This document shows, piece by piece, positions 1 through 64,000 of a stretch of DNA of 64,000 nt; positions within the stretch are counted from its first letter, which is position 1; each line of letters begins with the position of its first letter. The notes under the pieces are model-generated. The model made no database searches. It had not been told where the DNA came from and saw nothing but the letters and a program-made list of their open reading frames with translations. Source of the DNA: Eretmocerus hayati (Eukaryota > Arthropoda > Insecta > Hymenoptera > Aphelinidae); contig CM056743.1 in assembly GCA_029851415.1 (NCBI GenBank), positions 78,882,186 through 78,946,185 of the forward strand, written 5' to 3'. Position numbers and translations under genes: made by a program.

Positions 1-675
1 TTGCAGTAGTTCTGAGACTCGAGATTGATGTCAAGATCATGTTCAATCATTTTAGAGTGCACTTCCAGTGTTTTTGAGCTCGCGGTAGTAGGAAATACGA
101 GCTAAAATCCATGACTTCGATCAGGCGGAAGGGCATTTTCAACCGTTTTTAGCCCAAAACGCGTCGCAACAATCTCAACAGCAATCTCTGAATTCGAGAG
201 TGAGCTGAAAATCTCGTAAAATGATCCCAGAATTAATCGCTATTGTTTTTCAGGAGGCAGCAGACCGGTCACCGACTTAGAATCAACGATTTTGGTCAAA
301 TATACAGTGTTCATAACATGTTCCTGGCTGAAAATCACTCTTGAAATTCATAGCAGTGATTCCCAGGTTCGAGGTTGGCCCAAAATTTAACCTTAGGGTC
401 CTAGAATGTACTGCAAGTATATTCAAGTTGGGAGTAGAACGAGAGACTCGTCACGTGTATGTTTCGTTTCGGGAAAATATCGTTGTTTTTTCGGGGGGGG
501 GGGGGGGGGGGAGTTTATCGCCCCACCCCTCCCCCTCTAGTTTAGGGTGATAAAGGGTGGACGCATCGTGTAGCTGAGACAATTTCAAAGAGAATGCTGT
601 TGAAGTCATCTCAATAGCTGATGAAGCCGATTGAAGCGGATTTACTAGCAAAGTTGAGTTTTTGAAAAGATAGTG
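1..675 (+). repeat. decayed terminus of the Transib-like palindromic family
   Basis: This stretch aligns by eye, with many mismatches, to the right end of the palindromic element at 31,308-42,516. The shared order is a GACTCGTCACGTG-like segment, a GTTTCGTTTCGGGAAAATATCG-like segment, a long homopolymer G/C run (about 499-511), then an AGAGAATGC...ATAGCTGA segment. It ends in GATAGTG at 669-675, compared with ACTATAGTG at the end of the intact copy, and is followed by CGTTG, which resembles a Transib-type target. The other end is outside the window. Short open frames here are not convincing genes. Confidence 0.5.
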
Positions 676-3600
676 CGTTGGGCTCCCGGCAAATGCTTGT
701 TTTACGCAACGGTGGGGTTCGGAAACCAAAACGAGGACTGTACCGTACCTGCATCGTAAACAAAGGTAGATTTACGATTGCGGCACTGCGAAGTTGTCCA
801 TGTCACGAATGACCACGATTCAAAAAGTGTTTAGCGAGATCAGGTGATAACTGAGTCTTTAAGGCTCAGAATTTGTCCATGGGAACTTTGTCTGTCAGAA
901 AAGAATAACCTGAGCGGGAGTCGAGCCCGAGCCCGACGCAAAAGGATACGTCGTCATACGAACACTAGGCCTCCTCGGCCTTCGGAGCAGCCTCACATAC
1001 ATTGGTGACCCCTGGAGGAGGGTTAGACAGTAATTTACCTCAGAACAGAGATGGAAATCGGGATGATCCAATCGATTTTCGATAATGAGAACCGTGGATG
1101 AGTATGTTGGGGGCGTGCCGCAATCCGAGTCGGGGTAAGCGTCGTCGCAGCGAAAGCCGTTAGCCAATGAAAGTGAGCGCGCCCTGCGCATTCTCGAAAT
1201 TCAGCACAGTCTAGAATGACTACACGTGTCCAGTCTTTTTGTTATCTCTGTGCCATCCCCTCCCCCCCCCCCAACTTCAAAAGGGAGGAGGGAGGAAGTC
1301 GCAAGTGAGCAAAGACATTGCTGACAGCCTAATGAGTCTCCAAAACTTGTATGAGACTTCAGATCTCCATATTGTGCGGTCTCGGATCACTCTGCATGAC
1401 CTGGCATATTGTAGAAATCAGGCATGAATATCAACAATTTGGATTATCCTAGGGCTATGCACCATCGAAAGCGTATAGCTATATCATCGATACCATCGGC
1501 ACGCCCATGCTATACTGGATACACGGAGATCTTGGGTAAGTAAGGAAGAGCAAGACCAATTGATTTCGAAGTCATGATATTGTTTGTATGGTACTTGATC
1601 AAGTCTTGTCTCGTGAATCATCTGTTGTGTGAATTCACACTTCGGAAGAACTTTTTTGGTCATCAGGGAGTATGAGAATGCTCCATCTCACCGTTTTGGA
1701 GACTCTGATAAGCGTCGGCCGTTTCCCTGCCAAGTCCTCAGCATCTTCCTCCTGACTACAGACTCATCGATATGTATCAACTAGAGCGACTAGAATGAGG
1801 GCTGATCATTCAAATATAGTAGAATCTCTTGATAGCGGACACCCTCGGAGCAGGATAGGACTGTCCGCTTTTGGAGGGAGTCCCCTATTACAGAAGGACA
1901 ATATTTACACAAACAGTGATACGAAGATAGAAATTCCTCATTTTAGTATGATCGTTGTATCAGACTCATTTCAATTTCATAAGGCCAATACATACATAAG
2001 GAAATGAGTGCTGAAGAATTAACACTTTCACAAAATGCTTACGGAGAAGGAACACGAGTCATTCATTAATAAATATCTGTCATAAGTTTTTCTCATTCGC
2101 TAAACTATAGTTGATATTTCTCCACAATCGGACTCTACTACTGTTCTCGCGATTCGATCCACTCCTTTGGCATCCATTATTTGTTCCCATACGTTCATTG
2201 ATCAATTCACGGAATCCGTACTTTTCAACTGAGTTTCGAGTTGAAGGATATTTTGTTGCCAGTCATTGATGACAGTCATCTTCTCCTTTGGTGTGAAGCG
2301 TTATTGTTTCCGGAAAATATTCACGATGTCAATGTTAAGATTTCAAGTACTCGACTGTTCAGTTCACAATCACGCTCGCTGTGCATGCGCTGGGTGATTG
2401 AAACACATACAAGGGGAGGCAAAACCTTGTGGACCGCAGATGTTGATGAAACTCTAGGAACCATCTTAATTTGATGGGCAACGGAGTCGCTAGTTACGAA
2501 TTTCGCCACCACCGCTCGCTGCTGCGCTGGGCCATCACACCGGGATCGTGTATTAATGCAAGATATTATTTTGCCGAGGTAGAGGCCTCCGGGCGGAGCA
2601 GCAGCGGTAGTCAGAGGAGTAGCCGACCGAAATGCCGGGAATTCGCTGCCTGAGTTGGATGTATGGGTGTGCGGTCAGATACACAACGAATAGTGATTGA
2701 AGGAGAGTCAGTATAGCAGTTTACGCCGAAGATGGGCGCAGCGTGACAGCACCTACTGGACTCAGGAATCGGAAGCAGGAGATCATGCGGCAACGAGGTG
2801 CGTTTGCGCGGGAAGCTAGGGAGTGAGTTGGAGAATGGGCAATGACGGGAAAGTGAGATAAAGAGGTGGGGTTTTGTCCACGGCACGCTCGTGGGGAGAG
2901 AATTGCCGTGGAATGAGAGAGACGGAGCCAGTGGCGTAAGAGTTTCCAAGCAAGTGAGAGAAACAGAAACATCTTGAGATATTATAGCACGTGGGTCGAC
3001 AATGTGGTGGAGTTGCCTCGGATTACGTAGTTATCGTGGGTTGTACGCATGCTCCACCGGTGGAGGCGTCAGCCAGTAGCGTAGGATAAATGCAGAGCTT
3101 TCGGATGGAGTGTCGGCGCGGGATTGATGTGAAATGTCGATGCACTGGCTTAGTGATCTTTGTATATCGCGAGTTGATTTCCCGGAAGCAGTTTGATTGA
3201 TGAGGGTGTTGTGATCGCGTCGGGTGATCGGGGAAGAAGACGAAGACGAGGGAGGTCGGACATTCTTGGAAGAATCTCTATGGAGTACAGATCAGTTAAT
3301 CTTCCGCAAATTCCAGGAACCATAATTCCCTCCAAACATTCTTGAGCCAAGAAAGATCCAGGGGAAATCATGGAGAATGATATGGATGAGTTGAATGAGG
3401 AAAACTTGGCTAAAATTGTGCAAAATGTATACTTGAGAATATTTGCTATTCACTCGCACCTGCACAACAGGACTGCGGAGCCAGTGACCCACAGACCACC
3501 CTAAAAGACTTGTTTTCTCTGGAGGAGAGTTGAGGGGACTAGGGGTGCGTCTGGTCATGTGGTGATTCTACAAATTTCGAAGTCGGGATTGCTGAAGTCT

Positions 3601-3745
3601 TAAGATTTTCTCACACGAGTATACGTTAACGATTTTTGGACGGCTACTGATGATTGCTGTAGGATATGATGTGATCGACCATCCCAATGCCTATGGGCAA
3701 AAGGTCTGCCTCGTAGGAAGAACTTCTGATTCTCTGGTCCCGTGA
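676..3745. other. no recognisable gene
   Basis: About 3 kb of mixed-composition sequence. Short open frames on both strands (for example 895-1,191 and 2,611-2,949, minus) have no recognisable motif and overlap one another. A short poly-C run lies at about 1,260-1,270. I see no terminal repeats or tRNA-like folds that I can support. Confidence 0.4.
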
Positions 3746-4150
3746 ATGGCTATGCGAAGCAAACCCATTGTACCCCGTGATTATATGTTACTATTTTCAC
3801 TTGAAGGCATCTCAATGAATCCGGTCCGTTGGAGACACTCATCCTCTCATCATCTCTTTATAAATGAAATGCTCCCCCGTGAGAAGTACAAGGAATACAC
3901 ACTTTTGAGATCGGTTGCACGCGGTTTGGGTCTAAGATACGTCTGGCACAGCGGTGGACGTTTCTGGGTCAGGCGGAAAAATGGTGAGCGAGCACATACG
4001 TTCGAATCCCTCGCCGATCTGCAGGTCATTCAAACGGCCTATCGAAGTGTTCCAAAACGTGCTTGTGCGTCCTCTAACAACACCCAGAGCTGCACAGCCG
4101 TTCCGGAGCAGAGCCGAGTTCCGGCAGCAGAATCAGCGGAGGCTCCTTGA
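3746..4150 (+). CDS. LINE ORF1 protein, C-terminal fragment (FP25K-like domain)
   Basis: A 134 aa product starting at ATG 3,746, directly after an in-frame TGA. Residues about 37-92 carry LFINEMLPREKY, then GLRYVWHSGGRFWVRRKNGE and ESLADL. I know this arrangement from the C-terminal domain of insect LINE ORF1 proteins related to baculovirus FP25K ('FINE/FVNE... W...G.I.VRK...'). ORF1 proteins bind the element's RNA and help form the RNP. The usual N-terminal coiled coil and zinc finger are absent, so this is a truncated ORF1. The tail is Ser/Ala/Glu-rich. It ends in TGA followed by CTA, in the same frame as ORF2. Confidence 0.7.
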   Translation: MAMRSKPIVPRDYMLLFSLEGISMNPVRWRHSSSHHLFINEMLPREKYKEYTLLRSVARGLGLRYVWHSGGRFWVRRKNGERAHTFESLADLQVIQTAYRSVPKRACASSNNTQSCTAVPEQSRVPAAESAEAP

Positions 4151-4153
4151 CTA
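4148..4153 (+). promoter_or_regulatory. candidate stop-codon readthrough site UGA-CUA
   Basis: ORF1 stops at TGA 4,148-4,150 and the next codon is CTA. The frame then stays open through the endonuclease of ORF2. UGA followed by CUA is the best established leaky-stop context in eukaryotes and viruses. ORF2 has no ATG before its catalytic Asn (FNSL), and the first in-frame ATG lies around 4,550, inside the nuclease. Readthrough would give an ORF1-ORF2 fusion. This is inferred from context only. Confidence 0.5.
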
Positions 4154-7078
4154 AATACGGCTGCTGAGGAGCGACGAGGGGGTGGAGGTTTCTTAAAAGC
4201 GGGATTTATCAACTTTAACTCCCTGACAGATGAGATTGAGCATCTACGCTCGCTCGTCGCTAACGATCCCTTCTATCATCTATTTGGGGTGGCCGAGTCG
4301 AAGCTAGATGAGTATGTGGATGACAGTCTCGTTCAGATTCCAGGTTTTTCGTTGTTGCGACAAGATCGCAACAGAGAGGGTGGAGGAGTTGCCTTGTATG
4401 TGCGCAATGACTTCAAAATTGAGAAGTTAGTTTCGTCAAATACTTTTGGGCCGGGGAAACCTGGCGTGCTTGAATTTCTTTTCTGTAGTGTACAACAAGG
4501 CGGCTCACCCCCAATACTAGTCGCGGTAATCTATAGACCCCGAAAAATCGCCATGCAGAAGGATGATGGGCTGTTTGGCTCGTTACGCCGGCTGTGTGGA
4601 GATTACAGTCACAAAATCATTATGGGTGATCTGAACGCTGACTTGTTGGATACTGCTCATCTCGACACCAAGACACTGACTGCACTGACAGAAGAACTCG
4701 CCTTGCAGATAGTGCAGCATGGCCCGACTCATCAGCACAACCCCAATGTATCTCGTACATGGATTGATCACATTTATGTAGATGACAACGACACCATAAC
4801 TGACTTTCAGAACAGACACCTGCCCAGTTTCGGGGGGCACTAGGTCATTGACGTCACCATCAACGTCTTCACCCCTACTCCGCCAAAAAATTCCTTCAAG
4901 TATAGGGATTTTCGTAACATCACCCCGGAGATATTGAATGACCGTCTGCTTCGCTGTGACTGGACAGCTCTTAAAAATGCCGGAACCAGTTTGGAAGACG
5001 CAATTCACTGCTTGAATGAAAATTTAAAAATTGTTTTAGATGAACTAGCACCGGAAAAAGCTATAAACCCGCGTAAAAATGATGCTCCTTGGATTGGTCC
5101 TGAGTTGAGGGTGCTCATGAATAAGCGAAACGCGACGCGCAGGCGCTGGGAGCGCATGCAACGCAACCAGCGCAAGTATCCTGAGCTTGAAAATGAGTAC
5201 TTTCGGCTTAGCGAAGAGGTCGATCTGCGCATTGATCAAGAGCGTAATTCCTTCCTTCAAAACCATCTTTCAGACGCTCTTGATCAGAACAAGAACATCT
5301 GGAAGGAGATGCGCAATCTCGGCCCCTTGCCCAAGAGCAAAGAGGAGGAACTCCACGGTTTCACACCGGATGAGCTGAACGCTCACTTTGCGGGGGTTTC
5401 CGTTTCGCCTCACGAAAATATCAATGAAGCAATGGACGATATTGACTCTGCACCGGAGGAGGGGTTTGAATTCAAGCCCACGAATTTCAACAATGTAGTC
5501 CTTGCTATTAAACATTTCTCCTCGCAGGCCCGTGGGGTGGATGGGATCCCCCAGAGCGTGATCGCGAAGGCTCTTCCGGCAATTGCTGATCTTCTTGTAC
5601 ATATTTTCAATTCCTCTTTCGCTCATAGCGTTTTTCCTGAGGCTTGGAAGCAAGCGCAGCTGATTGCATTGAAAAAGACTGTAGCTCCATCAACGGTCTC
5701 GGACTTCCGTCCCATAGCGCTGCTGTGCTTCTTTTCCAAGGTTCTGGAAAAAATTGCACATGACCAAATCACGGAGTATTTGAAAGTAGAGAAACTTCTT
5801 GATCGCTTCCAGACTGGTTTTAGGCAACACCACAGCACCCAGACAGCTTTGCTAAAGTTGACGGGTGACATCAGAGTAGGCATTGATAGGAAGAAGATCA
5901 CCTTACTCCTACTATTCGACTTTAGCAAAGCCTTCGACACAATAACACCGTCAAAGCTGTTGAGGAAGCTCCAAAACCTTGGATTCTCAAGGTCGGCACT
6001 CCTGTGGATAAAATCATACTTACAAGGCCGCACCCAAATAGTCACTTCAAAATCCGGTAGTTCTGATTGGCTCGAAACCAATCTGGGTGTTCCACAGGGA
6101 TCCGTTCTCGGGCCTTCACTCTTCAGCTTATATGTTAATGACTTACCTGGTTTGCTAGATGGAAAGTCGATATATCATCTATTCTATGCGGATGATCTTC
6201 AAATTTATCTCCAAGTCGAGAAAACTAAGATCAAGGAAGGCATCACTAGGCTGGGGGAAGTAGAACGACTAATTCCTGAATGGGCCAGAAGTTCCGGCCT
6301 GTGTCTCAACGCTGGCAAGACCAAGGCAATCTTCTTCAGCTCTGAGAGGATTATCAAAGACCTGAAGAGAATGGACTTGCCAGGAGTTGAGATACAGGAA
6401 GGAAAGTTCATTCCGTTCAGCGACACGGTCGCGAGTCTTGTTGTTACACTTGATAGTGAACTGACGTGGAAACCGCACATCGACCAAGTAACTAAGAAAG
6501 TGAATAGAGCCCTATACGGATTGCGGTTTTTTAGGGCGTGTATCACCAGACCTCTCCGAATTCGCCTAGTCGAGTTATTAGTTCAACCGCATTTAGATTA
6601 TTGCACAGTCGTGTACCTCGACGCCACGGACGAACGGCGGCAACGGATACAGCGACTGAGCAATTCATGTGTGAGGTACATTTTTGATCTTAGGAGAGAC
6701 GAGCACATCACCCCGTTTAGAGAGCGTTTGGGTTGGTTACGTACTGATTCGCGGAGAATGTACTTCGCAGCACTTTTAATGCATAAGATCATGCATCTTG
6801 GAGAACCTGGCTACCTAGCTGCGATGTTTACCAGGTACCAATCTGAACGCCCCGCACGTGGTGATGCAGAAGAGCGGGTACTCAAGGTTCCCAATATGAG
6901 ACTTGAGTACGGAAGAAGATCATTCCAGGCTCAATGTGCTCATCTGTGGAACTTTCTCCCTCCGGGCTTTCGGCAGCTGAGGAAAATATCAGTATTCAGA
7001 GAGGCCTCAAAAGATTTCCTTCTGACTCAGTCTTCTCAGAGGATTGATGTGGAGAGGAGGCATTATCTTAATCTCTAA
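4151..7078 (+). pseudogene. LINE ORF2: endonuclease plus reverse transcriptase, one internal stop
   Basis: The product would nick target DNA and reverse-transcribe the element's RNA at the nick. The APE-type endonuclease spans about 4,193-4,850: FINFNSL (catalytic Asn), VAESKL (Glu), GDLNAD near 4,626 (Asp) and a terminal GGH just before TAG 4,841-4,843. The same frame resumes at 4,844. The reverse transcriptase spans about 5,500-6,500 with DFRPIALL, FRQHHST, FDFSKAFDT, GVPQGSVLGP and the catalytic FYADD at 6,182-6,196. The C-terminal region (DLRRDEHITP, LGWLRTDSRR, LWNFLPP) is typical of insect Jockey-like elements. Only the one TAG interrupts an otherwise open 2.9 kb frame, so the copy is recently dead or the stop is suppressed. 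There is no N-terminal ATG. Confidence 0.9.
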
Positions 7079-7473
7079 ACTGTGATAGGTTTGGGCTCTT
7101 TTCAACCGGCGTTTCCTCTTTTAAAAGAGTTATACGTGGCAATTTCGCCATTGAATTGTAATTCCTGTGATATTTCTGCTGGCCCAAGCCTTTATATGCC
7201 TTTCTACATGAGAATGTCCTCTCGCCTCGATCGTTCTTGTGAACACTGATATATATATATGGGAATGTATTTTATCATTCTCTTCCCGATTTTTATGCAT
7301 CTCTCGATGCCTTAAAATGACTAGTCACTTTCTGTGATAATCCTAATATTCCTTGACCAAAAAGACAATTATTCATACTTTTTATATATTTATTATGTAG
7401 GTGTAACATATGTGACACATGCCACTGTATTTTTCAATTTTGCCCTCGGGCGAATAAAGGTTATCTATCTATC
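7079..7473 (+). other. LINE 3' UTR and tail
   Basis: AT-rich 3' untranslated region with short TATATA and TTTATATATTTATTATG runs. It ends with AATAAA at 7,453-7,458 and the short repeat TTATCTATCTATC. Such 3' tandem tails replace poly(A) in several CR1/L2/Jockey-type lineages. The flank begins at about 7,474. Confidence 0.65.
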
Positions 7474-7804
7474 CTCACGGACAAAGAACTAAGCTCCAAC
7501 TTCGTTTCCATTCTTAGCTATTGACTGCTCCCAATACTCGAATCGTTTCATCGAGATTATGAAAATCCCACGGCCTTAGAGTTTGTGAATCAAGAGTTCC
7601 TGAAGTGTTCTGAGAGGAAGGGGAAGAGTCGGAGAGTTTTTTCAAAATACACACCAAAAGTGTTCAAGTTGTGTGTGAGTTTTTAGAGTCTCAGAACGGG
7701 AGCACTTCCGCGCAGGTGAACAATTCCTATCCTAACCAGGCATCACCTTGCTCGGACTAAGAAATAGGCATCACTTAAAACCAATTCAACGTGAGTGAAG
7801 TTAC
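7474..7804. other. intergenic or intronic, nothing recognised
   Basis: About 330 bp between the LINE tail and the host-type exon. It may be intron of the acyl-CoA dehydrogenase gene into which the LINE inserted, since the exon's donor site points into it. No next exon was found here. Confidence 0.35.
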
Positions 7805-8023
7805 CTTGAATCCTATACTTTGATGAGCGCCGAGTGTTATAGCCACGCCTAGATCATGATGTCCGACTATTTCCACTAATCTAGCATACTGAGTGTTATT
7901 AAGACCCAAACCTCCTAACTCCTGGGGGACTTGTATACTGAATGCTCCAAGATCCCATAATGCTTGGAGAGTGTCTGGATCGATGCAAGCATTTTCATCA
8001 TTCCTCGATGGGTCATTAATTTC
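7805..8023 (-). CDS. ACADVL: single exon of very-long-chain acyl-CoA dehydrogenase
   Basis: VLCAD is a mitochondrial inner-membrane flavoenzyme catalysing the first dehydrogenation of long-chain fatty acid beta-oxidation. The 219 bp exon encodes 73 residues from EINDPSRND through [17 protein letters not shown] and [12 protein letters not shown] to [11 protein letters not shown]. This closely follows the VLCAD N-terminal/middle region ([42 protein letters not shown] in the mammalian enzyme); the ACAD9 paralogue fits less well. Splice sites agree: TTTCGCAG before GAAATT, and GGATTCAAG before GTAACT, both phase 0. The frame is intact, favouring a functional exon over a retrocopy. No neighbouring exon was found in the window, so either the introns are very long or this is a captured gene fragment. 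Confidence 0.75.
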
Positions 8024-10107
8024 CTGCGAAAGGATCATTGATCATCGATAAGTCGCGATCGGATTCCAGGATATGGACCTGTTTCCACATCCAGTTATGG
8101 TTGGTTGTGACAGAAGGAATTTTCATTCCCCCGAATATACATGGTTCGGGAATGATCATATGCAATGAGGCAAAATATAAGAGAGGATTTTGTCATATAT
8201 AAGAACGCCCCGTAGGAAGTTATTAGTGTGGCTACTCCAGAATTTGCAGCCAACTAATCGGGCTGAAATGTTCTCAAAGTACCAAGCCAAATATCCCAAC
8301 CGTGGTGAGTCAAAGGGCAAGAATTTACCCCCTCTTCCATGCGAACTGACACCGGGGGGGGGGGAGACTTATTCCAGGTTCAGGGTGCCAAGCTCCGGGA
8401 TTCCATCCCATGGTGTCCACCAAATCTCCTTCGAATAATTCCCTGAGTATTCCAGGTTTTCCAGTGCTCTCGAGTGAAAATTTCCAGGTTCAAAGTTGAA
8501 ATGAATCAAACACAAATCAGTCATTTTCAATGTCTCTTCTGTGCTCGTCAAGCTGATGGAGTGAACAAACTCTTTTTCGGCATTCTCTGCCTCAGAAGAT
8601 GATGAAAGAACTCCGAGCTAGGAATGAACGTTGCTGAGCAACTTTTCGGTCACAAGCAATAGAAGGATCGTAACAGCTAATACCAGTGACCAAGAGGTGC
8701 AGAAACGGATCATGATGCACACTCGTTCGAGAGTGATTCCATGTCAATTCTGCAAGGTTTTCTCTGCATGCCATTGCCATTTTTTATCTGTCGATGTGTT
8801 TTTTCCGTTTTATAATGTTGAAAAAAGATGGTTCTAACAATTTTGAGTGCCTAAAGATTTGCATCACCCAGATCCATCTGAGTGATCCTGCTGTAAATTG
8901 AAATTTTAAGAAATTGACTCGGCAATTCGCCCGTAACTTTGGACTGCTTCCACTCATCGCGATTCTGCTCACAAAGTTCCAAAGAGAGTTCAAATGCCTA
9001 TCAATTCACCATCTGCCCAACATTTTCAAAACCGTCATTGCGAGACTCAAAACAATCTTAAATTACGGTGTCGGTGTAGCTTTTTTAACATGCTCAGAAA
9101 AGATTTCTTCCAATCATGTTTTAGGTTGCTATTGTTGTAATCTACCCGTGAAAAATGTTGGGGCATCATTTCTGAGTTATGGCTTCCCTACAACTTTTTG
9201 TGCATTAAAAAGTCAAAACAGTAGGAAATAATTTTTTACAAAGCTGGAGTTTCTTGTAGAGCTTTGAATTCGACTTCATCGTATTTATCGAGTCATTTCA
9301 CATCGAATATACTCAGATAGACCCGGGTAATGCAAACAAATTTTGTTGGACCTAAACACTTTAGGATCCATCTTTTCTGGACACTATGGGACGGAAAAAG
9401 AACATGAAAGGAAATTAAAATGGTCGGAAGAAACCTTGCGGAATCGACGTGAAATTACTCATTTGAAGGATTGCTTTCATTCAGATCGAAAAATTGATGG
9501 CCGCTGCAAAGGGAAAATAGCAAGTCGAATGACACATTTGTGAAAATTTCCAGGTTCACGTGAGAATTCCCTGAGTTTTCCCTGATTTCCAGGTGCAAAA
9601 CGAATTGCCTGAGTTTTCCTCGATTTCCCCGAATTCCAGGTTCGGTGGACACCATGCGATCCCTACCCCCATACGCCATTCAGTGTCTGTGCCCGAATTT
9701 GAGAGAGCACTACGCGTATACTTCCTTGGACGAGATAATTTCTCTTCCACAGTGGCAAATGAGACCCTTTAACAAGTTCCTTAATATTCACCATGTATTA
9801 GGGTTCCCGCGGAACTTCCAATTATCGAGCTTCTGAAAAGAAGAAAGGAGGAAGAATTTCTCCATTGCACACATTTGGAATGAGTTTCATATGAATGAAT
9901 CTCAGAATTCGGGCGACTTTGTGATTACGAACTATTTTACGTCTCAGGAGACATGGTTTTCGACCAGTGGGGTCTTCCACTGGGAATTTTCGAGAATTTA
10001 CTCGTCCTCAACACTTCCGATTACTTTGGCTCAATGATACGGGATGCGTTGTGTGAGGGAAGTCAATTTTTCGGCTGTCACGTCGATTTTCAGGTGCACG
10101 CCTTATA
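8024..10107. other. no gene; decayed repeat with CCCTGAGTTTTCC motifs
   Basis: About 2.1 kb with no supportable gene. Two blocks (about 8,360-8,490 and 9,545-9,670) both carry AATTCCCTGAGTNTTCC and TTTCCAGGTTC motifs. GGTGTCCACC in the first is matched in opposite orientation by GGTGGACACC in the second, so they may be ends of one decayed mobile element of about 1.3 kb. A poly-G run lies at 8,354-8,363. The rest, including the upstream flank of the dehydrogenase exon, shows nothing recognisable. Confidence 0.35.
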
Positions 10108-11154
10108 GGTAGTTAAATTACCCCCTAAAAGACGCTCCTGGTGCGAGAAAGTGGGTAAACTCGGTACAACACGACGTTTGTGGGTTCAAACGATAGGTAA
10201 TACCTTCAATGATCGATATTATTAAGAATTATTGTTTAAAAATTGGGGCGCGGTATGAATAAACAATAAAAATATGCATTTTCTGACCTTTTTCTCGGTT
10301 TTTCCACAATAAGTCGGAAAATATCAATTTTTCGAAAAAATTTGTGGAATAACTTTTTGTAGATCTTTGAATCATCTACAAAATTGTTCGGAACACTTTT
10401 CCTCGCAAACTGCTACCCTTTGGAGTTATTCCTCCTCGTATTCCTCATCAAAGTCAAAATCGAATTTGTTTAAACAAATTTGCTGAAATTCTTTATAATG
10501 GGCTCAAACTATTTTTCTAAGATAATTCAGTGAATTTGGAGCAAAAACGATCTCTAGATATTTTTTCCCAAACTTGATCGTTTTTGAGTAATGGGAGTGG
10601 CCAATTCCGCGCCGCGACTTGCCACCCTCAATGCGGCGCTTGCATGAATGCACTTAGGGTTGCAAGTCACGGCGCGGAATCGGCCATTCCCATTACTCGA
10701 AAACGATCAAGTTTAGAAAAAAATATCTAGAGATCTTTTTTGCTCCAAATTCACTGAATTATCTTAGAAAAATAGTTTGAGCTCGTTATAAACAATTTCA
10801 GCGGATTTGTTTAAATAAATTCAATTTTTATCTTGATGAGGAATAACTCCAAAGGGTTGCAGTTTGCGAGGAGAAGTGTTCGAATCAATTTTGTAGATCT
10901 TTCAAAGATCTACAAAAAGTTATTCCACAAAATTTCTCCAAAAAATTGATGTTTTCCGACTTATAGTGGAAAAACGAGAAAAAGGTCAAAAATTCATGTT
11001 TTTATTGTTTATTTATACCGCGCCCCAATTTTTAAACAATAATTCTTGGTAATATCGATTATTGAAGGTGTTACCTATCGTTTGAAGCCACAAAAGTCGT
11101 GTTGTACCGAGTTTAGCCACTTAGTGATCGAATTTCGAGGGTAATTTAACTACC
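10108..11154. mobile_element. palindromic foldback/MITE, ~1.05 kb, TA target
   Basis: Two arms of about 510 bp are inverted copies of each other, with a short centre near 10,630. The ends are perfect inverted repeats starting GGTAGTTAAATTACCC, with TA on both outer sides (10,106-10,107 and 11,155-11,156), as expected for a Tc1/mariner-type TA insertion. Landmarks mirrored in both arms are GGGGCGCGGTAT, TTTTTGTAGATCTTTGA, GCGAGGA and TCTCTAGATATTTTTT. No coding frame is present, so it is non-autonomous. Confidence 0.85.
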
Positions 11155-11563
11155 TATCAGCTTGTAGGTTCGAGGGTGATTGATTAACCATCCTAAGGAT
11201 TGGATGTGTGATAGATTACACTCCAAAGAATTGAATTTTTTTCGCCTCACGGCCGTCCTCGCCGAAATGCGAGAGCTGATGGAAGTTATTGTTGTGTCAC
11301 AAAATTTTTGTCATTTTGGAAAATTGCTTTCGCTTACGATCCTGTCATCGGAGCGATAAAAATAATGAGATTCTGGAGACGGGATCTGATTCAACATGAA
11401 GAAACCTATGAATCTAGCTGAGTCGCATTGATGTCGTCAAAACCTGGTGCTTGCATGGAGAATTTAAACCATCATAATCGATCGATCACATCAAAAGAAG
11501 CAAGTTTGCATTACAGTTTTTCATTTCATGGCCTTCAACCAAATCTTTATCAATGCTAAAATT
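11155..11563. other. no feature recognised
   Basis: About 410 bp of unique-looking sequence between two foldback elements. No open frame, repeat or signal can be supported. Confidence 0.35.
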
Positions 11564-12952
11564 CGCCCGTGAAAGATCCCCGATTCAAATCGATGTCACG
11601 TGAGTCCTACGTCGATAGGGTAGCCGCCGATACACACATGCAAACCTGCGCGCATTAGTGTTGCATACGTGTGATGGCTGTCTGTCAGCGCAAGAATAAC
11701 AAATCGGACCCGGCTTGTTTGATGCTGAACCGGTTTTTTGAGCGAATTGGGGTGAATTCCTCCCTTTCGCAGTTGCTTCCGGCCTTTTACTACAGCTGAG
11801 GTGCACTGAGACCATCTGTTATCACGTTTTTCGTGCATAGTGGAGTGAAGAAGGATTCATGTTAGTGGACTTCCGGAGTCCCGAGTGTGTGACTGTGGTG
11901 AATAATTTCCACATTAAATCATCTGATTCTTCTTATTCAGCTTCCAATCTGGGGATGTTGACATGCTTCGACGTTGATTACCCAAACTCTTTTTGTGATG
12001 TATCAGACAAAACCGAGTTGAGCTCACTCAATCAAACATTCAGTGAAGTAGTTGCACGCTGTTCGTCGTGCCTCCAAGTATCCAATTGATGAGTTGGGCC
12101 CAAGTTTTGCCATTAGAAATGAGCTCTCGCGATTTCTAGCTCCTGAGTACTACTAGATCAATATGCTGAAGGTGCGTTAGACAATTGATGCAGTCAGTGA
12201 GAACCACAATAGGAATACAAAATGATAACCAAACATTCTATAAATGGATATTTATGATTGACCAACCCAGTATCGCAGCTTCAGTATAATGACCTTGTAC
12301 TGGGAAGCTAGGAGCGGTGAGTGCTCATTTTTTATGTCGACACCAGGGCCCAACTCATGATTTGTATGATTGGAAGTACAACAAACAGCTTACAGCTACT
12401 CCACTGAATGTTTAATTGAGTCAGCTGAACTTGCTTGTGTCTGATGCATCACAAGAAGAGTTTGGGTAATCATCGTCGGAGGATATCAACATTCTCAGAT
12501 AGGAAGATGAATGAGAAGAATCAGATGATACAATATGAAAATTATTCACCTTAATCACATATATTATGCCACTAATGCTTCGTTTCATGAGCCAGATAAC
12601 ACCTCCAGTGACATGATCTGACCATTTCCAAACTCAAACTCGTGGTCTCACAAGTCCACTAACCTGCATCCCTCTCCACTTCACTATGCACGGAAAACGC
12701 GATAACGGGCAACTTCACTCCACCTCAGCTGTAGTGAAAAAACAAGGAGCAACTGTTAGTGGAGGAAATTCACCCTTAGTAGGTTCGAACGATTGTTTTT
12801 AGCAAAACACAAGCCGGATCCAAATTGTGATTTTGATGCCGTCACACGTATGCAACAACAACGCGCGCGGGTTTGCATGTGTGTATCGGCGGCTACCCTC
12901 ATGACGTGAGAGTCACGTGACAACGATTTGAATCGGGGGTCTTCCGCGGCCG
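11564..12952. mobile_element. foldback element, ~1.4 kb
   Basis: The two halves are diverged inverted copies. The outer ends carry GATCCCCGATTCAAATCG (left) and its near reverse complement at 12,922-12,941. Further in, GTAGCCGCCGATACACAC mirrors the right arm at about 12,880, and ATGAGTTGGGCCC (about 12,090) mirrors GGGCCCAACTCAT (about 12,350). Open frames in the arms (such as 11,859-12,089) are not conserved between arms and are not taken as genes. The ends appear to extend to CGSCCG; a clear target-site duplication was not found. Confidence 0.7.
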
Positions 12953-13106
12953 CATCTTTGATTATTCATTATCAATCAAATATTGCCCCTTGAATTATCC
13001 TGTGAGATCAAAAATCCTGTAGTGGTCTGCGCTGTCGAATCAGTATTCTATATTGGCGAATACTTGACCATGCAAGTTTCCTATTGGTCAGAAGAACTCA
13101 CTTGCT
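12953..13106 (-). pseudogene. Copia pol, extreme 3' coding remnant
   Basis: Read on the minus strand from 13,106, the sequence continues the RNase H end of the Copia remnant at 13,982-14,111 once the foldback at 13,107-13,981 and one TGCT copy are removed. The predicted residues continue ...LQ then VSSSDQ, as in the Copia 'V.S.DQLADI.TK' tail. It decays into stops within about 20 codons. No LTR was recognised downstream. Confidence 0.5.
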
Positions 13107-13981
13107 CACGGCGAGTCGGAAGGCCAAAAAAGTGAAAGTTGCGTGAACATGGGAAATTCCTGTGGGATATGTTTTGGGGTATCCTCAACATCATTTTCCC
13201 ACAAGGATGGTTCGCTTGGGGATTTCAAAATAAAGCCAATTTTTCGATTATTTCACCTCATTCACTAGTAGGAAATTATGAATTTTCCCTACTATTAAAT
13301 ACAGCTCTCCACGCTGGTCAAGACAAATATTGGTCAACATAGTCTCTCTCGATGCTCATCACGAGTCAAAGGAATAGGCATGGCGTGTATCTAGATTATT
13401 GTTCTATGTCAAGTAGAGAATATCTAAGAAACTATATCAATAGAAAGCTCTCATAGATAGATATAAACACTGTGCGCCGGCAGCTTCCACCAGGTCTCAC
13501 GCGCCCACGACCTTTCAACGGCCGTAGACATCACAACACTGGCGATTTTTCAATCTAGAAAAGCTTGAAAATTAAAGCTCTCTTGTCATAGCGGCTCTGA
13601 TGGGACAAAGCTTGATCGATTGGTGAGTAAACGTCCGTTACCGGCAAGACTAATGCGCTACTCTGTCGGATGAGGATAAGTCCCGGGGACTGCATCTAGT
13701 CTGAATTTCCATCTCAGATTTTGAGAGATGAGACTTTTTCACATCAATCTATATGTTTCTATAATCTCTCCGAGCCGATTCAAAGCTGTGATACAGAGTG
13801 AAAGATCGATTTTACTAGTGAATGAGGTAAGAAAATCAGAAAATTGGCTTTATTTTGGAATCCCTAAGCGAATTTTCTTCATTCTTGTGGGGAAATGACG
13901 TTGAGGATACCCCAAAACATATCCCACAGGAATTTCCCATGTTCACGCAACTTTCACTTTTTGGCCTTCCGACTCGCCGTG
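13107..13981. mobile_element. CACGG-ended foldback element A, TSD TGCT
   Basis: Perfect 19 bp terminal inverted repeats beginning CACGGCGAGTCGGAAGGCC, continuing as imperfect arms of about 200 bp (AAGTTGCGTGAACATGGG, GGGATATGTTTTGGGG, TTCACTAGT). It is flanked by the direct repeat TGCT at 13,103-13,106 and 13,982-13,985. Removing the element and one TGCT joins two Copia RNase H pieces in frame, which confirms the boundaries. No coding capacity. It is the same family as 52,983-54,762. Confidence 0.88.
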
Positions 13982-14111
13982 TGCTGCAAACCTATTGTTT
14001 CATCCAAATGTTGTTGAATGTTTCTTCTAGGAATTTGAATGGGTTTCTTGCCTCTCATAACTTCACCTTCATGTGTGTTATGGAGCATATGAACCTCGGA
14101 CTGATTATCTA
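13982..14111 (-). pseudogene. Copia pol, RNase H fragment
   Basis: Minus-strand residues DNQSEVHMLHNTHEG, then RGKKPIQIPRR and IQQHLDETIGLQ, match the Copia RNase H pattern 'DN.SAI.L..N...H.R.KHI....HF'. It is cut at 14,111 by the palindromic element and at 13,982 by foldback A. Its upstream continuation lies at 22,984-23,310. Confidence 0.75.
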
Positions 14112-14121
14112 AGTAGTGGAG

Positions 14122-14220
14122 GAATGGCGCTCCGGGGCCACCGAATGCATGGCGCTCCGAGGCCAATGGCGCTCCGGGGCCAATGGCGCTCCGAGGCCTA
14201 ATGGAGGCATGGCGCTACTG
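14122..14220. repeat. outermost tandem repeats ATGGCGCTCCGRGGCC, left end
   Basis: About five copies of a 16-19 bp GC-rich unit (ATGGCGCTCCGRGGCC) lie within the outermost 100 bp, ending in ATGGAGGCATGGCGCT. The same cluster is mirrored at about 22,878-22,975. Repeated subterminal motifs are commonly transposase or replication-protein binding sites; that role is an inference. Confidence 0.75.
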
Positions 14221-14595
14221 ACACTGCTGATGAATTCCCCCCCCCCCCCCCTTTATGGCACTCCTGGCCCACTGGTCCTTTGTTGTGCTCAATGTTTCAA
14301 GCATACCCGGTTTTAAATATCATTGTACATACAATTACGCGAGTGTAGTGCTAAATATCACCACTATCATTATGTACAATTACGCGAGTGTAGTGCTGAA
14401 TATCACCACCAGATGGCGTCTCGTGGCTCAAACATCGAAGAGAAGTGTGTACGCATCGAAGAGGAGTGTGTACGCATCGATCCAAGTCGATCCAGGCAAC
14501 TACCGTATAGAATAGTTCCGGACGCCACCGCTAGGTGGCGACTGGTTTACCTCGTATGCAAATGAGTTTGCAACCTTCACCTTACATACTTGGGA
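14221..14595 (+). promoter_or_regulatory. upstream region of g1 with paired direct repeats
   Basis: A poly-C run at 14,230-14,242 is followed by two copies of an ACGCGAGTGTAGTGCT unit ending in AATATCACCAC (about 14,337 and 14,381). Two copies of AGTGTGTACGCATCGA follow (about 14,445 and 14,466), then ATGCAAAT at about 14,557. There is no clear TATA box. It is mirrored at 22,505-22,880. Confidence 0.4.
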
Positions 14596-15055
14596 ATGAT
14601 CTTTTCATCGGCATCACTCTGGAAGTCCAGAAAAAAAAAGGTGAGTGATTCCGAAAGGAATGACCCTCCGGATTTAGATTTTCAGTGGCTGTGATTCCGA
14701 AAGGAATCACAGTTTGCGATTCTGAAAAGTATGGCACCCCCAGTGTAACCTCTTCTTTTTCTTTCAGATGGATTACGAAACCGCTGTTCAGAATGGATTC
14801 CAACACGGATATGAAGAGGGTGGGGTTTGGCATCCCTACCCTGAATGCGATTATGTTAATTGCCCCTACTGTAGATATACTTATGGAGGTGCAGAGGTAG
14901 TTGATGCCGAAGATGAGTCGATGGACATAGAGTTTGTTAATGTAGATGAAGATTATGCTTATGATGATGATGACGAGATGGAAATTATATTGGAGTACAT
15001 AGAAGTAGTGGTCAATGATGATGTAGAAATGGTATATGAGAAAATTAGCTTATAA
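14596..15055 (+). CDS. g1 (left copy): spliced acidic CxxC protein, 110 aa
   Basis: Not recognised. Exon 2 (14,768-15,055) encodes 95 residues from MDYETAVQNGF, with CPYCRY (a CxxC pair) at residues 33-38 of the exon, then an Asp/Glu-rich C-terminal half. It is preceded by TTCTTTTTCTTTCAG, a strong acceptor. A GTGAGT donor lies at 14,641. An in-frame exon 1 from ATG 14,596 (15 codons, ending in a Lys run) joins phase 0 across a 127 bp intron (14,641-14,767), giving 110 aa. The alternative is initiation at ATG 14,768 only. AATAAA follows at 15,104-15,109. An identical copy lies in the right arm. Small acidic proteins often act by protein contact, but no function is claimed. Confidence 0.6.
14641..14767 (+). 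other. predicted g1 intron with a palindromic hairpin
   Basis: GTGAGT...TTTCAG boundaries, 127 bp. It contains the perfect hairpin TGATTCCgaaAGGAATCA near 14,691 and a second CGAAAGGAATGA half-copy near 14,656. A regulatory RNA role is possible but unproven. Confidence 0.55.
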
Positions 15056-15103
15056 GATGTATAAATGTATATATGTATAAATGTATATATGTATATACGA
15101 TGG

Positions 15104-15109
15104 AATAAA
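15104..15109 (+). terminator. g1 polyadenylation signal AATAAA
   Basis: AATAAA lies about 50 bp after the g1 stop, following a run of TATATGTATAAATG repeats (15,057-15,097). g1 and g2 converge on this 180 bp interval. Confidence 0.5.
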
Positions 15110-15233
15110 TTGATCAATAAGATCTGGGAGTCGAGAGACTGGAGGAGCCACCAACGAGACTGGCTGGGCTCTACAGGTGGGGGCGTGGTTGGGGCCTCCA
15201 CCTCTCATTTCTTTTTTCATTTGACAACATTCT

Positions 15234-15698
15234 TTATTCCAACCAATCTTCTTCTTCTACAATGCTTATGCCTAATGATTCAATTCGTGAATGCTCCTCC
15301 ATTCCAATTCCATTATCTTTGATAGTTTTCACATAGTTTCTCAATTTAACCAACAGATGTCTCTTCTTCGGGTTTTCTTCATCAATGTAGAAGAATCGGT
15401 CAAAATTTCCTATGATACATTCCGAGCCATATTCACGGAATTGATCGGTGTTGAAATTATAATACAACTCATCTTCAATCCATAAACTATTATCGAGTAT
15501 ATTGTACGAAAGTTCTGCACACTCCATGCACTTCTTACACACACTATTTCCATGATAGAGGTTCACACTGACACTTGTCTCGCCTGGCAGAATTTTGAAA
15601 TCGGCATCATCATCGATTCCTCTGGAAGATGTCATCCTGTTCACCCTCTTCGTTCTTCCGCTCTCATCGAGGAAGTGGATACAGACGTGAAATCCCAT
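15234..15698 (-). CDS. g2 (left copy): 154 aa protein, paralogue of g3
   Basis: Family not recognised. Starts at ATG 15,698, 35 bp after a TATA box. The sequence shows CIHFLDESGRTKR (residues 5-17), LPGE near 36, CKKC near 53, NILDNSLWIEDELYYNF around residues 65-80 and a C-terminal VEEEDWLE. The pattern 'CIHFLDE.G..KR ... LPGE ... CK.C ... D..LW.E...YNF ... VEE.DW' is shared with g3, so they arose by duplication. The stop codon TAA lies inside AATAAA (GGAATAAAG), merging stop and poly(A) signal. No signal peptide or membrane segment. An identical copy is at 21,402-21,866. Confidence 0.75.
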   Translation of the reverse strand: MGFHVCIHFLDESGRTKRVNRMTSSRGIDDDADFKILPGETSVSVNLYHGNSVCKKCMECAELSYNILDNSLWIEDELYYNFNTDQFREYGSECIIGNFDRFFYIDEENPKKRHLLVKLRNYVKTIKDNGIGMEEHSRIESLGISIVEEEDWLE

Positions 15699-15732
15699 GT
15701 CTGGAGTGCTGCCGATGAGCCTGCGGCCTCTG

Positions 15733-15975
15733 TTTTATAGAGCCAAGGCCCGAGCCGCCGACGCCGCAGCTCGAATCTGATTGGCCGTTGCAAGTTCTGA
15801 TAACTCAGCTCCGATTGGCTACTTCAGGTTTCAACATGAAAGCTCTGCGCCGTAGCAAGTTCTGACATGATAACTCAGCTACTTCAGGTTTCAACATGAA
15901 AGCTCTGATTGGCCAATGCAAGTTTCAACGAGTGAGATTGGTGGGGGCCCCAGCCACGCCCCACACCTGTGGAGT
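15733..15975 (-). promoter_or_regulatory. g2 promoter (left): TATA box plus CCAAT boxes
   Basis: On the minus strand a TATAAAA box (15,733-15,739) sits 35 bp before the g2 ATG. Upstream are CCAATCAG-type boxes (near 15,778, 15,815 and 15,910) and CCAATCTC near 15,937, in NF-Y-like consensus. They are interleaved with a duplicated GCTTTCATGTTGAAACCTG element. A GTGGGGCGTGGCTGGGGCC block (15,937-15,970) bounds the promoter and recurs inverted beyond the gene end (15,172-15,205). Confidence 0.65.
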
Positions 15976-16009
15976 GCATCCAATTAATCACTCCTCCATA
16001 AGTGAATGC

Positions 16010-16180
16010 TCACAATAATCTTCGTGATGTTGGTATAGCTCGTGGTCGAGTTGGAATCCTGATCCATGGCTGCCTCTCAACATCCTCCCTGTATCTGATG
16101 ATGGGTTTTGGAAGTCCTCTCGGGAAGATTGGCTCAGGCGTAAACTCCACAATAGGCATTGATGGCATGCGATGATCCAT
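16010..16180 (-). CDS. g6 (left copy): 56 aa Pro/Arg-rich small ORF
   Basis: Mirror of 20,920-21,090. It starts MDHRMPSMPIVEF and continues with Pro- and Arg-rich sequence (FPRGLPKPIIRY, RIPTRPRAIPTS). It lies 31 bp downstream of the g3 stop on the same strand, so it could be the second cistron of g3 mRNA or an exon. It is conserved in both arms, but so is everything there, so that is weak evidence for coding. Product unknown. Confidence 0.35.
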   Translation of the reverse strand: MDHRMPSMPIVEFTPEPIFPRGLPKPIIRYREDVERQPWIRIPTRPRAIPTSRRLL

Positions 16181-16211
16181 GATCCTCAACGGTCGTCTAG
16201 TTTCTAATCCA

Positions 16212-16703
16212 TCAGTGGAATACTTTCCAATCGTCTGAAAATGTTATCCAATCATATTCCTCCACGACTCTGATGTTCATTGACTCCATACGTGGATGGT
16301 CATTCTTGCTTATCCCACACTCATTCATCTTCTCTACACAAGCTTTCAGTTTGCATAGCAGTGGCGTCTCAGGTCGATTCACTTTCATGAGATAAAGATC
16401 TACGTCTGTGATCACAAGTTTCGAATGCTCTTTATAGTAATAGTTGGTGTCAAAATTGTAGAAGAAACGATTCTCCACCCACAGATTTTCATCCACTATG
16501 TTGAAATCTATCCTGGCAGATTCGATGCATTCCTTGCACAACTCTCCGTTATGATGGAAATTTATGCTGATTCCCATTTCACCCGGCAAGAATTTCCAAT
16601 ATTCAGTGATGGTATCATCCCTGCTGCACGGCAGTTTCAGCTTCCTCTTCGACTGCCCATTCTCATCGAGGAAATGTATGCAAGTGTTGTAGTAGAGACC
16701 CAT
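16212..16703 (-). CDS. g3 (left copy): 163 aa protein, paralogue of g2
   Basis: Family not recognised. Starts at ATG 16,703 (MGLYYNTCIHFLDE); the frame is open further upstream, but a TATA box at 16,739-16,745 argues for this start. Shared with g2: CIHFLDENGQSKR, LPGE, CKEC, NIVDENLWVENRFFYNF and VVEEYDW. The two Cys pairs could bind metal or form disulfides. No signal peptide or transmembrane helix. This copy keeps its promoter, unlike the right-arm copy. Confidence 0.75.
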   Translation of the reverse strand: MGLYYNTCIHFLDENGQSKRKLKLPCSRDDTITEYWKFLPGEMGISINFHHNGELCKECIESARIDFNIVDENLWVENRFFYNFDTNYYYKEHSKLVITDVDLYLMKVNRPETPLLCKLKACVEKMNECGISKNDHPRMESMNIRVVEEYDWITFSDDWKVFH

Positions 16704-16738
16704 GGTAGTGCAATGGCAAATGACACAGTGGCTGAGCT

Positions 16739-16745
16739 TTTTATA
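16739..16745 (-). promoter_or_regulatory. g3 TATA box (left copy only)
   Basis: TATAAAA on the minus strand within GCATATAAAAAGCTC, 36 bp before the g3 ATG, which predicts a 5' leader of only a few bases. The corresponding segment is deleted in the right arm. Confidence 0.6.
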
Positions 16746-16876
16746 TGCTTCCGCGCACCGATTCATTGCCACGCATGCTCAAAAGTGCCAGAATGGTGTA
16801 TGACTGTGAATCATTCAGTTCTGGCATCTCGACATCCAGACCCTGGCAACGTTACTGAGACGCCATCATCAGTCCA

Positions 16877-17450
16877 CGTCTATCCCGCGCGGTATTCGTG
16901 CGGTATACGTCTATCCCGCGCGGTATTCGTGCGGTATACGTCTATCCCGCGCGGTATTCGTGCGGTATACGTCTATCCCGCGCGGTATTCGTACGGTATA
17001 CGTCTATCCCGCGCGGTATTCGTACGGTATACGTCTATCCCGCGCGGTATTCGTGCGGTATACGTCTATCCCGCGCGGTATTCGTGCGGTATACGTCTAT
17101 CCCGCGCGGTATTCGTACGGTATACGTCTATCCCGCGCGGTATTCGTGCGGTATACGTCTATCCCGCGCGGTATTCGTGCGGTATACGTCTATCCCGCGC
17201 GGTATTCGTGCGGTATACGTCTATCCCGCGCGGTATTCGTGCGGTATACGTCTATCCCGCGCGGTATACGTCTATCCCGCGCGGTATTCGTGCGGTATAC
17301 GTCTATCCCGCGCGGTATTCGTGCGGTATACGTCTATCCCGCGCGGTATTCGTGCGGTATACGTCTATCCCGCGCGGTATTCGTGCGGTATACGTCTATC
17401 CCGCGCGGTATTCGTGCGGTATACGTCTATCCCGCGCGGTATTCGTGCGG
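16877..17450. repeat. 31 bp tandem array, left (about 18 units plus one 20 bp unit)
   Basis: Units of 31 bp, each with two GCGGTAT cores 14 bp apart, a GTATAC palindrome and GTCTATCCCGCG. One internal unit near 17,250 is shortened to 20 bp, and a few units carry TACGG for TGCGG. Because 31 is not a multiple of 3 and the unit has no stop in any plus-strand frame, long fortuitous frames run through it. It marks the junction between the left arm and the unique centre. Confidence 0.95.
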
Positions 17451-17504
17451 TCTCATGTGGTCTTGCGGCACCGGGCTCTTCTTAGCTCATATCCAGGCTC
17501 TGAA

Positions 17505-18764
17505 TCATCTCCCAGAATCATATTTGGACCAATAGTATTTTCCGGCGTAAGCCCTCTTCTTGATTCCTCGCACATACTTGATCGTTCTGGGTAAGGTCTC
17601 GTACGATGGCAGTCCCAATCGTCCGAATGTTCGACGGGCAACTTCATCCCATGATTCCCTAGGCCTCTCATCTCTCTCATCCGAGCGATCATTGTAGTGC
17701 GAAGTTTCCCACGCATCTGCCTGAGGCAATGGGAATCCCAATAATGTAGGAGGAGGCAATCCAAGTCTTGCAGATCTCCCCCTTTCATAATCATTCGTCG
17801 AGCATCTGTCAAAGTCCAGTCCTCCATTATCGTAAGACTGTTCTACCAGTTCCTGAGTAGAAGCATTGTGAACAGTATTGTACGGATTACTGTTACTTGA
17901 TTCTGAGTCGATATCTGAGTAGGATGACAGATGTGAGTTTGACTCAAATGATGCATTGCTATCACATGATCCTGAGTCAATATCCGGATCGAATGATCGA
18001 CTGCTGTGGTATGAATTTGAACCAAATGATGCATTGCTGCGATATGAATCAGATGATCCCGAATCAACAGATCTCTCTCTGTGACATGATCCAGACTCAA
18101 AATCAGCTTCTGGAGCTCTCGAACTGTCACTCCGTGCATGAAACCGGGGACTGCTGAATGTTGGTTCCCCACTAGTTTCCTTGTTTGGAATAGAATTCTG
18201 CTTACTGGTTGGAGGAATAATAATGTTACCCTGAATTGCTCTCTGTTTCACTGAATCACTATGATTTGTCCGCTCTCTGTCATTATCTCCCAGATCACCA
18301 TGGTTTTCATCCAAGGATGGATGACTTCTGATACAAGGCTGCATCGAAGGAGCCACGGGATGATTGTGAGGATTACTAATACTGACTAAATTCATTCCAT
18401 GAGTAAGTGCTGTACTCGGGCACCGATTGGTTTTATAGTAATCGACGCACTTCCACCGCACTGTACCGTTACGATTGGTTTTCTCTCGGATAAAATGTTT
18501 GCCATCTACAACGAGTTGTTCCTTACCAAGACGGTTTCTGATAAATTTCATCGACCCATTCAATGAACTAGGAGGAGCAGTTTCTTCTGATGTATTTGAT
18601 CCGTACACCTCCAAGTTTTCTCTTCGAGAACCGTCCTGATTTCTCTGCAACTCTTGATCTGTCTCTAGGTTCCCTCCGTGTGAAGACTGCTCACGCAGGA
18701 GCTCCAGTTTCTTCTTTACTGCCATAGCAGCTCGCTCCAAGGCTTCCTCAAAATTTTCACCCAT
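17505..18764 (-). CDS. g4: FLYWCH-type zinc-finger protein, 419 aa
   Basis: FLYWCH fingers are WRKY/GCM1-fold DNA- or protein-binding domains, frequent in MULE transposase relatives and host regulators. From ATG 18,764 the N-terminus (1-30) is a short predicted helix (EEALERAAMAVKKKLELL). The FLYWCH domain spans about 74-135: FIRNRLGKEQLVVDGKHFIR, W104-K-C106, C115, then H133-N-H135, fitting WxC...C...HxH. A long Ser/Asp/Asn-rich region follows (about 190-300), then a basic C-terminus ending YYWSKYDSGR. No MULE transposase core is present. A TATAAATA box lies 53-60 bp upstream of the ATG. It is in the unique centre, the same orientation as g5, and is likely nuclear. A role in copy control or transcription is only a guess. 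Confidence 0.8.
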   Translation of the reverse strand: MGENFEEALERAAMAVKKKLELLREQSSHGGNLETDQELQRNQDGSRRENLEVYGSNTSEETAPPSSLNGSMKFIRNRLGKEQLVVDGKHFIREKTNRNGTVRWKCVDYYKTNRCPSTALTHGMNLVSISNPHNHPVAPSMQPCIRSHPSLDENHGDLGDNDRERTNHSDSVKQRAIQGNIIIPPTSKQNSIPNKETSGEPTFSSPRFHARSDSSRAPEADFESGSCHRERSVDSGSSDSYRSNASFGSNSYHSSRSFDPDIDSGSCDSNASFESNSHLSSYSDIDSESSNSNPYNTVHNASTQELVEQSYDNGGLDFDRCSTNDYERGRSARLGLPPPTLLGFPLPQADAWETSHYNDRSDERDERPRESWDEVARRTFGRLGLPSYETLPRTIKYVRGIKKRAYAGKYYWSKYDSGR

Positions 18765-18816
18765 GTTGACTGGTTTGATGTTCAAGGAATAGTGTCTCTG
18801 TCATCATTATCGTCTG

Positions 18817-18824
18817 TATTTATA
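18817..18824 (-). promoter_or_regulatory. g4 TATA box
   Basis: TATAAATA on the minus strand in GACTATAAATACAG, 53 bp before the g4 ATG at 18,764 and just after the g5 stop (18,851). Confidence 0.55.
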
Positions 18825-18850
18825 GTCAGTCTCCTTCACGAACTCAAGGG

Positions 18851-19681
18851 TCAATAGATATAACCAGCCATGTGTAAGGATTCCAAGATAGCTCTTATCT
18901 CATCATCATGATCTTGATTCCCAGCACCTCTATCATTCATTAGAATCTGAAGTTTTCTAACTAATTGGTTAGGGTTATCCCAGTATATCTCCGTAGTCCT
19001 ACTTGCGAGTGATCCACCAATTTTTCTCGGACCAAATAGCGGTTCGATGATGTTCTTGAATTTTCGACTCTTGCTTCTGCGGAGTTCACCATCATGAAGA
19101 AATCTCTTTCGATGAACATGTGATACGTTCAAAATTTTCTGGTAATTCACAATGTCTTCTTCAGTTATCACTTTCTCATTTGGAACTCTTTTGAAGATCA
19201 ACTCTAGTAGACCAGTGGTGTTTGGGAATCGCTGATTATCAACTAAGATGTGGTCGTTCATAAGTTGTACTCGTGATTTACCGATTCCCAGGAAGTTACC
19301 ATTTTTTCTGACTCCGTACAATTTATCCAGATTCATATCGTCTCTTCTAAGGCTTGCCAAGTAGTCCTCAGGCTCGCTGACTTCATCGTCAGCTGTTTCG
19401 AATGAGGTAGCCGATTGACTCTCGTCTGAAATGGTGTCATTCATCATGGTCTCATCGATTTTAGGTGATTCTCTAACGGTTTCGCCTGATTCCCTCTTTT
19501 GGGTTGTCTCTTGGTAGGCTAGAATTTTCTCTAGCGGATCTGTGATAGGTTTGAATGTGTCTCTCATGTTCTTTTCAAACTCAGCTTGTTGTCGTTTTAC
19601 CAACGCATACTTGCGTTTCAGAGCCTTTCTAGCTCTCATGAGCTTGACTAATGTATCTCTTTGATTGAGAAAGTCCTCCAT
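18851..19681 (-). CDS. g5: 276 aa protein of a repeat-associated family (DUF8207-like)
   Basis: From ATG 19,681 the N-terminal 60 residues are charged and helical (MRARKALKRKYALVKRQQAEFEKN). An acidic linker follows, then a domain with LDKLYGVRKNGNFLGIGKSR, ILVDNQRFPNTTGLLELIF, EDIVNYQKIL and KFKNIIEPLFG. The C-terminus has YWDNPNQLVRKLQIL, GNQDHDDEIRAILESL and GYIY. From memory this order ('YG.R..G..F.IG...', 'Y.GT.GLWELI', 'W..I..P', 'GN..H.NEI.SII.EL...GII') is typical of proteins repeated many times in aphid, hydra and other invertebrate genomes; the DUF8207 label is my recollection. Enzymatic motifs are not seen. The frame stays open upstream into the 31 bp array, but the TATA boxes support ATG 19,681. 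Confidence 0.7.
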   Translation of the reverse strand: MEDFLNQRDTLVKLMRARKALKRKYALVKRQQAEFEKNMRDTFKPITDPLEKILAYQETTQKRESGETVRESPKIDETMMNDTISDESQSATSFETADDEVSEPEDYLASLRRDDMNLDKLYGVRKNGNFLGIGKSRVQLMNDHILVDNQRFPNTTGLLELIFKRVPNEKVITEEDIVNYQKILNVSHVHRKRFLHDGELRRSKSRKFKNIIEPLFGPRKIGGSLASRTTEIYWDNPNQLVRKLQILMNDRGAGNQDHDDEIRAILESLHMAGYIY

Positions 19682-19734
19682 GTCTACAGTTTGATGCAAA
19701 GTTCCGGACTGGGATGCCCTGTGAGAAGTGCCCA

Positions 19735-19832
19735 TTTTATAGCCAGAGCGCGGACCACGCAGAGAGTCTGAAAAAGAGTTTTTATAGCCAGAGCGCGGAC
19801 CACGCAGAGAGTCTGGAAAAGAGTTTTTATAC
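19735..19832 (-). promoter_or_regulatory. triplicated TATA promoter of g5
   Basis: Three TATAAAA boxes on the minus strand at 19,735-19,741, 19,780-19,786 and 19,825-19,831, exactly 45 bp apart. They sit in tandem copies of a unit containing CTCTGCGTGGTCCGCGCTCTGG. The nearest box is 54 bp from the g5 ATG. Two or three tandem core promoters may give alternative starts or higher output. Confidence 0.65.
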
Positions 19833-19852
19833 AGCACGAAGACCGGACATGA

Positions 19853-20377
19853 GACCGCACGAATACCGCGCGGGATAGACGTATACCGCACGAATACCGC
19901 GCGGGATAGACGTATACCGCACGAATACCGCGCGGGATAGACGTATACCGTACGAATACCGCGCGGGATAGACGTATACCGTACGAATACCGCGCGGGAT
20001 AGACGTATACCGCACGAATACCGCGCGGGATAGACGTATACCGCACGAATACCGCGCGGGATAGACGTATACCGCGCGGGATAGACGTATACCGCACGAA
20101 TACCGCGCGGGATAGACGTATACCGCGCGGGATAGACGTATACCGCACGAATACCGCGCGGGATAGACGTATACCGCACGAATACCGCGCGGGATAGACG
20201 TATACCGCACGAATACCGCGCGGGATAGACGTATACCGCGCGGGATAGACGTATACCGCACGAATACCGCGCGGGATAGACGTATACCGCACGAATACCG
20301 CGCGGGATAGACGTATACCGCACGAATACCGCGCGGGATAGAAGTATACCGCACGAATACCGCGCGGGATAGACGTG
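19853..20377. repeat. 31 bp tandem array, right (about 15 units plus three 20 bp units)
   Basis: The same 31 bp unit as at 16,877-17,450, in inverted orientation, with three shortened 20 bp units (near 20,070, 20,120 and 20,240) instead of one. The array abuts the g5 promoter on one side and g3 on the other. Unit number and variant order differ from the left array, so the arrays evolve faster than the rest of the arms. Confidence 0.95.
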
Positions 20378-20396
20378 GACTGATGATGGCGTCTCA

Positions 20397-20888
20397 ATGG
20401 GTCTCTACTACAACACTTGCATACATTTCCTCGATGAGAATGGGCAGTCGAAGAGGAAGCTGAAACTGCCGTGCAGCAGGGATGATACCATCACTGAATA
20501 TTGGAAATTCTTGCCGGGTGAAATGGGAATCAGCATAAATTTCCATCATAACGGAGAGTTGTGCAAGGAATGCATCGAATCTGCCAGGATAGATTTCAAC
20601 ATAGTGGATGAAAATCTGTGGGTGGAGAATCGTTTCTTCTACAATTTTGACACCAACTATTACTATAAAGAGCATTCGAAACTTGTGATCACAGACGTAG
20701 ATCTTTATCTCATGAAAGTGAATCGACCTGAGACGCCACTGCTATGCAAACTGAAAGCTTGTGTAGAGAAGATGAATGAGTGTGGGATAAGCAAGAATGA
20801 CCATCCACGTATGGAGTCAATGAACATCAGAGTCGTGGAGGAATATGATTGGATAACATTTTCAGACGATTGGAAAGTATTCCACTGA
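20397..20888 (+). CDS. g3 (right copy): identical protein, promoter deleted
   Basis: Encodes the same 163 residues as the left copy (MGLYYNTCIHFLDE...). The ATG lies only about 20 bp from the end of the 31 bp array, and the TATA-containing segment present in the left arm is missing. This copy is either silent or driven from within the array. The intact frame with a lost promoter suggests a recent deletion or transfer by gene conversion. Confidence 0.7.
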   Translation: MGLYYNTCIHFLDENGQSKRKLKLPCSRDDTITEYWKFLPGEMGISINFHHNGELCKECIESARIDFNIVDENLWVENRFFYNFDTNYYYKEHSKLVITDVDLYLMKVNRPETPLLCKLKACVEKMNECGISKNDHPRMESMNIRVVEEYDWITFSDDWKVFH

Positions 20889-20919
20889 TGGATTAGAAAC
20901 TAGACGACCGTTGAGGATC

Positions 20920-21090
20920 ATGGATCATCGCATGCCATCAATGCCTATTGTGGAGTTTACGCCTGAGCCAATCTTCCCGAGAGGACTTCCAAAACCCATC
21001 ATCAGATACAGGGAGGATGTTGAGAGGCAGCCATGGATCAGGATTCCAACTCGACCACGAGCTATACCAACATCACGAAGATTATTGTGA
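20920..21090 (+). CDS. g6 (right copy): 56 aa Pro/Arg-rich small ORF
   Basis: ATG 20,920 to TGA 21,088-21,090, 31 bp downstream of the g3 stop on the same strand. The product is rich in Pro and Arg (VEFTPEPIFPRGLPKP, RQPWIRIPTRPR). Unknown; it may be a second cistron or chance. Confidence 0.35.
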   Translation: MDHRMPSMPIVEFTPEPIFPRGLPKPIIRYREDVERQPWIRIPTRPRAIPTSRRLL

Positions 21091-21124
21091 GCATTCACTT
21101 ATGGAGGAGTGATTAATTGGATGC

Positions 21125-21367
21125 ACTCCACAGGTGTGGGGCGTGGCTGGGGCCCCCACCAATCTCACTCGTTGAAACTTGCATTGGCCAATCAGAGCTT
21201 TCATGTTGAAACCTGAAGTAGCTGAGTTATCATGTCAGAACTTGCTACGGCGCAGAGCTTTCATGTTGAAACCTGAAGTAGCCAATCGGAGCTGAGTTAT
21301 CAGAACTTGCAACGGCCAATCAGATTCGAGCTGCGGCGTCGGCGGCTCGGGCCTTGGCTCTATAAAA
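21125..21367 (+). promoter_or_regulatory. g2 promoter (right): CCAAT boxes and TATA box
   Basis: Mirror of 15,733-15,975: CCAATC boxes near 21,160, 21,188, 21,281 and 21,316, duplicated GAGCTTTCATGTTGAAACC, and TATAAAA at 21,361-21,367, 35 bp before the g2 ATG at 21,402. Confidence 0.65.
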
Positions 21368-21401
21368 CAGAGGCCGCAGGCTCATCGGCAGCACTCCAGA
21401 C

Positions 21402-21866
21402 ATGGGATTTCACGTCTGTATCCACTTCCTCGATGAGAGCGGAAGAACGAAGAGGGTGAACAGGATGACATCTTCCAGAGGAATCGATGATGATGCCGAT
21501 TTCAAAATTCTGCCAGGCGAGACAAGTGTCAGTGTGAACCTCTATCATGGAAATAGTGTGTGTAAGAAGTGCATGGAGTGTGCAGAACTTTCGTACAATA
21601 TACTCGATAATAGTTTATGGATTGAAGATGAGTTGTATTATAATTTCAACACCGATCAATTCCGTGAATATGGCTCGGAATGTATCATAGGAAATTTTGA
21701 CCGATTCTTCTACATTGATGAAGAAAACCCGAAGAAGAGACATCTGTTGGTTAAATTGAGAAACTATGTGAAAACTATCAAAGATAATGGAATTGGAATG
21801 GAGGAGCATTCACGAATTGAATCATTAGGCATAAGCATTGTAGAAGAAGAAGATTGGTTGGAATAA
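21402..21866 (+). CDS. g2 (right copy): 154 aa protein
   Basis: Identical product to 15,234-15,698 (MGFHVCIHFLDESG ... VEEEDWLE). It has the same TATA spacing and the same stop-within-AATAAA arrangement (GGAATAAAG at 21,862-21,870). The full promoter is retained, so both g2 copies look expressible. Confidence 0.75.
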   Translation: MGFHVCIHFLDESGRTKRVNRMTSSRGIDDDADFKILPGETSVSVNLYHGNSVCKKCMECAELSYNILDNSLWIEDELYYNFNTDQFREYGSECIIGNFDRFFYIDEENPKKRHLLVKLRNYVKTIKDNGIGMEEHSRIESLGISIVEEEDWLE

Positions 21867-22044
21867 AGAATGTTGTCAAATGAAAAAAGAAATGAGAGGT
21901 GGAGGCCCCAACCACGCCCCCACCTGTAGAGCCCAGCCAGTCTCGTTGGTGGCTCCTCCAGTCTCTCGACTCTCAGATCTTATTGATCAATTTATTCCAT
22001 CGTATATACATATATACATTTATACATATATACATTTATACATC

Positions 22045-22504
22045 TTATAAGCTAATTTTCTCATATACCATTTCTACATCATCATTGACCACTACTTCTA
22101 TGTACTCCAATATAATTTCCATCTCGTCATCATCATCATAAGCATAATCTTCATCTACATTAACAAACTCTATGTCCATCGACTCATCTTCGGCATCAAC
22201 TACCTCTGCACCTCCATAAGTATATCTACAGTAGGGGCAATTAACATAATCGCATTCAGGGTAGGGATGCCAAACCCCACCCTCTTCATATCCGTGTTGG
22301 AATCCATTCTGAACAGCGGTTTCGTAATCCATCTGAAAGAAAAAGAAGAGGTTACACTGGGGGTGCCATACTTTTCAGAATCGCAAACTGTGATTCCTTT
22401 CGGAATCACAGCCACTGAAAATCTAAATCCGGAGGGTCATTCCTTTCGGAATCACTCACCTTTTTTTTTCTGGACTTCCAGAGTGATGCCGATGAAAAGA
22501 TCAT
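22045..22504 (-). CDS. g1 (right copy): spliced acidic CxxC protein
   Basis: Mirror of 14,596-15,055: exon 1 is 22,460-22,504, the intron 22,333-22,459 (GTGAGT...TTTCAG on the minus strand) and exon 2 22,045-22,332. The product is identical to the left copy, and the AATAAA is mirrored at 21,991-21,996. Confidence 0.6.
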
Positions 22505-22877
22505 TCCCAAGTATGTAAGGTGAAGGTTGCAAACTCATTTGCATACGAGGTAAACCAGTCGCCACCTAGCGGTGGCGTCCGGAACTATTCTATACGGTAG
22601 TTGCCTGGATCGACTTGGATCGATGCGTACACACTCCTCTTCGATGCGTACACACTTCTCTTCGATGTTTGAGCCACGAGACGCCATCTGGTGGTGATAT
22701 TCAGCACTACACTCGCGTAATTGTACATAATGATAGTGGTGATATTTAGCACTACACTCGCGTAATTGTATGTACAATGATATTTAAAACCGGGTATGCT
22801 TGAAACATTGAGCACAACAAAGGACCAGTGGGCCAGGAGTGCCATAAAGGGGGGGGGGAATTCATCAGCAGTGTCAG

Positions 22878-22975
22878 TAGCGCCATGCCTCCATTAGGCC
22901 TCGGAGCGCCATTGGCCCCGGAGCGCCATTGGCCTCGGAGCGCCATGCATTCGGTGGCCCCGGAGCGCCATTCCT
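22878..22975. repeat. outermost tandem repeats, right end
   Basis: Inverted copy of the ATGGCGCTCCGRGGCC cluster at 14,122-14,220, within 105 bp of the element's right end. Confidence 0.75.
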
Positions 22976-22983
22976 CCACTACT

Positions 22984-23310
22984 TATCTACTCTGAGAATC
23001 GCTGGACTTCTGATATCTAAGCAACCGAGCTCGTGTCCGATACGACGAATTCAACAAATTTCGTCAAAGGAAGAACGACTCGAATAGTTAACATTGAATA
23101 CGATTTAGGGCGAGAGATCGTAGCTAGACAGTTGAAACTTCCAATAGCTCCGCAATAAGGTACTGAATCACTCACATAGGAATCATTTACCATGTTAGCT
23201 GCATCTGTGATCATACTGCTCTCAATCGGTGTGGGTACAATATAGCTGTTTGCGTATTCAAATATTTCTAGCATCCTTTTTGTGTACTTAGGTTGACTTG
23301 AAAAATTCCA
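22984..23310 (-). pseudogene. Copia pol, RT/RNase H connection fragment
   Basis: Minus-strand residues SQPKYTKRMLEIFEYANSY, VPTPIES, then VPYCGAIGSFNCLATISRP follow the Copia pattern 'Q..Y...LL..F.M....V.TPM....PY..AVGSLMYLA..TRPD'. It is contiguous in frame with 13,982-14,111 once the 8.9 kb element is removed. The remnant is decayed, with the TRPD-type motif changed to SRPK. Confidence 0.7.
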
Positions 23311-23436
23311 CCCAGGCTGTTTCGTATTTCCATACCAATATACGTTAGGCGACCATCTGGTGTCGTATCAGAAGTGATTTGAAACTTGCTGTTGTGTCCA
23401 TGCAAACGCTCTACCTTATCAAGTGAGCAAAACATG

Positions 23437-23562
23437 ACTAAATTGAAATCATGAAAATATATTTGATCGGTCTTTGCGAGTTATAGCCAGCTGATATTGC
23501 TGACTGTAACTCGCAAAAGCCGATCAAATATAATTTCATGATTTGAAACTCCCGCGAGTGAT
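23437..23562. repeat. inverted-repeat hairpin (~125 bp)
   Basis: The left arm AAATCATGAAAATATATTTG, then ATCGGTCTTTGCGAGTTA, is matched inverted by TAACTCGCAAAAGCCGAT and CAAATATAATTTCATGATTT around a short AGCCAGCTGATATTGCTG loop. It could be a small MITE. Confidence 0.6.
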
Positions 23563-23744
23563 GAATACGATATCCGATCACATCGATCGAGTGTCAAAAA
23601 TTGATCACATTCATGACTGAATTAAATTTTCCTGAAAAAATTGTGTGATATCTCACAACCGTAGATAGTTTAGGTCGTAGTTCGTGATTAGTACTACCAT
23701 TTGATGAAAGTTGAGCACTATGTTTGGGGTCTTACATTTTTTTG

Positions 23745-24175
23745 ACCCCCTCAAGGAAAGATTCGGCAAATTCGAGCAGATTGAAATGAGTACTATGCAA
23801 TTGGAAAAGAAATTCACGAGAAATTTCTTCTTCTTGCATAAATCGTTCAACGTCAGGACGATTTGCACTGTGTGATGTCGCAGGGATACAGTCATCGACT
23901 GCCACTAACCTGAAAAATGTTCAGAAAGGGAGAAAAGAAACAATATGAGATTTGGAAAATTCGAGCGAATCAAGACAAGTATTGTGCCATTGGAGGAAAA
24001 ATTACCAGACATTTCTTTCATCTGCGCAAATAATTTGACTTCAGGACGACTTGCACCGTGTGACACCACAGAGATACAATCGTAGACTTTCAAACAATTT
24101 GCGCACAGTCAGTGAGATTTCCGGGAATTTTTTTTCCAATTGCACAATACTTGTCTCGATTTGCTCGAAGTTGAC
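23745..24175. repeat. ~180 bp direct repeats plus a partial inverted third copy
   Basis: Two diverged direct copies share AATTCGAGC, AGTATTGTGCCATTGGA, AGAAATTTCTTC, TCAGGACGACTTGCACCGTG and GATACAATCGTAGACT. A third partial copy near 24,145 is inverted (CAATACTTGTCTCGATTTGC). Confidence 0.55.
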
Positions 24176-25719
24176 AAACCTTTTTTTTGAGGGAGGGGGT
24201 CGGGGTCAAGAAAATACAAGACCAAAATAACGCCGGTAGACCATGCACTACAGTGCTCAGACTCCTGGCGGAAAAGTCATGCCAATCAATTTCAGACTCT
24301 CAGCAAATGATAGATCTGATCCCCAAGTGGTCAACTTAAGCGGCGATGTTTATACCGACATAATCACAGCGTCCGCATCGTCCGTCGCATGCCGCGGTCC
24401 CGAAACGTGTAGTAGACCCGTCTGTAACGCATGACCTGACTGCGGCGGCACATCACCTAGTGACCAATTTGGGGCTTTCCGGTGCCGTTGCGGGTGTCCA
24501 AATTGTCATCCTTGAGTGTTAAAATGGACGCGAGTGCCCCGAATGTCGGTGACGGTGTACTGCTGGTGGAAAAGTGGAATCTGGGTTCCTGCATCCCGCA
24601 ACCATCTCTACCAGCATCGAAGGGTCGTCGACTGCTTCCAAGCCAGTTCTTGGCAGGTGAGTATAGGAAGTAAAGCAGTATTTTCCCGGGAAATATAGCA
24701 CTCCGGAGGCACCTTAGGTCTTTAGCAATCAACTCTGCCAAAAGCTAACTCGCTGTAGGATATAGTTTTTATATGCGCTAGGTTATAAGTCTACTGCCAT
24801 CGGTGGGTTACTCAATGGGGCCAAATGTCAACAACTCTTGTTGCACAGCTATTTCCTATGGATTTCACCGGAATTCAGAGTTGTTGAATTGAAAATGGAG
24901 TGAAAATTATGACCCCCCCTATTACAATTAAGATGAGATGAGAATTCCACAGTTCTGTTTATTTTTCCCTATTTCCAGAACCTCGCACTTTGAGACAGAG
25001 GTCTACGTTCTGGGACAAAACATACCCAGAGCATCCCAACAGCCGGTTACTTACTCCAGATATTTCTGCAGACCACCAGCAACCATTTTTGGATGGTTGA
25101 TTATCATATCGGAAGGGTGCCCAGGTATTCATGGTGTTGTGGTCTAGTTGGACCAAGTGCAGATCTCTGTAAGTCATCTCTGATAGAGTACAAAAAGCGG
25201 AATAGATTACTTTTATATCAATTTGCCTGTATATAGTAAGATTTCTTCAATTGTCATGGTGGTAAGTCTCACAGTTTTCGACACTTACTCAGAGAAGAAT
25301 TTGAGATCTTGTGTTATACTTCCGAATTGCAGAATCGGAACCTTCCTGACTCTATTGAAGTTGATGGATCATTAGTTGTTGACTGAAAACTAGTTATTCT
25401 CCATCTCACAGGCGTAACTCTAAGAAATCGCTCTTTCGAATTTCAACACATTCTGCAAAGTGGAACACACAGCATTTGGGATACACTGGATACAGTATCT
25501 GATTTTAGGAGCTCACGAGATACTAAAATGCCGCTAGTTTTTCATGTGGAAGTTCACATAGGTAATCACTCATTCATGATATTGACGTGAGCATACTCCC
25601 GCATTAATTTTTGATCGCCGCGAATATCTAATTTTCACATTAACAATTCGCACGCTTTACCAGCGTACGCTCAGCATAGATCTCTCATCAATTTTCTCAG
25701 GAATTCGTCACAGAACTTT

Positions 25720-26040
25720 GTGTAACTGACGCGCCCCATTACTTCAACGCAATAATGATGCTCCTCGTTGGACACCACAACGTACACACCAGGTTGTGAG
25801 GTTTCCCGAAAAAGAATGTATTCAAACTACCGTGTAACTCGACAGCCCCATTACATTTACGCAAAAGTAACGCTTCTCCAACGTACGGACCAAGTCATAA
25901 AGATTTCCGAGAAAAATACCGGAATCCCTCGTAACTGGGCAGCCTGATAACAACGACGTGAATGTAACACTCCATCAACGTACGCGGCAGATCGTAAATT
26001 CACTCTCATGAATCTTTGCATTAATAGACTCAGCAAGCGT
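25720..26040. repeat. degenerate ~100 bp tandem repeats
   Basis: Three or more units begin GTGTAACTSGACGCGCCCCATTAC or similar, contain CAACGTACG near the middle and end in TTTCCGAGAAAAA. Further CGTACG-rich half-units continue to about 26,150. Origin unknown. Confidence 0.45.
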
Positions 26041-27274
26041 ACGTCACTCCGACGTACACATCGCGGATGCGGATTACGGGTCCCACGCATTACATTCCTG
26101 CTAATATGATGAGCCACTCCCATCACTCGTACGCTTCTCGGGCGTACGGACATGGGCATATGAGGCCGCGCTCTCCGAGCTCATGAACTCAGTCTTCTTC
26201 AGCTCGCCACCGCGACACTGTCTCCACGACGCTTGGCCCATCTGTGGCCTCGACGCACAGCGAGGAATCGAAACAAAGTTTTGGTCGCTAGCAGCCATCT
26301 GAAAGCGTAGGCGCTAATGGCAAGGAATCCGCTTCGATTTCTCGCTGTGCGACGTACCGACTCAACGTGCCCCGCCACGACCGTACTAAGTTGCCCCGGG
26401 GGCATGAGTGATCAAGTGTGCATAGTGATTGTGTTTCGTACCTCGAGTACCGAGTCGCAATTGTATCTTGTAACTGTTAGAATTATTCAAGTGCCTAACC
26501 TCGTCCCTACTCCGACGACCGCATGAGAACGCTCACACACCTGGACCGTCCTAGCCAACGACAAAGACGTCCCAGGACCTACGCATCCCACTCCGAAGAG
26601 GAGCACCGACAAGACCTCTACGGACTTCAACAGGCCAAATGCTTGGCGCTGCTCGGATTGTTGAAAGCCGCGGCCTCAACTCAACAGAACAAGACTGATC
26701 AACCCTAAACTATCTCGTTTCCAGCCAGCGAGTCGCGGGAGTGAATTTTTTCACTCTCATTGACGAGGTTCTCATCCAACAGAATCCCTAGCCCCGTCAA
26801 TATTTTATTATGAATGGATAGTATTCTATTCCCTTCTTTCAGGTACAGTTCATCAGTCAAAATTCATATTATGATAGTAATGAATTGAGAATATTGAACA
26901 TTTTGACCTTTCGAGAACTTCCCTGTCGCAAGTGACAATAACAGAAATCCAAGCAGTTACCTGCGAGCGGAATTTCTGAGTCGAGATTGGGGAGTGGAAT
27001 TACCAAAGAGATATTCAAGCAGTTCACTACGCTGATGACTCCCCAACCAGAATGTGGAGTGAGCGACTAAAACAGGAATTCAAACAGATTCTGCAAAAAA
27101 ATTCTGGGTCATCCCTACACCAGAAATTTGAAGCCAGTGATAGTCGGTTTGTGAGTGAAGTGAAGTGGATTTGATTTTAGTGGTATGAAGGGGATCAGTG
27201 AATGTGGGATAAATAGAATTCTTGTTGGATACGACGTTTAAAGCGCGACATTATATTCTGTCATGGCGTGCTTT

Positions 27275-28500
27275 TCACGGTTGATTCCATACAGTAGTAA
27301 TAATGTCTCGTTGTAGCAACGCGTTTCTCCACGACATGTGATAAACACTCGTTATTTCAGCCAGACGCATAATATACCACGGTATCATGACGAAGTAATT
27401 CATTGTCGCGACCCTACATAGCCGCTTTGGTACTATGTACTCCCTCAAATGAGTACCCGCTCGGTCGGTAATGATAAGTTTTTGCATGGCCTCAAGTGAT
27501 TTTAGAACATCTCCCATCTTGTCTTCATCCTTCTCTGCAAGAATTCCGTCATCAACGAATAAAATAATGATCATCTCCTCTTCTTTACCGTAATAAATGC
27601 ATGGATCATTATCAGTACTAATGAACCCTATGGATTCCAGTTCTTCAGAACATCTTCCATTCCAATCTCTGGAAGCTTGTTCAAGACCGTACTAACTCTC
27701 ATCCAGCAGACAAGGATAACCACTATCGTTATCATCACCTTCTAGTTGGAACATGTGGATAACCTCTATGAGATTACCGTGTAAAGATGCTGTCGTAACA
27801 TCAAAGATCATGAGCTTCATTCTACGGAGAGCAGCCATACTCAAGAAAATCTCATAGGAACACGACGAGCTACCGGACTGAAGATTTGTTTGTAATCGAT
27901 TCCATACCTCTGTTGACAACCTCTCACTACCTAGGACCATCTTGTTTTTCGGTCGAAACCCATTGACACGACGAGGGCTTCGCTCCAGGCGGCAATGGGA
28001 CAAGTGTCCACATTTTCATCTCTATCAAGGCATCATACTGTTCATCCCTGCCTTTCCGCCAATTCTCATCTTTCAATGCTTCTGCGACAGGAATATTTGG
28101 AGCCTCCGGAAACATCATATAATCTTAATATTGCACGTGCTTTAAAGGTTCTCCTGTTTCGGAGATTCCCATTAGCTTGACTTCCAGACTTGACAGACGA
28201 ATCATCAACAGACTCTGGAGCAGACTCATCTTCAGACACTGAGGGTTCAGGGACAAAATTTTCATCACCAGACTCAGCTGACTCAGAGGTTTCATTTTCA
28301 GACTCAACAATGTCACTTTCGGTTACAACAGACTCTCGTCCTGAAAATTTTGGCTCATGACCAATAGAAGTTTCAATTCCTACATATCTAGACTTGACTC
28401 CAATTTTTCATCAGAAATACATCACCTGAACTCACGACATCTTTTTCTCTCTCAATGTAAATTTTATCACTTGGTAATGAAAGATCATACCCGAAAATCA
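27275..28500 (-). pseudogene. Copia pol remnant: linker and reverse transcriptase, frameshifted
   Basis: Read from 28,500 downwards: FGYDLSLPSDKIYIEREKDV, then SGDVFLM (integrase C-terminal 'FGY.....KGYR.YD.....SRDV.F' motif); an acidic/Ser-rich linker (ESENETSESAESGDENF); VAEALKDENWRKGRDEQYDA, then WTLVPLP and CQWVSTEKQDG (RT start); GFRPKNKM...; LMIFDVTTASLHGNLIEVIHMFQ (equivalent of MDVKTAFL.G.L.E.IYM.QPEG); and IIILFVDDGILAEK, the RT catalytic YVDD in the form FVDD. At least three frameshifts or stops interrupt it. No Copia LTR was recognised. Confidence 0.75.
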
Positions 28501-28510
28501 GATGATTTGA

Positions 28511-28901
28511 GAAAGACATTATTTCAAATTCGCTCTTATGTGGACCGTTGAGCATAATAGCATGTCAAAATTTGTAGCAAATGAAAACCGTTATCTACGT
28601 TTCTGTCATGAACAGAGAATGAGGCGGTTGACATCTAGCTTTACGAATTCCATGAGTTCGAGATATTAAAATGGTGAAAGCGCGGGTTGATTGGTTGGAA
28701 CTACTTCTGATGTACCAAGTTTACAACCCACGCTTTCACCATTTCAATATTTCGAAATCATGGAATTCGTGAAGCTGGACGTCAACCGACTTACTCTTTG
28801 TTTATGACAGAAACGTAGATGAGGTTTCATTTTCTCCAAATTTTGACATGCCCTTATGCTCAACGGTTCACATGAAAGCGGATTTTGAAACATTTTCTTC
28901 T
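28511..28901. mobile_element. palindromic MITE, ~390 bp
   Basis: Inverted arms: CGCTCTTATGTGGACCGTTG on the left mirrors CAACGGTTCACATGAAAGCG on the right, and CATGTCAAAATTTG mirrors CAAATTTTGACATG. The centre is near 28,710 (GGTGAAAGCGCGGGTTG / CAACCCACGCTTTCACC). No coding frame. It lies at the upstream edge of the Copia remnant; the exact ends are uncertain by several bases. Confidence 0.75.
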
Positions 28902-29080
28902 TAATAATTTTATTTTCTCAATTTTACTTCACTCCTTATCGCTCGAAATATAGAACATGAATGAAGGATATCAATATCAGCCAGATATCATGAGGAATTT
29001 GGTAGATTTTTCGTCCTTGATGGTAAAAATATGGGTTGATCATTTGACCTTGTCGATCTTGATGAAAATTTTAAAGTTTC

Positions 29081-29580
29081 TGTTCGTGAAAGTCGGTTGC
29101 ATTCGTATATATTCGTGGAGCTTTCGGGAGCGAGAGAGCCAAGGTAGAACAATGAATTCTTCCTCTCCTTAAAATCGTATGATTTTTGATGCCCGCAAAA
29201 TTCTTAGAAATTTGGCAATATCGCTCTCTCCCATCCCTCTCGGCCTCGACGGCGATCTCGCTTCGGCGAACCGGCAGTTGACCACCGACCCCCGAGCAGG
29301 CTAATTATTGTAAGCCTAGCTCACCCTCGCGATTCTCAAAAGCCGCGAGCTCCATCGCATTTTCTTCGCGAATTCGATTTTTCTGCGCCGCGAATTCACC
29401 CCTCACTTCTTTCGCGCCTTTTTCTACAACCAAATGTAGTGGAACGTGGAGTGAATGAATTCACACAAGTTATTATATCAGATATCGAGTGTTATAATTT
29501 TTAGCTTCCACTGCCCTGGCCTCGAGCGCCCCGTCACGATCTCATTATATATATTCATATGTCGGGCCTCACCCGTTTAT
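29081..29580 (+). repeat. BEL/Pao 5' LTR
   Basis: Starts TGTTCGTGAAAGTCGG and ends CACCCGTTTAT. It aligns over its full length with 57,442-57,956, sharing GAGAGAGCCAAGGTAGA, GGCCTCGACGGCGATCTCGC, GGCAGTTGACCACCGAC and TTATTATATCAGATATCG. The divergence (substitutions plus a short TTGGCACATT-type indel) implies an old insertion. Confidence 0.75.
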
Positions 29581-29583
29581 TTT

Positions 29584-29601
29584 TGGTAGCAGAGCGTGGT
29601 T
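29584..29601 (+). other. primer-binding site, initiator-tRNA-Met-like
   Basis: TGGTAGCAGAGCGTGGTT starts 3 bp after the 5' LTR. The first 12 bases complement the 3' end of insect initiator tRNA-Met (…GCTCTGCTACCA). Confidence 0.65.
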
Positions 29602-30700
29602 GGGGCATCGGCTACCCGGTATCTGCAACAAGAAATTTATTCGCTTCAATGGGTGCGAGTGAATATCTCGTCACGCGAGTGCAAGTGATGTGAGTGCCCG
29701 GAGACAAGGAGCTCGCGGCCGTTGGACATTGTGTTCGACGCGAGCTAAATCATCAAAGAGGCAAGTTGGGCCTCGAGTACTGGCTTGGTGCAGCACCGGA
29801 GTCTACGAGGTGCAGACATCCCAGGCCCCGCAGCAAACAGCAACACGGCTTCGAGACGAGCAGCTGGTGACCATCTCCAAGGCGAGCTGCAGCAGGGTAA
29901 GCCGCGTGGAATTTTTCATGCACGCTTCCGGGTATTGTTCCGCGCATTGCGCCATCACCTGCTGCTAGCTGGAGCTACGTCACGTCGACGTCGCTCCCCG
30001 CCACCGCTGCCTTCTCCGCCGACTTGCTTCGTCTTCATCGCCGCTGCGGGCCGCGTGCTCAGCTGGGAGAGCGCGCACTACAAAGGAGTGGGGATAAGGT
30101 GGCTGTCGCGCAACGCAGTCATCGCGGAGTAATTGGTGAGCGTATCGTTCCTTCACAACTATGCATGTATAGTGGGGTCTCACTCGAACTCATGGATTTC
30201 GTTCCCTCAGCTGTGAGCCAGCTGATCGATATGCGGCGCATGTATTCGGCGTTCGCACGGCTCGTAACATATCATGACTAATATGATTATACTCCATTAG
30301 AAATATCTTGTCGGTGGTCACGTTCGGGAGTCGAATGGAGTTGAACCCGCGACTCTCTTTTAACTGTTTAGTATTCGTGTTGAGTGGTATATGTTCGGCG
30401 CATCAGGGTCATGCTGTAGAAGAAGATAGACGCGATCGATCATTTTTTGTAATTTGATGGGGAAGATCGGTCGACCCAACGCTCTAATCTCTCTGCGTCA
30501 GTCAAACAGCTGATCCGTCTCAACTATTCATTCGTTGGGAGAATTTTTACATTTTGATTAGGGTTTTAGTCTCGCGCGTTAGTGTGCGTTTTATTGAGTG
30601 AGTTTTGTGTTGTTGTGTGGGTTTTATATTTCAGACTGAGTTTGAAATCTCAATGAGTTCTTGAACACTTGTTCTAACTGTGAAAATTAGTGTAGAAATC
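29602..30700 (+). other. BEL/Pao leader, no gene
   Basis: About 1.1 kb between primer site and gag. The first half is GC-rich and has fortuitous open frames on both strands (for example 29,690-29,968). A second TGG-started segment, TGGTGGTCACGTTCGGGAG near 30,312, resembles primer sites of other BEL-type elements, which leaves the exact 5' structure uncertain. Confidence 0.45.
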
Positions 30701-31307
30701 ATGGCTGCTAGACTTCTCTTCAATCGGCAATTGCAACTTGAGGTTCACATTCGTAATTTTGACACGAATATTGCCAAAAAGGCCGAAGAAAACATTGCTG
30801 TGAACTTTCTCAGAACTCGCTTGGAGTTATGAAAGAGATATTGGGATGAATTTTGCCAAAATGATTTGAATTTACAACAGCACCAAGATGAATTGAAAGA
30901 TGAAGAGTATTCTACTCAATTGGGGTTTTTAGAGATCGGCGAAGATTATTCAATTTTGAAATCCGATTTACTAGATAAGATTGCTGAATTGACGATACCA
31001 GAAGAATCACTGTCTGAACATGGTTCAGTACATGGTTCAGCGCGAGGCTCAGTCCACGCGTCGGTCCATTCAGCCAATCATCCTCAAAATCAAAACTTCT
31101 ACCCATATCAACATTCTCATGCGCAGCAACTTATACGTGCGTCATCGGAATTGCAGTCCATTCCTAGACTCGAACCGCCAGAATTTTCTGGTGAACAAGG
31201 TGATTGGAAATGTTTAAGGAGCGTTTTACATCGGTTATTGGGGGAAAATCCTGATTCATCATCGTCTGCTGAATTGAACCATTCACTCAATGCAGTTGAG
31301 GGCGACG
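30701..31307 (+). pseudogene. BEL/Pao gag, N-terminal half (broken)
   Basis: Gag forms the retrotransposon particle. From ATG 30,701 (MAARLLFNRQLQLEV) it has the helix-rich N-terminus usual for BEL gag, ending in a Ser/His/Gly-rich hinge (EHGSVHGSARGSVH) and LEPPEFSGEQGDWK, the conserved 'L..F.G....W..F' start of the gag core. An in-frame TGA lies at 30,830-30,832, where the family usually has Trp. It is interrupted at 31,307 by the Transib-like element. Confidence 0.7.
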
Positions 31308-34300
31308 CACTATAGTCGTCACATTCCAGCTCTGGCCAAAAATCGCTTCAAAATTTGTTTCAAGCTATCGGGATGAGCCAAACGGCATTCTCTTCGTAAT
31401 CGACAGGGCTAGGAGATGTGCTAATCTGATTTTGTCTCAGACAAAGGGGGCAGGGGTGGGGGGGGGGGGGGGTTGTTGAACGCGAAATGGGGTTGAAGAT
31501 CGATATTTCGACGGAATGAAACTCACGCGTGGCGAGTCAGTAGTTCTACTGCCGATCCGCAACCACTTGGAGTACCTTCTAGAGATAGATGGCAGTATTT
31601 TAAACTCAACCCCAAGTCTGAGAATCACCGCAATCAGCTCTGAGGTCGATTCTGAGCTGAGGAGAGGTATTAAATGCTGCGAATTAATCGATTATACTGG
31701 ATTCTGAGTCGAAAATGATTCTACTGCCAACTCTCAACTCTTTTCAAAACATTCCTCCATCGATTCTCAGAATTTTGAGTCTGGGCACAGCTCTAAGAAT
31801 TGCTGCGGGGAATTTTGAGATCGGTTCAGATTTATTTTGTGGCGGGATTGTCTCTTCAGATCTGAAGGGACATTCGAGATGGTCGATTTTAGCTCAGAAT
31901 GCGATATGTTGCCAGATGAAAAAGACTTTGGGTGTATTTCTAGAGCATTGAACATAATTTTTAGCCTGGTCTCAGGTCTGGGAATTGCCGCAGAGTAATT
32001 TGAGATCAATATTCGTCCAGGAAAGGCTGTCTGGCCGCGCAGACTATTAGAAAAATCGTTATTCCTGGGTGGAGAAAGAGTGTACTGCCGATCTGTAATA
32101 ACTTGGGGTACTTTTTGAGAATGGGAAGCAGTATTTTGAGTTCATCCTCATGTACGGGATCCAACGCAATCAGCTCTGAGGTCGATTCTGAGCCGAGAAA
32201 AGTTGACGAGCCTTGATAATTAGTCGGGAATAGTGAATTCTGGGTCGAATCTAATCCTACTGCCGACTCAGAACCCGTTTCAACACGTTCTCCCATAAAT
32301 TTACAGAATTTTGAGCCGAAACACAGTTCTGGAAATTGCTGAGGGAGGATTTGAGATCGATTCTGATCTATTTTGCGGCTTAAATGTCTGTTGAGATATG
32401 GCAGTCATCGGAGAATGGTCGATTTTACCACAGAATTCGATATGCTGCCAGGTCAGGAACATTTCGAGTGGGATCATAGAACATTTAATAGAATTTTGGG
32501 CCCAATCTCAAGTCTAGAAATTGCCGTAGAAGAATTCCAGATCGATATCCGTCAAGATAAAGCTGCAGAACAGTGCAGATTATTCAAGAAACGGTGAGTT
32601 CTAGGTGACGAATAAATATACTGCCGATCTACAATGACTCGGGGTACATTCTAGGGATGCGAAACAATATTTTGAGCCAAAGCTCAGGTCAGAGAGTCAC
32701 CGCAATCGGTTCTGAGGCCGATTCCAGAGCGAGGAAAAGTGATGAGCGCTGCGTATTCGTCGAAAATAGTGGTTTCTAGATCGGAAACCTCTCTGCTGCT
32801 ACCAGAAGAAGCTTTCTCGTGCATTTTACCATCACTCGCCAGGATTTTAAGCCCAAGCACGGCTCTGAAAATTTCCGTGGACGAGTTTGAAATCGAATTC
32901 GATCTCTTCCGAATCGGGAAAGTCTCATTAGCACAGGTTTCGATCAAGAGTGACCGATTTCAGCTCGGATTTTGATATGCTGCCGAGTCGAACAAACTTT
33001 GATTGAATTCCTCAAGTGCTGATCAGAATTTAGAGCCTAATCCGATGTCGAGAAATTACTGCCGAGAGATTTGAGAACGATATTCGTCCAGAAAAAGCTG
33101 TTCAGTAATGCAGATTGTTTAAGGAATGGTGATTTTTCGGTGAAAAAAAATTATACTGACGATCAAGAAAAACTTGCAGTACATGCGGAAGATGTTAGGC
33201 AATATTTCAAGCCCAACCCCGTGTCTGAGAATCACTGCAATCAGCTCTGGGTTGAGTCTGAGCAACGAAAAAGCAATGGAAGGCGCGTATCAGTCGCGAA
33301 TAATGTTTCATGAGTCGGAGACAGTCCTGCTGCCACCCCAAGAACCTGTTTCATGCATTATACTTTAAATCCTCCGGATTTTGAGCCCAAACACGACTCT
33401 GAGAATAGCCATGGTTGAGTTTGACATCGATCCTGACCCGATTTCCCTGTTCAAAGCGTATCTCCAGTACCAACATGAATCAAATATAACCATTTTAGCT
33501 CGGAAATCGATATGCTGCTGCTTCGAAAACACTTGGAGTGAATCTGTCCAGTATCAAACTGAATTTCGACCTTAATCCATATGCCAGGAATTGCCGCAAG
33601 GAAACTTGGGAACAACATTCGTTCAGGAAAAGCTGTCGAGTAATGCAGATTATTCAAGGAATGATGATTTCTAGGTGGAGAAAAAATATACTGCCGATCT
33701 ACAAATACTTGCACTACATGCGGGAGATAATAGGCAATTTTTCAAGCCTAACCCCGTGTCTGAGAACCACTGCAATCAGCTATGGATTGAGTCTGAGCAA
33801 GGAGAAAGCAGTGAAAGGCGCGTATCAGTCGCGAATAATGTTTCTCAATACAATGTGCGTAAAAGTGCACTTTGCGCACAGTTTGTCGACTTTTACTCAC
33901 AGTTCATCGAAAAGTATAGTTAGATACACGGCCGTAAAACCTATTATTCGCATCCTCGTGATGATTCCGACCCTCGCCTGCGGCTCGGGCCGGAAACCCA
34001 TCACTCGGACGCGAATAAAACGTTTTACGCCCTTGTATCGAAATGTACTATTATAAGTCGGAGACAGTCCTGCTGCCACCCCAAGAACCTGTTTCATGCA
34101 TGATACTTCAAATCCCCCGGATTTTGAGCCCCAACGCGACTCTGAGAACAGCCGTGGTTGAGTTTGACATCGATCCTGATCCGATTTCCCTGTCAGGAGC
34201 GTATCTCAAACACTGGCATAAATCAGAGAGAACCGATTCTAGCTCGAAAATCTATATGCTGCCGCTTCGAAAACACTTGGAGTGAATCTGTCCAGTATAT

Positions 34301-34640
34301 AGCTGAAATTTGACCTTAATCCGTAGGCCAGGGATTGCCGCAAAAAAATTTGGGAACAACATTCGTCCAGGAAAAGCTGTCGACTAATGCAGATTATTCA
34401 AGGAATGGTGATTTCTAGGTGGAGAGAAAATATACTGCCGATCTACAAATACTTGCACTACATGCGGAAAACGTTAGGCAATATTTCAAGCCTAACCACG
34501 TGTTTGAGAATCTCTGCAATCAGCTCTGGATTGAGTCTGAGCAAAGGAAAAACGGTGGATGGTGCGTATCAATCTCGAATAATGGATAATAAGTCGGAGA
34601 CAGTCCTACTGCCACCCCAAGAATCATTCGAATGGGCTCT
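31308..34640. repeat. left arm of Transib-like palindrome: ~540 bp higher-order tandem repeats
   Basis: After the outer 130 bp and a poly-G run (31,459-31,472), the arm consists of diverged units of about 180 bp grouped in threes. Phrases such as TACTGCCGATCTRCAA, ATTTTGAGCCCAA, TCTGAGAATTGCCG and TTTGAGATCGAT recur throughout. The CAATCAGCTCTG phrase recurs near 31,630, 32,170, 32,700, 33,240, 33,776 and 34,510. A 745 bp tandem duplication (about 33,313-34,057 against 34,058 on) is absent from the right arm. Open frames in the arm are by-products of the repeats. Confidence 0.85.
33932..34036. mobile_element. ~105 bp MITE inside the left arm
   Basis: TACACGGCCGTAAAAC...TTATTCGC at one end mirrors GCGAATAAAACGTTTTACG...TTGTA at the other, around a GC-rich loop (CTCGCCTGCGGCTCGG). 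It is absent from the right arm. A hairpin (GTGCGTAAAAGTGC/GCACTTTGCGCAC) precedes it at about 33,853. Confidence 0.55.
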
Positions 34641-36264
34641 GATATAATTTCCCAAAATATCGAGCTTGAACGCAACTCTGAGCATCACCGTAGAGAGTTG
34701 CAAGATCGACATTGGACGATGGAAAGATGTTGAGTGGTGCAAATCCGCTGAAGAACCATGAGTAGCAGTGTAAAATACTTTCTATGCCATCCAAGATCAT
34801 CTACGTTTCGATCCGGGACTGTCCAGTAGGTGTCTAAGCTAGAAATACGGTGCGAAAATTGCCAGAGAAAGATTCAAGATAAATATTCAGCCTGAAAGGA
34901 CTGAAGAACAATGTCTTTCAAGTGGGGGTTGCCGAAGTCTTGGTCGACAAAATATCAGTGTTCAAAATACACAAGTTTACGCAAGAAATCGAGACTTCGG
35001 CCATGTTCCATGATGGATTTTGAGCTTCGGAAAGGAATAATGTGAATAATAACATTATTTTACAGCTCATTGATACATTCGCATATATTTCAAGTCCCAA
35101 TACATCAGTGAATTGCGGATTGAGGGACCGAGCCCGTACATAGGAGTGCAAGCTTATGGACATGAGCTGACTCAACTGTATGTGAGGCCTCATCAGCTCT
35201 CAAAGTACGTATATACTGGAACATAAACGTATATCCACATAAAATGTCATAGGTAAACTCAACACCTTATGAAAATTTGGTTCGGGCAGTTGGTTCCGTT
35301 GTATACGTCCCCGATTCTAAATATCAAATTTCCTTCAGTTCAAAGAGAACGTCGAATTGTTTCATCTCCATGTACTAGTGAGAGGAAATTGATAAGTATC
35401 GGGTGGATTTTCGTATAGTGCGACGATTTGGCTCAATTTCATAATATTGCAACATAACCTATACTGGGAATAAAATTACCTTTCGATCAATACGACTTGA
35501 TTGTTACGTGGTATTGCCGTCAGACCTCACATGGATGACCTTTTTATTGTATCAACCTGTATAAATATTCTCAAAAAATTTTTGGATTATTATAATCCAA
35601 TTATCAGTGTCATTTCGAGCAAAAAGTCAGTAGCTTTCGTAGGCAAATTCTCGTCATGCGATTGTGACTCTATCGAGTATTGAGGCAATTGGAACATCTC
35701 GGTTCAATTCATTCATCCTGTCAGTAATATCAGATCGTCAAAACGTTTCCCTGGATTGATGCGATAACAGAATTGGTATAGGTCTGCCGGAAAATTACCA
35801 TTTTGGTCGTATGGCCAAACGCATGGCCATATGACCAAAATTTTTTACTCAGCGTAGTACTTGATAGTCATCTCACTTGATAAGAAATGTATATGAATTC
35901 ACATGCTCTACAAGGCGATTCACAAGAGGTAATTCCCCATTTCATCGATTTTGACATGAAAAATTAAACAGCCCAAGGAATATCCCCATGCTCATATAGT
36001 GGTATGTGCGAATGCCCATGGAATCGTGTGAGAAATACACCCTTCGACCCTGAGGGATCCCATAAGAGCGTAGGCTGCACAGGCCAAGTTACAAGCGAGC
36101 CGCACGCGCACGCGCGCTCGTTTCCATTAGGAACTAGGAGTAATTGAGATTCAGAGTCATATGCATGAATGGAATAATGGAATCCAGAAGTCCCTGTCTC
36201 GGAACTCACAGCCTTGATGACGAAATGAGTCTAGACGTACAGTAGAAGAATGCATTTTTCGTCA
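34641..36264. other. Transib-like element, unique centre (left part): no firm gene
   Basis: No recognisable protein. A 50-codon plus frame near 35,060-35,215 (ISELRIEGPSPYIG...) lacks a start, and the minus frame at 35,964-36,209 is open but unknown. An almost perfect 18 bp inverted repeat lies at 35,800-35,841. Confidence 0.4.
35800..35841. repeat. 18 bp inverted repeat hairpin
   Basis: ATTTTGGTCGTATGGCCA and TGGCCATATGACCAAAAT are separated by 6 bp, with one mismatch. No terminator context, so it may be a protein site or a micro-MITE core. Confidence 0.7.
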
Positions 36265-36564
36265 TCAATCATAATCTATGTATTCATCATCTCTTTCTTC
36301 ATCAAAATCTTCTTCACTAGTATCATCGCTATTTAAGTTCTCTTCCCAGTTGTCCACATCTTCGTCCGAGTTGGAGTCAGTATCATCATCGTTTTGAGTT
36401 TCTTTGCAAGAGCCTCCACCAACAAATGGAAATTCATGAGTTGGATTCTCGTCAGCATATTCGATGTCATCTATATCTACGTCTGATCGTGATTGGATGA
36501 GTGACTTCATTTCGTCGGTTAGAGGACACTTTTTGTGTTCCTTGACATTTCTCTTCAGGCTCAT
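36265..36564 (-). CDS. hypothetical acidic protein, 99 aa
   Basis: From ATG 36,564 (MSLKRNVKEHKKCPLTDEM) the product has a short basic start, then becomes strongly acidic (DDDTDSNSDEDVDNWEENL, EEDFDEERDDEYIDYD). Not recognised. The start of the frame is 18 bp upstream but without ATG. Low-complexity acidic frames can arise by chance from GAT/GAA repeats, so this is a weak call. Confidence 0.3.
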   Translation of the reverse strand: MSLKRNVKEHKKCPLTDEMKSLIQSRSDVDIDDIEYADENPTHEFPFVGGGSCKETQNDDDTDSNSDEDVDNWEENLNSDDTSEEDFDEERDDEYIDYD

Positions 36565-36906
36565 ACTAGGATCCGAATTCAAGAGTAAGCGATGAAACGC
36601 TCAATAGACATGGAAAAGAGAATCTTATCGCAGAGAAGTATAACGCGGCATTACGATATTGTCATTTGTGTAATCTCTTGTATCATACTCCTCTGAAATG
36701 ATTGTACGGTTACTTATCAAGTGATTAGTATGTTAATCAGAAATACCAAGATTGTTTGATTCCTTATTTTTTCGTCTGCTTCTATTCATTGTTCTTTGTG
36801 GACATGTTCACTTTCTATGTAACACATTCGTGTGAGAATATAATATTGCTTTCTCTAAAGAGAAAGCTTTGTTTTCGACACAGCAAATTTTTGATCAATT
36901 TTTCCA

Positions 36907-38598
36907 TTCAACCCAATATTTTCTTCAACATAATTCATCTTATCAAAAAAGTGCTTTAACCATCTTATTCCTCTCGCCGAAATCTAACGATTGTAAGTAA
37001 CACTTTTCTCCTTATAATCCTCAAAAACCCCCCAGTGACTCATCTCTCCGGCCCTTTGTCTGTGTCTGTGTCTGTGTGTATGTGTGTTGTTTTTTTTTGC
37101 GCCACGCTTTCTCTGCTACACTCCACTCTATCGATTTTTGCTTTCCTACAAGTTGTAGAGAATGTCTCAGAGATGAGACCAGTGATTTGCCTGGTCTCCT
37201 CTCCAAATCGAATTTAATTTGAACGTTTTTTGAGGTAAAATCGCTGAAATTGTGTACTTTCATACTAAAATATCTCTTTCTAACTTTACCTTACCCCAAT
37301 TTTGATTACCTAGGCTACGATTTTTTTGGCTCAATCTATCTTCTGGTTAATACCGAAATTCCATTCAAACTCCATCAACGTGAATTTTTATAAAAAAACC
37401 AAAATTTCCAACAAAAACAGCAATTTGAGCATGTTTAGACCTATTCTATCAAAATTCTGTTTTAACCAAATTACCCGTTTTGCTAAAAAAACCTCACTTT
37501 AGGTAGCCCAAATCCCCATAACTATTTTCCTCAAAAAAATAACTCAAAATATACAAAAATATTTTTTTCAATATTCATACTTTCCTCACAACTCTCCTCT
37601 AAACTACTTTATTCAAATTTTACTCAACTAAGTTGATACTTTTTCATCGTTCTGAATCGATTGGTTGATACCGAATTTTCTCAAAATCCGTTTTAATACA
37701 TTCAAAATCCCATTTATTCCCGAAAAATCCAAATTTTTTCAAAATACTCCCATTCAACCCGATATTTTCTTCAACATAATTCATCTTATCAAAAAAGTGA
37801 TTTAACCATCTTATTCCTCTCGCCAAAATCCAATGATTGTAAGTGACACTTTTCCCCTTATAACCCTCAAAAACTCCGCAGTGACTCATCTCTCCGGCCC
37901 TTTGTCTGTGTCTGTGTGTGTGTGTATGTGTGTTGTTTTTTTTTTGCGCCACGCTTTCTCTGCTACACTCCACTCTATCGATTTTTGCTTTCCTACAAGT
38001 TGTAGAGAATGTCTCAGAGATGAGACCAGTGATTTGCCTGGTCTCCTCTCCAAATCGAATTTAATTTAAACGTTTTTTGAGGTAAAATCGCTGAAATTGT
38101 GTACTTTCATACTAAAATATCTCTTTCTAACTTCACCTTACCCCAATTTTGATTACCTAGGCTATGGTTTTTTTGGCTCAATCTATCTTTTGGTTAATAC
38201 CGAAATTCCATTCAAACTCCATCAACGTAAATTTTTATAAAAAAACCAAAATTTCCAACAAAAACAGCAATTTGAGCATGTTTAGACCTATTCTATCGAA
38301 ATTCTGTTTTAACCAAATTCCACGTTTTGCTAAAAAAACCTCACTTTAGGTAGCCCAAATCCCGATAACTATTTTCATCAAGAAAATATCTCAAAATATA
38401 CAAAAATATTTTTTTCAATATTCATACTTTCCTCATATCTCTCCTCTAAATTACTTGATTCAAATTTTACTCAACTAAGTTGATAATTTTTCATCGTTCT
38501 AAATCGATTGGTTGATACCGAATTTTCTCAAAATCCGTTTTAATACATTCAAAATCCGTTTTACTCCCGAAAAATCCAAATTTTTTCAAAATACTCCA
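36907..38598 (+). repeat. two tandem ~846 bp direct repeats with TG microsatellite
   Basis: Copy 1 (36,907-37,752) and copy 2 (37,753-38,598) match almost base for base. Each has TTCAACCC(A/G)ATATTTTCTTC, TCATCTCTCCGGCCCTTTGTC followed by a TGTGTC/TG run, CAAGTTGTAGAGAATGTCTC and CAAAATCCGTTTTAATACATT. The TG run differs in length. No coding frame; AT-rich. Further diverged ~325 bp subrepeats of the tail continue to about 39,180. Confidence 0.85.
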
Positions 38599-39929
38599 TT
38601 TTTATAATCCTTACACCAACTATATTAAAGTTTGCCCTCAACTATACTACATATATTCCATGGAAAACCCTAGTTTAGGTCATCTGAATTCCCCTAAAAG
38701 GCAATCTCCTTATAATAACTCAAAATATCAGAAGGAAATCGCATCTAAAATTCATTTTCCGCTATTACCCACCCCCTAAACTAATATATACAAATTTTAC
38801 TCAACTAAGTTTATACTTTTTCATCGTTCTAAATCGATGAGTTGATACAGAATTCTTGAAAATCCTTTTAAATACATTCAAAATCCAATTTATTCCCGGA
38901 AAATCCAAATTTTTCTTTAAAAACTCCATTTTTATGATCTTCTCACCAACTGTATCAAAATTCTCCCTCAGCCAGACTACATATCTTCCATTAAAAACCC
39001 CAGTTTAGGTCATCTTAATTCCCCTAAAAGTGAATCTCGTAATAATAACCCAAAATATTAGAAGAAAATTGCAGCTAAAATTCATTTTATCCTCATATCT
39101 CCCTCTACAACTAATCTATCCACCTTTTAATGGACTAGAGAGATACTTTTCCCTCATTCTACATCGATTGGTTGGATCCAATCATTGGATTGTGAGTGTG
39201 ATATGAAATGAGATTAAATAAGATTAAATAATGAAACTATTCCGTAGGAATCCCAATCATCATTTTGGAATTTGATCAGTTTTGCAAATTTCTCATTAGT
39301 TTCAGTGAACCTCTTAAACTATTTCGCCAAGAGAAAGCATTCTGCTAATCTCATTTAGCAGCGTATTTTTTGGATATGATTAATATAGGTACACAATAAA
39401 TACAAATTGAGGCATAGCTTGATGATCATCTCAGTCTTTGTCGTTATTTTTTACATCTGTACAACACGTATTGAGATCGAGAAGATCATTGGAACATATC
39501 TTATCATTTGACCAATATGCCCCTTCATGATTTGACTCTACTCGAAACCATATGGATCAGTTGCGAATTCCCATATCTGCCGCTGTATCTTGGCGATGTT
39601 GGGGTTGAACTATGACCCGTGAGTGTTATTGAACCAGAAAACGAATAAATAAGGGTAAACGTCAAGCCTTCATATGTATAAAACAAAAAATTTTTCGATG
39701 GATACACAGTAAACCATCCAGACGTATGCAGAAATCAGAGGGTTCTGAGGATTACATCATGACTTGATGATTTTATTCACCACGAAGACAACCCGAGTTT
39801 TGAGGCCACAATATCTCTTCTGGATCTGAGTGCAACAGTGACTAGACTTCAAATTGGACTGGAAATTTTGTTGAGTGCTCCCAGACCGTATTTCAAATTG
39901 TTTTGGAGTGGCAGGAGAACCACTTTGCC
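38599..39929. other. Transib-like element, unique centre (right part): no gene
   Basis: To about 39,180 there are ~325 bp diverged repeats (ACTCCATTTTTATRATC, CCCCAGTTTAGGTCATCT, AATCCAATTTATTCCCG). After that, unique AT-rich sequence with no supportable gene up to the start of the right arm. Confidence 0.45.
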
Positions 39930-42516
39930 CTGGCCCATTCGAATGATTCTTGGGGGAGCAGTAGGACTGTCTCCGACTTATAATCCATTATTCGAGATTG
40001 ATACGCACCATCCACCGTTTTTCCTTTGCTCAGACTCAATCCAGAGCTGATTGCAGTGATCCTCAGACACGTAGTTAGGCTTGAAATATCGCTTAACGTT
40101 TTCCGCATGTAGTGCAAGTATTTGTAGATCGGCAGTATATTTTTTCTCCACCTAGAAATCACCATTCCTTGAATAATCTGCATTACTCGACAGCTTTTCC
40201 TGGACAAATGTTGTTCCCAAATTTTTTTGCGGCAATTTCTGGCCCACGGATTAAGGTCAAATTTCAGCTAAATACTGGACAGATTCACTCCAAGTGTTTT
40301 CGAAGCGGCAGCATATAGATTTTCGGGCTAGAATCGGTTATCTCTGATTTATGCCGGTGTTTGAGATACGCTCCTGACAGGGAAATCGGATCAGAATCGA
40401 TGTCAAACTCAACCACGGCTGTTCTCAGAGTCGCGTTTGGGCTCAAAATCCGGAGGATTTAAAGTATAATGCATGAAAGGTTCTTGGGGTGGCAGCAGGA
40501 CTGTCTCCGACTTATGAAACATTATTCGCGACTGATACGCGCCTTTCATTGCTTCTTCGTTGCTCAGACTCAACCCAGAGCTGATTGCAGTGATTCTCAG
40601 ACACGGGGTTGGGCTTGAAATATTGCCTAACATCTTCCGCATGTACTGCAAGTTTTTCTTGATCGGCAGTATAATTTTTTCTCACCGAAAAATCACCATT
40701 CCTTGAATAATCTGCATTACTGAACAGCTTTTTCTGGACGAATATCGTTCTCAAATCTCTCGGCAGTAATTTCTCGACATCGGATTAGGCTCTAAATTCT
40801 GATCAGCACTTGAGGAATTCAATCAAAGTTTGTTCGACTCGGCAGCATATCAAAATCCGAGCTGAAATCGGTCACTCTTGATCGAAACCTGTGCTAATGA
40901 GACTTTCCCGACTCGGAAGAGATCGAATTCGATTTCAAACTCGTCCACGGAAATTTTCAGAGTCGTGCTTGGGCTCAAAATCCTGATGAGTGATGGTAAA
41001 ATGCACGAGAAAGCTTCTTCTGGTAGCAGCAGAGAGGTTTCCGAACTAGAAACCACTATTTTCGACGAATACGCAGCGCTCATCACTTTTCCTCGCTCTG
41101 GAATCGGACTCAGAACCGATTGCGGTGACTCTCTGACCTGAGCTTTGGCTCAAAATATTGTTTCGCATCCCTAGAATGTACCCGGAGTCATTGGAGATCG
41201 GCAGTATATTTATTCATCACCCAGAACTCACCGTTTCTTGAATAATCTGCACTGTTCTGCAGCTTTTCCTTGACGAATATCGATCTGGAATCCTTCTACG
41301 GCAATTTCGGGACTTGAGATTGGGCTCAAAATTCTATTAAATGTTCTATGATCCCACTCGAGATGTTCCTGACCTGGCAGCATATCGAATTCTGTGGTAA
41401 AATCGACCATTCTTGGATGACTGCCATATCTCAACAGACATTTCAGCCGCAAAATAGATCAGAATCGATCTCAAATCCTCCCTCAGCAATTTTCAGAACT
41501 GTGTTTCGGCTCAAAATTCTGTAAATTTATGGGAGAATGTGTTGAAACGGGTTCTGAGTCGGCAGTAGGATTAGATTCGACCCAGAATTCACTATTCCCG
41601 ACTAATTATCAAGGTTCGTCAACTTTTCTCGGCTCAGAATCGACCTTAGAGCTGATTGCGTTGGATCCCGTACATGAGGATGAACTCAAAATACTGCTTC
41701 CCACTCTCAAAAAGTACCCCAATTTATTACAGATCGGCAGTACACTCTTTCTCCACCTAGAAATAACGATTTTTCTAATATTCTGCGCGGCCAGACAGCC
41801 TTTCCTGGACGAATATTGATCTCAAATTACTCTGCGGCAATTCCCAGACCTGAGACCAGGCTAAAAATTATGTTTAATGCTCTAGAAATACACCCAAAGT
41901 CTTTTTGATCTGGCAGCATATCGCATTCTGAGCTAAAATCGACCATCTCGAATGTCCCTTCAGATCTGAAGAGACAATCCCGCCACAAAATAAATCTGAA
42001 CCGATCTCAAAATTCCCCGCAGCAATTCTTAGAGCTGTGCCCAGACTCAAAATTCTGAGAATCGATGGAGGAATGTTTTGGAAAGAGTTGAGAGTTGGCA
42101 GTAGAATCATTTTCGACTCAGAATCCAGTATAATCGATTAATTCGCAGCATTTAATACCTCTCCTCAGCTCAGAATCGACCTCAGAGCTGATTGCGGTGA
42201 TTCTCAGACTTGGGGTTGAGTTTAAAATACTGCCATCTATCTCTAGAAGGTACTCCAAGTGGTTGCGGATCGGCAGTAGAACTACTGACTCGCCACGCGT
42301 GAGTTTCATTCCGTCGAAATATCGATCTTCAACCCCATTTCGCGTTCAACAACCCCCCCCCCCCCCACCCCTGCCCCCTTTGTCTGAGACAAAATCAGAT
42401 TAGCACATCTCCTAGCCCTGTCGATTACGAAGAGAATGCCGTTTGGCTCATCCCGATAGCTTGAAACAAATTTTGAAGCGATTTTTGGCCAGAGCTGGAA
42501 TGTGACGACTATAGTG
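39930..42516. repeat. right arm of Transib-like palindrome
   Basis: Inverse copy of the left arm, 745 bp shorter because it has one rather than two copies of a 745 bp unit. Deduced peptides of the outer 2 kb are nearly identical in both arms, so the arms are homogenised or young. A poly-C run (42,353-42,366) mirrors the left poly-G run. Confidence 0.85.
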
Positions 42517-43288
42517 CGACGCAGAGGAAATGATGAAAGGCGTCAAAACACGTACTACAAGTTTTTTGATTGCTTGGAACAAATTATGTCGACGTTACGA
42601 TAACTCTCGGTTGAGATTGAGCACGCACTTGAACAAATTGATAGTTTTAGCCCCAATCACCAAAAAATCCGCTCAAGCTCTTGTTACAATGATGAACTAA
42701 GCAAAAGAATCTATCCAAGGCCTCCGAGATCTAGAGTGTCCCGTGGATGGATGGAATTGTTGGCTCGTTCATTTAATTGTTCGAAAATTGGATACGGGTA
42801 CCAGAGGAAGTTGACTTATTGTACAAGAAAATGTTGAGGGTTTTTCGACGTATGCTGCTTCATCTAATTTTTTGGAAAATCGTATTCAATCGGTGAACGC
42901 AGCTCATTCAAGGTCTGTAGCGACAAATGAATCGAAGCCTGGTTCGTCGTCTGCTGGAAGATAACAAGGCAATTGTAGTAGAAGGATTGTAAATTCAAAT
43001 CTTGGAAATTCACGGAATAATGAGGGTCAGTCTAGCAGTCCACTCATGTGTATAAATTGTAAAGGTGATCATGCATTGCACAAATGTGAGAAGTTTTCAT
43101 CGCTGTCTGTGCACCAAAGATTTGAATTTTGCAAAGCAAATCGTTCATGTATAAATTGTTTGAAGCCTGGTCATTATGCTGATAAATGTGGTTCTCAGTA
43201 TAAGTGTAGTAAGTGTAAACGGCTACATCATACGAATCTGCATATGGATTTTTCGGGTGCTTCTAAGCCAGAAGATCCTCAAAATTAA
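42517..43288 (+). pseudogene. BEL/Pao gag, C-terminal half with zinc knuckles
   Basis: It continues the gag core (SFLIAWNKLCRRYDN, a conserved BEL gag stretch) with stops near 42,698 and 42,822. Then come three nucleic-acid-binding knuckles at 43,049-43,230: CINCKGDHALHKC, CINCLKPGHYADKC and CSKCKRLHHTNLH (Cx2Cx4Hx3-4C, the last CCHH). Three knuckles of this form are typical of BEL/Pao. Confidence 0.75.
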
Positions 43289-43717
43289 CAGCAACAAGCT
43301 GGTTTTTATTTAATTCACAGTTCTTCTGCAGTATCAAAGCAAGCGCGTTTAGTAGCAACCGCGCGTGTCTGGTTACAAGGTCCCGACGGACAGGAAGTTG
43401 AAGCTCGTGCCTTGATTGACCCAGGCTTGGACTGTTCGTTTGTAGCAGATAGGGCCGTTCAAGCATTGAATTTGCCGTCGCGGGAACCTAGGTTGAGGAT
43501 CAATACCAATTGGGATCGACGCACAGTAGTCCTGGTTTCGACAAGTGAAGTCTTGCTCACTCTACTGTCAAAATTCGATTCAAATTCCTCGTTCGAGATT
43601 GAGGCTCTGGTTCTTCCAGAACTTACCTCATTTTTGCCTAGATCAAAAGTGAAATGTGATTCGGTCACATTTAGATGGACTAACACTTGCGGATCCGGGA
43701 TTTTTCATCCCTGCTAA
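43289..43717 (+). pseudogene. BEL/Pao aspartic protease region
   Basis: ATARVWLQGPDGQEVEARAL leads into IDPGLDCSFVAD, the retropepsin active-site position. The usual D-S/T-G is D-P-G here, so catalysis should be lost. A frameshift near 43,670 moves the following HLDGLTLADPGFF-type segment to another frame. Confidence 0.7.
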
Positions 43718-44706
43718 AGTTGACTATTTATTGGGCACTGGAGTGTATAGTGCAATTCTTGGAGAAGGTTTGGTAAAGGGCCCATCAAAAACTCCCACCG
43801 CTCAGAACACAGCATTGGGCTAGATTCTAACTGTAGGTACGGAGTCAGGTGTTGAAACTGTCAATCCTCGTGTCGGCGTTGATAGTTCTCTGTCAAATCA
43901 ACTAACTGAATTTTGGGGAATTGAAGAACTCCCAGCTAATCGTTATCTTATAGCTGAGGAGGAGTATTATGAAAAATTGTTCAGGTCATCTGTCGAGCCC
44001 ACGTTTGAAGGACGCTTCGTCGTGCGCCTCCCGTCCACACAAAATACTCATGAAGCTTCGTTTTCTGAATCTAGGGACGTTGCGGTCGCATGCCTACTAC
44101 GATCTGAGAAAAAACGACAACGAGATTCGAAGTTGGATGGAGCATACACCGAATTCATGGAACAGTACGAGTTATTGGGTCACATGAGACGCACGCAGCC
44201 ACTAGACGGGTCAAAGCCAGCGCCATCTTACCTGTCACATCATCCTGTATCGTCGATGCATGGATGATTTGTTTGGGGGAAGGGATACTCTTTCAGCCGC
44301 ATTGGAAGCTCGAGATCAGCTGATTTCTATCATGTCGTGCGCATGTATGAAACTTGGAAAGTGGTCAGCAAATCACTTGGATTTGCTGAGGGGGCTCTCT
44401 TCAGAAAACTCAGGTGACATTCCGATAGAAGTCGCCGATGTTGTCTCCACACTCGGATTAAAATGGTCACCGGACGATGATGAATTCTTCTTTCGTATAT
44501 CGATGCCCTCTGCTCCTGATACGGTTACTAGAAGAACTATACTTTCAGAAGTAGCTCGGTTATTCGATCCTCTTGATTGGTCAGCTCCGTTTTTAATACA
44601 TCCTAAAATTTTGCTGCAAAACATGTGGCATTTGATAACTGATTGGGACACTCCTGTCGTTGGAGAAGTACTCGAGGAATGGCTAGAAATGCGGTCGCTA
44701 TCGTAA
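43718..44706 (+). pseudogene. BEL/Pao reverse transcriptase, large internal deletion
   Basis: The upstream part has IDxLLG-type sequence, GPSKTPTAQNTALG with TAG at 43,821-43,823 where Trp is usual, then EEYYEKLFRSSVEP and GRFVVRLPSTQNT. At about 44,240, PSYLSHHPV jumps directly to CMDDLFGG, the YVDD catalytic region, so some 500 bp with RT motifs 1-4 is missing. The remainder (KWSANHLDLL, TLGLKWSPDDDEF, LSEVARLFDPLDW, WHLITDWD) is the conserved BEL RT C-terminus. Confidence 0.8.
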
Positions 44707-45707
44707 GTTCGCGTGTCTCGCTGGTTGGGTATTCTGAACAGTTCAAATTGGGAACTTCATGGATTTGCAGACGCGTCGAAGAGCTGGCTTATGCGGCCGC
44801 TGTTTTGTTAGTTATTCCAGGAGAAACTTCAAACTTGATTATGGCAAAAACGAAAGTCGCGCCGGTACAAACGCTGTCCATACCTAGGCTTGAGTTGTGT
44901 GCTGCGGTTTTGTTGGTTAATTTGGCGAAACATGTGATGAATAATCTGGAAGTTTGGCCATCAGCTGTTTATTGCTGGTCAGATTCGAAAGTTGTCCTGG
45001 ATTGGCTCAGTAGTCACCCTTCCAAATGGGAGACTTTCGTGGCCAATCGAGCGATTACGATTAGCAGCACTCTTCCTGATGCTGTATGGGGGCATGATTG
45101 TTCAGAAGAAAATTGCGCCGATCGCGCAACCCGGGAAGTGACTGCAAACGAACTTTCAAATTTGAACATTTGGTGGTATGGTCCTAATTGGATAACTCAA
45201 TTGAAAGATGAATGGCCTAAAGTTTCGTCAGAACTCGTGTGCGCAAAAGCGCTTGCTCATTTGGTTGTGGAATCGTCACCAGTTTTAGAACACCTTCAAA
45301 AGCATGTCACTTCTTTTTCAAGAATAGTTCGCATCGTTGTGTATATATTTCGATGGCAATTCAATGCTTCGCGCGATTCTGAATATCGTGTCAGATCCTT
45401 CTTGAGTCCTATAGAGTTGAACTTAGCTAAAGTTGCATTGTTTGAGTCCATTCAGAGGCAGCACTTTGCTGAAGAAATCGCAGATTTAGAAAAAGGAAAA
45501 AACTCGTCGGAGAAAAGTGACATCCGAAGATTGCCTCCATTTTTAGATGCTCGTGGGGTCCTGAGAGTTGGTTCACGCCTTCGAAATGCAAACTTGTCTC
45601 ACAACGAAATACATCCAGTTATTTTATCGAGTAGAAGCATCTTTGTTCAACGTTTGGTCGAGGAGTTACACAGAGATTTGTTACATGGGGGAGTTCAGCT
45701 TATGTTG
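44707..45707 (+). pseudogene. BEL/Pao RNase H and pre-integrase region
   Basis: HGFADASK is in one frame and AYAAAVLLVIPGE in another, so there is a frameshift near 44,780. Then AKTKVAPVQTLSIPRLELCA, WSDSKVVLDWLSSHPSKW, FVANRA, DCSEENCADRATREV and GLLRVGSRLRNA-type sequence (RGVLRVGSRLRNANLS). It ends at ELHRDLLHGGVQLML, the start of the integrase zinc-binding domain, where the young LTR element is inserted. D and E catalytic positions (WSDS, RLEL) are retained. Confidence 0.85.
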
Positions 45708-45878
45708 TGCAACGTCTGCAATTTTCAGATAATTTTAAAAATTTTAGAAATAAGAATTTTCAGTCAGCCACTTGGGCAGATGACCATCAGACCAGTCGTG
45801 TAAGTAGAATCATATTTGGTGGTGTCGGTAAAACTAATACTAACCCGTATATGCTTGCAATTTTGTGTATTAACCACC

Positions 45879-45915
<37 letters not shown>

Positions 45916-47610
45916 TTAGATCAATTCCATCGCTTCGCTCGTAGTAACATATATATAAAGCCGATATAGATCCATACCCTTTCCAATCGAGTCCTCATCG
46001 ATTCACTTATACTAGAATTCAACCAATCGATCCCGATATTCGGAATCGATATTTGCATGTTATAGTAATTACGCGTGTCTATGTCGACGCAGGGTTCAAG
46101 CCGCCGAAAAGTGTCTCGAAGTGGGGCTCTGGCCGTCCGAGGGTATATGAATCGTTGCGCGAGCGAAGCTCGCTCTCTTGCTCCTGAAAAGCCGAAGTGG
46201 AACTTCTTCCAAAAATCTATACCCACGAACGAGCAGGTCTCCCCGAGATCCAAGTAAGTCATCGCCCGGGTGCGATATTATATTAGAATATAAAGAATCC
46301 CACCATAAGGCATCCTCGAGATGTATTTGGAATGGGATTAGGCAATAACCGCGGCCCCGGTATGAATAAACCTGCATAGACAGGGACGAAATACTTGGGC
46401 ATCATATTAGCTCGCGGTGGCTCATAAAATATAAAATCCAGGCACACTGCCAAGCGTGTGTCGGCCGTCTCTTTACCCAGGATGGGGAATTGACTCACGA
46501 CCGACCCGCATTACCCAGTGCATATGGATCGTGTAGGATTTTACAGATAGGAAATTATATCGCGTCCGCGCCAGAAAACCATATTTTTCATAATTAAAAT
46601 CTGTGCGATGAGCCGAAAATCACGCGTAGTCGAGTCTTTGCGGTGGCCCGAACACCGTCATATAATAATTTATTACACACAATGTCAATAGAAAATTAGG
46701 CAGGGAACAGATCACGCTTATTATATGTTACAGATAGACAAGGCAGTTTGAATACCAATATCACATATAAAATCGTATAAAATCATGAAAATACCAATAT
46801 ATGGACAAATTTTAATATTTCTATGTACACGGTTGTGACTGTGGTTTGAGATATAGTTCCAATTAATAAATGAGTAATTTAATCGAACGACAATCTTTTC
46901 ATGAGAGATCATCCTGATAATTTTCTTCCCCGATATTATATTAAATATTTTCAGGTCCTCCCGTTTAAAATCAAAGCTTTTGCATAAAGCGCCACCTTGC
47001 TATATATAATATCAATCAGAAAGTAGTGTCAGATCAATAGATTTCAATTATATGTTCAAGAAATCACGAAATCCTGCATGCTTGTTCTAAAGGTAGAATT
47101 TCCGTAAAATTAACGTTCAATCGCGTACACGTATGGGTAAGCCGATTTTTCTGGGCTATATTATCGTTTGGGCATGTAATATAATCCAATATCTTTCATT
47201 TGAGCCCACATACATATAGCCATAGCAAAGATTGCCTGTGTACCGGCGTGCGCATCGATTGAAATGTAGAAATACGAAATTTCGATATAATTCACTTATG
47301 AGCTTATCTTACTTATACAAAACGATATATTTGCGCTTGAAATAATTTTCTTTGAATAACGTGTGGCCGTAGCATGCCATTTCGGCTAGTATAAGTTGAA
47401 TGCAGATTATCCCAACAGCAGCATCCCCGATTGATCGATCGAAAATACGAGGTGTTCGATCGATCCGAATAACACGTAAGTAGCTGTTCCAGCGCAAGCA
47501 GAGTAGCAGAGCGGTATCGCATAGATATATAGTTGCAAATGGTAAGCTATGCAACTCGTTTGCTCGGAAAATTATTAGTAATACAAATATACTAATATCC
47601 CAACCTCGCA
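45708..47610 (+). repeat. 5' LTR of the young element
   Basis: 1,903 bp, TG...CA. Near the start it has a (TA)n run (about 45,885-45,912) and ACATATATATAAAGCC (45,947-45,960), a TATA-box candidate for LTR transcription. Open frames within it are short and shared with the 3' LTR because the LTRs are identical; no protein is claimed. Confidence 0.9.
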
Positions 47611-47612
47611 AA

Positions 47613-47633
47613 TGGTACCCAGCTGGTGGGACG
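47613..47633 (+). other. primer-binding site candidate of the young element
   Basis: TGGTACCCAGCTGGTGGGAC starts 2 bp after the 5' LTR. TGG start and position are correct for a tRNA primer site; the tRNA is not identified. Confidence 0.55.
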
Positions 47634-50624
47634 TTAACCCTGACACGGACCTATAATAAAATCAGCTCTCATCAAGAGCAAAAATTTGTAGGAAAATCTG
47701 CATGAAAACCAGTCGATTTTGATCGAAAAATCATTCAAAAAAGGGGAATTTCTCATGAAAAGTTCGTCATTACCATATATAAATTAGTGCGATATGAAAA
47801 TCGCAAGCGTCTATCTGTAACATAGTAGACTCAAAATTATACTTTTGAAGCTCGAACAGTCGAAGTACATTGACTTTGCATTTCGAAAGTTCGAGCAATA
47901 GAATCAATTTTGTCAACGTGTAGAGACAGTGCCGAGATATATCGTGTTTGTTTACTTCTCGAAAAGCTGTGCATAAGCTCTTTCGTGGAAACAGTGTACC
48001 TACTGGATATATGAATGAGGAAAGTCACGCATGTATCTCGACAACGGGCTCATCTGTATAAGCTGCAAACAAAAATATTGCGATTGATTCATGCATCAAA
48101 GTCGAATACATCGATTTTGAAGACATATATATAGCACATATAGACTATAGTGAGTTATTGGCCAGTCCGTTGGTTTCTCTTATTATTCGTTGCCGCACAT
48201 ATAGCTTACACAGTACGTAGACAATGCCTATACCTTATTACTCACATCATAGACAGTATACTTCTGTCTCTCTCACACTCATTCGAATGAATATTACGCG
48301 TTCAGGCTCAAGCAAGTGATTGAACTTGCAATATCAGAAGTACAGATAGGCATTTGTTAGAGTCAAAATAATGAAAGGTTATTTCTTATATATAACAATT
48401 TTTCGCAAATTGTTACACCCCATGCTTAGGCCGGGGGAACTATTGATTCTTTCCTATCGTTTTGTGCGATTAGTACGCATTTCAGTACTCTCGGAGTAAA
48501 GTCCGGGGGAACTCAAAATGCATAATTATTTGTAACGATTTCGATGCAATTCGATAGAAATTCGTTCAGCTTGGCGAATAATAGAAGTGTTTGTGTAAAA
48601 ATATCGTCACGTCTACGAAATTTGATGTAATTTGAGTTATTTTGAAATGGATATGCTATTATTTTCGCGAATTGTCCATCCAAAAATTCAAGGAAATATA
48701 GTTTACCTGGATCATCAGACAATTCATGCAATAGAACGTTAGCACGAGTCATGGAGACTATAAGTCCAACCCCGTACATTACAACAAATATGAACAAAGT
48801 AAATTAAAATCATGAGGGCCACAGGCCGACAGCTGATTTAGTCTAGACATTTTTGTCACTCTCTTTGATGGACAGAACGACCATTTCCACGCGGCCTAGT
48901 GACCAGGCGTTTATTCCGTCAGGGACCTTCCGTGATTCATGAACGTAGTAGCAGAAGCTCACTGCCAGTAAGGGGTACATTCGAAAATTTTTTCGAGATG
49001 TTGTGAAATCAGCTCACTGTCATCATTCGAGTGGTAATACAGTCAAAACTCATCAGATGTCCGTCACGCCGACCACATTTTAATTTGCTGGAATTTGGAA
49101 TAAATTGGAAATCTCGTGTCGTCGAGAGTTAACTTGAAACCGCTTTAAATGAATTCGAGCCATCATGTGTATGTCTCGAGGGGCAGATCGATAGGCCCGC
49201 CTTTGTTAATAAAACCCGGGAAATTGATTCAGTTAGTAGTCATGTTCAAGTCGCTAATCACGGTGAGTCGCTCGTAAGTAAGGCTATTTCAGATCCAATC
49301 CATTCAGGCTACGTTGATAACGGTGGGTCGTTGGAAAATCCATTCAGGCTACGTTGATAACGGTGGGTCGTTGGAAAAGACAGAAAGTGGGTCGACAAGC
49401 GAGACGGACGCGGATTTTCAGGCGGTACATGGGAACATTGAATCCATTGAGCCTAGAGGGAGTAGTTCAAAGGGGTTAACCGCATCCCTGCGATCAGATA
49501 TTCATAATGAGAACTCGTCTAATCATCGGCAAGTAGAATCAATTTATTCTCGGTAAGACCACAACACATTTTTTTTAGAGAACTCTTACGATGCTGATTC
49601 CGGAGAGGATCTCGAAACCAGAAAATTTCGCCAAAATGGCACAACCCCAAAAAAAAAGCTTGTCAGTCGACCTACTAGCTGTGGATATGTATCCAGAAGC
49701 ATGGTTAGTTAGCTGATGAGTTAGTGCTCATACGTGAAATTGTAGAATTTGCTTGAGATTTCAGTTTTTGACACCGAACTTGGTATATCATGTCAATAAA
49801 TATCCATTAATAATTGTCGTGCATTGTCTTATCAGCCACACTACGGGCTGGGGGAACTGAAGTTCCAAATTTTTTTTATTCCAGCTTTATGAATTAATAC
49901 CTGCCCGCTAATAAAGAGTGACGGCGAATATTTAGAGTCGACAAAAATCAAATTTTCTTGGAATAGAAACATTTCGAATTACATTTTTTGAACATCGGAA
50001 ATATTCTATAGGATCAAATCAGGCCTACTTATTCTTTTTATTGATAATGAGCTTTAGATATGCTTGTTATGATTATGAGTAAAAATCTTGATTTGGAATC
50101 ATAAATACCCTAAATACTGGGAATTATGGAATCCTTCCAAGGAAATCGCTCAAGATTATAGCAAATCATTTTCATTCTAGTCCTTCGAACCAAAGCCAAC
50201 TCACAACCTTGTATAACAATCGATTTCTTGTATACAAATATAACGTCATGTTACTCATTAGAAACATATGAGAGGTGGGTTGATCGATGACCCAAGATCG
50301 TTTATAGTTATTTTCAGTAATGATTTATTCGTCATTCTCATACATTCGAAGCACTTTGCTTCACATTATCGAACCATAATTAGGGTAGCTGAATCGTTCA
50401 TCCAGGAATCACCAAACGGATGTACTTTTATTTCTTGAATTATTGTGCATCATATCATTTAAAGACCCAAAGTATAGTGAAATGTTAACATTTTATAGTA
50501 AAATCACGGGAATTTTTGTTACACGATCCGATGGTCTGATCTGAAAATTGTTTCGTTTTCTTTTTTAATTTATCTCCATCAATCTCCATGAATGAGATTC
50601 GACTCCAATAAATTGGGGGAACTA
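47634..50624 (+). other. internal region of the young LTR element, no gene
   Basis: About 3 kb with no gag or pol motif. GGGGGAACT, the polypurine tract motif found just before the 3' LTR, occurs four times (48,433, 48,505, 49,850 and 50,615). A ~39 bp segment (CCATTCAGGCTACGTTGATA...) is tandemly duplicated at about 49,299-49,377. The minus frame at 48,513-48,797 (94 aa) is unrecognised and probably fortuitous. Confidence 0.6.
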
Positions 50625-50795
50625 TGCAACGTCTGCAATTTTCAGATAATTTTAAAAATTTTAGAAATAAGAATTTTCAGTCAGCCACTTGGGCAGATGA
50701 CCATCAGACCAGTCGTGTAAGTAGAATCATATTTGGTGGTGTCGGTAAAACTAATACTAACCCGTATATGCTTGCAATTTTGTGTATTAACCACC

Positions 50796-50834
<39 letters not shown>

Positions 50835-52529
50835 TTAGATCAATTCCATCGCTTCGCTCGTAGTAACATATATATAAAGCCGATATAGATCCATACCCTT
50901 TCCAATCGAGTCCTCATCGATTCACTTATACTAGAATTCAACCAATCGATCCCGATATTCGGAATCGATATTTGCATGTTATAGTAATTACGCGTGTCTA
51001 TGTCGACGCAGGGTTCAAGCCGCCGAAAAGTGTCTCGAAGTGGGGCTCTGGCCGTCCGAGGGTATATGAATCGTTGCGCGAGCGAAGCTCGCTCTCTTGC
51101 TCCTGAAAAGCCGAAGTGGAACTTCTTCCAAAAATCTATACCCACGAACGAGCAGGTCTCCCCGAGATCCAAGTAAGTCATCGCCCGGGTGCGATATTAT
51201 ATTAGAATATAAAGAATCCCACCATAAGGCATCCTCGAGATGTATTTGGAATGGGATTAGGCAATAACCGCGGCCCCGGTATGAATAAACCTGCATAGAC
51301 AGGGACGAAATACTTGGGCATCATATTAGCTCGCGGTGGCTCATAAAATATAAAATCCAGGCACACTGCCAAGCGTGTGTCGGCCGTCTCTTTACCCAGG
51401 ATGGGGAATTGACTCACGACCGACCCGCATTACCCAGTGCATATGGATCGTGTAGGATTTTACAGATAGGAAATTATATCGCGTCCGCGCCAGAAAACCA
51501 TATTTTTCATAATTAAAATCTGTGCGATGAGCCGAAAATCACGCGTAGTCGAGTCTTTGCGGTGGCCCGAACACCGTCATATAATAATTTATTACACACA
51601 ATGTCAATAGAAAATTAGGCAGGGAACAGATCACGCTTATTATATGTTACAGATAGACAAGGCAGTTTGAATACCAATATCACATATAAAATCGTATAAA
51701 ATCATGAAAATACCAATATATGGACAAATTTTAATATTTCTATGTACACGGTTGTGACTGTGGTTTGAGATATAGTTCCAATTAATAAATGAGTAATTTA
51801 ATCGAACGACAATCTTTTCATGAGAGATCATCCTGATAATTTTCTTCCCCGATATTATATTAAATATTTTCAGGTCCTCCCGTTTAAAATCAAAGCTTTT
51901 GCATAAAGCGCCACCTTGCTATATATAATATCAATCAGAAAGTAGTGTCAGATCAATAGATTTCAATTATATGTTCAAGAAATCACGAAATCCTGCATGC
52001 TTGTTCTAAAGGTAGAATTTCCGTAAAATTAACGTTCAATCGCGTACACGTATGGGTAAGCCGATTTTTCTGGGCTATATTATCGTTTGGGCATGTAATA
52101 TAATCCAATATCTTTCATTTGAGCCCACATACATATAGCCATAGCAAAGATTGCCTGTGTACCGGCGTGCGCATCGATTGAAATGTAGAAATACGAAATT
52201 TCGATATAATTCACTTATGAGCTTATCTTACTTATACAAAACGATATATTTGCGCTTGAAATAATTTTCTTTGAATAACGTGTGGCCGTAGCATGCCATT
52301 TCGGCTAGTATAAGTTGAATGCAGATTATCCCAACAGCAGCATCCCCGATTGATCGATCGAAAATACGAGGTGTTCGATCGATCCGAATAACACGTAAGT
52401 AGCTGTTCCAGCGCAAGCAGAGTAGCAGAGCGGTATCGCATAGATATATAGTTGCAAATGGTACGCTATGCAACTCGTTTGCTCGGAAAATTATTAGTAA
52501 TACAAATATACTAATATCCCAACCTCGCA
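50625..52529 (+). repeat. 3' LTR of the young element
   Basis: 1,905 bp, virtually identical to the 5' LTR apart from the TA-run length and one base. It directly follows TTGGGGGAACTA and is followed by the GTTG target duplication. Confidence 0.9.
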
Positions 52530-52982
52530 GTTGAGTGATTTATATAGATGGGCATGGATACCTCGAGTGCAACATGTAGTTCAAAGGTTTATCGTAATTG
52601 TGGGAAATGTGCTCGGTATGGTGGTACACCGCTTATACAGCAAACGGCCCCATTACCAGCGGATAGAGTTACACTGAAGTATGCCTTTCAAGCGTGTGGC
52701 ATCGATTATGCAGGACCAATTTCTGTTCTGTTTCCTCGCGGAACAGGTGCTAAAAATACAAAGGGATACTTTACGTTCTCGTTTGTATGTTCACGCGAGC
52801 AACTCATGTTGAAACCGTTTCGGATCTCACCACTCCAGCATTCTTAGCCGCCGTTCATAGATTCGCTGCAAGACAAGGTGAATGCTCAGATATATATTGC
52901 GAGAACGCCAAAGACTTTGTAGGTGCTGAAAGAGGGCTTCGGCAATTATTTGACCAAATATCGGCATTCTCAATAGAACTAA
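52530..52982 (+). pseudogene. BEL/Pao integrase, N-terminal and core part
   Basis: It continues the zinc domain (WAWIPR, NCGKCARYGG), then PLPADRVT, GIDYAGPI (first catalytic Asp), KGYFTF, and, after a frameshift near 52,800, HVETVSDLTTPAFLAAVHRF and SDIYCENAKDFVGAERGLRQL. The second catalytic Asp of the usual SDN/TDN is Glu here (CEN). Cut at 52,982 by foldback B. Confidence 0.8.
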
Positions 52983-54762
52983 CACGGTGGGTCGGAACGG
53001 CGAAAAAGTGTTAGGTGCGTGACCATGAAAAATACCAATTGGATATGTTTCGGGCTAGTCTCTAGATCATTTTCCAGAAAGAATTGAAATCATCGGTCGG
53101 GGATTTTTAAAATAACCGTCATTCTCGTGTTGTTTAAATTCACGCATTTTGATACTTCAACGATCCTTTCCCAATCACTCGAGCTATGATCGTTCAACTC
53201 AGAATCACTCTCAGAGCTAAACAGACAACAACATTCATCCATATCATCCGTTGGTCTGGCCTAAACCCGCCAGAGATGAAGCTGTGTTGATATACATTGA
53301 AATTTAGTGAAGTAGAATACCTACGTTGTTTTGATGAAAAGTCGTTCAATGCGAACATTTAATCAGGATTCAGAGCCATTCCAAGATTGTAGCACTACAT
53401 GTAATAGTCGTGTACATTTGAACGCATGTGAGATGTCAGAATCCCCGTAGAGCAATGCATATTACAGATATAGGCGAACATTCGTTTGATCGGAAAGAGA
53501 CCCCAAGAGGTGAATCCACAACTGATGTATACTTTTTGAACAAATCATACATCATTTTTGAATTCACTAAGGTATTAATCGTATCCCACAGTCATGTTTG
53601 AACATCAATGACATCCTCCGATCGCCGATTGGGATATAAGAACTTTTCATACGTCGCCTTCTTTTGTTGTGAGCGCTCTCTCGACCCTCCTCAGTTACTC
53701 CGTCCTCCCTTCTTCGTGGCAACTCCGAAACTCTTCTGGGGTGAAAATTGCACTCATGCTCGAGTGAATCTCACTCTTTCCAATTCGCCACAACAAGAGG
53801 GGGCGGGTGCTCACTCGGAGAGGTTGAGAGAGCGGATAGGGCTGGGATTACAACCTCATTGAAACAAAATTATATCACTCTTCCTGTTCAATCAATATAT
53901 ATTCAATTCTAAATGTAATCCATTGAACTCACATACAACTCGTAGTCTGCAATTTGGACATTCGGGATGATCGTGATGAATCTTATCCTCCGTCGACATT
54001 TGGAAAACACTGTGATGTATGGACTCAAAAGTCTGCTCGCTATGACAAATTTGGTCTCTCTTCGAAATTGAAATCCAAACTCAAGAAGTATTGGGCGCTG
54101 ATGATAAACTCTCAAGATCATTCTCACCTCAAAGATTCGAGATCAACTCTGATAATTTATGGATATGATAAAATCTAGTCATTCAAGAAAGATAAAATAG
54201 AAAGGTCTAGTCTTTTTAATATCTATCGTGAATCTCCATGAGTACTTCACATATTTTGCAGACCAGTGAGTCTCGAACATGCATGGACATCACATACACG
54301 TGTGATGTTGAATGTGATGTAACTATTATGGATCATATTGGTGTATGAATGACACTGAATCCTGACTGAATGCTCGTTTTGAACGATTTTTGATCAAAAT
54401 AACGTGGGTATTCCTCCTTACTAACACTAATCTCAAGGTATATCACCACAGCTTCATCTCTGGCGGGTTTAGGCCAGACCAACGAATGATATGGATGAAT
54501 ATACGTAAGAATGCTGTTGTCTGTTAAGCTCTGAGAGTTATTCTGAGTTGAAAGATCATAGCTCGAGTGATTGGAAAAGGATCGTTGAAGTATCAGAACG
54601 CGTGAATTTGAATAACACAAAAACGACGATTATTTTAAAAATCCCCGACCGATGATCTCAATTTTCCCTGGAAAATGATCTAGAAACTAGCCCGAAACAT
54701 ATCCAATAGGTATTTTCCATGATCACGCACCTAACACTTCTTCACTGTTCCGACCCGCCGTG
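52983..54762. mobile_element. CACGG-ended foldback element B, TSD CTAA
   Basis: The ends CACGGTGGGTCGGAACGGC and the inverse of CACGGCGGGTCGGAACAG are followed by arms sharing TGTTAGGTGCGTGA, TTGGATATGTTTCGGGCTAG and ATCATTTTCC with foldback A. Flanked by CTAA at 52,979-52,982 and 54,763-54,766; removal restores the integrase core frame. An inner inverted pair (GGTCTGGCCTAAACCCGCCA near 53,254 and its inverse near 54,460) shows the palindrome extends well inward. Frames inside (such as 53,608-53,862) are unrecognised. Confidence 0.88.
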
Positions 54763-55460
54763 CTAAGCGAAGAATTAGCTGAAGAGGAAGTCACTTGGCA
54801 CTTTTCACCGCCTCGCGCACCTCACTTTGGAGGTTTATGGGAGGCGGCGGTGCGCTCATTCAAACATCATCTGAAGCGAGTAGTGGGTGACTGTAAGCTC
54901 ACTTTTGAAGAATTGCAAACCCTGAGTTCTCACATCGAAGCATGCCTAAATTCTAGACCGCTTTGCCTTCTGTCACCTGAAGGAACAGATTTTGTTAACC
55001 TTACTCCGGGACATTTGCTCATTGGTAGATCTATGACTGCTCTACCTAAACCATATAACGATGCAGAAATAACACAGTCTTCTCAGTGCAGGTAGAGAGC
55101 CATACAACGCATGAGGAATGATTTTTGAAATCGATGGCGTATGGAAGTCATGCATCATTATCAACTGAGGACCAAATGGCTAGCAGTCCATGAACAACTC
55201 CGAGTGGGAGACCTCGTGTTGGTGCAGGACGAGCTTACGCCACCTACAAAATGGCCCATGGCATGGGTCACTGCCGTCCATCCAGGAGCTGACGGATTGG
55301 TGCGTGTGGTCGATCTCAGGACCGCCACTACAACACTTTGTCGGGCACTCTGCAAGATCATCAAGTTGCCCGTAGATCCTGGCAAAGAGGGCAGGGAGCC
55401 CTCTGGTCAACCCGAAGAAGAAGCCAGGGAACAACAAGAAGAATCATGGAAGAAAACCGC
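54763..55460 (+). pseudogene. BEL/Pao integrase C-terminal part and tail domain
   Basis: VTWHFSPPRAPHFGGLWEAA contains the third catalytic residue (Glu of GGLWE). VRSFKHHLKRV, LEACLNSRPL-type sequence (IEACLNSRPLCLLS), LTPGHLLIGRSM, then VGDLVLVQDELTPPTKWPMA, HPGADGLVRVVDLRTA and a Glu-rich tail follow. In-frame stops at 55,093-55,095 and 55,126-55,128 break it. Interrupted at 55,460 by foldback C. Confidence 0.8.
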
Positions 55461-56581
55461 CACGGTGTCTTTGAACCAACTTTAATTGAGTCGGAAGACC
55501 ACCTCGCCAAATATTTTCTTAAATGGTTGTTCAGGGCTCAAATAACATCTTCCAACTGTTTTTGAAATCGCCTACGTTAGAATTTTCAAATAAATTAACT
55601 TTTATGATTTTTTTTTGAAAAAATTGTCAAAAAACGACTCTGACGCGCTTTGGTGATGATGAACGCTTAGTTATATGCTTCAAATTTCACAAAAATTTTG
55701 TGAGAAAGTGCAGATGGTTCATGACACTCTATCCCAAAAGATTCGCAATGTAATGCGTAGAGGAAGGGACAGGCTTCGTGAGCTGTGACTAAGGCTTGGG
55801 TAGAGAGTCAGATGGCGAATATAGTAAGGTATATACCACCTATCTGTATTGGGGAATTTGTCGTCTGCTCACGGCTCTGTCTTCTTCTTACTCACATTGG
55901 TCCTAATCATATGTACACAATGCCTTGGACTCTCCTTGGACACAATACCAAAAATTTGAGTCGATTCTCTGCATGAAAGCAAACACGTGGCATCTTAGAA
56001 CTACGATTGAGATACCCCCTCCACTCAAATGCGAGATGTGGAGCAGTTATGACATACCTGCAAGCTCTCCAGAACCGGATTGAGAGCTCTTATTGCGCGA
56101 TGAGGACCTTGACGAGAGTCCAAGGCATTGTGTACATATGATTAGGACCAATGTGAGTAAGAAGAAGACAGATCCGTGAGCAGACGATAAATTTCCCAAT
56201 ATAGATAGGTGGACCTTACTATATTCGCCATCTGACTCTCTACCCAAGCATTAGTCACAGCTTACGAAGCCTATCCCTTCCTCTACGCATTACATCGCGA
56301 ATCTTTTGGGATAGAGTGTCATGAACCATCTGCACTTTCTAACGAAATTTTTGTGAAATTTGAAGCATATAACTAAGCGTTCAACATCACCAAAGCGCGT
56401 CAAAGTCATTTTTGGCGATTTTTTCAGGAAAAAATCATAAAAGTTGATTCATTTGAAAATTTTAACGTAGGCGATTTTAAAAACAGTTGGAAGATGTTAT
56501 TTGAGCCCTGAACAACCATTTGAGAAAATATTTGGCGAGGTGGTCTTCCGACTCATTTAAAGTTGGTTCAAGGACACCGTG
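55461..56581. mobile_element. CACGG-ended foldback element C, TSD CCGC
   Basis: Ends CACGGTGTCTTTGAACCAAC and its near inverse, with CCGC at 55,457-55,460 and 56,582-56,585. The arms (~500 bp each) mirror GAGTCGGAAGACCACCTCGC, CATCTTCCAACTGTTTTT, ACTCTATCCCAAAAGATTCG and ATTGTGTACATATGATTAGG. The sequence differs from A and B except for the CACGG terminus, an internal GAGTCGGAAG motif and the 4 bp duplication, so it is a related but distinct family. Confidence 0.85.
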
Positions 56582-57441
56582 CCGCGTAACCTCCACACTT
56601 CACTACACATCTTTTCCACGTTCCGCGACACCCGCGAATCATATGTCGTTCGTTTGGCCCCAATTTTGTGTAATTTGTATTCCTAGAGCTTCATTGGAGT
56701 CACAATAGTTTATTTGCCAAGTAGAATCATTGCGAAACCGACGCGTGGAAGGGGTTAGAATGATTTGTCCATCTCTAACCACAATTTTTCTCTAACTCAG
56801 AGTCATTTTGAAGCCTAGAATTTCCAAATGATTTGAGTTCGTATCATCCAATCGTGTCCTAAAATTGGACCTATTTACTATGTTGTTTGACTTTTATCAA
56901 TTTTGGGAGAAAATGTGTCTCGTGCAATATTTTTCTGTTGATTGATTTTATTTTCAGTTGTTGCATTGGTAACTGATCACTATGCGTGATGTTGTTTGTT
57001 CAAATTGATCAGTTTATACAATTGAATTTGATTCTAACATGTTGAAATAGATTGAGATATAGTTCCCATTTTCGAGATCTTATTGACGCGTGGAGCTCGA
57101 TTGAATTTCTTTTCATTGATCTATTGAATTCAAAATGTTGATAGTTTCCACTATTCTCAGTATTATCGGTCACTGTCGGGTAGAATCATTCGTGAGATCA
57201 TTAATGATCAGTTGAGCCGTCAATCATCCATTTTAGAAACGATTATGTAGTAATTTTCTTCCGGTTGACGACTCAGATTTTGCTTATTCAATCACGGTTG
57301 TAAAGTTCAAATATCTCGGGATCATTGAGTTTTTCGAACATTTTGTCCCCCCAAATTCGCCAGGGTTAAGATCAAGTTGACCATTTCATGTATTGGAAGT
57401 TCCTTTTCGTTGCTTGCTATGAGCGAGCAAAGGAGGTGGGA
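56582..57441 (+). other. BEL/Pao 3' untranslated region and polypurine tract
   Basis: About 860 bp with no gene, AT-rich. AAAGGAGGTGGGA at 57,429-57,441 directly precedes the 3' LTR and serves as the polypurine tract for plus-strand priming. Confidence 0.6.
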
Positions 57442-57956
57442 TATTCGGGAAAGTCGGATGCATTCGGATATATTTTTAGAGCTTTCGAGAGCGAGAGAGC
57501 CAAGGTAGAGCAATGAACTTTTCCTCTCCTTAAAATTGCATGATTTTTAATGCCCGCTGATTGGCACATTCAAAATTCTTAGAAATTTGGCAACATTGCT
57601 CTCCCTCAGTCCCTCTCGGCCTCGACGGCGATCTCGCTTCGGCGAACCGGCAGTTGACCACCGACCGCCGAGCAGGCCAATTATTGTAAGCCTAGCTCAC
57701 CCTCGCGATTTCCAAGTGCCACGAGCTCCATCGCATTTCCTTCGCGAATTTGATCTCTTCGCGCCGCGAATTCACCCCTCACTTCTCTCGCGCCTTTTTC
57801 TATAACCAAATGTAGTGAAACGTGAAGTGAGTAAATTCATACAAGTTATTATATCAGATATCGAGTGTTATAATTTTCAGCTTCCACTGCCCTGGCCTCG
57901 AGCGCCCCATCGCGACCTCATAATATATATTCATATCTCGGGCCTCACCCGTTTAA
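57442..57956 (+). repeat. BEL/Pao 3' LTR
   Basis: Homologous to 29,081-29,580 over its full length. It begins TATTCGGGAAAGTCGG, with the terminal TG changed to TA, and ends CACCCGTTTAA followed by TTTC. Open frames across it (57,587-57,805) exist only because the LTR is GC-rich there. Confidence 0.75.
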
Positions 57957-59020
57957 TTTCCATCATGAAATTTTGGGAATTGATTGAATCCCCCACCGTC
58001 CTTCAAGATCAACAAGATCAAATAATCAACTTGTATAATATCAGCCACAATCTCCAGATATTTCATAGTTCAACTCTGATTCTCGTGAAATTTGAATCGA
58101 ATGATTTCTTAAAAATTGATAACTGATTAGAAGAACACATGTAATGTGCTCTTTTTTTCCTCTTGACAGCTCATGTTTATTTGTTATCCATCTTCGATCG
58201 TTGTGAGTTCAAATTTAAACTTCGAAGATTGTTTGGAAGATCTAAGGTATTTTTCTGTTCTCCTTCTGGGTAGCTCACGTAAGAAGGAGTAAATGGACAC
58301 GGGGGATGGTTGAGGACGTTCCCAAACCAGCATCTGTTGTTTATTCAATTCTTTGAGATTCAGATATTAAATCATTATGATAACATATAGGATGAATGTT
58401 ATATAAACAGCGTATAGAAAGTGATTCTCATGATTATGACACAATAATTTCATCTTGATTGATACTCAATCGATAATATCTAATTGAGTGGTCGTCTAGC
58501 ATTCGAATGGGTTATAATGGGTCGAGAGGTGATTTACATTTGCTCGAGGTTTATATTGGAATATTATTTATGATGAAATTCATATACAAGTTTACCAAGA
58601 TTCATACAACCAGGAGACTTCCCTTCATCTTTATCATTTTTTGAGAATTTTCGATGTAACCTCAACATTTGCATGTTGTTTAATAAATTATTCGAATTAT
58701 TTTGAATATCCATATATCACTCTTATCTGATTGACATCTCCATTATGAGTTCACAGAGTTGATTGTGTTGAGTCTGGTTTTGTGTGCTTTCAGAGTATTG
58801 CATGTAGCACACCATCACAAGAATCGAGGGAGACATGTTCAGAGTCAAGAGGAGACATGTTCAAGAGGAGAAATTTCATATTAGTTGGTGAATCTGATAC
58901 GCTCATTGGTTGTCCAATATTGGGCCAAAAAGTTGATGTTCAGAAAAGAGGGAATCCAACGATATGATCTGTGTGAGCTGCGATAGTGTAATGTTTTCAT
59001 GTTTGGTGAGCTACGACCAC
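57957..59020. other. no gene recognised
   Basis: About 1.06 kb AT-rich flank of the BEL element. Short frames (57,815-58,126 and 58,782-58,967) lack motifs. No repeats seen apart from the boundary elements. Confidence 0.35.
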
Positions 59021-59022
59021 TA

Positions 59023-60152
59023 GGGTGGGCCGAAAAAGGGCTTTTTCCGGAAATCGATACGCCCTAGCGTGGAAATGTTGTGTTTGTACATATGGATGTG
59101 AAAAAAATTTTGCTGGACGCTGAGAAATGAGATTTTAGGTCCCAGCAAGAGCTATCAAGCTTTTATCAAAATTAACGCAGGTTCAAATGGGAATGTGCCT
59201 AATTCGGCACTTTTTTCTTCCCAACTTTGCTCGCATTTCTGGCGCATTCAAGCATTTTCCAACGTACTCTAGCTCATTTTAAAGCTCGTTCAAAAACCTA
59301 CAAAATGAGCTGAAGTACCTCCAATTTTGACTAACCCGAGCCGATCTATCTCAATTTTCCCAAAAAGTAATCATTATTGAAAATTCCAAGAATAGGGCGA
59401 TTCTCCCTTCAAACTTTGCTGTATTTATGGTCCATCTGAACATCTTTCAACGTACTTTAGCTCATCTTGAAGCTTGTTCCGAAACCTACGAAATGAGCTG
59501 AAGTACGTCCAATTTTGACCAACCCAAGCCAAACTACCTCAATTTTTCCATTTCTAGTTTCGAAAGGAGTGAGGCGGGAGGGGGAAGTCGCTTATTTCCA
59601 GATCTTTCAAAACTAATCACTTTTTAGAAAAATTGAGATAAATTCGTTCGGGTTAGTCAAAATTGGACGTACTTCAGCTCATTTTGTAGGTTTTAAAACA
59701 GGCTTTGAAATGAGCTAGAGTACTTTGAAAAATGTTCAGATGCACCAGAAATACAAGCAAAGTTCGAAGGGAGAATGGCTCTTTTTTGGGATTTCTAATA
59801 ATGATCACTTTCTGGAAAGATTGGGATAGATTCTCTCTGGTCAGGGGGATTTGGACGTACTTCAGCACATTTTGTAGGATTTAGAACAAGCTTTGGAATG
59901 AGCTAAAGAAGGTTGGAAAATGCTTGGATGCGCCAGAAATGCGAGCAAAGTTAGGAAGCAGAAAGTACCGAATTAGGCACATCCCCGTTCAAACCTGCGT
60001 TAATTTTGATAAAAGCTTGATGGTTCTTTCTATGACCTGAAATCTCATTCCTCAGCGTCCAGCAGAATTCTTTCCAAATCTGTATGTACAAACACAACAT
60101 TTCCATGCTAGGGTGTATCGATTTTCGAAAGAAGCCCTATTTCGGCCCACCC
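59023..60152. mobile_element. palindromic MITE, ~1.13 kb, TA target
   Basis: Terminal inverted repeats begin GGGTGGGCCGAAAAAGGGC, flanked by TA (59,021-59,022 and 60,153-60,154). The arms mirror GGAAATGTTGTGTTTGTACA, AAGCTTTTATCAAAATTAACG and GTGCCTAATTCGG. Each arm also holds two diverged copies of a ~180 bp motif (CGCCAGAAATGCGAGCAAAG ... GAAATGAGCTAAAGTACG). A TA duplication suggests Tc1/mariner-type mobilisation. Confidence 0.85.
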
Positions 60153-60154
60153 TA

Positions 60155-60640
60155 ATGACCACCCCACATCTACAGTAGCTCGACAACATACAATCGTAAT
60201 CTGTCGATCTCAGGGATGAAAGTCTCGATCTCTATGTGAACCATGGCATCATACGGAGCTCTTGCAACTCGTAGATGTATCCAGTTGCACTCAGAGGTGC
60301 CAGTCGTTTGACGATTTTGGGATATTGTATTGGAAAATATTCTGATTGGACGAAAGAATAGTATCATCGAATTCACAACTTCCACATTTGATTTTGTGAG
60401 ATTTTTAAAAAGGAATTGGATTTCTGTTAACAGATGTGGAACTACGATTGGTGGTAAAATTGAAAATTCTTGGAAGTATCTAATGCTCAATCGGATGTGG
60501 ATGGAGGGTTCGGGGGTCGAGAACTGAGTATTACTATGCCATATATCTGATTATTCCATGCCAATTACTTGACTTTGTCAAGCTCCACCAACAAAAAGGT
60601 TGCGTTGATATTGGGAATTTCCATGACTCTGAAGTTCTAA
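60155..60640. other. no gene recognised
   Basis: Unique-looking 490 bp. The minus frame 60,170-60,490 and the plus frame 60,330-60,527 overlap each other and show no recognisable motif. Confidence 0.35.
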
Positions 60641-61290
60641 TCAATTATGTTAATTTTTTTCTCGAATTCGAGACTCTGTTCGGAAATTTCTCGATTGAAA
60701 TCGATTTATAGAGACGGAAGGAGGTGCCTGGATTTTTTGCAGCCCCCCCCCCCCCCCGGTGAATGCGAACAAACCCTAATCGAGGGTTGGAATTCGGGAA
60801 TTTCTGTAGAGAAGTCCAGGAGGCTCCGTTCCAGAATTCCTCGATTGCGATCGCTTCCTAGTTACGGGAGGAGGTGCTTGGATTTTTGCAGCCCCCCCCC
60901 CTCGCCCGGTGAATGCGAATAGCCCCTAATGAAGGGTTGGAATCCGGGAATTTTTGTAGAACAGGCCAGGAGGCTCTGTTCCAAAATTCCTCGATTGCGA
61001 TGGCTTCATAGTGACGGGAAGAGGTGCCTGAATTTTTTGCAGCCCCCCCCCCCTCGTAGATGCGAGCAACCCCCAATCGAGGGTTAAAGTTCTCGAATTT
61101 TTGTAGAACAGGCCAGGAGGCTTTGGTCCAAAATTTTTCAATTGGGATCGCTCCTCATCGACGGAAGGAGGTGCCTGAATTTCTGCAGCCCCCCCCCCCC
61201 CCCCCGGTAGATGCGAGCAACCCCCAATCGAGGGTTGAAGTTCTCAAATTTTTGTAGAACAGGCCAGGAGGCTTTGTTCCAAAATTTCAT
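60641..61290. repeat. ~150 bp minisatellite with poly-C tracts, about 4 units
   Basis: Each unit contains GGAGGTGCCTGGATTTTTGC, AGCC followed by 10-17 C, GGTGAATGCGA or GGTAGATGCGA, CCAATCGAGGGTTG, TTTTTGTAGAACAGGCCAGG and TTCCAAAATTCCTCGATTG. Units start near 60,719, 60,869, 61,020 and 61,168. The poly-C length varies from unit to unit. Frames through it are artefacts of the repeats. Confidence 0.9.
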
Positions 61291-61783
61291 ATAAGTTGCA
61301 GCAAGCTTATATCAGGGAGGCTACTATCACCACCTGGAGGATTCACCCGAATGGGGTTCACTCGTACCCAGTGGCGGAAGTATTGAACTCACAGCCCGAC
61401 GACCGTCAATGAGAATGGCTCAAATTGATGGATCACAATGATTCCTAGAGAAATATCTCATCGAATTACTATAATGAAGTTAGGTATTCCCGCCATTGTG
61501 ATTGTTCCACAGAAAAAATTGTACGCCTAATTCGAGTTTGGCGTGTCTTGGTCCGAGTTAATCAGTTATTGATTAGAAAAGATGCCTGAGAACATAATGG
61601 AGAATGAAATTCCTTCGCAATCTCACAAGGGGGGACCACGGGGTCCGGGTCGCCAATCTCCCCCAGGATTTCCTTTTCAGTTTTGTACCATTGAAGAGAT
61701 GGAGAATCCGAAGTAACTCCGTCAAATCAGTCTCCTGTCCAAAGATACAGCCACTGACATCAACATTGCTAATATACATTACC
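61291..61783. other. no gene recognised
   Basis: About 490 bp without a supportable gene. Frames on both strands near 61,573-61,819 overlap and are unknown. Confidence 0.35.
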
Positions 61784-62690
61784 AGTCTAAAGTCTCAATA
61801 CACCTGGAAATCAAACTGATGATCTTCAGAGTTGGATATCTGAGAGCCTATTGGTGGTAGAGAGCTCTACGTGGTCGCGTTTTGTAGATCATATCAAGAA
61901 CTATTGAATCTATTTCCTTCATTTCCCGTCCCACGTGTTATACCAAAGACACACGAGTCAGAAAACCTACTTTTTTCGCAATTTTCCAGGAAAGGTTCAA
62001 ACGCCTGCTAATTTTCGTGAGATTGTTGGATCGCTATGAGACGAATGACATCCCCCATCACATGGAAAGATCTTCGAAATACGTCTTTGAACCTCTCTCA
62101 AAGTGGTTCTGATTTTGAGATCCCACTGATTCAGTGAGGGTGTCTTTATCTCAAAAATCACACGATAATCCAAAAATGATGAGAAACAGTCCATTTTGAG
62201 GCATCTGACGTTCATTACTGCGAGAGTTTGACTCAACATCGAGATAGCCATCGTAAATGAAGGCTACCAACCTTAAACTGGGCTGTTTCTCTTCATTTTT
62301 GAATTATCAAGGGATTTTTCGAAAAAAAACACCCTCACTGAATCAGTTACTTCTCGAAACCAGAACCACTGTGAGAGACGTTCAAAAACGGATCTTGAAG
62401 GTATTTTCATGAACTCGAAGATGTCATTGGTTTCATTGCGATCCAACAATCTCTCCAAAATTTGCTGACGTTCGTACCTTGGCTAGAATATTGCGAAAAA
62501 AGTAAATTTTCTGACTCGTGTGTCTCTGGTATGATACGCAGGACGGGGAATATAGAAAGAAGATTTGAAAGAACTCGATTCGAACTACAAAATGCGACCA
62601 CACAGAGTTCTCAACGATCGATAGGTTCTGAGATAACCAGCTATGAAGATCATCAATTCGATTTCCAGGTGTATTGAGACTTTTGACCAG
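61784..62690. mobile_element. foldback element, ~0.9 kb
   Basis: AGTCTCAATACACCTGGAAATC (about 61,792) is mirrored by GATTTCCAGGTGTATTGAGACT (about 62,660). Inward, GACACACGAGTCAGAAAA mirrors TTTTCTGACTCGTGTGTC, and CACTGATTCAGTGAGGGTGT mirrors ACACCCTCACTGAATCAGT. The centre is near 62,235. No coding capacity is conserved between arms; the exact ends are uncertain. Confidence 0.75.
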
Positions 62691-62754
62691 TCGTGTAGGC
62701 CCATGTTAAAAAGTGACATAAGGTAAGTGTACCCAACTTGCCCCTAGGGCTGCC

Positions 62755-62910
62755 GTCGAGCGAGAAACCCGAGAAATTTGGTCATTCTCGTCTCGACGAG
62801 AAAAAATTTACAACGTTCTCGTCCTCGTCTTTCAGGACTCGAGAACGAAAATTTTTGATCTCGTCTCGTCGAGAAATTTCTCGGCCTCCACCGAGAGTTC
62901 TCGACAAAAT
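62755..62910. repeat. subterminal CTCG/CGAG repeats of the hAT element
   Basis: Repeated TCTCGTCTCGWCGAGAAA and CTCGAGAAC motifs in both orientations within the first 165 bp of the element. Subterminal repeats are usual transposase-binding sites in hAT elements. Confidence 0.6.
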
Positions 62911-63131
62911 TTTGGACTGAGCTATAGTGATCGGTTTCACCTATACTTATAGTCGATAAAAGCGATCACTGATTATCCTATCTCTGATGCAATCTTGTAG
63001 AAGAAATCGATTCTGCGGCAATATTCCGGGCTTTATTTACATTCGTCTTTGTACCGCGGGATTGATGTGTAGTGTTTGTGGACAACGTATAAAATTTGTG
63101 TTCCAAGTTGAAAATTCTTTGAATGTAAAAG

Positions 63132-63376
63132 ATGTCTGCGGCACAGAAGAGTGAATACTTGAAGCATTTCAGAACAGATACGAAAGGTGATGGGAAAGTA
63201 GGAGTATGTTTGCTCTGCGAAAAAAAGAGTGTGAAGAAGGAGTTGAAGATGACCGACTCGAACACGTCAGTTCTTAAAAGACACCTCGAAAAAATACACG
63301 CGAAAGAATACAAGGCAATTCACGGACAAAGAAAGTCTGTTCTAATCCTCAGAAATCATTGCAGACATGTATCCAA
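63132..63376 (+). CDS. hAT transposase, N-terminal BED zinc-finger exon
   Basis: From ATG 63,132 (MSAAQKSEYLKHF) the frame encodes GVCLLCEKKS, then TSVLKRHLEKIHAKEY, a BED-type C-x2-C ... H-x4-H DNA-binding finger. The frame stops after codon 82. A strong GTAAGT donor at 63,377 would end the exon at 63,376, but joining it to the ACAG acceptor at 63,536-63,539 shifts the frame by one. A weak donor at 63,369 (GTATCC) keeps it. Either this copy has a small frameshift or the weak site is used. Confidence 0.7.
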
Positions 63377-63539
63377 GTAAGTGGAATATCTCAGTAAAAA
63401 TGCTCACGTATAGCTGACCGATTATGTGTGATACATGTATATCTATATTCTATTGGACACATTGTTTACATTCGAATACTCAACTTGCCCGGCATATACA
63501 TAACAATCGCTCCCTCGATTATATGACTTTCGGTTACAG

Positions 63540-64000
63540 ATACTATCCAAAGATGAATTTGAGAGGATGATTGCCGCATGGATCACTTACAAGAATCTAC
63601 CACGAAATTTTTTTGATGAAAATGTGACACAACGATATTTCAAGTATCTCAACTCTAGATCGTTTCCAAAACGTACAGCAATGCTTGCAATCGTCATCAG
63701 GCAATTTAAGGTGATGCGAGAGAATTGTAAGGCTGTTTTGGAGCAAAACAATTCAAAATTCTCATCTACTGTTGACTCCTGGACTGCTCTAAATGGTAAA
63801 TCTTATTATGCTGTCACGATTCACTTCATTAATGATGAATTGGAGATGATGAGCCTCACTTTAGATCTCATCGCTCCGCAAGGTAAACATACCAGCAAAG
63901 ATATTGCAGAGTTGTGCTATAATTTGCTCACTGATTTCGAGATTCAGAACGATTCTGAAGCCTTCACACTTAATAATGCAGCATCAAATACAACTTTCAT
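63540..64000 (+). CDS. hAT transposase core, partial (window edge)
   Basis: Open frame from ATACTATCC (63,540) to the end of the window. ILSKDEFERMIAAWITYKNL, FPKRTAMLAIVIRQF, SSTVDSWTALNGKSYYAVTI, FINDELEMMSLTLDLI and APQGKHTSKDIAELCYNLLT match the RNase-H-like hAT core ('TTDSWTS...YL..T.H', first catalytic Asp in VDSW). The rest of the catalytic domain and the dimerisation domain are outside. It is intact here, so the element may be recent. Confidence 0.85.
   Translation, partial: MLSKDEFERMIAAWITYKNLPRNFFDENVTQRYFKYLNSRSFPKRTAMLAIVIRQFKVMRENCKAVLEQNNSKFSSTVDSWTALNGKSYYAVTIHFINDELEMMSLTLDLIAPQGKHTSKDIAELCYNLLTDFEIQNDSEAFTLNNAASNTTF

What the first reader, a model, noticed from the sequence alone, without database searches (positions are those of the whole stretch)
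14112..22983. 8.9 kb insertion with AG/CT ends and a 6 bp TSD: Polinton/Maverick-type integration
The ends are AGTAGTGG...CCACTACT, flanked by TATCTA on both sides. Excision with one TATCTA restores the Copia RNase H motif RVDNQS. AG/CT ends with a 6 bp duplication are what Polinton integrases produce, yet the element carries none of the Polinton core genes.
Basis: partly seen in the sequence, partly recalled or inferred. Interest (0 to 1): 0.93.

Follow-up and report, generated by a model that had tools for sequence, protein, structure and literature searches.

The report
Non-autonomous Maverick satellite with giant arms
A mobile element inserted in this genome has the ends and target duplication of the virus-like Maverick transposons but none of their replication, integration or capsid genes; it belongs to a multicopy family that keeps its own genes and probably moves by borrowing the machinery of full Mavericks in the same genome.

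Summary
In detail: 14112-22983 is an 8,872-bp insertion with a perfect 6-bp TSD (TATCTA), ends AGTAGTGG/CCACTACT and 2.59-kb inverted arms 99.8% identical; removing it restores the Copia RNase H frame. The ends equal the commonest vertebrate Maverick end motif, (AGT)2//(ACT)2 with 6-bp TSD (PMC8097293). In the window's genome, 18 of 18 elements with both ends resolved have 6-bp TSDs. Three of them (16.4-18.0 kb) carry integrase and capsid, two of these also PolB sequence; the two checked share p154 with ours at 100%. Ours and 12 relatives of 1.6-8.5 kb match none of nine Maverick proteins. The element's central DUF8207-FLYWCH gene pair recurs at 56 of 59 DUF8207 loci of >=55% identity and 0 of 47 of <=44%. 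A diverged lineage (67% DUF8207) repeats the architecture with AGTAG/CTACT ends and a 6-bp TSD. DUF8207 dN/dS between lineages is 0.10-0.18. Best reading: a long-lived, helper-dependent satellite lineage of Mavericks. Mobilisation in trans is inferred, not shown.

The parts
14106..14111 (.). left target-site duplication TATCTA
   Evidence: identical 6 bp on both sides
22984..22989 (.). right target-site duplication TATCTA
14112..16703 (+). left terminal inverted arm, 2,592 bp, starts AGTAGTGGAG
   Evidence: 99.77% to the right arm
20397..22983 (-). right terminal inverted arm, 2,587 bp, ends CTCCACTACT
14768..15052 (+). p95 gene, left copy (95 aa; a splice-acceptor-like tract lies just before its ATG, read by eye)
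   Evidence: 98.9% aa identical copy in the C1:203.3 Maverick
22048..22332 (-). p95 gene, right copy
15234..15698 (-). p154 gene, left copy (154 aa)
   Evidence: 100% aa identical in Mavericks C1:106.9 and C1:203.3
21402..21866 (+). p154 gene, right copy
16212..16703 (-). p163 gene, left copy; paralogue of p154 (39% identity)
20397..20888 (+). p163 gene, right copy
16704..16855 (.). 152 bp present only in the left arm, between p163 and the satellite
16876..17451 (.). 31-bp satellite array, left
19854..20376 (.). 31-bp satellite array, right, inverted relative to the left one
17505..18785 (-). FLYWCH zinc-finger gene (426 aa)
   Evidence: PF04500 E=1.3e-13; 101 matches in the genome
18851..19735 (-). 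DUF8207 gene (294 aa from the ATG at 19735; long predicted helix near its N terminus, low-confidence model)
   Evidence: hits P0001/P0002 carrying PF26634; 135 matches in the genome; model
19735..19831 (.). 45-bp tandem repeat upstream of the DUF8207 gene

Best explanation
The insertion is a copy of a non-autonomous Maverick/Polinton lineage: a satellite that keeps Maverick ends and arm genes plus its own DUF8207-FLYWCH cassette and lacks PolB, integrase, ATPase and capsid genes. Shown: ends, 6-bp TSDs, long arms, multicopy spread, no detectable core gene, co-residence of Mavericks with shared ends and arm DNA, selective constraint on DUF8207 between lineages. Inferred: it is replicated from its ends by a Maverick PolB and inserted by a Maverick integrase supplied in trans; its arms are renewed during replication; the giant arms arose by copying one Maverick end onto the other (snap-back copying, or recombination between the inverted satellite arrays), which removed core genes; DUF8207 and FLYWCH proteins serve the satellite itself, possibly in replication, packaging or control of the helper.
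For: TSD and ends: 18 of 18 resolved elements with 6-bp TSDs; 17 begin AGTAGTGGAG, the diverged one AGTAG. Helpers: C1:106.9 (18,041 bp) has DJR capsid, A32-type ATPase, PLA2/Adeno_PX, DUF8207, rve+chromo integrase and p154 at 100%; C1:203.3 (16,372 bp) has PolB sequence, integrase, capsid, ATPase, PLA2/PX, p154 100%, p95 99% and 97.5% DNA identity to our arm over 1.28 kb; C2:37.75 (17,731 bp) has PolB sequence, integrase and a capsid match inside its span. No match to nine Maverick proteins in ours or 12 relatives, nor in the pieces covering the diverged element, while the Maverick pieces used as controls ring. Cassette: FLYWCH next to DUF8207 at 56 of 59 loci of >=55% identity and 0 of 47 of <=44%; a scored capsid gene within 10 kb at 0 of 59 and 31 of 47. 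Constraint: DUF8207 dN/dS 0.154/0.848, 0.208/2.1 and 0.203/1.168; FLYWCH 0.333/0.872 (NG86). Arms: 0-2 mismatches within each of 9 elements, against a mean 98.99% over 144 comparisons between elements. Arm copying: two palindromes of 1.6-1.7 kb with the same ends and 6-bp TSDs, and C1:106.9, whose arms of about 6.3 kb double the capsid gene while the PolB stretch is not found in the pieces held.
Against: No movement, expression or extrachromosomal form was observed. Among the nearly identical young copies DUF8207 and FLYWCH show no excess of silent changes (1 silent / 6 replacement and 1/5 variable codons), so current function in this subfamily is not shown. One of 9 FLYWCH copies has a stop, and so do the FLYWCH matches of both diverged relatives studied. 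In C1:203.3 and C2:37.75 PolB and its neighbours lie in several frames, so an active helper of exactly this end family is not shown, though other PolB frames of 1,300-1,550 aa are open in the genome. Long single-block arms are not universal: in 3 of the 11 gene-bearing elements read whole (L057, L059, L062) the outermost inverted block is only 135-251 bp, and L059 has no p163. C1:60.2 (19,063 bp) shares the ends but matched none of the Maverick or satellite proteins in the pieces held. A helper with the diverged lineage's ends could not be searched.
Confidence: 0.82

Rival explanations
1. A merely defective Maverick: internal-deletion and arm-duplication products, amplified recently in trans, whose remaining genes are passengers without a role.
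For: Young copies are nearly identical and their few differences in DUF8207 and FLYWCH are mostly replacements; palindromes and an arm-duplicated Maverick show that such products form.
Against: The same cassette, long arms and satellites recur in a lineage with DUF8207 dS about 2 to ours, and DUF8207 dN/dS is 0.10-0.18 in three comparisons; 56 of 59 loci keep the gene pair.
Confidence: 0.15
2. A cut-and-paste DNA transposon of another superfamily that happens to give 6-bp duplications.
For: Long inverted repeats and a FLYWCH domain (FLYWCH also occurs in other mobile proteins; recalled, no call).
Against: No other transposase by six-frame Pfam; AGTAGT ends, 6-bp TSD and 97.5% arm DNA shared with integrase- and capsid-bearing Mavericks.
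Confidence: 0.02
3. The long inverted arms are assembly artefacts.
For: Long inverted repeats are a known source of assembly error (established knowledge).
Against: Nine of ten gene-bearing relatives at separate places, each with its own TSD on both sides and different satellite counts, show long arms or paired arm genes (L059 does not); a diverged lineage does too.
Confidence: 0.01

Closest known systems
Maverick/Polinton elements (intact vertebrate Mavericks, PMC8097293, section 7 and passages read)
   Same: (AGT)2//(ACT)2 ends, 6-bp TSD, terminal inverted repeats; arm DNA, p154, p95 and a DUF8207 gene shared with Mavericks of this genome
   Different: No PolB, integrase, ATPase or capsid genes; 5.3-8.9 kb for gene-bearing copies against 12.7-24.6 kb; single-block arms of 1.5-3.0 kb in 8 of 11 gene-bearing copies against TIRs of 46-1,447 bp; own FLYWCH gene
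Satellite viruses, virophages and snap-back defective genomes (AAV example seen only in a search listing, PMC8235507)
   Same: Working logic: short genomes that keep ends and depend on a helper; inverted-duplicated forms
   Different: No capsid gene of its own, unlike virophages (recalled); packaging not shown; not a member of any of these groups by sequence
Maverick remnants linked to bracoviruses (PMC2646287, passages read; Foldseek hit R9XLH4)
   Same: The DUF8207 model's one significant viral hit is a Cotesia sesamiae bracovirus protein named DUF8207 (low-confidence model)
   Different: There, Maverick genes lie beside a proviral locus without terminal repeats; here a mobile element with complete ends

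Membership tests
Maverick/Polinton (integration type and ends) | 6-bp target-site duplication | tested here: met
   ours and 17 of 17 others with both ends resolved
Maverick/Polinton (integration type and ends) | (AGT)2 or (AG)3 type ends as inverted repeats | tested here: met
   AGTAGT/ACTACT; motif from PMC8097293 section 7
Autonomous Maverick/Polinton | protein-primed PolB and rve-type integrase | tested here: not met
   six-frame Pfam at E<=0.01 and tblastn with this genome's Maverick proteins find none in the element
Autonomous Maverick/Polinton | DJR capsid, packaging ATPase, minor capsid | tested here: not met
Non-autonomous Maverick derivative | ends and DNA shared with a co-resident autonomous-type Maverick | tested here: met
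   C1:203.3 and C1:106.9 share ends, subterminal DNA and p154
Non-autonomous Maverick derivative | mobilised in trans by that Maverick | not testable with these tools
   needs an experiment or population data
Satellite virus | packaged in helper particles | not testable with these tools
   no particle data
Ginger DNA transposons | 4-5-bp TSD and TGTNR ends | tested here: not met
   6-bp TSD, AGTAGT ends; definition from passages of PMC2836005

The most novel reading that the evidence does not exclude
A true satellite lineage of an endogenous animal virus: a capsid-less, polymerase-less Maverick that persists over long times by exploiting Mavericks, is packaged in their particles, and uses its DUF8207 and FLYWCH proteins to favour itself or restrain the helper.
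Probability: 0.35. Interest if true: 0.85.

Novelty: new variant of a known kind. Interest (0 to 1): 0.68.

Why it matters
Mavericks are described as self-replicating, virus-like elements (PMC6431247, passages seen). Here are at least two diverged lineages of Maverick dependants with a conserved gene cassette, in a genome that also holds many open Maverick polymerase and capsid frames. If they move by borrowing, they offer an animal model of satellite-helper conflict inside a genome, a way to find the cis signals of Maverick replication and integration (what all share), and a hint at the role of the unexplained DUF8207 family, the Maverick gene that the satellite centre has kept. Library searches for 'non-autonomous Polinton/Maverick' phrases, FLYWCH with Polinton or Maverick and DUF8207 returned no paper; Polinton-derived and related terms returned three, seen only in the listing. 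Most subscription papers and Repbase are not held, so prior description cannot be excluded.

Tried and rejected
Viral contigs (IMG/VR) gave no confirmed relative of the DUF8207 protein or of p163/p154 and no exact match to the end sequence; phage records none. The protein collection gave two distant DUF8207 proteins and none for p163/p154; a first search with the satellite-bearing frame found none. Pfam at E<=1 gave only weak matches below cut-off for the DUF8207 frame. P0001 and P0002 drew no DUF8207 match there either, from which I infer that this Pfam copy lacks PF26634. Structure models were poor (pLDDT 52 and 53); only the DUF8207 model was searched, with one viral hit at E<=0.001. PDB search of the FLYWCH protein: none. 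Another DDE transposon was considered and rejected; Ginger by TSD and ends. Snap-back copying and recombination between inverted satellite arrays could not be told apart; both arrays end on a shared short inner flank, which fits either. Adintovirus and Hessian-fly Maverick papers (PMC8363768, PMC8504770) were seen in passages only and did not bear on the satellite.

Not answered: the search for Mavericks with the diverged lineage's ends and the genome search with p163: no result in either direction.
Full report
What is there. The insertion at 14112-22983 (8,872 bp) begins AGTAGTGGAG and ends CTCCACTACT, between two copies of TATCTA; of lengths 4 to 11 only six bases match, and the flanks joined with one copy give back a minus-strand frame with RVDNQS. 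The arms are inverted repeats of 2,592 and 2,587 bp that differ by one substitution and the length of a C run. Inside them lie arrays of a 31-bp unit in inverted orientation, which differ in their units, and then a unique centre. The left arm alone has 152 bp next to p163. Each arm carries p95, p154 and p163; p154 and p163 are paralogues at 39% identity. The centre carries two genes on one strand: a DUF8207 protein followed by a FLYWCH protein. Six-frame Pfam found nothing else at E<=0.01. The accession PF26634 comes; that it is named DUF8207 I recalled, and a viral protein of that name is the one significant structure hit.

Ends and duplications. Intact vertebrate Mavericks most often have the ends (AGT)2//(ACT)2 and 6-bp duplications, TIRs of 46-1,447 bp and sizes of 12.7-24.6 kb (PMC8097293, section 7 and passages read). 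The window lies in a 692-Mb genome, G000. The outer 300 bp gave 62 matches there, 40 of 81 candidates being scored. I resolved both ends of 18 elements, ours included. Ends were placed by homology to our end, by the element's own inverted repeat, or by the AGTAGTGG motif: 7 by script, 5 more from flanks printed, 3, 2, 1. Of the 11 read by eye, five were checked by a script that allowed any length and six by one that itself required a 6-bp match. All 18 have 6 bp. The target sequences have no fixed motif (A at position 2 in 10 of 18). Elements of which only one end was found are not in this count.

The helpers. Element C1:106.9 (18,041 bp, TSD GAGAGG) encodes a double-jelly-roll capsid protein (E 8e-106), a PLA2/Adeno_PX protein, an A32-type ATPase, a DUF8207 protein right behind the ATPase, an integrase with rve and chromo domains, and p154 identical in protein to ours; its p95 is 43%. 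Its arms are about 6.3 kb and double the capsid gene; part of the right arm was not held. The 419-aa frame that lies beside PolB in C1:203.3 is present, but the PolB stretch and the 539-aa frame are not found in the pieces held, as if the polymerase side had been replaced by a copy of the other arm. Element C1:203.3 (16,372 bp, TSD TGCCTT) has PolB sequence (E 3e-10) beside frames of 539 and 419 aa, the integrase, capsid, ATPase, PLA2/PX, p154 (100%) and p95 (99%), and its arm DNA is 97.5% identical to ours over 1.28 kb. C2:37.75 (17,731 bp, TSD CAGAAT) has PolB sequence and integrase, and a capsid match lies inside its span. A fourth locus, C3:38.82, has PolB, integrase and the two neighbour frames (L039), but only one of its ends was found. 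The genome holds many further PolB and capsid frames: 167 PolB matches (73 of 944 candidates scored) and 126 capsid matches (126 of 909 scored), many in open frames of full size.

The satellite family. Of 13 elements read whole (ours, ten of 5.3-8.5 kb, two palindromes of 1.6-1.7 kb), 9 have both full cassette genes, 9 have p163 over its full length in both arms (one of these 18 copies, in L062, has a stop) and one more a part of it; L062 lacks FLYWCH, L063 has only fragments of DUF8207, L059 lacks p163, and the palindromes have no gene of the set. The outermost inverted block is 1.5-3.0 kb in 8 of the 11 gene-bearing ones and 135-251 bp in L057, L059 and L062, of which L057 and L062 still have p163 in both arms. 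tblastn with nine Maverick proteins finds nothing in any of the 13, while five Maverick pieces used as controls ring (the controls are the proteins' own or sister loci, so a very diverged core gene could be missed). Genome-wide, among DUF8207 matches longer than 750 bp, FLYWCH follows within 500 bp at 56 of 59 loci with at least 55% identity to ours and at 0 of 47 with 44% or less; one match of 50% was in neither class, and the 28 shorter matches of 135 were left out. The DUF8207 search scored 133 of 876 candidates and the FLYWCH search 98 of 125, so these are lower bounds. A scored capsid gene lies within 10 kb at 0 of 59 and 31 of 47; with 126 of 909 capsid candidates scored, both are lower bounds.

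An old lineage, not one accident. The relative C4:120.99 (11,236 bp) has a DUF8207 gene 67% and a FLYWCH gene 37% identical to ours (44%), its own version of the satellite on both sides, arms 99.3% (2,573 bp) and 99.7% (691 bp) identical with a p163-like end piece (57%), ends AGTAGCC/GGCTACT and TSD ACGTTG. It too matched none of the nine Maverick proteins. Its FLYWCH match holds one stop. L068 has a 71% DUF8207 and a 50% FLYWCH gene; both matches carry one stop in the genome searches, in the DUF8207 case outside the 277-codon open frame used here. dN/dS (NG86) for DUF8207 is 0.154/0.848, 0.208/2.1 and 0.203/1.168 in the three comparisons, and 0.333/0.872 for FLYWCH; the larger dS values are near saturation. 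Within our young subfamily the picture is weaker: variable codons are 1 silent and 6 replacement in DUF8207 (8 ungapped copies), 1 and 5 in FLYWCH (9), 10 and 4 in p163 (18), 2 and 3 in p154 (6). So constraint is clear between lineages and, within the subfamily, suggested only for p163.

How it most likely works. Shown: Maverick ends, Maverick-type duplication, arm DNA shared with integrase-bearing Mavericks, no detectable enzymes of its own. Inferred: PolB and integrase come from Mavericks. In each of 9 elements the two arms differ by 0-2 bases over 820-1,015 bp, while arms of different elements average 98.99%; this fits renewal of one arm from the other during replication, but recent insertion alone may explain much of it. 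The giant arms would follow from copying one end onto the other. The two palindromes look like the simplest product, a Maverick end of about 0.8 kb turned back on itself, with a centre of 11 and 123 bases not matched to the Maverick arm. Both satellite arrays of our element end on the same short inner flank, so recombination between inverted arrays is an equal alternative.

Comparison. By ends and duplication it is a Maverick-type insertion; by gene content it fails the definition of an autonomous Maverick; it is best filed as a non-autonomous Maverick derivative, and works, I infer, like a satellite. Paper searches found no description of such elements (searches returned no paper; the three papers were seen only in the listing), within an open-licence library. 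Ginger elements were considered through PMC2836005 (passages read): TSDs of 4-5 bp and ends TGTNR exclude them. Maverick genes beside a bracovirus locus, lacking terminal repeats and a coiled-coil gene, are described in PMC2646287 (passages read); our DUF8207 protein's predicted long helix (low confidence) makes it a candidate for that coiled-coil protein, a guess only.

Verdict. The element is a member of a conserved, multicopy, helper-dependent-looking Maverick lineage with its own genes: a new variant of a known kind.

Noticed in passing
G000:C1:106892886-106910926 (L020, L029-L031, L021): A capsid- and integrase-bearing Maverick whose inverted arms of about 6.3 kb hold the capsid gene twice, with the PolB stretch not found in the pieces held. 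Four of 47 Maverick-type DUF8207 loci have two or more scored capsid matches within 10 kb.
   Followed up: partly
G000:C1:203329557-203345928 (L036, L035, L056): The left end carries an inverted, 99.9% identical copy (1.35 kb in one block) of part of the right arm, with the 188-aa frame and part of the capsid gene.
   Followed up: partly
G000:C4:83508379-83509973 and C1:200701522-200703191 (L019, L028): Palindromic 1.6-1.7 kb elements with Maverick ends and 6-bp TSDs: miniature snap-back-like forms.
   Followed up: partly
G000:C1:60230285-60249347 (L022, L032-L034, L023): A 19,063-bp element with the same ends (TSD TTCATA) holds an open frame of at least 1,253 aa with hAT-dimerisation and Ulp1-protease matches, perhaps a nested element; no Maverick protein matched in the pieces held.
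   Followed up: partly
L069:1000-2700 and L070: The diverged satellite's arms contain a second tandem repeat of about 117 bp that runs into the p163-like frame.
   Followed up: no
window 45708-47610 and 50625-52529: Direct repeats of 1.9 kb, 99.8% identical, perhaps LTRs of a young BEL-like retrotransposon (the frame at 44643-45803 was read by eye only).
   Followed up: no
window 31302-33840 and 39986-42522: Direct repeats of 2.5 kb, 96% identical, with internal copies at 72%.
   Followed up: no
window 10149-11122 and 59021-60157: Two imperfect palindromes of about 1 kb (88% and 82% self-complementary).
   Followed up: no
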